Positions 1 through 33,664 of a stretch of DNA of 33,664 nt are shown piece by piece. The stretch is from Deltaproteobacteria bacterium (lineage in GTDB: Bacteria; Desulfobacterota; Desulfomonilia; Desulfomonilales; Desulfomonilaceae): contig VGSG01000045.1 of the NCBI GenBank assembly GCA_016875095.1, forward strand, positions 1-33,664, written 5' to 3'. The notes beneath the pieces were generated by a model. It was not told the origin of the DNA. It made no database searches and worked only from the letters and a program-made list of their open reading frames with translations. Position numbers and translations under genes: made by a program. The stretch's first letter is position 1. Every line of letters starts with the position of its first letter.

Positions 1-1220
1 TGCGCGACAAAGTCCGGTGTGGCGCGCCTACCTAAACCGCAGCCAAGATAGGTGGTATGAATATGAACCTTTTCCGCAGGCAGACCCGATACCTGGGAAG
101 CGACCATTTTGGCGATCAACTGAGCTTGAGTCGGCGCCCAGACATCGCACCGGTCATCCTTCACGTGAGCGGTGCAGTTCATCGGCTCCATGGTGGCGTG
201 CGCGACGAAGGGCACATAATACGTGGCGGTCACCTTTTTCGCCGCTTCGCTCAATGCCTTGCTCGCGTCACCTGTTTTCACGACGACCGCGGCGGGCTTA
301 TCAAGACCCTCTATGAAATGCTTCTCAATTGATTCATCGTTCAGGTCAGGATGTGATCCCGGGCCCCACTGGACCTTCAGGGCCGCTCGACCTTTCCAGG
401 CGGCGTCAGGGTTATCCGCGCACACAATAATGTTCTCAGGCGTGGGGATTACTTTTCGAACCCCCTTAACCGCCTCCGCGGCCTTTTGATCGAAGGAGGT
501 CGGCTTTGCTCCATAAGCGTGCGGGCGAGCAATTGACGCGTACAACATATCCGGAACTTGAACGTCCAAACCGAATACGGCTTTGCCGGAAACCTTCTCA
601 GGGATGTCCAGTCGAGGCATGGATTTGCCGATGTATCTGAACTGAGCTTCCTTCTTGAGGGCCGGGTCCTTCGGCAGAGGGAGTTGGGCAGCCTTCCGGC
701 AAAGCTTGCCATAGGTCAGTTTCCGGCCGCTCTTCTTGTGTTCGACCACACCCTTGGATGCCTCGCACTCACCTTCCGGCACATTCCATGTTTGCGCCGC
801 GGCTGCGACGAGCATAATGCGGCCCGACGCGCCCGCGACTCGCAGAGGCTCGTAAAACCCTCTGACGCTGGCGCTGGCCACGGTTATCTGGTTGTCCAAG
901 AGAGGGTTCTTGAATTGTGAGGCGCCGGGTGCCTGCTTCACCCGCACTCGATTCCAGTCCGCCTCCAGCTCATCCGCCACGATCATCGGGAGCGAGGTTC
1001 TCACCCCTTGGCCCATCTCGGAATTCGGAAGGAGAACGGTCACCAGGTCGTCCGGGGTTATTTGAATCCAAACATTCGGCTCGAAACCCGCGGCCGCCTC
1101 CTTTCCCTTTTCCGACGCATTCAGAATGCTGTACCCGAAGGGTGTGACGGAGGCCGCAATGGTCAAACCGGTGACAGCCAACGATCCTCTTAGGAAATCA
1201 CGACGGGCGATAGGTTTCAT
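1..1220 (-). CDS. Molybdopterin-binding subunit of a xanthine-oxidase-family hydroxylase (isoquinoline 1-oxidoreductase beta type), partial
   Basis: This is the catalytic large subunit of a molybdenum hydroxylase that inserts a water-derived oxygen into an N-heterocycle or aldehyde; the true substrate cannot be told. About 406 codons are present, and the C-terminal part (the family is usually about 730 residues) runs off the left edge. I read the frame through without a stop from ATG at 1220. It begins MKPIARRDFLRG, a twin-arginine signal (RR at residues 6-7), so the enzyme is exported folded to the periplasm. Family-typical stretches include LPNSEMGQGVRTSLPMIVA, ATMEPMNCTAHV, and HTTYLGCGLGRRATPDFVA at the truncated end. 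The start overlaps the stop of the upstream iron-sulfur subunit gene in an ATGA, so the two are translationally coupled. The subunit order (2Fe-2S, then Mo) and the Tat signal match the IorAB type rather than cytosolic xanthine dehydrogenase. Confidence 0.9.
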   Translation of the reverse strand, partial: MKPIARRDFLRGSLAVTGLTIAASVTPFGYSILNASEKGKEAAAGFEPNVWIQITPDDLVTVLLPNSEMGQGVRTSLPMIVADELEADWNRVRVKQAPGASQFKNPLLDNQITVASASVRGFYEPLRVAGASGRIMLVAAAAQTWNVPEGECEASKGVVEHKKSGRKLTYGKLCRKAAQLPLPKDPALKKEAQFRYIGKSMPRLDIPEKVSGKAVFGLDVQVPDMLYASIARPHAYGAKPTSFDQKAAEAVKGVRKVIPTPENIIVCADNPDAAWKGRAALKVQWGPGSHPDLNDESIEKHFIEGLDKPAAVVVKTGDASKALSEAAKKVTATYYVPFVAHATMEPMNCTAHVKDDRCDVWAPTQAQLIAKMVASQVSGLPAEKVHIHTTYLGCGLGRRATPDFVA

Positions 1221-1684
1221 GCTCTCTTGCCCTCCTTCTTCGCGATCTCAAGGGCGGCTTTTATGCCTCGTTTAATACGCGGATAGGCCCCGCACCGGCA
1301 AATGACATCATCCATGGCTGCAATAATCGAGTCTGCGTCGGGCTTCTTGTCCTTCGAAATTAAGGCCGCGACTTGCATAATCACCCCTGGCTGGCAGTAA
1401 CCGCACTGCGGCGCCTGTTCCTTTATCCAGGCCTGTTTTACTGGGTGATTGTCGGGCAACCCCTCGATGGTGGTGATCTTTTTCCCCTTCACTTCAGCCA
1501 CCTGGGTCACGCAAGACCTGCGGGCTTCGCCGTCCACATGGACCGTGCAGCTCCCACATTCTCCCGTGCCGCAGGCGTACTTCGTGCCGGTGAGCTTCAG
1601 GTGGTCGCGCAAGACCCAAAGTAATGGCATATCTCCCGGCACATCCACGTTATACTTCTTTCCGTTGACATGAAGCGCAATCAT
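1217..1684 (-). CDS. (2Fe-2S)-binding subunit of a molybdenum hydroxylase (isoquinoline 1-oxidoreductase alpha type)
   Basis: Small electron-transfer subunit, 155 residues, carrying two [2Fe-2S] clusters that pass electrons away from the Mo subunit encoded next. The plant-ferredoxin-type cluster uses C38, C43, C46 and C58 (CGTGECGSC core); the second uses C94 and C97 (CGYCQPG) and C129 and C131 (CRCGAYPRI). All eight ligands are present and the length is normal for the family. I chose ATG at 1684 because AAGGGG lies 6-7 bases upstream; an in-frame GTG at 1690 sits almost on top of that ribosome site. The protein has no export signal of its own and probably rides out with its Tat-bearing partner. 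The stop overlaps the next start (ATGA). I found no convincing promoter in the 600 bases upstream. Confidence 0.92.
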   Translation of the reverse strand: MIALHVNGKKYNVDVPGDMPLLWVLRDHLKLTGTKYACGTGECGSCTVHVDGEARRSCVTQVAEVKGKKITTIEGLPDNHPVKQAWIKEQAPQCGYCQPGVIMQVAALISKDKKPDADSIIAAMDDVICRCGAYPRIKRGIKAALEIAKKEGKRA

Positions 1685-1690
1685 GGCCAC

Positions 1691-2294
1691 CCCCTTCTCT
1701 CATCGGTTGTCGCCCTAATCTTTCACGGCACGGGACGCTCGGGACCTGAGCGGCCATGCCTGCATGACTCCGGGATTACACGATGCTGTCGCCTTGATCT
1801 GGGTCTTTGACCCGATAATCGGTCGTCGGATGGTTGGTGAGTCCCTAAGCGGGTCCCGCCGCGGGACCACAATCCATGTCAAGGTTCAGGGAAATCGGTT
1901 TGCTTAACGTTCTAAAGATACCTGTGAGCAGGGACCGCGGTCAATCATAATTTTCATGACCGCGGCCACTTCTTGGCCGATTGCAGGGCAGCAACAAACC
2001 GGTGGAGGCCGGACTTATCGAGGCAGTCTCAGAAGTCTTAGAATAGAAAAGATCGTCCCACGACGGGTGGCCGGCATGTTCCCGCGGGACGCGGGATCTC
2101 GGCGCCTTCGGCGCAAGAGGCGATCTTGTTGTGAAGCGCCTGGTCGGGGGTATCGTCAGTAATGTCGCTTCTTTATGGTCGTCACTTCCCGTCGCTTCGC
2201 GACCCCGGCTTGTGACGTCGGCGTCATCCGGTTTTGACCTGCTCCGCTGATAGTGGCGCGACCTCGATTGGGATCGAGGTTTTGAGACAGTTTC
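1691..2294. other. Gene-free region dense in inverted repeats
   Basis: About 600 bases with no supported coding sequence. It contains several perfect inverted repeats: GGTCCCGC/GCGGGACC around a single C (1852-1868); CCGCGGTCA/TGACCGCGG (1935-1943 and 1957-1965), whose left arm is part of the 10-bp palindrome GACCGCGGTC; GCGCC-TTC-GGCGC (about 2101-2113); GTCGC-TTC-GCGAC (about 2191-2203); TGACG-TCGG-CGTCA (about 2212-2225); and a terminator-like hairpin at 2262-2283. The promoter of the minus-strand hydroxylase genes must lie here, but I could not place it. The row of hairpins ending in a plus-strand terminator would fit a structured RNA on the plus strand. That is inference only. Confidence 0.5.
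2262..2283 (+). terminator. Terminator-like hairpin
   Basis: CCTCGAT, loop TGGG, ATCGAGG, then TTTT: a perfect 7-bp stem followed by a short T run in the plus direction. No annotated plus-strand gene ends here, so it either stops antisense transcription or ends an unannotated RNA. In the minus direction the hairpin has no T run. Confidence 0.45.
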
Positions 2295-2579
2295 TTATCC
2301 GCCGATGTCACCCGGGGAAACGGCCGGCCGGACTTCTTCCCATCTCCCCGTTGTCGGCCTGAATTCGCCGATCAACTCCGTTTTGCCAGGCTCCCACTGG
2401 GTGGGACATTCCGCGTTGCGTCTGTGAACCCGGTCCCCAAGCTCTTCGAGAATCATAAGCAGTTCATTAACGTGAGCCACAACCTTTGACTTGTCTCTGG
2501 GGGAGACATGGTCCAAGTTGCTTACCAGGCCGTCCAGCTTGGTTTTCCAGCCCGCGTCTCTTCGCCCATATTTCTGCAA
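2295..2579 (-). CDS. Small hypothetical protein, start uncertain
   Basis: I do not recognise this 94-codon frame. Its sequence is protein-like and helix-rich (for example KLDGLVSNLDHVSPRDKSK and VNELLMILEELGDR), hydrophilic, and without a signal peptide or membrane segment. The only initiator that keeps the whole frame is TTG at 2579, with a weak GGAAC upstream. An in-frame TGA lies two codons before it. Beyond that TGA the same frame continues upward as [14 protein letters not shown], whose ATG overlaps the flippase stop codon in an ATGA. That is the usual start arrangement in this neighbourhood, so the gene may be an intact short ORF, or a coupled gene broken by one stop. It lies 47 bases downstream of the flippase gene on the same strand. 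No function is proposed. Confidence 0.4.
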   Translation of the reverse strand: MQKYGRRDAGWKTKLDGLVSNLDHVSPRDKSKVVAHVNELLMILEELGDRVHRRNAECPTQWEPGKTELIGEFRPTTGRWEEVRPAVSPGDIGG

Positions 2580-2626
2580 TATGATTCAAGTTCCATAACT
2601 TTCATTCTTTTCTTTCAGCGCTCCTA

Positions 2627-3682
2627 TCATTTCGTAGAGCTCGTCGCGTGTGGGAGGCTCTCTTCGCCCTCCGAGCAATCGGTTTCCCCGGAACCGAAGA
2701 TCCCTTGGTCAAACCGAAAACCGCCGGTGAGGTATGAGATTGTGGCGATCAATACCGATGCTACCAGGTTGAAGAGGTGGTATACCGTGGCAAACGAGAC
2801 CGCGAGGGCGGCGGCGACACCAAATATGGTCAAGGCGTATCGTCCCACCGCATGAAATGTTCCGATAAACCCGGGCGCGGAAGGGAGGGCCACGCCGAAA
2901 CAGAGCAAAACCTGTATAGTAATTGCCGCCAGGAACGGGACCTCAATGGAAAACGCCACGAGAAAAAGATACGTGATGGCGGCAAAGGTCAGCCAGATGC
3001 TCACCGAACAGAGGAATATGAACAAGGCCTGCCATGGGCTCGCCATGATGCGGAACCCCTCGATCAGGCGGTGAAGTATGCCTCCGAGAAAAGAAGCCGC
3101 GCGATGCGGCAATCGGGCCAGGAGACGGTCCGACAGAGCCTGGACTGAGTCTTTTCGAGCCAATATGAGTAGGATAAGAGCATACATGACCGCGAGGAAT
3201 GCCAACAACACCCCGCCGAGTTGCGAGTACTTGCCCGCCAAATGAGGAGTGCCCCAAAGAACCACGCCCAACAAGGTAAGCAGCCCGGAAAGGTCAAAAA
3301 AACGTTCCACCAAAACCGCGCCGAATCCACTGGAGAAAGAAGCGCCGCACTGCCTCAGCAGATAGGGACGCACAAACTCGGCAAGGCGGGCCGGCATGAG
3401 TATGTTCAATCCGGCCCAGATGTTGGTCAGGTCCCACATCGCCTTCGCTCCCGGCCTGCAAAACGGGCTCACGATCAGACCGAACCGCAAGGCTCTCAGC
3501 ATCTGGACGACGAGGAACAACAGGAGAGACGGCACGAGATACAGAGGCTTCATGCGGTTGAAACCGTCCACCAACTCGCCCCAAGATATGTCGCGAAACG
3601 CCAGATAGAAGAACGCCAGACCGACACCGCACCCCACGACGATCAGCGCGTTCCGTCTGAACCTCGATCGGGCGCTGCTCAT
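2627..3682 (-). CDS. Flippase-like integral membrane protein (lysylphosphatidylglycerol synthase transmembrane family)
   Basis: 351-residue polytopic inner-membrane protein of the family related to the N-terminal flippase half of MprF (UPF0104/YbhN/AglD-like). Hydrophobic segments begin near residue 11 ([18 protein letters not shown]) and recur throughout. Family-like motifs include [30 protein letters not shown] and [19 protein letters not shown]. The C-terminal tail is short and hydrophilic, with no aminoacyltransferase domain. The ATG at 3682 overlaps the stop of the UDP-glucuronate decarboxylase gene (ATGA), so the two proteins are made together. Known relatives move lipids or lipid-linked sugars across membranes. 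The coupling to a nucleotide-sugar enzyme suggests handling of a lipid-linked glycan or a glycolipid, which is inference. Confidence 0.85.
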
Positions 3683-4620
3683 GTCTGCCCTTCCAGCTCC
3701 TGCCGAAAATATGCGATGGTATGCGTCAAGCCCTCCTCAAGCGGAACCGTGGGGTTCCAACCGAGGACTCGGCGCGCGAGAGATATGTCCGGTTTGCGTC
3801 GATGCGGATCGTCTTTCGGAAGCGTGCCATATGCTATGCCCGAGTTCGTATTCGGTATCATGTCCAGTATCTTTCTCGCGATGTCGAGAACGGTCAACTC
3901 ATGGGGGTTACCTAAGTTTATGGGGTTTGATTCGCCGCTTTCCATCAGGCGGATCAAACCTTCAACCAGATCGGAGACGTAACAGAAGGAACGTGTTTGA
4001 CTGCCGTCTCCGTAGATGGTCAAGTCCTCACCCTTCAGGGCCTGACAGATGAAATTGCTGATTACCCGACCGTCATTTGGAAGCATGCGAGGCCCGTAGG
4101 TATTGAAAATCCGTGCAATAGCCACGTTCACGCCGTTATAGTCACGATAGCCTACCATGAGCGTCTCCGCAGCTCTCTTGCCTTCGTCATAGCACGCACG
4201 GGGGCCGACTGGATTCACGTTCCCGGAGTAAGATTCAGACTGCGGGTGAACGAGCGGATCTCCATAAACCTCCGATGTGGATGAAAAAAGAATCCGCGCC
4301 TTAAGCCGTTTCGCTAAACCCAGCATGTTCAGGGTGCCCAGCACTGATGTCTTGAGTGTCTTGATCGGGTTATTCTGATAGTGAACAGGGGACGCGGGAC
4401 ACGCTAGGTGATAGACCTGGTCTGCTTCCAGGAGCACCGGCGTCACCACGTCGTGCCTCACGATCTCGAAATTCCCGTTGGTAAGAAACGGGAGAAGGTT
4501 CTTCCTCGCGCCGGTAAAGAAGTTATCGAGGGCTATGACCGCATGCCCCTCGTTGAGGAGCCTCTCCACGAGATGACTTCCGATAAAACCCGCGCCGCCC
4601 GTTACGAGGACGGTTTTCAA
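3679..4620 (-). CDS. UDP-glucuronate decarboxylase (UDP-xylose synthase), SDR family
   Basis: Cytosolic extended short-chain dehydrogenase/reductase that converts UDP-glucuronate to UDP-xylose with bound NAD. From the TTG start it has 313 residues, close to the bacterial norm. The NAD motif GGAGFIG is at residues 8-14, the strand-end motif [10 protein letters not shown] precedes the active site, and the catalytic Y144-xxx-K148 lies in [13 protein letters not shown], a UXS-family signature with the preceding [11 protein letters not shown] prefer TTG at 4620 over ATG at 4656: GGAGG lies seven bases before the TTG, the protein then begins like its family (K-T-V-L-V-T-G-G), and the ATG falls inside the predicted -10 box. 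It is first in an operon with the flippase-like protein. UDP-xylose would feed a cell-surface glycan. Confidence 0.92.
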
Positions 4621-4651
4621 ACCCCTGCCTCCACGTGAATTAGGAACCGAT

Positions 4652-4681
4652 ACCATAGCTGATGAGCGCTGTTTTTGTCAA
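4652..4681 (-). promoter_or_regulatory. Sigma-70-type promoter of the UDP-glucuronate decarboxylase operon
   Basis: On the minus strand, TTGACA (4676-4681), an 18-base spacer, then TATGGT (4652-4657). The expected transcript start near 4645 leaves a leader of about 25 bases before the TTG start at 4620. Confidence 0.55.
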
Positions 4682-4865
4682 CGGAGTGAAGGGCTTACGT
4701 TTTCCGGACAAGAGACTGAGTGCGGTCGCGGACAATGAGGAGCATTCTTAAGATCCGGGGAGGATCCGACCCACACTTGATGCTACGGGGTTTTGGAAGG
4801 CCGAAAAGCAAGCCCAAACGCGATTTGCCCGTCCCCTCCTGTAGGGCCCCGATTACTCATGCCGC

Positions 4866-5624
4866 TCACACATCTTTCTTTTGCGCGAGTATGAGGTATT
4901 GCTTCACCAGGAAGTGGCGAAGCTGATTGAGCATCATTCGGTTGACAAGCCGCAAGAGATTCGAACCTCTCATATTGCTTTGTAGGCTCAGGATTCGGTA
5001 CCCGGTGCTCTCGAAAAGAGTCTCAACAGACTTCCAGGTGAAGAACCGCAAATGCCCCCTGTCGAGGATTCCTGCTTCAGCATAATCCCATCGCCCTCGC
5101 AGCACCAGATCTCGCACGTTCTTGTAGTATCGCACGTTCGGGATGCTTGCCACGATGTGGCCGCCAAGCCGAAGAAGGCGTCGGTGGCGAGACAGGACTG
5201 CCCACGGATCACGGAAGTGCTCCAAAACGTCGGGATAGAGAATGCAATCGAGGCTCTCGGAGGGAATGTGAGCCAGTTCCAACTCCTCAGCGTCCCCAAT
5301 CAAAAGCTGTGAGTAGTGCTTCTGCGCCATGGACGCGAGCCGCGGGTCGATTTCGATACCGATCAGTGTATCCACCCCTCGATTTCTCAGCGCTTCGCCG
5401 GTCTTGCCACCTGCGCATCCCACCTCCATGACCGACCGAACATTAGGCGGAATCAGAGCGAGCACATCCTTGCGCACGGCAGTGTAATAGCTGAGCGGGC
5501 GAATGGCCTCGTAGCGAGCTTCCGGATAGTGTTTTTCCCAAGGAATCTCAATAAGTCTCGATTGCGCGTCCGGGAACCGGGAGTTTGAGGAGAGTGTTTT
5601 TTCGTGCTTGGCCGGCATACTCAT
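4866..5624 (-). CDS. SAM-dependent class I methyltransferase
   Basis: 252-residue soluble methyltransferase of the Methyltransf_11/23 type. The SAM-binding motif I is VMEVGCAGGKTGEAL (residues about 65-79 from the start used here), followed by an acidic strand end (IGIEIDPRLASMAQKHY) and motif IV-like CILYPDVLEHFRDPWAVL. The C-terminal third (RDLVLRGRWDYAEAGILDRGHLRFFTW) is typical of methyltransferases in glycan and O-antigen clusters, where the acceptor is often a sugar or lipid-linked sugar. The acceptor here is unknown. Three starts lie close together: GTG 5630, ATG 5624 and ATG 5618. None has a clear ribosome site, and I used the first ATG. The gene is 246 bases upstream of the UDP-xylose synthase gene and seems to have its own promoter. 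Confidence 0.8.
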   Translation of the reverse strand: MSMPAKHEKTLSSNSRFPDAQSRLIEIPWEKHYPEARYEAIRPLSYYTAVRKDVLALIPPNVRSVMEVGCAGGKTGEALRNRGVDTLIGIEIDPRLASMAQKHYSQLLIGDAEELELAHIPSESLDCILYPDVLEHFRDPWAVLSRHRRLLRLGGHIVASIPNVRYYKNVRDLVLRGRWDYAEAGILDRGHLRFFTWKSVETLFESTGYRILSLQSNMRGSNLLRLVNRMMLNQLRHFLVKQYLILAQKKDV

Positions 5625-5656
5625 AGTCACGCGTTTTCAACTTGGCGCGGCGTATT

Positions 5657-5685
5657 TTCATAGAATGAAGCATGCGTCAAGTAAA
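5657..5685 (-). promoter_or_regulatory. Possible promoter of the methyltransferase gene
   Basis: Minus strand TTTACT (5680-5685), 17-base spacer, TATGAA (5657-5662). Each box matches four of six consensus bases, and the predicted start lies about 25 bases before the ATG. Confidence 0.35.
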
Positions 5686-6308
5686 ATTAATGCGTACACT
5701 GCGGAGTAATCCAGCGCGATACGATGCTTTCATGCTACGGTAATGGAATCTTCGCCCCCTCAGAGTCGCAGTAAAACTCTCCATGAGGGGAATTCATAGG
5801 TATGTGCTTGAAATAACGAAGTGAGAGCCGCGGCAGGCTGAGGATTTCCTGAACGAAGGTCCGACGGCCTTGCGTCTTCCGGAGGGGAGGAAATCCCCTA
5901 CCCGGCTCTCCGTACAAACGAAAAGCCCGACGCTAGGACATTATTGGGAGCCGCCAGGCTTCTCTCGGTACGCTAGAGCGTATGGTGATAACGTGTGCCT
6001 CCCTACATAGCAAATCCGTGCGCGGTGGCAAGAAAAAAATGAAGCGCCCTTTAGGCCTTCGGTTCGACGCACAGGCCCGCTGCGCATATGATTGGAGATC
6101 TTTGCATGCGCCTGCGGGTTCTTCGGGGCTTTGATCATCAACGGGCTTGTGCAGGGAGCGCCGCCCGGCACGCGGGATTCGAAATCCTTGCTTCCGGCTT
6201 CCACCGGAGTGACGGTGGCGGAGGGCGGATCAGCTCCAATGGGCTTCGTCCGGCGACGGCGCCCCTGTCGCGGTCGGTCGCAAGGTAGGGCGCTCTGAAT
6301 GCTGATCT
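5686..6308. other. Gene-poor region with hairpins
   Basis: I support no gene in these roughly 620 bases. Open frames exist on both strands (for example minus 5735-5917 and 5941-6483, plus 6092-6298), but they are Arg- and Pro-rich, lack ribosome sites and overlap one another. A stem-loop spans 5879-5905: CCGG outer stem, two-base bulge, AGGGGA/TCCCCT inner stem, five-base loop. A minus-strand terminator candidate lies at 6033-6059. The stretch could be a decayed gene or intergenic repeat; I cannot tell without comparison. Confidence 0.4.
6033..6059 (-). terminator. Terminator candidate downstream of the small membrane protein gene
   Basis: Reading the minus strand, AAGGCC, a four- to five-base loop, then GGCGCTT (one bulged base) form a hairpin, followed by CA and seven T. 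It would end the transcript of the gene at 6309-6527 after a long 3' tail. Confidence 0.4.
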
Positions 6309-6527
6309 TCACTCGTTCTTCTTGTGACCGGACATCTCCAGGAGCTGTCGAAGGCTCTGCGCGAGCAGATAAGAGAACCCCAAGAATACCAGCCCTCGAA
6401 CTATGTTTAACTGCTCGTAGAGCGCGCCTTCGAGACTCGCATGGTAGAGATAGTAGCCCATGAGGAACATTCCGCCCGCGCACAGCGCCGCCTTCAAAAG
6501 AGGATTGAGAAAGTTTCTTTCTGCCAT
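6309..6527 (-). CDS. Small two-helix membrane protein of unknown function
   Basis: From ATG at 6527 this is a 72-residue protein with two hydrophobic segments: LLKAALCAGGMFLMGYYLYH (about residues 9-28) and a second around IVRGLVFLGFSYLLAQSL (about 42-59). It ends in a charged tail (MSGHKKNE). The amphipathic link and the clean hydrophobic pattern argue for a real gene, but the start has no strong ribosome site. An upstream in-frame start at 6584 would add 19 residues of less protein-like sequence. I do not recognise the family. It stands alone between two gene-poor stretches, and a T-run terminator follows downstream. Confidence 0.5.
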   Translation of the reverse strand: MAERNFLNPLLKAALCAGGMFLMGYYLYHASLEGALYEQLNIVRGLVFLGFSYLLAQSLRQLLEMSGHKKNE

Positions 6528-6617
6528 TGTGTTGTCCGAACTATCTTCGAAGCGGAAAGCGATCCGCCTCCCGAGGATTTGCAACCGGGCGCCGAGTCCA
6601 ATGTGGTCTCTCGGATA

Positions 6618-6629
6618 ACGAGAAATCTC
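6618..6629. repeat. Dyad repeat, copy 1 (ACGAGAAATCTC)
   Basis: Twelve-base element whose core GAGA-AA-TCTC is self-complementary. An identical copy lies 109 bases further on at 6727-6738. Spacing and position upstream of the signalling cluster suggest a protein-binding site. Confidence 0.45.
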
Positions 6630-6723
6630 TCAAGCGGAGCCTGTGCAACTGGACACCCTATGACTATAGCACAGGCGTCTCCGGCGCAAAAGAAACCTGA
6701 AGTCAAGGATCGAAGTCATATCA

Positions 6724-6745
6724 GGAACGAGAAATCTCGAGTTCC
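6724..6745. repeat. Dyad repeat, copy 2, with extended symmetry
   Basis: The second ACGAGAAATCTC (6727-6738) sits in a longer imperfect inverted repeat: GGAAC-GAGA on the left and TCTCG-A-GTTCC on the right, with two central A. The loop is too short for an RNA hairpin, so a DNA-binding dimer site is more likely. Confidence 0.45.
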
Positions 6746-6891
6746 AGGCATTTTGCTGCTCTCGAGCCATGTCCTGGCGGTGCGAGGCGTCAACGCTCCG
6801 CGGGCTGAGTAAGAGCGATTTCTTTGCGGCCGAGCAAGCACAGGTATCCGATGATGGGAATGTTCGATTTCCGCTGGCATCACAGTGGGAA

Positions 6892-6920
6892 TTGATTTTC
6901 TCTTAGAGTGCTGATACAGT
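6892..6920 (+). promoter_or_regulatory. Candidate promoter of the DUF4388/Roadblock/MglA/kinase cluster
   Basis: TTGATT (6892-6897), 17-base spacer, TACAGT (6915-6920). Each hexamer matches four of six consensus bases. It lies about 100 bases before the DUF4388 start and 150 bases after the second dyad repeat. Confidence 0.35.
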
Positions 6921-7022
6921 AAGCCAGAGTAAGCATCTGAGCGTTACGGTATTTTGTCCACCCTCCCCGGAGCGAGTGGCGCATCCTTGACGTCATCTAC
7001 AGTATGCCGGGAGTGGGTCGGA

Positions 7023-7436
7023 ATGCCTTTTAGAGGCCGTTCATGGTTGAAGAAGGGCGCCGCTTGGCGTCTGACGAGCTTACGCGCGCCGGGGAGAGGA
7101 TTTGGGGACGAAGTGGGATCCAGCGGTTTCAGTGGTAGGGTGACCAACACGAGTCTCCATGAAGTGGTCCAACTGATGTGTATAGGCGGCCATACGCGCC
7201 GACTGCGTGTCAGGAGCGGCACACGAAAGGGCGATATATATTTCCGATCGGGGGAAATCGTCCACGCGCAGAACGGCGCTTCCGAAGGTGAAGTGGCTTT
7301 CTATCAAATCCTGTCCTGGGAGACAGGGGCATTTGACTGCGATGAGGAGGCTCCGCAAGTCGAAACGATACGTGAGAGCTGGGAGTTTCTTCTGATGGAG
7401 AGCATGAGACGAGCGGAAAGCCCCACGCCGATGTGA
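7023..7436 (+). CDS. DUF4388 (PatA-N-terminal-like) domain protein, N-terminus uncertain
   Basis: First gene of the signalling cluster, about 137 residues from ATG 7023. The DUF4388 domain fills the C-terminal 100 residues: FSGRVTNTSLHEVVQLMCIG, RLRVRSGTRKGDIYFRSGEI, VHAQNGASEGEVAFYQILSW. This domain is common in gliding and predatory Deltaproteobacteria and often accompanies small GTPases and receivers; its molecular role is unsettled. The N-terminus is doubtful. Residues before the domain are Arg/Gly-rich and unlike protein, whereas the next frame starting at ATG 7043 (GAGG six bases upstream) reads MVEEGRRLASDELTRAGERI and would join the domain if one G of the run at 7104-7107 were removed. 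A GTG at 7113 is another possible start. There are no membrane segments, so the protein is probably cytosolic. Confidence 0.75.
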   Translation: MPFRGRSWLKKGAAWRLTSLRAPGRGFGDEVGSSGFSGRVTNTSLHEVVQLMCIGGHTRRLRVRSGTRKGDIYFRSGEIVHAQNGASEGEVAFYQILSWETGAFDCDEEAPQVETIRESWEFLLMESMRRAESPTPM

Positions 7437-7724
7437 GAGAGGGCCTGCGCGCCGGAACGTCGGCGAGAGGTCCCGTTGCGGGACTTCAGAGTCCTATTGT
7501 GTAGTCCTAATGAAAGGGCTCGGTATGAAGAGCCTTTGGTCGGGTTTACGTATTGGGAGTAAGGGCTTTCCTGATTCGTTGTAGCTCATTGGCTACAGGA
7601 GTTGGTATATTCGGAGGGGCAGGAAGCCGCCGGTGGAGCTGGACGTGCAACCACGTCCGTTGTGCCACGGACTTTTTCGACCTCGCCAGGGATGATCCAC
7701 GGGTAGGCCGGATGGGATGCGACA
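7437..7724 (+). promoter_or_regulatory. Structured leader of the Roadblock-MglA-kinase genes
   Basis: 288 bases without a gene, containing at least four stem-loops in the sense direction: GTCCCG-TTG-CGGGAC (7470-7484); a bulged stem with arms AAAGGGCTC and GAGCCTTT (7513-7537); GGACGTG-CAAC-CACGTCC (7641-7658); and GTCCGT-TGTGCC-ACGGAC followed by five T (7655-7677). The last two share bases 7655-7658 and cannot form together. I saw no match to the c-di-GMP (GEMM) riboswitch or another known riboswitch core. Confidence 0.5.
7655..7677 (+). terminator. Intrinsic terminator in the leader, possibly conditional
   Basis: Perfect 6-bp stem GTCCGT/ACGGAC, 6-base loop, then TTTTT, ending 47 bases before the Roadblock start. 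The overlapping upstream hairpin at 7641-7658 uses GTCC of the left arm and would act as an antiterminator. Confidence 0.55.
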
Positions 7725-8141
7725 ATGGCTGACATCGTTCTGACAAAACAAACCCTCGATGAGGTGGATAGCGTCCTGTCGGAAATGTTGGACCGAAGCG
7801 GGGCGCACACGGCCCTGCTGATTGACAAATCAGGTCAGATTATCAGCTTTCAGGGGAAGATGGATGCGGAAAAAGTGGCCTCCCTGGCCGCCCTCACCGC
7901 GGCGAACTACGGCGCGACCACGGCTATCGCCCGTCTGTTCGGCGAGGAGGAATTCACGTTGCTTTTCCACAAAGGAAAAGAAGAGAACATACACTTCTCA
8001 AATGTGGGCGAAGAATGTCTGATGATCACCATCTTCAACAATAACACTCATCTCGGTCTGGTAAGGCTAGAGGTCAGGAAGGGTCTGGAGAGAATCGAAG
8101 CTACTTTCGCTAAGAACCTTCGCTCGTGGTTCAACTCATAG
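7725..8141 (+). CDS. Roadblock/LC7 domain protein, candidate GTPase regulator (MglB-like)
   Basis: 138-residue cytosolic protein made of one Roadblock/LC7 domain. It has an N-terminal helix (TLDEVDSVLSEMLDRSGAHT), then ALLIDKSGQIISFQGKMDAE and the helix KVASLAALTAANYGATTAIA, with a second sheet strand EECLMITIFNNNTHLGLVRL. In Myxococcus the Roadblock protein MglB is the GTPase-activating partner of the Ras-like polarity switch MglA. Here the next gene, 60 bases downstream, encodes an MglA-like GTPase, so a GAP or scaffold role is likely. The ATG at 7725 is the first of a strong domain start (MADIVLTKQTLDE); the ribosome site is weak. Expression may be gated by the hairpin pair just upstream. 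Confidence 0.88.
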   Translation: MADIVLTKQTLDEVDSVLSEMLDRSGAHTALLIDKSGQIISFQGKMDAEKVASLAALTAANYGATTAIARLFGEEEFTLLFHKGKEENIHFSNVGEECLMITIFNNNTHLGLVRLEVRKGLERIEATFAKNLRSWFNS

Positions 8142-8201
8142 AGACTGTGTCATGGGGATGCGAGATCACGATCCTTCGGCGGAGATAACAGGAACGCCTT
8201 C

Positions 8202-8837
8202 ATGGCAATAATAAGTTTTCGATCGGACGAGATACACTGCAAGATTGTCTACTATGGGCCTGGTCGAGGTGGTAAGACCACGAATCTGATAGCGTTGCAC
8301 AAGGCGCTGGGAAGTCAGGTGCGAGGAGAACTTCTCTCCATAGACACAGCGGGAGACCGCACGTTGTTTTTTGATTTTCTTCCCATGGATCTTGGAGTCA
8401 TTGGGAAGTTCAGGATCAAGATCTCACTTTACACGGTCCCCGGGCAGGTGCGCTACAACGATACGAGAAAACTTGTGTTGAAGGGCGTTGATGGTATTGC
8501 CTTCGTAGCGGACTCTCTGGAAGCGAGACGGCAAAACAATCTGGACAGTTTAAAGAATCTCATCGATAATCTTGCCGACCAGGGAAAGGATCTTTCCACA
8601 TTGCCTTTGGTCGTGCAGTACAATAAGCGTGATTTGGAAGACAGCAAAGTGCCTGTGCTCTCAATCGATGAACTGGAAAGGGACCTCAACAGCCACGGGA
8701 AGTATCCGGCCTTTCCGGCCAGCGCGCTGCGGGGAGAAGGAGTGAGGGAGACCTTCAAGAAGGTCTGCATGATGACCGTGGTTGACGTAAGCACAAGACT
8801 CCTGAAGGACAAGACGCTGCAGGCATCCAGCAAGTGA
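8202..8837 (+). CDS. mglA: MglA-like small Ras-superfamily GTPase
   Basis: 211-residue GTP-binding switch protein, close in length to MglA. The P-loop is GPGRGGKTTN (residues 19-28). The switch I region includes DTAGDRTLFFDFLP, the G3 motif is the MglA-type TVPGQ (78-82) in place of Ras DTAGQ, the G4 motif is NKRD (141-144), and the G5-like SAL is at 174-176. MglA proteins set cell polarity and motility in Myxococcus and have relatives in many non-motile bacteria, so a motility role is not implied by sequence alone. It follows the Roadblock gene and is followed after 28 bases by the CheW-like gene. ATG at 8202 begins the family-typical MAIISFRSDEIHCKIVYYGPG. All nucleotide-binding motifs are intact, so an active GTPase is expected. 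Confidence 0.93.
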   Translation: MAIISFRSDEIHCKIVYYGPGRGGKTTNLIALHKALGSQVRGELLSIDTAGDRTLFFDFLPMDLGVIGKFRIKISLYTVPGQVRYNDTRKLVLKGVDGIAFVADSLEARRQNNLDSLKNLIDNLADQGKDLSTLPLVVQYNKRDLEDSKVPVLSIDELERDLNSHGKYPAFPASALRGEGVRETFKKVCMMTVVDVSTRLLKDKTLQASSK

Positions 8838-8865
8838 CTTGGACAAACGCCTCAGGGGAATAGCC

Positions 8866-10173
8866 GTGGCCGAGAACAAGAAGTTCAAATCGCCGTCGGA
8901 ACTGGGAAGCGCCGTAGGACAGAAGATCGACGAGATTTTTGGCGAGTCCGTGTCGGAAGAGTCCGTTATCATGTCGACTCACCAGCCCGGACCGGCGCAG
9001 AAGTCCACGGCCGTAGCGCAGGACCGAGTTGGATCGACGGACGCGGCATCGAGAGGCGTCCGTGGCCCTATTCCTTCCGGCCCGTCTCCGAAGAGTCCGA
9101 CTCCCAGGCCACGAGGCCCGCAGGCCGCTGGAGCAAACGCTGAGAGGCCCGCATCTCTTGAGCGCCTGATTGACCAGACCGAAGCGCTCGTTCTCGAACT
9201 GGAATGGGAAACAAGCCCAAACGCTACGAACGCATTGGCGTTCAAACTCAAGGAGCTGGAAGCGATTCTTCCTGAAAAGGGTCCGGCTCGAGTTGCCGTG
9301 CAGATGAGTCGGCGCGTATTGGAAGCTTTGAGAAAAGGCGCGCCGCCGCATCCTCGGGTGGCCCAGTTGCTCCAAGGAAGCATTTCAATTGCGAGGCAGA
9401 CTTTGGAATCAGGGGGCAGGCGGCCCGTCGATCCGGCAGTTTTCAATAGCCTCAATGAACAGTATAAGCACATCATGGCCTCGTCAATGGCTCGAGACGC
9501 GAGGGATAGCGGCTCTGGCGCGCCTACCACGGGTGAAGTCCCGCTCGAGCAACTGGTTGGCAACGTAGGCGGCGCTTTGAGCGCTCTTGACGAAGTGACC
9601 CAGCGACTGGCAAAGATCGTCGGCGTTCTTCGGAAAGGGGGCGAGATGTCTCGGGATGAGGTCACTCGAAGATTGAGCACCGTTGAGACACTTCTGGCTC
9701 AGCGAGTAGGGCAGCTTTCCGCGGCCCACCGCCGCCTGGCCGAGATAGGAACAGAGGCCAATCGCGGCCCGCTTCCGGGTCGACTTCCCGACAAGGACCG
9801 TTTCGGTCCCGACGGTCTGCTCTTGATCTCTTGGAGCGGCATTCCGATTGCCGTCCCGTCCTCCTTCGTTTCCGCGCTCTATCCTTTGCCCAAACCGCAG
9901 GCTGCGCAACTGGACGGGAAACAAAGCATCATGCTGGGAAATCGTGAAATTCCGCGGCTCCCCCTGAGGCCTCCCCGCGGGTCCAGACAACAGGAACAGC
10001 CTCCTCCCAGTTGGCTGATCCATCTGGCAATGGGTGGACGGGAATTCTATCTACTGGCGGAGAGGGCCCTAGGCTACCGACGCCTGCCCAAGGGGGTGGA
10101 TATCCAGCGTCAGGGCACTATGCGAATCGGCGCCACCTCGTACACCGTGCTGAACCAAGCGACCATAAGTTAG
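8866..10173 (+). CDS. Unrecognised signalling protein with a divergent CheW-like C-terminus
   Basis: 435 residues from GTG 8866, chosen because AGGGGA lies six bases upstream; a TTG at 8839 would add nine residues without a ribosome site. The first 110 residues are Pro/Ser/Gly-rich and probably disordered. The middle is helical, with a candidate coiled-coil around RRLSTVETLLAQRVGQLSAA. The last 120 residues (from GPDGLLLISWSGIPIAVPSS) follow the strand pattern of a CheW fold: a first strand and 'VSALYPLP', then NREIPRLPLR, WLIHLAMGGREFYLLAERAL and a final GTMRIGATSYTVLN. This CheW assignment is my pattern reading and is not proven. It sits between the GTPase and kinase genes, 20 bases before the kinase start, so it may be an adaptor linking them. 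Confidence 0.7.
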   Translation: MAENKKFKSPSELGSAVGQKIDEIFGESVSEESVIMSTHQPGPAQKSTAVAQDRVGSTDAASRGVRGPIPSGPSPKSPTPRPRGPQAAGANAERPASLERLIDQTEALVLELEWETSPNATNALAFKLKELEAILPEKGPARVAVQMSRRVLEALRKGAPPHPRVAQLLQGSISIARQTLESGGRRPVDPAVFNSLNEQYKHIMASSMARDARDSGSGAPTTGEVPLEQLVGNVGGALSALDEVTQRLAKIVGVLRKGGEMSRDEVTRRLSTVETLLAQRVGQLSAAHRRLAEIGTEANRGPLPGRLPDKDRFGPDGLLLISWSGIPIAVPSSFVSALYPLPKPQAAQLDGKQSIMLGNREIPRLPLRPPRGSRQQEQPPPSWLIHLAMGGREFYLLAERALGYRRLPKGVDIQRQGTMRIGATSYTVLNQATIS

Positions 10174-10192
10174 TCGCATCCACCGGGAATTA

Positions 10193-11980
10193 ATGTCGGC
10201 CGACCAATCCAGAGAAACCCCTTCGAGTCAGAAACCGCACTCGACGTTCAATCCGATCAAAATCGGCCGTTACTATCTCGTGGACCGGATAGCGCGCGGC
10301 GGGATGTCGGAGGTATTCCTCGCCAAGACGGTGGGGTTTGGCGGCTTTCAGAAACCGCTTGTCATCAAGAAGTTGCTTTCTGAACTCTCCTCCTTGCCCC
10401 GTTATGTGAAACGATTTGTCAACGAAGCCCAGACACTCGCCCGGCTGAATCACCCAAACATCGTTCAAGTGATCGACGCGGGCTTCATCGGAGGTCAGCG
10501 CTACATAGCGCTGGAATACGTGGAAGGCCGCAGCGCGGCGCACATGCTGTCGAAGGCTAAGAAAAAAGGAAAATTGCCTTCGCCGGAATTTGCGGTGCGC
10601 CTTGTGCTCCAGGTGGCCTGCGGCCTGGCTTATGCGCATCGCACGGAGCGCCTTCGGGGTGAGAGCCGGTCCCTGGTTCATCAGGACATTAATTCGTTCA
10701 ACGTGATGGTCTCTTATTCGGGCGATGTGAAGATCATCGACTTCGGAATAGCCCGCATGCTTCCGGCCCACAGCGATGACGAGGAGCTGCCCGTCGCAGG
10801 AAAACTGCTTTATTTCTCTCCGGAACAGCTCCAGGGGAAGCCGGTGGATTTAAGGGTCGATGTCTATGGGATCGGCATGCTCCTGCACGAATTGCTCACC
10901 GGCGAGCGGCTTTTCGAGCATGGCAACAACGTCGGCGAGACCATGAAGATGATCCTCGAATCGGACGTGGCGGGCAAGATCCTAGCCAACGAGCGACTCC
11001 ACCCCGATCTCAAACCGATTCTGATAAAGGCCACCGCGCTGGAGCCGGAAGCCCGCTACGGCAGCATGGAAGAGATCATCGATGAACTCTTGTCGGTGGC
11101 CAAGAGATGTGATTTCGAACTGGAAGGACGAGTTCATGCCGAGTACATGAGGGAAGTCTTCGAAAGGGAAATCCAGGTCGATCGTCGGCGCATGCAGCGG
11201 CTGTGGGACTGGACCCCGTCAGACCAGACGGCTGTCGAGGCCGACGCCCCGGCCGCGCATGATGACACAACCGGCGGCCCGCACGACCTTCTGGCCAGGT
11301 TGTCCGGCTTTCTCGCCCAAGATCAGGGTCAGAAAGGCCGGCCCTCGGCCGCGCCGAAGAAAGGGTTTCCTAGACTTCTTCGGGTCCCTGCGGGACGCAC
11401 CATATTCCGGCAGGGCGATCCCAGTCTTTTCTTGTATGTTATTCAGAGCGGCAAAGTCAGCCTCTCCCTGCGGACAGGTCGCAACGTCCGAACCGTGGCT
11501 GTGTTGGGGGAGGGCGATATGTTTGGAGAAACCGCGATCTTAACCGAGGGCCGGAGGCCGCTGACGGCGAAAGCCAGAGAAAAGAGCGTCCTGTATTGTC
11601 TTGACAGAGGCGCTTTCCTGGGGCTTCTGGACGAGAATATCAGTAGGGAAGTCTTCTCACGTCTGGTGGGAAGGATCAAACGCCTGGTGACGGCTCTGGC
11701 GAGCGCTCTGCTGGACGATCCTATTGCCCGTCTCCTGCACGCTCTGCTGACGCTTCAGAGTCAGGCGAGCCTCCAGGGTGGTTCGGTGGTGGATTTTGCG
11801 GAACTCAAGGAGTTGACTCGACTCCCGGACGATGAACAGCTCGTCAAATATCTCACGAAGCTTGAAGCGCTCGACGCTGTGCTGATCCGGAACACTTCAG
11901 TGGTCATCAAGGACTACGAAAAGGTCGAGAACATTTTCCACGTGCTCGTCGGAGCAGGCAAGCTTAGTCTTCGATTATAG
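10193..11980 (+). CDS. Ser/Thr protein kinase fused to a cyclic-nucleotide-binding domain and helical tail
   Basis: 595-residue cytosolic multidomain protein; I see no membrane segment. The kinase domain spans about residues 24-305: IARGGMSEVFLA (Gly-rich loop), K59 in LVIKK, E78 of helix C, DFG at 183-185 and SPE at 209-211. The catalytic loop reads HQD-INSFN (163-170): the aspartate and Asn are kept, but the usual Arg of HRD is Gln and the loop Lys is missing. A linker (about 340-392) leads to a cNMP-binding domain (about 395-480) with GEGDMFGETAILTEGRRPLT, the phosphate-binding cassette form of CRP-like proteins. The last 100 residues resemble the helical/winged-helix part of such regulators, but I see no certain DNA-binding helix. 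ATG 10193 has GGGA five bases upstream. It is the last gene of the tight cluster and probably its output. Confidence 0.9.
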   Translation: MSADQSRETPSSQKPHSTFNPIKIGRYYLVDRIARGGMSEVFLAKTVGFGGFQKPLVIKKLLSELSSLPRYVKRFVNEAQTLARLNHPNIVQVIDAGFIGGQRYIALEYVEGRSAAHMLSKAKKKGKLPSPEFAVRLVLQVACGLAYAHRTERLRGESRSLVHQDINSFNVMVSYSGDVKIIDFGIARMLPAHSDDEELPVAGKLLYFSPEQLQGKPVDLRVDVYGIGMLLHELLTGERLFEHGNNVGETMKMILESDVAGKILANERLHPDLKPILIKATALEPEARYGSMEEIIDELLSVAKRCDFELEGRVHAEYMREVFEREIQVDRRRMQRLWDWTPSDQTAVEADAPAAHDDTTGGPHDLLARLSGFLAQDQGQKGRPSAAPKKGFPRLLRVPAGRTIFRQGDPSLFLYVIQSGKVSLSLRTGRNVRTVAVLGEGDMFGETAILTEGRRPLTAKAREKSVLYCLDRGAFLGLLDENISREVFSRLVGRIKRLVTALASALLDDPIARLLHALLTLQSQASLQGGSVVDFAELKELTRLPDDEQLVKYLTKLEALDAVLIRNTSVVIKDYEKVENIFHVLVGAGKLSLRL

Positions 11981-12049
11981 CCCGGTGGCCCATTTATTTG
12001 CCGAGCGCCCTGCCACGACTCGCAGCGACGCCTGGATGAGGCAAAAAGA

Positions 12050-12778
12050 ATGAGAGTAATCGTCATCAATGCAGCGCCGAGGATGGAAACCGGCAATACT
12101 CAGATGATCCTGACCCCCTTTTTGGTGGGAATGCGAGATCAGGGAACTCGGGTGGATCTGGCGGTGCTGGGACGCAAGAAGATCAAGCCCTGCATCGGGT
12201 GCTTCACGTGCTATGCCCAGACACCGGGCGTCTGCATTCATCAAGATGATATGTCTGCTCTGAACGAGCGGATCCGCGCTTCGGACGCGTTGGTCCTCGC
12301 CACTCCCCTCTACCTGGACGGCATGACTAATCTCGCGAAAGCGTTTGTTGACCGGCTTGTGACCTTTCTGGATCCGCACTTCGTCGACTGCGACGGCGGT
12401 CTGAGACATCCGCTGAGGTGGCGTTTCCCCAAGAAGCTGTTCCTTGTGTCGATCTGCGGTTACCCCGGTCTTCGCAACTTTGACCCGATCCTGTTGCATA
12501 TGGAGAGAATCGCGATCAACCTTCACACCGAATTTGTAGGCGCGCTTCTCCGGCCGGCGGTCTTCTCCTGTCTCCTGACGAAAAAATATCCCGAGCGAGT
12601 CAAAGGTGTGATGGACGCAGTCAGGACCGCGGGAGAAGAGTTTGCTCGGAAAGGGAAAGTCTCACGCGGGGTCTTCGAGGCCGCGGCCGCGGACATTTGC
12701 GCCGTAGAGGAACTGAGGGAAATCGCCAACGCCTACTGGGACCGTGAACTGGACAGACATGGTGACCGGCCCGCCTAG
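12050..12778 (+). CDS. NAD(P)H-dependent FMN reductase / iron-sulfur flavoprotein-like protein
   Basis: 242-residue flavodoxin-fold oxidoreductase. The N-terminus MRVIVINAAPRMETGNTQMI is the FMN-phosphate loop of the family, and ATPLYLDGMTNLAKAFVDRL is the second FMN-contact region. Four cysteines, C48-xx-C51-xx-C54-x7-C62 (KPCIGCFTCYAQTPGVC), match the compact CX2CX2CX4-7C motif that binds [4Fe-4S] in iron-sulfur flavoproteins of anaerobes. This suggests an electron carrier or oxygen/peroxide-related reductase, though some family members keep these Cys without a proven cluster. It starts 69 bases after the kinase stop (ATG 12050, GAGG nine bases upstream) and may be read through from the signalling cluster. 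The physiological partner is unknown. Confidence 0.85.
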   Translation: MRVIVINAAPRMETGNTQMILTPFLVGMRDQGTRVDLAVLGRKKIKPCIGCFTCYAQTPGVCIHQDDMSALNERIRASDALVLATPLYLDGMTNLAKAFVDRLVTFLDPHFVDCDGGLRHPLRWRFPKKLFLVSICGYPGLRNFDPILLHMERIAINLHTEFVGALLRPAVFSCLLTKKYPERVKGVMDAVRTAGEEFARKGKVSRGVFEAAAADICAVEELREIANAYWDRELDRHGDRPA

Positions 12779-12909
12779 GTCTCGAAACTACTCTAAGATC
12801 CATAAGCCTCAGAAGGACACAGATCCGTTTGATGTCCTCGACTTCAGCCCGACCACTTATTACTGACGCAGGGCTCACCCGGCCACGTTTAACCGGTCAC
12901 TTGGAGAGC

Positions 12910-14994
12910 ATGTGCATACGTTCCGGTAAGTCCCCCCACGCGGGCACGGCGCATATCCTGGGCATCCTCGTGATGATGTTCCTGTTCTTTCCTGGGAGAC
13001 TGTTTGCAGGCGGAGTGCTGCACGTCTTTCCACCCCAGCTTGGGACGGATGTCTTCCCTGTCGCCCGTCTGGCGGTCCACACGTCCCGAGCCCTGATCAC
13101 GGTCCATGACTCCTCCGTCGAATATCGAATCGATCAGACCTTCTTTAATGACAACCAGTTTCCCCTGAAGGGCATTTATTTACTGCCCGTTGAAGACGAG
13201 GTTTCCGCGGTCGCGGAAGTTCAGGTTGACGGAGTCACGTCGCCTTTCCGGATAACTGGGCCTGATGCCTTCTTTGGGAGACTCAAAGAGCTTTCGCGCG
13301 AGATGAAGGACTCGTCGCTATTGGGGCTCGCGGGGAAACGTCTGTTGGTGGTGGACCCGATCACTCTAGGAATCTCGCAGCAGAGGACCGTCCGCATCCG
13401 ATACGCAAAAAAGATTTCTGCGTCCGACGATGTGCTTGAAATCGCCCTGCCGTTGGACGGCGAGCGTTTTTCCCTTGGGCCCGTGGGCTTGCTGAATATC
13501 CGCGTCCGTTTCGCCCTGTCGCGACCTGTGCGAACGGTGATATCTCCGTCTCACCATATAGTGATTCATCGGGAGGCGACTCACAGATGCCTTGTGCAGA
13601 TGGAAGCCCGTGAGCAGCCCGTACGTGACGACTTTCGGCTGCTCGCAACCTTTTCGGGTGATCAGCTTAACGTAAGGCTTTTTACCCACCGGCAGCCGAA
13701 TCGGGAAGGTTTCTTTATGGCGCTCATCGAATCTCCCGCTATGCCGGAAAGGGCCAGCGAGCCGGAAAAAGATGTGGTCTTCCTTCTCGACACCTCGGGC
13801 AGCTTGGGTGACAAGGCGTTCGGCATGGCCAAGGATGCCGTGGTCTACTGTCTAGACCGGCTCCGCCCGCGGGACAGGTTCAACGTAATCACGACGGGAA
13901 CGCGGGTGTCGGCTCTGACCAAGGGCCTTGTGGCGGCCACGGAGGCTAATATCTCCGATGCCGTCCGATTTGTGGATACACTGCCCTCCGGAGGTGGAAC
14001 AGACCTCTATGGCGGCTTGATGAGCGCTATGGATCAGTTCACGGGTCGCAAGAGGCCCAGCTTCATCATGCTGACGGGGGACGGGAAGGCCACAGTGGGT
14101 ATCACAGACCCCGCCAGTATCCTCGACGATGTGAAGCGCCAAAATAAAGTAGACGCGAGGATTTTCGCGCTTGCCTTTGGGACCCACGCCGAGATTGCCT
14201 TATTGGACAAACTCACGGTGGCAGCCAAAGGCAAGCTGTTCCACGTGGGCGCGCGCGAAGCTTTCGACAGTCAACTCCAAAATTTCTTCGCCGCGATTTC
14301 CAGACCTCCTATTTCGGCCATTTCGATGCAGTTTCAGGAAGTGAAAACCGAGCAAGTCATTCCCGTTCGGATTCCTGATCCGTTTCGGGAAGAGACGGTC
14401 TTTGTGTTCGGCCGATATTCGACGAGCAAGGAGACGCAGTCCCAGGTTCGTCTTACGGCAAAGACCGCCGGCGGCGCCGTTGTTACGGTAGGCCGGCCTG
14501 CAACTTTTCCTCTCGCCGCTCAGGCACGGCCTTACATTGCGAGCCTCTGGGGCATGCGCAAACTTGCAGAACTCCTTGAACAGTATCATCTCACAGGGAG
14601 CGAGGCGCCGGTCGCGGATGAGATCGGGTTGCTGGCAAAGCAGTTCGGTCTCAGGAACCCCCTGCTTCCCACCAGCGCCGGCGCGGATAGGCCCGGACCG
14701 CCATATTTGAAGAGCGGTAGCCTCTTGTGGACTCTCAAGACTTCACTGGTTCCCGCTGATATCTATTCCGGCTCTTATCGGGTTATTGGCGGAAAAGTAT
14801 TTCGATCCGAGCAAGGGCAGTGGATCGATACGTCGTACGACCCGACGATGAAGACCATCGCCGTGGATTTCCTGGGGGACGTATATTTCGAGCTCCTGCG
14901 GAAGGAACCTCATCTCGGCCCCTGGCTCGTTCTCGGTCCCCGGGTGACTCTTGTGCGCGGAGAAGAAGCGCTCTCAGTAAGACAAGAGCCTTGA
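12910..14994 (+). CDS. Exported VIT and von Willebrand factor A domain protein
   Basis: 694 residues from ATG 12910, chosen because GGAG lies four bases upstream and a signal peptide follows directly (MCIRSGKSPHAG, then a hydrophobic core ILGILVMMFLFF, ending near GRLFAGG). An earlier TTG/ATG pair at 12829-12834 would bury that signal. After the signal comes a VIT domain (about residues 35-165; for example SVEYRIDQTFFNDNQFPLKG and IYLLPVEDEVSAVAEVQVDG), as in inter-alpha-trypsin inhibitor heavy chains. The VWA domain follows (about 288-460) with an intact metal-ion site: DTSGS at 294-298 and later GGGTDLYGG. The C-terminal 200 residues are not assigned. Such proteins bind other proteins at the cell surface or in the periplasm. 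It lies 131 bases after the reductase gene and converges with the helicase gene, only 14 bases away. Confidence 0.88.
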   Translation: MCIRSGKSPHAGTAHILGILVMMFLFFPGRLFAGGVLHVFPPQLGTDVFPVARLAVHTSRALITVHDSSVEYRIDQTFFNDNQFPLKGIYLLPVEDEVSAVAEVQVDGVTSPFRITGPDAFFGRLKELSREMKDSSLLGLAGKRLLVVDPITLGISQQRTVRIRYAKKISASDDVLEIALPLDGERFSLGPVGLLNIRVRFALSRPVRTVISPSHHIVIHREATHRCLVQMEAREQPVRDDFRLLATFSGDQLNVRLFTHRQPNREGFFMALIESPAMPERASEPEKDVVFLLDTSGSLGDKAFGMAKDAVVYCLDRLRPRDRFNVITTGTRVSALTKGLVAATEANISDAVRFVDTLPSGGGTDLYGGLMSAMDQFTGRKRPSFIMLTGDGKATVGITDPASILDDVKRQNKVDARIFALAFGTHAEIALLDKLTVAAKGKLFHVGAREAFDSQLQNFFAAISRPPISAISMQFQEVKTEQVIPVRIPDPFREETVFVFGRYSTSKETQSQVRLTAKTAGGAVVTVGRPATFPLAAQARPYIASLWGMRKLAELLEQYHLTGSEAPVADEIGLLAKQFGLRNPLLPTSAGADRPGPPYLKSGSLLWTLKTSLVPADIYSGSYRVIGGKVFRSEQGQWIDTSYDPTMKTIAVDFLGDVYFELLRKEPHLGPWLVLGPRVTLVRGEEALSVRQEP

Positions 14995-15008
14995 GACCTT
15001 CGGTTGTT

Positions 15009-17093
15009 CTAGACAAGTGGGAGTCTCAGCAGGAGGGGTAAGGTTGCCCTGGCTGTTTGTGCGAGGAGGGGCTTTTCGCGTTCCAGGGAGAGGAGTTGCC
15101 GCACGTGATCGGCAGTTCGAAGAAGGAGCATGGCTAAGTCCCCCTCGTCCGCTCTCACGTGTCGGGTGAGTTCCGTCCATTCCACACCTTGGCCCCAGAG
15201 GTACGCGGCCGCGGCGGGCCAGAACATAACGGAGGGCACGCTAAAGCCCTTAGAGTACAGGTACTGAGCCCTCGGCTTCAGCTCGCGCAGCATTCGGCGC
15301 CACTTCTTCCAGAGCGGCCTTGTCTCGTCCCAAAGCGCTTTGCTCATGAGAACTTCTCTCTCCTTGTCGAGGACAAATGGCGCCATGAGGCCGGCCAGCT
15401 CTTGGGGTTCGAGGTCCACGAATGTCCCGCGCCTGATCAGCTCCGCAATGAGCAGCGGGTGGTCAAGCCTCAGTTGAGCAGCCCAGCGTCCGTCATCCGC
15501 GGGAGTTCCCTTTTCATCAACATAATCCAGCTCTTGCAACACAGCTAGATGCCTCTGGAACTCCTTCTGAAGCCGCTGGTGGACTTTGCGGGCCTCGCGA
15601 GGATTCTCATGAAACGCGGCGAATGAGAGCCCCATCAGCTCTTTAATTCCTGCGGGATCATGCGAAAGGAGCAGATTCAGCGCCATAGAAAAATTGACCA
15701 TGATTCTCGATTCCAATGGTTCCGGAGGTGAGCGTAACAGTTCGGCCACCAGCTCCAAGTTCATAAACTTTCCGGGAACGATGAGCGTGAAACCTGCTTT
15801 ATCCATGCCTCGCCGACCTGCTCGGCCGGTCATCTGGTGGAGGTCGGTGGCGGTCATGTCAACGAACGTAGCCCCGTCGAATCGGTCGCTTTGTACGATG
15901 ACCACGGTCCGAGCTGGGAAATTCACCCCCGCGGCCACGGTCGAAGTGGAGAAAATGACCTCCAGATGCCCAAGAGCCATCATTCGTTCGACAAACAGGC
16001 GCCAAGCGGGCAATTGGCCTGCGTGATGAGATCCTGCCCGACACTGGATGAGACGCCCGAGCTGCCGTTGCGTCAGCAACTCCGGATAGTTCTGAGTCTC
16101 TGCTTCAATCGCGTCCTGGAACGCCCCATCGTCCGCCGCGAGCGGCGAAAGTTGAAGCTCCCGGAGCGCCTTATCGCAGTCGGCGCGGGACTTAAGAAAA
16201 ACAATGGCAGGCAGTAGTTGGAACTCCCTGAGAGTAGAGACGATGCCGTTCACGTCCGGCGCGACCCTCTCGCCGAACTTGCGGCTCTGTTTCTCAGCCC
16301 GCGCATAGCCCGCCACCGTGTGGAAGAGCCGATCGCCTTTGAAGAAGGGAGTGAGTTCTCCCGTCGTAGAGCGGAAGAGCACATACAGAGGGACGGGCCG
16401 AACTTCGTCCAGAACCACGCGACATGCCGCTCTGCGGATATGGCTCAGCCAGGCAGCGACCTGCTCCGCATTGGAGATGGTCGCTGACAGCAGCAAAATC
16501 CTCACCCGGTCAGGGAGATAGATGAGCACTTCTTCCCAGACCACTCCTCGATCAGGGTCTCCGAGATAGTGGGCCTCGTCCAGGATTACCAGGTCCACAG
16601 GCAGACGCTCGCCGGAATGCATCGCGTCATAAAGCTGGTTGCGGAGGATTTCGGTTGTTCCCACGATAACGGGGGCGTCGGGGTTTTCCTTGCGATCACC
16701 CGTGAGAATTCCCACGTTCTCGGCGCCGAACTCCACGCCGAATTCCTGATGTTTCGCATTGGAAAGCGCCTTGAGCGGCGTTGCGTACCACACTCTCGCT
16801 CCGTGCTTGAGGTATTCCCTTGCGGCTTGAAGAGCGATCCAAGTCTTGCCCGACCCCGTGGGTGCGCTTACGAGCACGTCCGTCGTAAGGATGGCCTTAC
16901 TCGCTTCTTGTTGGAATGGGTCGGGCCTAAACGGAGACGGCTCGGGTTTGCCTATATTCGCCAACATTTCCCGCGCCGCGGGATGAATGCGGGTCGGTCT
17001 CGCGACAGGCGCCACTTGCTTCCTTTTGTTCCGAGGAAATCGATCTTTCTTTCTTGGCGGCTTCTTGGATTTCGTTACGTGATATGCTCTCAT
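15009..17093 (-). CDS. Ski2-like DEAH-box superfamily 2 helicase
   Basis: 694 residues from ATG 17093. It is an ATP-dependent helicase of the Ski2/Mtr4/Hel308-like group, probably acting on RNA. A basic N-terminal tail (KSKKPPRKKDRFPRNKRK) precedes Walker A APTGSGKT (residues 77-84), ATPLKALSNAK (motif Ia), LDEAHYLGD (motif II, DEAH at 172-175), LLSATISN (motif III), FSTSTVAAGVNFPARTVVI (motif V) and HQMTGRAGRRGMDKAG (motif VI). All motifs look intact. The C-terminal 200 residues are helical, as in the exosome-type helicases, without a recognisable extra domain. I chose ATG 17093 because a promoter predicted at 17158-17186 would start transcription near 17150, leaving a normal leader with GAAG before the ATG; a TTG at 17138 lacks this. 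Confidence 0.93.
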   Translation of the reverse strand: MRAYHVTKSKKPPRKKDRFPRNKRKQVAPVARPTRIHPAAREMLANIGKPEPSPFRPDPFQQEASKAILTTDVLVSAPTGSGKTWIALQAAREYLKHGARVWYATPLKALSNAKHQEFGVEFGAENVGILTGDRKENPDAPVIVGTTEILRNQLYDAMHSGERLPVDLVILDEAHYLGDPDRGVVWEEVLIYLPDRVRILLLSATISNAEQVAAWLSHIRRAACRVVLDEVRPVPLYVLFRSTTGELTPFFKGDRLFHTVAGYARAEKQSRKFGERVAPDVNGIVSTLREFQLLPAIVFLKSRADCDKALRELQLSPLAADDGAFQDAIEAETQNYPELLTQRQLGRLIQCRAGSHHAGQLPAWRLFVERMMALGHLEVIFSTSTVAAGVNFPARTVVIVQSDRFDGATFVDMTATDLHQMTGRAGRRGMDKAGFTLIVPGKFMNLELVAELLRSPPEPLESRIMVNFSMALNLLLSHDPAGIKELMGLSFAAFHENPREARKVHQRLQKEFQRHLAVLQELDYVDEKGTPADDGRWAAQLRLDHPLLIAELIRRGTFVDLEPQELAGLMAPFVLDKEREVLMSKALWDETRPLWKKWRRMLRELKPRAQYLYSKGFSVPSVMFWPAAAAYLWGQGVEWTELTRHVRADEGDLAMLLLRTADHVRQLLSLEREKPLLAQTARATLPLLLRLPLV

Positions 17094-17157
17094 TAATTCT
17101 TCAGTATTTCGTTCAGCGCCGCGCGAATTCGCAATCAAACCGGTTGCGGTCGCCCCT

Positions 17158-17186
17158 GGTATAGCTCAGAAGCATTCATCTCACAA
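17158..17186 (-). promoter_or_regulatory. Candidate promoter of the helicase gene
   Basis: Minus strand TTGTGA (17181-17186), 17-base spacer, TATACC (17158-17163). Each box matches four of six consensus bases. Confidence 0.4.
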
Positions 17187-17378
17187 GGGCGCGGGCCGGG
17201 AAGGTTGCGGACGCGGGGGAAGCGCTCTCATCGTATCTCGCAAAATGTCCCGCGCCCCAGAGCGTTATGGGTTTCATTGACATAAAGGATGAAGCTGAAA
17301 TTCAAGAGATGGTATGAATCGGCTTTGTCAGGGTTAGGCGGTCACGACGGGAGGCTTCTAGGACGGCCCGCCTCGCGC

Positions 17379-17651
17379 TTATTCGTAGAGTTCGTCATCC
17401 CGGCGGGCCGCTTTTGGTTCCCCTCTGGTATAGATGGTCTTGTAAAGACCCGAAAAACCGGGGAGATCGAGGCAAGAGGAACAGTCTTGGCCTGGCTCGA
17501 CCACTCCGCCGGTTTCTATCCGCACTTCCAACCCCATAGATTCGTAGGCTTCCTTCATTTCCGACACACGAGGTTCTTCCGCGGTAAACCGTCGGACCCA
17601 ACCTTGGGCCAGCAGCTCCTCGTGACGCCTCAAAAGGGCCTCTCTGTCCAT
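17379..17651 (-). CDS. Small hypothetical protein with a CxxC pair
   Basis: 90-residue soluble protein with a clear start: ATG 17651 with GAGAGG six bases upstream. The N-terminal half is helical and charged (MDREALLRRHEELLAQGWVR, then EMKEAYESMGLEVRIETG). The second half holds a single Cys pair (C57, C60 in GQDCSSCLDLPGFSGLYKTI). I do not recognise a named family. The pattern looks like a conserved small protein that binds a metal or forms a disulfide. It lies 71 bases downstream of the zinc-ribbon-like gene on the same strand, and both end before the helicase gene's upstream region, so the two are probably co-transcribed. Confidence 0.65.
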   Translation of the reverse strand: MDREALLRRHEELLAQGWVRRFTAEEPRVSEMKEAYESMGLEVRIETGGVVEPGQDCSSCLDLPGFSGLYKTIYTRGEPKAARRDDELYE

Positions 17652-17722
17652 AGGGCGCCTCTCATGGAGTTTGCCTGTTCATGATCGAGGGGTTCCCTGC
17701 GTCCCAGCTTCGGATCGGGTGT

Positions 17723-18280
17723 TCAGAGTCCTTCAAAACGTCGAGCGTACGCAAGGACGGCCATTTGGTTTTCTTCTTCCCGCGGCAGATCTTCGGGTTG
17801 GACTATGGCGCCTGAGTCGCGGCGATAAAGCAGGACTACGAACTTGTTTTTCAGCCGGTTGGGTGGTTCCCACGCCTCGACCGTGACAACGGACCCGGTG
17901 TCTTGGGACCGCGCAAAGAGATCATACCCGGAAGTTGCTAAGCGCAGACGCTCTCTTATGATCTGAGAATCTGCCGGGGCGTCCGCGTCCAGCCCTCCTC
18001 CGAGTATCCATCGCCACAGCTCTTCGTCGTGAGCCGGTCCCCCTCTGGCCATAGAGAAATACGCTAATCGCGGCCAGGTAAAGGCATCTTCCGATTTCCA
18101 GGAGTACTGCTCCCGATCGTCGCACAGCGGTGCGCGGCAGCGAGGGCAAACTTCTCGAGGATTGACCGGTTGAACATAAATGATCCTCTCCTCATCGCAA
18201 ACCGCCACCGCTCGAACGAGCCCCTGCCAACCGCACGCCGAACACTGATAAGGACGTAAGCAGATTTCCGTGATCGACAT
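17723..18280 (-). CDS. Hypothetical protein with an N-terminal zinc-ribbon-like Cys pattern
   Basis: 185-residue soluble protein. The N-terminal 55 residues carry two CxxC knuckles, C13-xx-C16 (QCSACGWQG) and C45-xx-C48 (EVCPRCRAPLC), with further Cys at 28 and 53, the layout of a zinc ribbon. The rest is charged and without membrane segments. It contains VVTVEAWEPPNRLKNKFVVL and ends in PREEENQMAVLAYARRFEGL. No family is recognised. ATG 18280 is preceded by AAGGA at a seven-base distance, and a perfect TATAAT lies about 50 bases upstream. It is followed by the small CxxC protein gene and preceded, 124 bases away, by the end of the zinc permease gene, so a link to zinc is possible but unproven. 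Confidence 0.7.
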   Translation of the reverse strand: MSITEICLRPYQCSACGWQGLVRAVAVCDEERIIYVQPVNPREVCPRCRAPLCDDREQYSWKSEDAFTWPRLAYFSMARGGPAHDEELWRWILGGGLDADAPADSQIIRERLRLATSGYDLFARSQDTGSVVTVEAWEPPNRLKNKFVVLLYRRDSGAIVQPEDLPREEENQMAVLAYARRFEGL

Positions 18281-18330
18281 GGACTATTCCTTGGGGGATT
18301 CGTTCGGTAGGGAAACCTGAAGCCGGAATC

Positions 18331-18336
18331 ATTATA
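18331..18336 (-). promoter_or_regulatory. -10 box of the zinc-ribbon-like gene
   Basis: Perfect TATAAT on the minus strand, about 50 bases before the ATG at 18280. The -35 region at the right distance is poor (TGGCGC at 18-base spacing), so an activator or weak basal use is possible. Confidence 0.45.
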
Positions 18337-18403
18337 GCTCTCTCTCAAGGTCACGCGCCAGGGAAGAAGTGTGGGAAAGACCAGGAGTCTTCAGAAGGCC
18401 GCT

Positions 18404-19258
18404 TCACGGTCCAATGCTTCCAGGGAGGGCAAGGCGCTTGACTACGATCATGGTCAGGTACGCGGCCCCCGCGATGAGGATCGTGGTCGCTCCCACAGGA
18501 AGGTCCGGCCCGTAACTGACGGCCAGTCCCGCGCTCGTGAAGCCGAAACAGAGCACGCAACTCAATACCATCATGCGAGCCAGCGTCTTGGAAAAGAACT
18601 CCGCAATTGCGGTAGGTAGAGTCAGGAGCGCTATCACCATGACGAGGCCGACAACCATGGCCAGCACCACCGTGGTGAGCGCGGTGAGACACAAGAGCAG
18701 CAGATAGAAGAAATCGACCTTAAGCCCACGGAGCGCCGCGAATTCGCCGTCAAAACAGACAGCGACGAATTGGTTATAGAAAGCCAACCCCGCGGCCACC
18801 ACCACCACATCCAAACCTACAAGAAACCAGAGTTCCCTGGTGGAGACCATGAGGATGTTCCCGAAGAGATAGCTCATCAGATCGGTATTGTAGCCCGGGG
18901 TCCGGGAGATGAAGAGGACCCCGACCGCCATTCCCACGGCCCAAAGCGCGCCGATGACCGTGTCTTCCCGCTGTTTTGCCCGGAGGCTCACCACCCCTAT
19001 GATCAACGCGGAGAGGATCGCCGCCGCAACAGCGCCGTGTAAAGGCGTCACCGCCTCCCAATGCCCGTTCTTTTGCAGGAACAGGGCGAGCCCCATGCCG
19101 CCGAGCACCGAGTGGGCAATTCCCCCCGCGATATACGTGATTCGCTTGACCAAGACAAATGCCCCGATAACGCCGCATGCCACACTGGCCAAAGCGCCGG
19201 TGAGCAGGGCGTACTGGAGGAACAGGTGCTGCTGAAGGTCGATCAGGAATGCGCACAT
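18404..19258 (-). CDS. znuB: Zinc/manganese ABC transporter permease
   Basis: 284-residue integral membrane protein of the ABC-3 permease family, which forms the channel of a high-affinity Zn or Mn importer. Multiple hydrophobic segments run through the sequence. Family motifs include RITYIAGGIAHSVLGGMGLA near residues 39-58, the central HGAVAAAILSALIIGVVSL, and VVGLVMVIALLTLPTAIAEF near the C-terminal third. The length is normal. Its ATG at 19258 lies within the end of the ATPase gene (16-base overlap), so the two are coupled. It is the last gene of the regulator-znuA-znuC-znuB operon. Zn is favoured over Mn because the solute-binding protein carries a His-rich loop. Confidence 0.92.
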   Translation of the reverse strand: MCAFLIDLQQHLFLQYALLTGALASVACGVIGAFVLVKRITYIAGGIAHSVLGGMGLALFLQKNGHWEAVTPLHGAVAAAILSALIIGVVSLRAKQREDTVIGALWAVGMAVGVLFISRTPGYNTDLMSYLFGNILMVSTRELWFLVGLDVVVVAAGLAFYNQFVAVCFDGEFAALRGLKVDFFYLLLLCLTALTTVVLAMVVGLVMVIALLTLPTAIAEFFSKTLARMMVLSCVLCFGFTSAGLAVSYGPDLPVGATTILIAGAAYLTMIVVKRLALPGSIGP

Positions 19259-20082
19259 GGGCCGGAAGCTCCCGAGTTGGTCTTATCATGCCTCACCATC
19301 TTCAGGGACGACCCGTAAAGCCTCGTGATCGTCTCCCCTACGACCTCGCTGGTTGGGTGCGCTACTACGGTCCGTTTCACGCACAACACCCTGTTCACAT
19401 AGCGCGATACAAACGCGAAATCATGCGAGACAAGGATTATGGTCAAATGCTCGGCGAGCGAGTGAAGAAGCTCGGATAGCTCGGTCTCCACGGCAAGATC
19501 CAGACCGGCGGTCGGCTCGTCAAGGAGTAGCAGTTCCGGTCGAGTGGCCAGGGCCCGCGCGATGAGCACCCGCTGCCGTTGACCGCCCGACAACGCCGAG
19601 AAATGGCTCTTGCGGCGCTCCCACATGTCCATCTGTCTCAGCGCGTTGCGAGCAATCTCCTTGTCGACTCGCGTGTACGGCCCGAAAGATCTCGAATGCC
19701 CCAGGCGCCCCATGAGCACCACACTCATCACATCCACGGGGAACTGGGGATCCAGATGCGCGTGCTGCGGCATATATCCGATTCGACGACGCGCGTGCTC
19801 GGGTCGGTCCCCAAAGACGCGAACGCTGCCGGCCTGAGGATGGATCAGACCCAGCATGAGCTTGAGCAGGGTGGTCTTCCCGCTCCCGTTCGGCCCCACG
19901 ATCGAGACGAACTCGCGCTCCTTCACGGAGAAGTTTACCGCCTCAAGGACCGGGTGGCGATTGAACGTGAAGGACACATCCTCGAATTCTATGACGGGCC
20001 TTTCAGGCAATGTGGGCTTCCTTATTCTCCTCGACCGGGCCGCGCTGAGGTTCATCGAAAAGCTCAGTTGGTGAGACACCAC
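19243..20082 (-). CDS. znuC: Zinc ABC transporter ATP-binding protein
   Basis: 279-residue ATPase that powers metal import. Walker A is GPNGSGKTT, the signature is LSGGQRQRVLIARAL, Walker B with D-loop is LLLLDEPTAGLD, and the switch is VSHDF; the Q-loop lies in GYMPQHAHLDPQ. An N-terminal extension of about 25 residues (rich in Arg and Ser) precedes the domain at PVIEFEDVSFTF. GTG 20082 has GGGAG seven bases upstream, in the 18-base gap after znuA; a second possible start is ATG 20055. The C-terminus runs 16 bases into znuB. The last residues (NSGASGPCAHS) contain a Cys and a His, but I give this no weight. Confidence 0.93.
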   Translation of the reverse strand: MVSHQLSFSMNLSAARSRRIRKPTLPERPVIEFEDVSFTFNRHPVLEAVNFSVKEREFVSIVGPNGSGKTTLLKLMLGLIHPQAGSVRVFGDRPEHARRRIGYMPQHAHLDPQFPVDVMSVVLMGRLGHSRSFGPYTRVDKEIARNALRQMDMWERRKSHFSALSGGQRQRVLIARALATRPELLLLDEPTAGLDLAVETELSELLHSLAEHLTIILVSHDFAFVSRYVNRVLCVKRTVVAHPTSEVVGETITRLYGSSLKMVRHDKTNSGASGPCAHS

Positions 20083-20100
20083 TGGGCGTCTCCCGTGCTA

Positions 20101-21141
20101 CTATTTCTGTTTGCTGAGCGCGCCCTCGACTTTCGACGCCATTTCCCTCAGGTTCTGAATGTAGTCCCTCGCCACGGGATCCATGGATACCACAGCGCCT
20201 TCGATCGCTGCGGCAATGGTATGCGCGTTCTTCGTATCAAACTGGGGCTGCACAAAAATGACTTTGACCCCTTTCTTCTTCGCCTTGTTGATCAGGCCGG
20301 CCAATTGCTTGGCGCTGGGTTCCTTGCCCCCGGTCTCCACAGCCACCTGTTTCAATCCATAGCGGTCTGCGAAGTACCCGTACGCAGGATGGAAAACAAA
20401 TATCTCCCGACCCTTGACCCCGACCAGTGCCCGAGCGATTTCTTCGTGCAGCGCATCCAAATCCTGCCTAAGGGCTTCCAGATTTGAACGGTACTCGTCA
20501 CAGCGCCGAGCATCGATCGTGCACAGGGTTTCCGCAATTGTCCAGGCCTGCCGCTTCACTAAAATCGGATCGAGCCAGGTGTGCGGATCAAGTTCTTCCG
20601 TGTGGGCTTCCTCGTCTTTATCGTGAGACGATTTCTTCCCATCCACCGGTTTGCGGGGTTTGGGCCGGCCGTGTCGATCACTTGTCTTGCCGTGCCCATG
20701 GTCGTGGGGCTCAACCATCTCTCTGAGTTCGATTCCCTTGGTGGTGTCAACCACCAGCAAGCTCTTGGCCGCGGAAGAGATCTTCGGGACGAGCCCGGTT
20801 TCAAAGGGAAGGCCGATTCGAAAAAACACCTGCGCTTGGGCCAACAAAGACATTTGTCTTGGGGTCGGCTCATAGCTTTCGTGAGACTGGCCCGGGCCGG
20901 CCAGAACCTGGACGTCCACATGTCGCCCACCCACGCGTTCCACGAAGTACGCCTGGGGAAGAATGCTTACGAAAACCTTGATCTTCTCCGAGGCTTGTGC
21001 GTTTGCGCCGAATACCAGGATAGCGACAACGGCAATCCCAACAGCCTGGCCAATGCGTTTCGAGGCGTCTTTCAGCGCCCCGGACCGGCGCGCCCAGCGC
21101 GGAATGCCCTGGTCGCCAGGTTTACGAACGATCCCGGCCAT
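20101..21141 (-). CDS. znuA: Zinc ABC transporter substrate-binding protein
   Basis: 346-residue exported metal-binding protein from ATG 21141 (GGAG eight bases upstream). The N-terminus is a basic stretch followed by a hydrophobic segment AVGIAVVAILVFGANAQAS, a signal peptide or anchor. The cluster A-I family features are visible: VFVSILPQAYFVERVGG, GPGQSHESYEPTPRQM (first His ligand region), then a His-rich loop (EPHDHGHGKTSDRHG through KKSSHDKDEEAHTEE), which is typical of zinc-specific ZnuA. The next ligand region is LDPHTWLDP, and HPAYGYFADRYGL carries the third His. The start codon lies inside the upstream regulator gene (20-base overlap), so expression is coupled to it. Confidence 0.93.
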   Translation of the reverse strand: MAGIVRKPGDQGIPRWARRSGALKDASKRIGQAVGIAVVAILVFGANAQASEKIKVFVSILPQAYFVERVGGRHVDVQVLAGPGQSHESYEPTPRQMSLLAQAQVFFRIGLPFETGLVPKISSAAKSLLVVDTTKGIELREMVEPHDHGHGKTSDRHGRPKPRKPVDGKKSSHDKDEEAHTEELDPHTWLDPILVKRQAWTIAETLCTIDARRCDEYRSNLEALRQDLDALHEEIARALVGVKGREIFVFHPAYGYFADRYGLKQVAVETGGKEPSAKQLAGLINKAKKKGVKVIFVQPQFDTKNAHTIAAAIEGAVVSMDPVARDYIQNLREMASKVEGALSKQK

Positions 21142-21412
21142 GAACTGACTCCCTGTGGGACGAGTCGCAGACCAGATGAAACGCGTGGCACTCTTGACAT
21201 TCGGCCACCGCGTGTTCCTTGGCAAATTGCTCCCAGTGCCGCCTTTGGTTCGGCATAAGTATGCCCGCTCCCATGCAGAGCGGGCAAATACTCTCCAGCG
21301 CGGACAGCACCGCGGTCCGAATGAATTCGGATCGATTCGGTATACCTTTCATTGCCTGTTTGAGTGATTCGGGAACCTTGAAGGTTATGATCTCCACTTT
21401 CTCAGGCGGCAT
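21122..21412 (-). CDS. Ribbon-helix-helix regulator with a Cys/His metal-binding tail
   Basis: 96-residue protein that leads the zinc uptake operon. Residues 5-41 (EIITFKVPESLKQAMKGIPN, then RSEFIRTAVLSALE) match the CopG/NikR-type ribbon-helix-helix DNA-binding fold. The rest carries C43-xx-C46, H59, H67, C72-xx-C75, H76, H79 and C82, an arrangement suited to zinc (CPLC and CQEC knuckles). It lacks the ACT-like nickel domain of NikR, so it is not a standard NikR. ATG 21412 has GAGAGG about eight bases upstream. The operon position, the overlap with znuA and a repeat-bearing promoter directly upstream suggest an autoregulated zinc sensor. That role is inference; classical zinc uptake regulators are Fur-type (Zur). 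Confidence 0.8.
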   Translation of the reverse strand: MPPEKVEIITFKVPESLKQAMKGIPNRSEFIRTAVLSALESICPLCMGAGILMPNQRRHWEQFAKEHAVAECQECHAFHLVCDSSHRESVHGRDRS

Positions 21413-21461
21413 AGTTCTTACCTCTCGACAAAGGGGGGGGCGGCCGGTTTCGTAAGACCCA

Positions 21462-21498
21462 GTGTTACCTTAATACATGGTATTACCAATCCTGTCAA
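21462..21498 (-). promoter_or_regulatory. Promoter and candidate operator of the zinc uptake operon
   Basis: On the minus strand TTGACA (21493-21498), a 17-base spacer and TATTAA (21470-21475) form a good sigma-70 promoter. The spacer contains TGGTAATACCA (21478-21488), an 11-bp perfect palindrome with a central base. The element GGTAATAC recurs as GGTAACAC at 21462-21469, 18 bases away and just past the -10 box. Repressor bound there would cover the promoter. The leader then has a run of eight C (plus-strand G at 21433-21440) before the ribosome site. Confidence 0.6.
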
Positions 21499-21595
21499 GC
21501 TCACCTCTCCCTCTCCCCTGCACGCCTCGTCGGCCGAAAGAGCCCCCTCCTACCTGGGGCCGATCAAACGCGTCACACAATGGCTGTTTCACAGA

Positions 21596-21609
21596 GAACC
21601 GCGCGGTTC
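21596..21609. repeat. 14-bp perfect palindrome
   Basis: GAACCGC-GCGGTTC, perfect over 14 bases, in the gap between the DUF4337 gene and the zinc operon promoter. It could be a protein-binding site; no gene-specific assignment is possible. Confidence 0.4.
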
Positions 21610-21685
21610 AGCCCGCTCGCAACCTCGTGAGCGATGGTCCCACGGCCTTATGCTATCGCGAATGAACGAGATCCCGCGCCCGGCA

Positions 21686-21710
21686 GGGTTCAAACCGCTT
21701 GTTTGAGCCC
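21686..21710 (-). terminator. Strong hairpin just downstream of the DUF4337 gene
   Basis: Arms GGGTTCAAAC and GTTTGAGCCC (10 bp with one G-T pair) around CGCTT, starting ten bases after the DUF4337 stop. No T run follows on the minus strand, so it may stabilise the 3' end rather than terminate by itself. Confidence 0.35.
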
Positions 21711-21719
21711 GTGTTCACA

Positions 21720-22310
21720 TCAGGTAACGAAAAGGACAAATCCGTCAACAAAATAGATCACCCCCACCGCGCCCACCGCGCACCCCGCAATCCATAGAGA
21801 TTTCCGCTTCATGAGGGCTCCCACGGAAGAGAGCAAGATGCCCATTTGGAGAAAAACCACCGCTATACCGAAGGCTTCTTGTCGCCGCGAAGTTATGTCT
21901 CGCTCTTTTTCATACTTCTTGGCTTCGGCCATGATCTCTTTTTTTTCCTCCGCATATCTGGCCAGCTCACTGGTGTACATGTCGATCTTCTTGGCGTAGG
22001 CCTCCCTCAGGCGGGGAGGCAGTGTGGCTTCTCCCGCGTCCAGCTCCACCTGGAGCTTGTCCCGTTGCATCTCGTAGAGGTATCCTTTGATACTCTTCGA
22101 CTGGAAGTACGACCACTGGTTCGCGGCCTGAGTCTGATTGAGCACCGTGTCCACCGAGTTGTTCCCCTCTTTGAAGCTTGCCAGGGTTGCGCAGACCGCC
22201 AGGATTATGGTGGTCAGAGCAAGGTAATTGAGCCATTTCTCGTGTTCGGCCCCGGGGCCTAACTGTTCCATCACTTCGTTTGGTTCCATGAGATCCTCAA
22301 GCGTGGCCAT
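21720..22310 (-). CDS. DUF4337 family membrane protein
   Basis: 196-residue inner-membrane protein matching the DUF4337 family: an N-terminal soluble piece (MATLEDLMEPNEVMEQLGPG), then a membrane helix (WLNYLALTTIILAVCATLAS, about residues 26-45), the family motif NQTQAANQWSYFQSKSIKG, a long charged helical region (about 75-140) likely to be coiled, and two C-terminal membrane helices (about 145-166 and 171-194). The family's function is unknown. It is divergent from a diguanylate cyclase gene across a 134-base gap. The start ATG 22310 has no strong ribosome site, but the sequence from it is family-like. A strong hairpin follows the stop. Confidence 0.85.
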   Translation of the reverse strand: MATLEDLMEPNEVMEQLGPGAEHEKWLNYLALTTIILAVCATLASFKEGNNSVDTVLNQTQAANQWSYFQSKSIKGYLYEMQRDKLQVELDAGEATLPPRLREAYAKKIDMYTSELARYAEEKKEIMAEAKKYEKERDITSRRQEAFGIAVVFLQMGILLSSVGALMKRKSLWIAGCAVGAVGVIYFVDGFVLFVT

Positions 22311-22388
22311 TCAGTGAACTACCCTGGCCAACAAGTTATTGGACAGGAGTTTTACGCCGTTGGCGCCTATCTCTCATCCGGCCCGGCG

Positions 22389-22397
22389 TGCTATTAT
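22389..22397 (+). promoter_or_regulatory. Extended -10 promoter of the diguanylate cyclase gene
   Basis: TGCTATTAT is an extended -10 element (TG-n plus TATTAT at 22392-22397), about 48 bases before the ATG at 22445. No good -35 box is visible, as is usual for this promoter class. Confidence 0.45.
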
Positions 22398-22444
22398 ACG
22401 CGCGGCTCCGCTGAATGCGACCCTGATTACAAGGATTCTCCCGT

Positions 22445-23353
22445 ATGAACATTGACCGAGACTTCTACAAGACATTGTTGGACGGGCTCTACGAGGGGGT
22501 CTATTTCCTGGATCGAAGCCGAGTGATTCGCTACTGGAACCGAAGCGCGGAGCGCATAACGGGCTATTTCGCCGATGAGGTCCTGGGCAAACGATGCTCC
22601 GACAACGTGCTCATGCACGTCGATGAAAGCGGTCGGGCGCTGTGTGGATCCGCTTCTTGCCCTGCCGTCGCCGCAATGACTGACCGCAGAGCCCACGAAG
22701 TGGAAGTGTACCTTCATCACAAAGACGGTCACCGGTTGCCGGCGCTCACCCGTGTGGCTCCTATTCGAGACTCCAAAGGCGAGATAATCGGCGCGGTGGA
22801 GGTCTTCACGGACAACCGAAAGCTTCATGAAGCGCAACAGCGCGTCGAGAATCTGGAGCGGCTGGCGCTTATGGACCAGCTCACTGAGATCGGGAACCGG
22901 CGTTACGGAGAGGTCTACCTTCAGAGCAGTTTGAATCGGCTCGCGCGGTACGGGTGGCCCTTCGGGCTCTTATTTGCGGACATAGATGACTTCAAGAAAG
23001 TCAACGACGCCTACGGCCACGAAGTAGGGGATATGGTCCTGAAAACAGTGGCCAAGACGCTGATTCACAACGTCAGAGCCTCAGACTGCGTAAGTCGGTG
23101 GGGTGGGGAAGAATTCGTTATACTCATCCTCCACGCCGATATCGGCCACATCGAGCGCTGCGGCGAGAAGCTACTCGCGCTCATTCGACATTGCTCGGTC
23201 ACGCTTGACTCCTCGATCGTGCAGGTAACCGTCTCCATGGGCGGGACCTGCGCCCGGGCCGACGACACGATCGAGACGATCTTAGCGCGGGCGGATGAAT
23301 TAATGTATCGAAGCAAGCAGGGCGGCAAGGACCGACTTACTCTAGCCCCTTGA
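22445..23353 (+). CDS. Diguanylate cyclase with an N-terminal PAS domain
   Basis: 302-residue cytosolic sensor enzyme that makes c-di-GMP from two GTP. A PAS domain fills residues 1-125: LLDGLYEGVYFLDRSRVIRY, WNRSAERITGYFADEVLGKR, and a Cys-containing loop with two nearby Cys in LCGSASCPAVAAM. A short helix (RVENLERLALMDQLTEIGNR) links to the GGDEF domain: LLFADIDDFKKVNDAYGHEV, and the active site WGGEEFVILI, the functional GGEEF variant. The inhibitory I-site RxxD is present as RASD, five residues before GGEEF, so product feedback is expected. There is no membrane segment, so the PAS domain probably senses a cytoplasmic ligand. AAGGA lies about nine bases before ATG 22445. The gene is monocistronic and divergent from the DUF4337 gene. 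Confidence 0.94.
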   Translation: MNIDRDFYKTLLDGLYEGVYFLDRSRVIRYWNRSAERITGYFADEVLGKRCSDNVLMHVDESGRALCGSASCPAVAAMTDRRAHEVEVYLHHKDGHRLPALTRVAPIRDSKGEIIGAVEVFTDNRKLHEAQQRVENLERLALMDQLTEIGNRRYGEVYLQSSLNRLARYGWPFGLLFADIDDFKKVNDAYGHEVGDMVLKTVAKTLIHNVRASDCVSRWGGEEFVILILHADIGHIERCGEKLLALIRHCSVTLDSSIVQVTVSMGGTCARADDTIETILARADELMYRSKQGGKDRLTLAP

Positions 23354-23460
23354 AAGCGGCGCGCGTTTCATGAGAGGCTGTTCCGCCGCGCCGACATGGT
23401 AGAACGGTTCCTTCCGGCAGAACTCACGCTGAACATACGAGCGTCCGCGGGCATGGCTTT

Positions 23461-23844
23461 TCATCCCAAGAGGATTCTATCCCAAACCCGATCAAAGCCC
23501 CCTTCATTGTCTCCGTCCTTGCCGTCTCCTTCGTCACCATTGTCATCGTCATCGCCATTCACGTTGGACTGGATTCTAGCATTTCCGTTCACGCCACCAT
23601 TTCCGCCGACTTCGAAGGGAAGATAACCATCACTGCATGAAACCGGCCGCCTCTGGACAGTCCCTACTCCAGTCGCCGCGAGAGCCTCCACTGATCGCGA
23701 ACCGGAGATAGAGCCTTCCGCATCGAACGTCTCGGCTGCTGCGCTATTGTGTTGGGCTTGAGCGCAATCTGAAACCGTCAAGCAACCGGTGAGCAACGCG
23801 CCCGCCACAACGAGAAAAACTCTGACTCTGGATTGGATGCGCAT
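23461..23844 (-). CDS. Small acidic lipoprotein, unrecognised
   Basis: 127 residues from ATG 23844 (GAGG seven bases upstream). The N-terminus is a lipoprotein signal: MRIQSRVRVFLVVAGALLTG followed by C21, with lipobox LTGC. Leu at +2 favours the outer membrane. The mature protein is Ala/Ser/Gly-rich and ends in an acidic, Asp/Gly/Asn-rich tail (NGDDDDNGDEGDGKDGDNEG) that could bind calcium, though no standard EF-hand or dockerin repeat is present. I do not recognise a family. It is 44 bases downstream of the outer-membrane barrel gene on the same strand and is likely co-transcribed with it, so it may be an accessory of that barrel. Confidence 0.65.
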   Translation of the reverse strand: MRIQSRVRVFLVVAGALLTGCLTVSDCAQAQHNSAAAETFDAEGSISGSRSVEALAATGVGTVQRRPVSCSDGYLPFEVGGNGGVNGNARIQSNVNGDDDDNGDEGDGKDGDNEGGFDRVWDRILLG

Positions 23845-23888
23845 TTTGAAACCTCTATCCATGCGGTTCAGCAGCTCTGGCAGTCACA

Positions 23889-25595
23889 TCAGAACTGAAC
23901 CGTCAAGGCGAACTCCCCGCCGATTATCGCATCGATTTTTCTGTCCGGACGCGTGCCGAAGAGATTCGCCGCAGAGCCGTTGTTCCAGCCCGCCACAGAC
24001 CTGTCTATGCACGCGTAGCTGAACCACATGCCCGGTTGCCACATCCCGAATTCCACATGAGCGACCAACCCTTCAAGGAGCTTCCAATGCAAGCCCAGGA
24101 GGATCTCGTATCCCAGGTCCGTATCCGGGATATTAGGCGAGGCCGGGTACCGGTTCAGGTTAAAATCAACGTTTCCATCCGCGGCGATTCCGTTGAAGGC
24201 TGTCTCATTGGGTCCTATGCACGCCCAACTGTAACCGTGGGATGTCCTCTGAGCCCAGAAAAATCCCCCGTGAACGTTCATATTGGCCGCAATAGCGTAG
24301 TCCAATCTGACCGCGAGCACGGAAGCGTCTCTGACATACCCGTTCCCCGTGAGATTGTAGGCCTCCAGCCCTGAACCATAGTCATAGGCAAACAGATAGC
24401 TGTAAGGTCTGAAAAGGGTGTGGTTTCCGAGATGAGTGTCATAAGTGGGATGCCTCACGAATGCCGCGGGCTGCCGGTCGATGAAGACTCCGTTCCGCCG
24501 GTCAGGACCGGGGGTCCACGCATGGAACAAGGTGACCTTGAGGGGCCCTGCCATCGCGCCCAGTTCCACCATGTAACGCCACTGCTCGATATACCGGCGG
24601 GTTGGAAGGCCGATAGGGCTGGCCGCGGAATCCCACCGGTCGGTCCAGTACAGCCACGCGGCCTCTGTGTTGAAGAAGAACCGGCCGTTAAAGTATTTCA
24701 CAAAGGCCGAGCCGTGAAACAACTCGGAATCCTGGGGAACCAGACGACTCGTCAGGGGGTCTGCGGAATCGACGAGAAGGGCCTCGGGCCCAATGTGGTA
24801 TTTGCCGTAAACACCCAGCGCGCCCACATGAAACGCCCCACTCCAATAAGTGACAAAGGCAAGAAAATCCTTTGAGAATCCGCCACTCTTATCCGCGTGG
24901 CTGAAGTACTGGCCCCGCACACTGGTCCCGCCCACCGTGGAGTACTGGGGCAGATCGTATGGGTCGCTGACAGAATATATGGCGATGTTCGAAGCGCCAG
25001 CGAACCTGTACGGATAGAAGCCGATTCCTATGTCAAGGGGACCATATGGGACAGCAAGCACGACAGATTCCGTGCTGGTCGAATCAGAGCCGTCGTACTG
25101 CAGCGCGTTTCCGAAGAGCCAAGGTCTCTTGCCGACGCCAAAGGTCCCCCAAGGCGTGTTCGCGGTAAACCAGAACATGGTCCACTGGCCTTCGCTGAAG
25201 GCCAGCTCTGTGCCGGGCGCGTCCTGGGTATGATAATCCTGAAAAAACGGATTGTCATATGTGCCCAGCCGGAGTTTCGCCCTGAGCCTAATGGCCTCGC
25301 TGACCTTGATCTGTGGTTCCAGCTTTACGTTGAAATAGGACCAGCCCGCGCTCGTTCCCGTGACGATGTTTGTGTCAAATTGTCCTCCATTCCAGAAGTT
25401 CAGATTACTAATCGTGGTGGTCCCGTTATCCACGTCGTACCGACCGAAGAATCCTTCTCTCCCGGTTTGAGAGTACCATTCGTACTTCCACTCCATCGAT
25501 CCCGCGAGATCGAATTCCCACGCCCCGGCCGTCCCCCCGCTCGAGGACAGGCACAAGCAGACCGCCAGAAGCGCGTGAAATTGAGGACTTCGCAT
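23889..25595 (-). CDS. Large outer-membrane beta-barrel protein (porin-like)
   Basis: 568 residues from ATG 25595, where GGAGGG lies upstream and a signal peptide starts immediately (MRSPQFHALLAVCLCLSSSG, ending near TAGA-WEF). The mature protein is rich in Tyr, Trp, Phe and Gly and alternates as amphipathic strands, for example GGFFWAQRTSHGYSWA and LEGLVAHVEFGMWQPGMW. It ends in a C-terminal Phe (EFALTVQF), the outer-membrane barrel-assembly signal. No known porin family is certain. Such proteins are frequent in sulfate-reducing and syntrophic Deltaproteobacteria. It has a strong promoter and is followed by the small lipoprotein gene. A role in uptake or efflux of a hydrophobic substrate would be inference. 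Confidence 0.8.
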   Translation of the reverse strand: MRSPQFHALLAVCLCLSSSGGTAGAWEFDLAGSMEWKYEWYSQTGREGFFGRYDVDNGTTTISNLNFWNGGQFDTNIVTGTSAGWSYFNVKLEPQIKVSEAIRLRAKLRLGTYDNPFFQDYHTQDAPGTELAFSEGQWTMFWFTANTPWGTFGVGKRPWLFGNALQYDGSDSTSTESVVLAVPYGPLDIGIGFYPYRFAGASNIAIYSVSDPYDLPQYSTVGGTSVRGQYFSHADKSGGFSKDFLAFVTYWSGAFHVGALGVYGKYHIGPEALLVDSADPLTSRLVPQDSELFHGSAFVKYFNGRFFFNTEAAWLYWTDRWDSAASPIGLPTRRYIEQWRYMVELGAMAGPLKVTLFHAWTPGPDRRNGVFIDRQPAAFVRHPTYDTHLGNHTLFRPYSYLFAYDYGSGLEAYNLTGNGYVRDASVLAVRLDYAIAANMNVHGGFFWAQRTSHGYSWACIGPNETAFNGIAADGNVDFNLNRYPASPNIPDTDLGYEILLGLHWKLLEGLVAHVEFGMWQPGMWFSYACIDRSVAGWNNGSAANLFGTRPDRKIDAIIGGEFALTVQF

Positions 25596-25641
25596 TTTAT
25601 TTTTCCCTCCGCGTAAGAGCCGAACCAGTGCTGTGACGCGG

Positions 25642-25671
25642 ACCATAGCACGTTTTCCGAAAATGTGGCAA
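25642..25671 (-). promoter_or_regulatory. Promoter of the large outer-membrane protein gene
   Basis: Minus strand TTGCCA (25666-25671), 18-base spacer, TATGGT (25642-25647) with an upstream TG (extended -10). The -10 hexamer is the same as at the UDP-xylose synthase promoter. Confidence 0.5.
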
Positions 25672-25861
25672 GACAAAACCGCATTTTTGACACGGGGCCC
25701 TGGGGCAGTCTATTCAGACAACCCTCCAGTAAGAATCGACCCTTGAAACACTCGGCAAACACTGAGAGGGAGGCTCCGCTCTGGTTCCGAGAATTATTGC
25801 CTTGCGTCGCGCAGGGACGCGAGGCGTCGAATGCCTCAGATGGTTAGCCTTAGCGACAATA

Positions 25862-25877
25862 GTTAGTCAGGTCTAAC
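25862..25877. promoter_or_regulatory. Inverted repeat, possible operator
   Basis: GTTAG, six-base centre TCAGGT, CTAAC: perfect 5-bp arms. A TTGACA lies 20-30 bases to the right on the minus strand. The regulator is unknown. Confidence 0.3.
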
Positions 25878-26072
25878 ATTATGCCAGGGGACTGTCAAGG
25901 CTTTTCGAGAGCACGAGCGCTTCCATAAGAAATGTAGAAAAATTGAAACTGAATGCGTGCAAAGGTCTACCGGCAAGCAAGCTGCGCACGCGCCCCTCCC
26001 CGTGTTCAGATACAAATCCCGTTACGGGCGCGCAATACCCTGCAATTTACCGAAGGGAGCGGGCTTGCGTTC

Positions 26073-27104
26073 TCAAAAGAGCACCCCCAGGCCGAAGCCA
26101 CCGCCCACCGAGTACTTTGTCACGGAAACATCCGACGTGTTCCTCGTGGCGGAGGCGGCCGGTCGGGTGCTCCGGTACTCCAGCTCACCGTCGCCCGTCA
26201 CTTTCATCCAAGAGCCCGTCGCCCAGAGACTGAGAAAGAGCATCTGAGAGAGATAAGTGTCATACTCGGCGTTCACCGCGACGAACTGTCCGGGCTTATC
26301 GAACGAATAGAGGAGTTCCGTCTCGCCCACTAGGGTGCTTCTGGTGGCCATGAGGACGCGGCACAGCGCGACCGGGCTATAGATGATTGACGCTCTGTAT
26401 CTATAATCCGTCTGGTTCAACTGCAGTCCGATGAACGGGGTCGAGGTCTTGGTCAAGAAATCGGCTTTGAGGGTCTGGTCGATAAAGGGGATCGACCCGA
26501 TCTTTGGGTCCACGGCCTCCATGGCGAAATGATCCCAAAAATACCCTGCGAGCAGAGACCAGCCGCCGCATATTCCAAATGACGCGCCCACCTGAATGAA
26601 CCAGTACTCCACGTTCACGCCGGTGAAGTACATTTGGGCGGGGCCTGTAATATTGTTTAGGCTTATGGGGAGATAAGAGGGCGCGACCACGTCCTTCGGG
26701 GAAAAACCTCCCGCCGAGGAGAAAAGGGTTATGGTCGGGCTCAGCACCGCGTTAAGGCCGACGGTTCCCGTCCAGAACGTGGCTTCCTGGAGGGTCAGTT
26801 CCATCGTTCCTACCTGCAATCTGTTATCCAGAGGCAGGACTCGCTCGATGTCGATGGGAAAGGTAAGATTGGAACCAATTTTTTGATAGCCGACCTGAGC
26901 ATACGGGTTCAGGATAACTTTTCCAAGATTCATCCCGGGCAACACGGAAAGAGGGGAAAAGATCGCGCCTCCGGTCTCGCTCCCTAACATAGGCCCCACA
27001 TTCGGCAATGGCCCGATCGGCGAGGGCAGACCGCCGTCCTCCGCATACAGATGAACCTGAAAGCAAAAGCTCAAAACCGCAATTGCATAAAGAAGAATTC
27101 GCAT
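26073..27104 (-). CDS. Putative outer-membrane protein, unknown family
   Basis: 343 residues from ATG 27104, preceded by GGGAGGG and followed by a signal peptide (MRILLYAIAVLSFCFQVHLYA, cut before EDGG). A longer in-frame start at 27269 would hide the signal. The mature protein has alternating hydrophobic/polar stretches with many Gly, Tyr and Phe (for example QMYFTGVNVEYWFIQVGASF and GGGFGLGVLF), and ends in Phe, consistent with a beta-barrel of modest size. It lacks a recognised domain. It lies upstream of and parallel to the larger barrel gene and downstream of the amidohydrolase gene. A 14-bp palindrome is in its leader. Its role may be outer-membrane passage for the locus, which is inference. 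Confidence 0.7.
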   Translation of the reverse strand: MRILLYAIAVLSFCFQVHLYAEDGGLPSPIGPLPNVGPMLGSETGGAIFSPLSVLPGMNLGKVILNPYAQVGYQKIGSNLTFPIDIERVLPLDNRLQVGTMELTLQEATFWTGTVGLNAVLSPTITLFSSAGGFSPKDVVAPSYLPISLNNITGPAQMYFTGVNVEYWFIQVGASFGICGGWSLLAGYFWDHFAMEAVDPKIGSIPFIDQTLKADFLTKTSTPFIGLQLNQTDYRYRASIIYSPVALCRVLMATRSTLVGETELLYSFDKPGQFVAVNAEYDTYLSQMLFLSLWATGSWMKVTGDGELEYRSTRPAASATRNTSDVSVTKYSVGGGFGLGVLF

Positions 27105-27118
27105 GGTCCCTCCCAATA

Positions 27119-27132
27119 AGCGTGCGCACGCT
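27119..27132. repeat. 14-bp perfect palindrome in the leader of the outer-membrane protein gene
   Basis: AGCGTGC-GCACGCT is perfect over 14 bases and lies 14 bases upstream of the ATG at 27104, next to the ribosome site. It could be a repressor site or a structured RNA element. Confidence 0.45.
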
Positions 27133-27284
27133 CGCATGAAATAGGAGAAAGGCTCGCGGTTCCTCATCTCCTGAAAGCAAAGTTCTTCGCGTTCATCATC
27201 AGGCGGTAAGACGCTGAAGGCCACCTGTCTCTCCTTTTGCGTCTCTGATCTGACGAACCCGCGACCCATTGCCGGCCGCCACCG

Positions 27285-27299
27285 GCGGGCTTCACCCGC
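27285..27299 (-). other. Small hairpin downstream of the amidohydrolase gene
   Basis: GCGGG and CCCGC arms around five bases, about 35 bases after the amidohydrolase stop. There is no T run, so a terminator role is weak. Confidence 0.25.
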
Positions 27300-27332
27300 T
27301 ACGTCGCCTTTAACGGCTCTTATATCTTTGCG

Positions 27333-29090
27333 CTACTTGGCCTCGTACACGACTTTGCCGCCCACAATGGTCTTGACAGCCTTGACGTCCTTGATCTTCT
27401 CTTTCGGTATCGTGAAGATATCGTCTGAGAGCACGGTCATGTCCGCATACTTCCCCGGCTCGATTGAGCCCTTCACATCGGCTTCGCCCATGGATTTGGC
27501 GGCCCACACCGTCCACATTTTGAGGGCCTCGGTGACCGATATTGCTTGTCCGGGCAGGAACAATCCTCTGTCCGATTCACGCGTAATCATGGCGTACATT
27601 GCCTCAAACGGGTTGATATTGCCAAGGTAAATGCCTGTCATATCAGTGCTTGCGGTAGGCTCTAACCCAGCGTCGATCATCGAGCGAAACTGGAAACCGG
27701 TGCTTGCCCGCATGGCGCCCATATTTTCATAGTCCGCTTTGACAAGCTCCAACAGCCAGATCGGCTGGACTGACACGTGAAGGCCCTTATTTTTCAACTC
27801 CTTCGCGCGTTTTAGCTGCGCGTCGGTCAGTTGAAACATCCCGAAGTGTTCGATACGCATGTTCGTCTTCGGCCGTCCGGACTTGACCACCTGTTCGTAC
27901 GCGTTCAGGCCGATGGTAGCGGCTTTGTCACCCGAACAATGGAGCATACATAGTGCGCTGGCCTTGTTCGCTAGCGCGGCCAAACGGTTGGCTTGCGGCT
28001 GAGGAGTAACGAGGGTTCCGTGGCCGCCAGGGGGATCGGTATCGAAATGCCCGATATACGGCTCACACATGTATCCTGTGCGGGCGTCATTCTCCCCGTC
28101 AATCCAAACCTTGATTCCGCCAAATCGATACCAGGCCGGGTCCACGCCTTTCGGCATGTGGAACTTGGACAGGTTTTCGGGCATGCCCTTCCCATTGGCG
28201 GCCGTCCATATTGAGGTGGTATAGCGGATGGTCGGCGTCATCTTTGAGGCTGCGACCTTCTGCAGCACCGGTAGTGCGGCAGCGGGCGTTATGGCCAGCA
28301 GCGACGTGAAGCCGTTCCGATTCCAGAACTCTTGAATGCCTGATGTATAGCAACGTTCCAGTTCGGCAAGAGTCGGGACGGTGGGGATGTCGGCCATGGC
28401 GTCTAACAACACGCCGGTGGGTTCGCCCTTCTTGTCAAGCACTACTGTGGCGCCACGCGGGAGCCTCTTCATGCCTTTCTTGATCCCCACCCGTTTGAGA
28501 GCCAAAGAGTTTACGACGCACTGGTGAGCCCCATTTGCCAGCAAAACCGGATTATCCGGCGCCGCAGCATCCAGCTCCGCTTTCGTGGGAAGGCGCTTCT
28601 CAACAAACTTGTTCTCACTCGCCGAAACGCAGGCTACGTATATCCACTCCCCCTTCGGGGTCTTCTTTGCCCACTCAGCTATGCGCGCCAGCGCCTCTTT
28701 GACTGATTTCGTCTGGGGATAGCGGCAATCCACCCAGGCATCCTTCAAGTAGATCGTTTCCATGGGATGGCAGTGGCCATCGATCAATCCGGGCACAGCC
28801 GTCTTGCCTCCGAGATCGACCAGACGCGTCGATCCTCCGGCAAGCTTTTTCATCTCATCCGAGCCGCCAACCTTCAGGATCTTTCCGTCCTTGACGGCAG
28901 CGCCGCCAACCGTAGATTCCGGGGAGTCGAGCGTGACAATCTTTCCGTTAAAGAAAACCACGTCCGGAAGAGCATCGTCCTTCAAAGCGGACGCGAACGC
29001 GCCCGATCCCAGCAAAAGGCCGCCCGCGGCCATGGTAGAAGAAGCCTTCAGGAAGCCGCGCCGACTTATCTTTTTGTCTCCGCCGCTCAT
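27333..29090 (-). CDS. Tat-exported metal-dependent amidohydrolase (amidohydrolase 3/YtcJ-like)
   Basis: 585-residue hydrolase of the amidohydrolase superfamily. The N-terminus SRRGFLKAS (RR at residues 10-11) with a following hydrophobic stretch AAGGLLLGSGAFASA is a Tat signal, so the enzyme folds in the cytoplasm and works in the periplasm. Metal-site motifs are visible: GLIDGHCHP (H106, H108), a later Lys candidate in IKVWIDGE, CMLHCSGD, MRIEHFGM and the terminal metal Asp in ASTDMTGIYL. A composite beta-sandwich flanks the barrel on both sides (PDVVFFNGKIVTLDSPES at the start, GKYADMTVLSDDIF at the end). The substrate is unknown; relatives cleave N-acyl or amide bonds. ATG 29090 has GGAAAT upstream. 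It is the middle gene of a group of exported hydrolases. Confidence 0.92.
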   Translation of the reverse strand: MSGGDKKISRRGFLKASSTMAAGGLLLGSGAFASALKDDALPDVVFFNGKIVTLDSPESTVGGAAVKDGKILKVGGSDEMKKLAGGSTRLVDLGGKTAVPGLIDGHCHPMETIYLKDAWVDCRYPQTKSVKEALARIAEWAKKTPKGEWIYVACVSASENKFVEKRLPTKAELDAAAPDNPVLLANGAHQCVVNSLALKRVGIKKGMKRLPRGATVVLDKKGEPTGVLLDAMADIPTVPTLAELERCYTSGIQEFWNRNGFTSLLAITPAAALPVLQKVAASKMTPTIRYTTSIWTAANGKGMPENLSKFHMPKGVDPAWYRFGGIKVWIDGENDARTGYMCEPYIGHFDTDPPGGHGTLVTPQPQANRLAALANKASALCMLHCSGDKAATIGLNAYEQVVKSGRPKTNMRIEHFGMFQLTDAQLKRAKELKNKGLHVSVQPIWLLELVKADYENMGAMRASTGFQFRSMIDAGLEPTASTDMTGIYLGNINPFEAMYAMITRESDRGLFLPGQAISVTEALKMWTVWAAKSMGEADVKGSIEPGKYADMTVLSDDIFTIPKEKIKDVKAVKTIVGGKVVYEAK

Positions 29091-29184
29091 ATTTCCTTTT
29101 CCTTTCTCGCATTCGTCGGTGAGAGAGAATGGCTGCTCAAGCCGTAGATTTCATGACGGGGATACGGCATGATTCATTGGCAAT

Positions 29185-30471
29185 CTATTTGCAGCTCGAT
29201 GGCGCAGGTTTGCCGGCAAACCGATCAGCGAACCAATTGAGAAAGTCTGCCCGGGCTCTGGCAGGAACCCTGATGTGGTCCGTGTCCGCGTAATGGCTGT
29301 ACGAAATCGTCGCTCCGGAAGCGCACGCCTTCTTGACATAGGCTTCCGTCGCCGCCGGAAAAATTGTCGGATCGTCATCGCCCTGATATACCGCTATCGG
29401 GACCTGCGCAGGCACGTTCCCCAGGGCCATCTGTTCGATTCGCTTAAGCCAGGCCTCCTGATTCTGCGGGTCCGGTCGCGTTGCAGTCCCTTTCCAGGCT
29501 TGCATGTATGCGAGTGATTGACCCATCTGGTGGCTGCATTGACACTTGGCCGATTCTTTCACGAAGCCGATGCCTAAGGGTGTCAACACATCGGAAAGCT
29601 TGAGCTCCGGGAAAGCAACAATCGCAGCATATTGGGCCATGATTGTCTCGACGGTCGTCTGCAGTGGGAGCTTCTTGCCCTGTGCTATCATCTGATTCTG
29701 AATCTTGCTCTGCTCCAGCGCGTTCACGGGGGCCAATGCCGCAACACCCAGAATCTGCACAGAACCGGCCACATAGTCGGCAATCTGGCCCGCCCAGACG
29801 GCTGCCTGACCGCCTTCCGACCAGCCAAACACCACCGCCTGCTTCCCTGCCCCGGCTTGTGGGATCTGTTGAGCCGCCACAATAATGTCCAACGTGTTGC
29901 GCGCCGCAGTGGGACCAACCAAGTACTGGTGAAAGCCGGGTGCGCCTAGGCCGCTATAGTCGGTGGCCGCCACGACATAACCGGCTGCAATCATCTGCGT
30001 CAGGCCCGGAACGCCCGAATCCATCTGATCAGGGCTATCGGGGAAGAAATAGAACGTCGCGTCCTTAGCGGGATTATCGACCATTGAGGGCGCACAGTTG
30101 CGGGCGATCCCCGTGGTGCCGTGCGCGTAGCTTACGACGGGGCGACCGTTGGCCGGCGCTTTGCCTATCGGAGCAATCACCATGCCGGTGACCGGAACCG
30201 CCACATCGTGGATATCCGTTGAACGATAGAGGACCTTCCAAGCCCGAGCCCCGGGAACGTCGGTCTTGATTTCCGTCGCCCAGATCAGATCGCCGCGCTT
30301 GCCGGGCGGCAGTGGATCAGGCGCATCATACACGGTCTTTCCCTCGGGCGGCCGTGGAGCCGCCTTCTCATCGGCCAACGCCGCATCACTCGAAAAAGCG
30401 ACCATGAAGAGCGCAGCGGTTGCCAGCAGGCGCAGGAATTTGAAGTAAGTTGATGCTTTCACCTTCCTCAT
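29185..30471 (-). CDS. Exported alpha/beta hydrolase, secretory-lipase-like
   Basis: 428 residues with a signal peptide (MRKVKASTYFKFLRLLATAA, then LFMVAFSSDAALA). The catalytic triad candidates are the nucleophile Ser in FGWSEGGQAA (GxSxG), Asp in YQGDDDPTIFP and His in YADTDHIRVP. GRPVVSYAHGTTGIARNCAP provides the oxyanion region. The pattern fits the LIP family of secreted lipases/esterases (also found in Actinobacteria and fungi). It could hydrolyse lipid or other ester bonds in the periplasm or outside the cell; the substrate is unknown. ATG 30471 has GGGAG just upstream. It shares strand and neighbourhood with the amidohydrolase (94-base gap) and may be co-transcribed with it. Confidence 0.88.
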   Translation of the reverse strand: MRKVKASTYFKFLRLLATAALFMVAFSSDAALADEKAAPRPPEGKTVYDAPDPLPPGKRGDLIWATEIKTDVPGARAWKVLYRSTDIHDVAVPVTGMVIAPIGKAPANGRPVVSYAHGTTGIARNCAPSMVDNPAKDATFYFFPDSPDQMDSGVPGLTQMIAAGYVVAATDYSGLGAPGFHQYLVGPTAARNTLDIIVAAQQIPQAGAGKQAVVFGWSEGGQAAVWAGQIADYVAGSVQILGVAALAPVNALEQSKIQNQMIAQGKKLPLQTTVETIMAQYAAIVAFPELKLSDVLTPLGIGFVKESAKCQCSHQMGQSLAYMQAWKGTATRPDPQNQEAWLKRIEQMALGNVPAQVPIAVYQGDDDPTIFPAATEAYVKKACASGATISYSHYADTDHIRVPARARADFLNWFADRFAGKPAPSSCK

Positions 30472-30789
30472 TCACTCCCTTCCCACGTATTTTATACAGC
30501 CAGGCATTGAAACCGACCCGCTTTCCCCCTCCCCTGGCGGGAGGGGTTAGGGGAGGGGGCGTAGGGAAGGCCCAAAAAGCTCAAAGTTAATGCGCAGCAA
30601 TATAGAATCCGAAAAAGATCGCAGTCTTTAGCGGTCCCCACCGCGCGGCAAGACCAAGCTTCATCCTCCTAGGGGCGCCGCCCCACGTTCATTAGGTTGA
30701 TCCGTATGAAATTGCGACCAGGGGTTCCTCACCCTTATAACATATCACTGAAAAGGCGACTACTGCTCAGATCATGCCCGCATGTTCCG
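30472..30789. other. Intergenic region with a G-rich hairpin
   Basis: 318 bases without a supported gene, between the lipase start and the end of the first Ntn amidase. It contains the G-rich element at 30525-30559 and a small perfect inverted repeat GGGGC-GCC-GCCCC (30672-30684). A TATAAA on the minus strand near 30494-30501 could be a -10 box for the lipase, but no matching -35 box is visible. Confidence 0.4.
30525..30559. repeat. C-rich/G-rich inverted repeat with a G-quadruplex pattern
   Basis: CCCCCTCCCC (30525-30534) and GGGGAGGGGG (30550-30559) are perfect 10-bp arms. Between them is GGGAGGGG, so the plus strand carries four G runs (30539-30541, 30543-30546, 30550-30553, 30555-30559) with loops of 1, 3 and 1 bases. 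The shape resembles dispersed intergenic repeats of many GC-rich bacteria. Confidence 0.55.
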
Positions 30790-31893
30790 CTACTTGGCCG
30801 TGGCGGTGACATCCTTGACCGATTGAGCGTCACCGTCCATCGGGATAAATTTCACCTTGTCGGCGGTGAAATCCAATTTGCCTAGATCTACCTTGCGGAG
30901 ATCCGGATTCTCATACGTTTGAAAGTAGAAGAGCTTGTTCTTCAGATCCCTGAATGAAGCCCACTGTGTCGTCTCTTTCGCCACAACCTTCCCTTGCGGT
31001 GATCTCTCCACGACCATGCCGCTCACGATGTTGAATGCGTTCACAATGTGTTGACAGACGTTAAGGGCTTTGGCCACGTTTTCGGGCTGATCCGCGTAAT
31101 GCGTTGTCACTCCCAGACGGATAAATCGACTGGGGGGCGTGAGATCGCCCGGCAATCCGATCAAACCTGCTCCGTGACCGGTGGGGATGAACTTCATGCC
31201 CGCCATATCCCTGGGCTTGGGGTTCTCGTCACTCATCCCGATGAACTGGCGCAAGTAGTTGACGTGCCACGGAAAGTTAGGAGCATTGGTCAGTATTCCC
31301 AGCGGATTGTCATAGATTTCCAGCTTCCCGTCTCCGAATTCCATAACGATGCATTTACCGGTCGCATCGTAAATGATGCTGTGGCCAGGCGGCGCCATGT
31401 GCAACTGAGGGACCACATAACCAAAGAACTTGATTGCCGAGACTGCCTGCTTCAATTCATCCACCGAGGAGAAGTTGCCCAGTATCCACGCCCCGGACAT
31501 TGTTTGAGCAAGGGCTCGGGATTCCTCGCCCGGCGCCACGTCTTGATATTTGACATCAGGTTCGTACCACAGGCCGCCGAATGAGAGACCCGCCTCGTTC
31601 AACCCGTCCGACACCATGGTGTCAATGCCCCATCCCACCACGGCAACGTATCCGTATTTGTTTTTCCATGTGAGACCGGTCTTGCCTCCCGGCGCCGGAC
31701 TGGTGAACTGCATGTTCCGAGGAACCACGGCGATCTTCCATTGGCTGTCAACGCCGAACTCCATGGTCCGCCCAATCATTATGGTTCCATCCTTTGCGAT
31801 AACCCGGAATGACATGCAGGAATATGCGCTTTCAGCGCTAAGAATGAGCGTTGCGCACACTACGAGTAATATCCCGGTCAGTTGTCTTTTCAT
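30790..31893 (-). CDS. Exported Ntn hydrolase, choloylglycine hydrolase / linear amide C-N hydrolase family (copy 1)
   Basis: 367 residues. A signal peptide (MKRQLTGILLVVCATLILSA, then ESAYS) ends directly before C26, so removal of the signal would itself expose the N-terminal Cys nucleophile of this Ntn family. Other catalytic positions are present: R42 in GRTMEFG, N99 in GLNEAGL, N203 in LTNAPNFPWH and R256 in PPSRFIRL. The Asp that usually follows the Arg (D21 of bile salt hydrolase) is Glu here (E45). Family members cleave conjugated bile salts, penicillin V or acyl-homoserine lactones. The substrate here is unknown, and bile salt is unlikely for this organism type. AGGAGG lies nine bases before ATG 31893. 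It follows a paralog gene with a 108-base gap. Confidence 0.92.
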   Translation of the reverse strand: MKRQLTGILLVVCATLILSAESAYSCMSFRVIAKDGTIMIGRTMEFGVDSQWKIAVVPRNMQFTSPAPGGKTGLTWKNKYGYVAVVGWGIDTMVSDGLNEAGLSFGGLWYEPDVKYQDVAPGEESRALAQTMSGAWILGNFSSVDELKQAVSAIKFFGYVVPQLHMAPPGHSIIYDATGKCIVMEFGDGKLEIYDNPLGILTNAPNFPWHVNYLRQFIGMSDENPKPRDMAGMKFIPTGHGAGLIGLPGDLTPPSRFIRLGVTTHYADQPENVAKALNVCQHIVNAFNIVSGMVVERSPQGKVVAKETTQWASFRDLKNKLFYFQTYENPDLRKVDLGKLDFTADKVKFIPMDGDAQSVKDVTATAK

Positions 31894-32001
31894 ATCGATG
31901 CGCCTCCTTGAGCAGCCCTCATCCTTCGATTCTCAGTCCGACGCCCGCTAGGCGGTCCGTCTCGCACGTCTCACAAACCGAGCGCCGGGTCGTTCTCGAT
32001 G

Positions 32002-33108
32002 TCACTTCTTTTTCGGGGTCAGGTCTTGAACGTCTTCCTTGCCTTTCATAGGGATGAAAACCGTATCTTTCGCATCCAAGTTCACCTTGGTCAGGTCGAT
32101 GACGCGGACCCGGCGATTGTCGTTGGTGTGGAAGTAATACCGTTTGTTCTTTGTGTCCGCAGCCACCGTGTACCAGGTTCTATCCATCAGGATGGTCTTG
32201 CCGTGCCTGTCCCGAACCGAGCCCGCGGGAATGTCAAAGGCGCTGAGAACATGAAATCCCTGTTGGACCGCCTCTTCCGCCGTCTTGCCCGGCACCGCGG
32301 TCCGGCTAAGGGCGACGGCGCGCACAAACCTGGATGGCGGAGTGTAATCGCCCGGTATGCCTCGCATACCCGACCCGCTCCCAAACTGGGCAAACTCCAT
32401 ACCGTCGATTTCAAGGGGAGGAACAGCCGTTGCGGTCAAGTTTATGTAATTCCGCAGGTTGGTCATATGCCAATCGAACGTGGGCGAGTTCGTTAGGACA
32501 CCCAAAGGATTGTCGTGCACGTTCATCTTCCCTTTGACGAACTCGATCACAATGCATTTGCCGTCCGCGTCATGGACGACCCAATGACAGGGCGGGGCAA
32601 ACCCCCAATACGTAAGAACCACGTCAGCCACAATTGCTTGTGAGAGCGCCTTACGCACTTCCTCGACGGTCGCAAAGTTTGTCAACAGCCAAAGCGCATA
32701 TTCGTGAGGGGCTAAAGCTTTTGCGAACTCATCGGGTCCGACCTTTGGATACTCTGCGAAACCCGGTAGATAGAGTCCTCCGACCGCCAATCCCTTCTCG
32801 TTCATACCGTCGATGAGCGCGAGTTGGTTTGCGAGAGCGCCTCCGACCATCGCGTGCTTCGCCTTCCATTTCAGCCCCGGCTTACCGCCGGGCGCGGTCC
32901 CGGTGATCTCGTACCCGCGGGGCACGATGAGAAGGGCGGCATCGGTCAAGCAGTCCGAACCGAACTCCACTGACCGGACGTAGACCACCGCGCCATCATC
33001 GGCCTTCAAGCGGACGCTGGTGCAGGCGGAAGCGTCAGCCGTCCATGCTCCCAGGATGGCTGCCATTGCGATAAGGGCGCACGCTACTCTCTGACAATTC
33101 ATCATCAT
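32002..33108 (-). CDS. Exported Ntn hydrolase, choloylglycine hydrolase / linear amide C-N hydrolase family (copy 2)
   Basis: About 368 residues. Three successive ATG codons (33108, 33105, 33102) follow GGAGGA; I used the first. The signal peptide (MMMNCQRVACALIAMAAILG, then AWTADASA) ends before C29, again placing the catalytic Cys at the new N-terminus (C-T-S-V-R). Other active-site motifs match copy 1: VRSVEFG (Arg, then Glu instead of Asp), GMNEKGLAVGG, LTNSPTFDWH and PPSRFVRA. The two copies share order and motifs but are clearly diverged, so they are probably an old tandem duplication with different substrates. An upstream in-frame start at 33165 would add 19 hydrophilic residues before the signal and is unlikely. 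Confidence 0.9.
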   Translation of the reverse strand: MMMNCQRVACALIAMAAILGAWTADASACTSVRLKADDGAVVYVRSVEFGSDCLTDAALLIVPRGYEITGTAPGGKPGLKWKAKHAMVGGALANQLALIDGMNEKGLAVGGLYLPGFAEYPKVGPDEFAKALAPHEYALWLLTNFATVEEVRKALSQAIVADVVLTYWGFAPPCHWVVHDADGKCIVIEFVKGKMNVHDNPLGVLTNSPTFDWHMTNLRNYINLTATAVPPLEIDGMEFAQFGSGSGMRGIPGDYTPPSRFVRAVALSRTAVPGKTAEEAVQQGFHVLSAFDIPAGSVRDRHGKTILMDRTWYTVAADTKNKRYYFHTNDNRRVRVIDLTKVNLDAKDTVFIPMKGKEDVQDLTPKKK

Positions 33109-33664
33109 CGGCTCCTCCGGAAAATTGCTTTCATGTGTTTCAGACACGTTGTTCCCCATCATCAATACGTGACCCTAACCCATAGGGCGCAATAGCCGCA
33201 GTCCGAACGGTGCGATGAGCGCGCCGTGAAAAAACACAGACCCCACGAATGTTACAAAATGCCCGGCCCCAGCCTCGGTTTCTAATCCCTTGGCCTGCTC
33301 CGGCCCTCTCATTCCTTCTTGGCAAAAGGCGACGGAATGACCGGGGTAAACGTAAGTCTGACAATTGACTCCTGATGCGGATAATCGGCAGGATGTTTTA
33401 CTGTTCATTGATAGTTGATCCCGATACTGATCGGTAAGTCACCGAAATGAAACAGGTAACTGGCCCCCAGGGATATTGGGTTGCCGCGGCACCGGGTTAA
33501 TCTTTCCTTCAGGGGCTCTGAGAATCACCCCCAACCCCGAGACACTTGATCGGCGGTCGAAGGGCAACCTTCAGATGCGCTTCAGAAGATCTCCTCATCG
33601 CATGATGCGCAACCAATTCCGCGTTTTGACACAGCTTTCCCGCTTGGAGCTTACAGGAAAGCCG
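33109..33664. other. Gene-free right end of the window
   Basis: About 550 bases upstream of the second Ntn amidase. I support no gene here. A minus-strand frame at 33175-33408 (77 codons) has a hydrophobic stretch near its end but no ribosome site or recognisable domain. A short dyad CCGAT-ACTG-ATCGG lies at 33421-33434. The promoter of the amidase pair is presumably in this stretch, but I could not place it. Confidence 0.4.

Follow-up and report, generated by a model that had tools for sequence, protein, structure and literature searches.

The MglA/MglB system of Myxococcus is known to act on type IV pili. In M. xanthus and Thermus the system comprises a small GTPase with MglA motifs and an adjacent gene for its Roadblock partner, and in Myxococcus mglA lies away from the genes of its signalling partners (PMC4316618). 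The same paper, citing Makarova 2006, reports that PATAN genes neighbour MglB as well as MglA genes of Group 1 or 5; binding of PATAN to PilB in cyanobacteria is cited in PMC10519157. Conservons of actinobacteria combine in one operon a kinase, a Roadblock protein, an additional protein and a GTPase of the MglA family (PMC13343842). FimL of Pseudomonas is a CheA-related protein without usable phospho-histidines that controls pili and cAMP (PMC3019171).

The locus described here, from a member of the Desulfomonilaceae, shares an element with each of these systems. As in Myxococcus and Thermus, a GTPase gene with MglA motifs adjoins a Roadblock gene; where the chemosensory input of Myxococcus, Frz, is separate and catalytic, here a kinase-less CheA-like adaptor and a Ser/Thr kinase lie within the block itself.

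Results

Five genes in a conserved order

The window, meaning the whole 33,664-nucleotide stretch of DNA analysed, contains five same-strand open reading frames between positions 7023 and 11980 (7023-7436, 7725-8141, 8202-8837, 8866-10173 and 10193-11980); these and all other features below lie on the plus strand. The originally predicted coordinates were borne out, and the gaps of 60, 28 and 19 bases among the last four genes hold provided that the fourth begins at the GTG codon at 8866, a start that is kept in 8/8 loci. Genome searches covered the phylum Desulfobacterota, and in a single scan of genome contigs all returned records belonged to Desulfomonilaceae/Desulfomonile. Because the five genes occur in the same order in all eight adaptor-carrying Desulfomonilaceae genomes (seven genera), with protein identities across the loci of 36-84%, the arrangement is far beyond chance. 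Adjacency of the five homologs, which the original prediction had made its test, is therefore invariant across the family.

Conserved synteny also continues past the kinase into 12050-12778 and 12829-14994, an extension that had been overlooked. The first of these genes encodes an NADPH-dependent FMN reductase with a flavodoxin fold (FMN_red, 5e-13). It is present in 7/8 loci, always directly after the kinase, and was looked for but not found in the remaining one, L018. The second and last conserved gene encodes a VIT/VWA-domain protein with a hydrophobic N-terminal stretch (VWA_3, 5e-16) and usually comes next, in five of the six other reductase-bearing loci; the sixth (L022) lies near a contig end. 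Neither RNA families nor tRNA genes were found in the window.

The leader gene (7023-7436) encodes a 137-residue protein with a DUF4388 domain (Pfam, 3e-18), which we take to be the PATAN domain. It opens the block in 8/8 loci, with ortholog identities of 47-60%. It may form a separate transcription unit, since the 288-base gap that follows it (141-383 bases in orthologs) contains a terminator-like hairpin and T-run at 7655-7672, a product of a pattern scan only and not evidence of function. A search of the intergenic region 3′ of the gene for a conserved element revealed none. The placement of DUF4388 beside both MglA- and MglB-type genes resembles the PATAN neighbourhoods reported in PMC4316618, where the available text does not name a CheA-like adaptor or a Ser/Thr kinase as conserved partners. 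The view that no described system has this exact set agrees with the papers searched, with the proviso that the DUF4388/PATAN association itself was already reported there.

The Roadblock protein and the GTPase

The second gene (7725-8141) encodes a 138-residue Roadblock protein of the MglB type (Robl_LC7, 6e-12), a predicted regulator or GAP of the GTPase. Solved MglB chains are the best PDB matches of its profile (1e-26), its orthologs are 77-84% identical, and it adjoins mglA in 8/8 loci. The 211-residue GTPase (8202-8837; ortholog identity 76-82%) gives a weak Pfam Arf/Ras match, and a profile search with it matched residues 1-193 to solved MglA chains (3e-61). The P-loop GKTT, R53, T78, PGQ82 and NKRD are conserved, and the residues diagnostic of the MglA family, namely R53 (the intrinsic arginine finger), T78 and the catalytic Q82, are invariant in 8/8 orthologs aligned to MglA. 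The predicted GTPase switch and Roadblock partner are thereby corroborated, by profiles against solved structures, and identified from their sequences as a canonical MglA/MglB pair.

An adaptor with a reduced CheA architecture

The fourth gene (8866-10173) encodes a 435-residue protein that is less conserved (ortholog identity 36-43%) and without a Pfam match. In a first round of hhalign, alignments of whole CheA proteins to it were weak, with probabilities under 10%. Its AlphaFold model, moderately confident (pLDDT 66.6) and built on eight sequences, gave structural matches to CheA P1, CheA P5 and CheW.

A pseudo-P1/HPt domain is predicted at residues 88-212 (9127-9501). The structural match to CheA P1 has a Z score of 13.6. 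With a helical bundle such a score does not decide the matter by itself, and it was weighed only jointly with the sequence evidence; at the domain level, using the broader family, hhalign aligned it to the CheA HPt with a probability of 96.5% (E 9e-10). Lysine replaces the phospho-histidine in the window protein and the HxxKG motif is absent, whereas true HPt domains carry the histidine in 30/30 cases. In the position of CheA P3 lies a two-helix hairpin at residues 227-298 (9544-9759; predicted helices 227-256 and 263-298, pLDDT about 70), for which a sequence match to P3 was sought and none found. The C-terminal beta domain at residues about 317-428 (9814-10149) resembles CheW and CheA P5 (Foldseek E 1e-4; VIA-align Z 10.9), as expected of a CheA relative, and Pfam CheW matches occur in 9/38 family members, reaching 2e-13 in sisters. 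P4 is missing: none of the 38 family members matched HATPase_c, and the model leaves no space for this domain.

Ahead of the pseudo-P1 domain lies a short N-terminal motif, SPSELGSAVGQKIDEIFG (8890-8943; sister form EIxxAVDxLFV). Motifs of this class were found 5′ of the first P1 domain in 30/33 testable family members, compared with a mean of 1.0 and a maximum of 4 in shuffled sequences. With a stricter pattern, the majority of matches in the neighbourhoods fell in pseudo-CheA adaptors.

Taken together, sequence and model indicate a CheA architecture minus the P4 ATPase: after a short conserved motif come a pseudo-P1 domain, a hairpin of helices and the CheW/P5 fold. The CheW fold suggested for this protein was therefore correct but incomplete. 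A simple CheW adaptor is excluded by the additional P1-homologous bundle and hairpin, and an active CheA by the absence of both P4 and the phospho-histidine. Against PDB sequences the adaptor profile gave only a coiled-coil match to a chemoreceptor at 0.0017, taken as chance.

A Ser/Thr kinase with a CRP-like module

The last of the five genes (10193-11980) encodes a 595-residue Hanks-type Ser/Thr kinase (Pkinase, 2e-34) fused to a CRP-like cNMP domain (cNMP_binding, 1e-21) and a winged helix. The catalytic K, E, D and N residues and the DFG motif are invariant in 8/8 orthologs, and the HRD motif reads HQD in all eight. The CRP part was examined by sequence, since the matches listed in a structural comparison of the model were all kinase domains. 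A 211-position profile of the C-terminus aligned with CRP/FNR chains over positions 7-194, identifying it at the profile level as a whole CRP-like module (cNMP domain, C-helix and winged helix). The cyclic-nucleotide domain attributed to this kinase is thus upheld as a fold and extended to an entire module. Within the phosphate cassette, Arg is present in 8/8 and Glu in 6/8, and the residues after Arg depart from the usual R-S/T-A; because the Glu is lost in 2/8, binding of a cyclic nucleotide appears doubtful in some orthologs.

Sister modules in other Desulfobacterota

A survey of 395 Desulfobacterota genomes gave 98 pseudo-P1 places at E<1e-6, of which 85 have an MglA-type GTPase gene upstream on the same strand, at a median distance of 296 bp. 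Several of these sister modules adjoin pilus genes. Downstream of the adaptor, L095 has genes for a PAS histidine kinase, an NtrC-type regulator, PilM, PilN and a secretin, L096 has one for PilM, and L104 and L105 have one for a PilB-type ATPase. Loci L098 and L101, from two other families, have TPR-Ser/Thr kinases after the adaptor. The pilus link belongs to these sister modules, and no pilus genes were found in the window itself. Full-length PilM is present in 7/7 sampled cluster-bearing genomes and missing from three clusterless genomes with good assemblies (G004, G006 and G011), a co-occurrence with p about 0.045 in a small sample with phylogeny ignored; PilM, whole or in part, does occur in two less complete clusterless relatives (G002 and G009). 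Of the polarity or development switch originally proposed, polarity gains only indirect support, from the type IV pilus genes beside sister modules, and development none.

Discussion

These results are compatible, at roughly even confidence, with a model in which the block joins an MglA/MglB switch to an output adaptor. It would then be one lineage's version of an MglA/pseudo-CheA module that controls type IV pili. MglB would set the GTP state of MglA, and MglA-GTP would recruit or unlock the CheA-derived adaptor, perhaps via its N-terminal motif or pseudo-P1 bundle. As P4 and the phospho-histidine are both absent, the adaptor should itself be unable to phosphorylate and would instead act as a scaffold, docking a client by its CheW/P5 end. 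The probable client in many Desulfobacterota is the motor of the type IV pilus or the proteins regulating it. The Desulfomonilaceae would have added a dedicated Ser/Thr kinase, whose CRP-like C-terminus may sense either a partner protein or a cyclic nucleotide, and DUF4388/PATAN could provide the connection between switch and pilus motor.

That no pilus genes were found in the window, and that genes for the FMN reductase and the VIT/VWA protein are conserved after the kinase, would also suit a gene-expression or stress pathway. In it the kinase would be gated by GTPase and adaptor, cAMP or cGMP would be sensed by the CRP-like module, and reductase and VIT/VWA protein would serve as redox and envelope outputs. 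The complete CRP architecture of the kinase fits this pathway, as does an FHA-GAF nucleotide cyclase gene about 3 kb downstream of a second MglA/pseudo-CheA locus of the Desulfomonilaceae, in 6/6 genomes checked. That neighbour is less telling given the nine cyclase genes in the genome, and cyclase presence was dropped as a correlate of the cluster because all 18 sampled genomes have at least one. Since comparable adaptors show linkage to pilus genes in several other families, and the block is missing from the three well-assembled relatives that lack PilM, we consider such a pathway rather unlikely.

It is also rather improbable that the block is two or three separate units, with DUF4388 on its own, a core of MglB, MglA and adaptor, and a co-inherited kinase without GTPase input. 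The long gap and hairpin after DUF4388 point that way, as does the presence of the adaptor without this kinase in other families; yet the gap between adaptor and kinase is -4 to 23 bases in all loci, the order is retained despite divergence of both proteins to about 40-45% identity, and other Ser/Thr kinases occupy the same place in two other families. Least probable by far is a conservon-like G protein system of actinobacterial type in which a Ser/Thr kinase has replaced the histidine kinase CvnA. The logic of a kinase, a Roadblock protein, an extra protein and a small GTPase in one operon is shared (PMC4316618, PMC13343842). However, conservons have a histidine kinase and CvnC where this block has a Ser/Thr kinase with a CRP-like module, DUF4388 and a pseudo-CheA, and by Pfam domains none of the block genes is of the CvnA or CvnC type or encodes a histidine kinase. 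The GTPase here also retains the Arg and Gln of Myxococcus-type MglA, whereas conservon GTPases lack the arginine finger (PMC4316618).

The MglA/pseudo-CheA reading has a parallel in FimL of P. aeruginosa, considered together with ChpA, CyaB and Vfr. As described in PMC3019171 and PMC10519157, FimL is a CheA-related, HPt-like protein that carries Gln at the phospho-sites and acts on type IV pili and cAMP; by description it differs in having two HPt-like domains and in functioning without MglA. More tentatively, and with some doubt, the modules may represent a widespread, undescribed class in the Desulfobacterota in which MglA has a catalytically dead CheA relative as its direct effector, a swappable scaffold that would serve histidine kinases, pilus motors or nucleotide cyclases and, in this block, the Ser/Thr kinase that bears a CRP-like receptor. 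If so, small-GTPase, chemotaxis-derived and Ser/Thr kinase signalling would be coupled within one operon.

A kinase-less CheA relative beside MglA in many genera offers a concrete, testable candidate for the effector by which MglA-type GTPases signal to pilus machines outside Myxococcus. Were the adaptor an effector, it would show that chemotaxis parts have been reused as effectors of a GTPase, in parallel to FimL in Pseudomonas. The block also provides a genetic link from a bacterial Ras-like switch to a Ser/Thr kinase.

Conservation of a five-gene block within one family

Five genes were predicted to lie together on the forward strand of the window, the whole of one contig in a 4.7 Mb assembly of 202 contigs, and all five are present there: a DUF4388 gene (7023-7436; DUF4388 is treated here as a PATAN domain), a Roadblock gene (7725-8141), a GTPase gene (8202-8837), a gene for a fourth, adaptor-like protein (8866-10173) and a gene for a Ser/Thr kinase with a cNMP domain (10193-11980). 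A protein search over 60 genomes detected the adaptor in eight, all from one family (Desulfomonilaceae) and spanning seven genera including that of the window. Conserved synteny of the five families was searched for and found, with the order DUF4388-Roadblock-GTPase-adaptor-kinase unbroken in all eight loci. The closest clusters among named records belong to MAGs of Desulfomonilaceae and Desulfomonile, which places the host within this family of the Desulfobacterota.

Across the loci, the GTPase-adaptor gap is 22-31 bases, the adaptor-kinase gap is -4 to 23 bases and the GTG start of the adaptor is kept (8/8). An FMN reductase gene follows the kinase in every locus except that of genome G001 (L018), and a VIT/VWA gene follows the reductase wherever the contig extends far enough. 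Orthologs of the GTPase share 76-82 % identity with the window protein and those of Roadblock 77-84 %; the corresponding ranges are 47-60 % (DUF4388), 43-47 % (kinase) and 36-43 % (adaptor). Two loci (L022 and L024) share genes upstream of the block with the window, and L024 also shares the downstream helicase, thus neither is fully independent; within the stretch read, these flanking genes were not found at the other loci. The original prediction of a five-gene cluster is correct, and the case is stronger than was claimed.

Elsewhere in the window are ZnuABC-type metal uptake genes (18404-21225, minus strand; ABC-3 permease, ATPase and ZnuA), a gene for a PAS-GGDEF diguanylate cyclase (22445-23353, plus strand; separated from the block by several kb), a predicted choloylglycine hydrolase family gene (30790-31893, minus strand) and two long minus-strand ORFs lacking a Pfam match at 1e-5 (23889-25676, 595 aa; 26073-27269, 398 aa).

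The fourth protein resembles a CheA that lacks its kinase domain

The GTPase profile matches solved MglA (3e-61, residues 1-193) and the protein retains R53, T78 and Q82, while that of Roadblock hits MglB (1e-26). Judged by sequence, these are an ordinary MglA/MglB pair.

The adaptor has no match in Pfam or NCBIfam. Its AlphaFold2 model (mean pLDDT 66.6; 70-89 over most folded parts) predicts an N-terminal helix and disordered linker, then a bundle of five helices (residues 94-214), a hairpin of two helices (227-298) and, last, a beta domain (317-428). Foldseek returned CheW and CheA P5 as top matches (E 1e-4), and VIA-align likewise paired the beta domain with CheA P5/CheW (Z 10.9). The hairpin occupies the position of the CheA dimerisation domain, a likeness of position alone. 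For the bundle, VIA-align ranked CheA P1 first (Z 13.6 over 122 residues); because helical bundles may give such scores by chance, the bundle was also tested by sequence. A profile (A7) built from 28 of these HPt-like, or pseudo-P1, segments across the phylum also detects real CheA proteins within their HPt domain (1e-6 to 1e-3), and the six of these that were examined with Pfam each contain Hpt, HATPase_c and CheW. When profiles of 36 pseudo-P1 and 30 true HPt sequences were compared, the match had a probability of 96.5 % (pairwise E 9.4e-10, 107 columns). While the true HPts all carry the phospho-histidine and the lysine after it (30/30 each), histidine occupies that column in 2/36 pseudo-P1 domains, and the window protein has lysine. 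Among 38 adaptor family members scanned, none showed an ATPase domain and nine matched Pfam CheW (best 2e-13).

A short amphipathic motif (ELGSAVGQKIDEIF in the window adaptor; EIEAAVDKLFV and similar in sister adaptors) precedes the first pseudo-P1 domain in 30/33 testable proteins, compared with a mean of 1.0 and maximum of 4 in 500 shuffles, a test that overstates the strength because the pattern was composed after viewing the sequences, which are themselves related. Several adaptors have two to five copies, and 20 of 25 matches to a stricter pattern in the surrounding DNA fall within adaptors. Two very long adaptors (L108, 1232 aa; L106, 802 aa) have pseudo-P1 domains in tandem, and the long linker of L108 contains about five LDxFF-type motif repeats.

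The kinase, a second module and type IV pili

Catalytic residues of the kinase are intact in 8/8 orthologs, with HRD replaced by HQD. Its C-terminus aligns with CRP/FNR regulators across the cNMP domain and winged helix. The phosphate-cassette Arg is present in 8/8 and the Glu in only 6/8, and ligand binding is therefore uncertain, at least in two orthologs.

The source genome (G000) encodes a second DUF4388-Roadblock-MglA-pseudo-CheA set followed by an FHA-GAF-nucleotide cyclase (contig C53, L026 at 12000-30094; locus positions 9269-17513). From GTPase and cyclase positions, a cyclase lies ~3 kb 3′ of the second GTPase in G000, G001, G003, G005, G007 and G008. With a cyclase in this module and a cNMP-domain kinase in the first, the two may act in one circuit. 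In Pseudomonas, FimL together with CyaB and Vfr, a homolog of CRP (PMC3019171), may offer a parallel to such a pairing, as a lead only. A third DUF4388-Roadblock-GTPase locus (L025, contig C8:29000-48900; 6414-11317) continues downstream into another DUF4388 gene and another Roadblock gene; a pseudo-P1 domain was not found there.

All seven sampled genomes that carry the cluster have full-length PilM. Of the genomes without the cluster, three good assemblies (G004, G006 and G011) lack it, and two less complete ones (G002 and G009) contain PilM or part of it. The chance probability of this overall pattern is ~0.045 when phylogeny is disregarded. The window itself yielded no pilus gene. In cyanobacteria, PATAN domains bind the PilB motor (work cited in PMC10519157).

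Pseudo-P1 adaptors accompany MglA across the phylum

In 395 phylum genomes, A7 identified 98 pseudo-P1 places at E<1e-6. An MglA-type GTPase lies upstream on the same strand in 85/98 (median distance 296 bp), a count inflated by kinship among genomes; the A7 seeds were chosen without regard to adjacency, save L037, which came from a GTPase search. The genes 3′ of the adaptor differ between loci: a PAS histidine kinase, NtrC-type regulator, PilM, PilN and secretin (L095), PilM directly (L096), a PilB-type ATPase with an MshEN domain (L104, L105), histidine kinases (L100, L102) or a TPR-Ser/Thr kinase (L098, L101). Several of these modules are preceded by DUF4388 genes, of which one also encodes a receiver domain.

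The occurrence of PATAN genes close to MglA and MglB was already known from a survey that describes Group 1 MglA neighbourhoods as otherwise highly variable (PMC4316618). No description of a kinase-less CheA beside MglA was found in the literature searched, which included few subscription papers. The chief interest of the block is the fourth protein and its link to MglA across the phylum; this protein is best read as a scaffold effector that would couple the MglA/MglB switch to a client.
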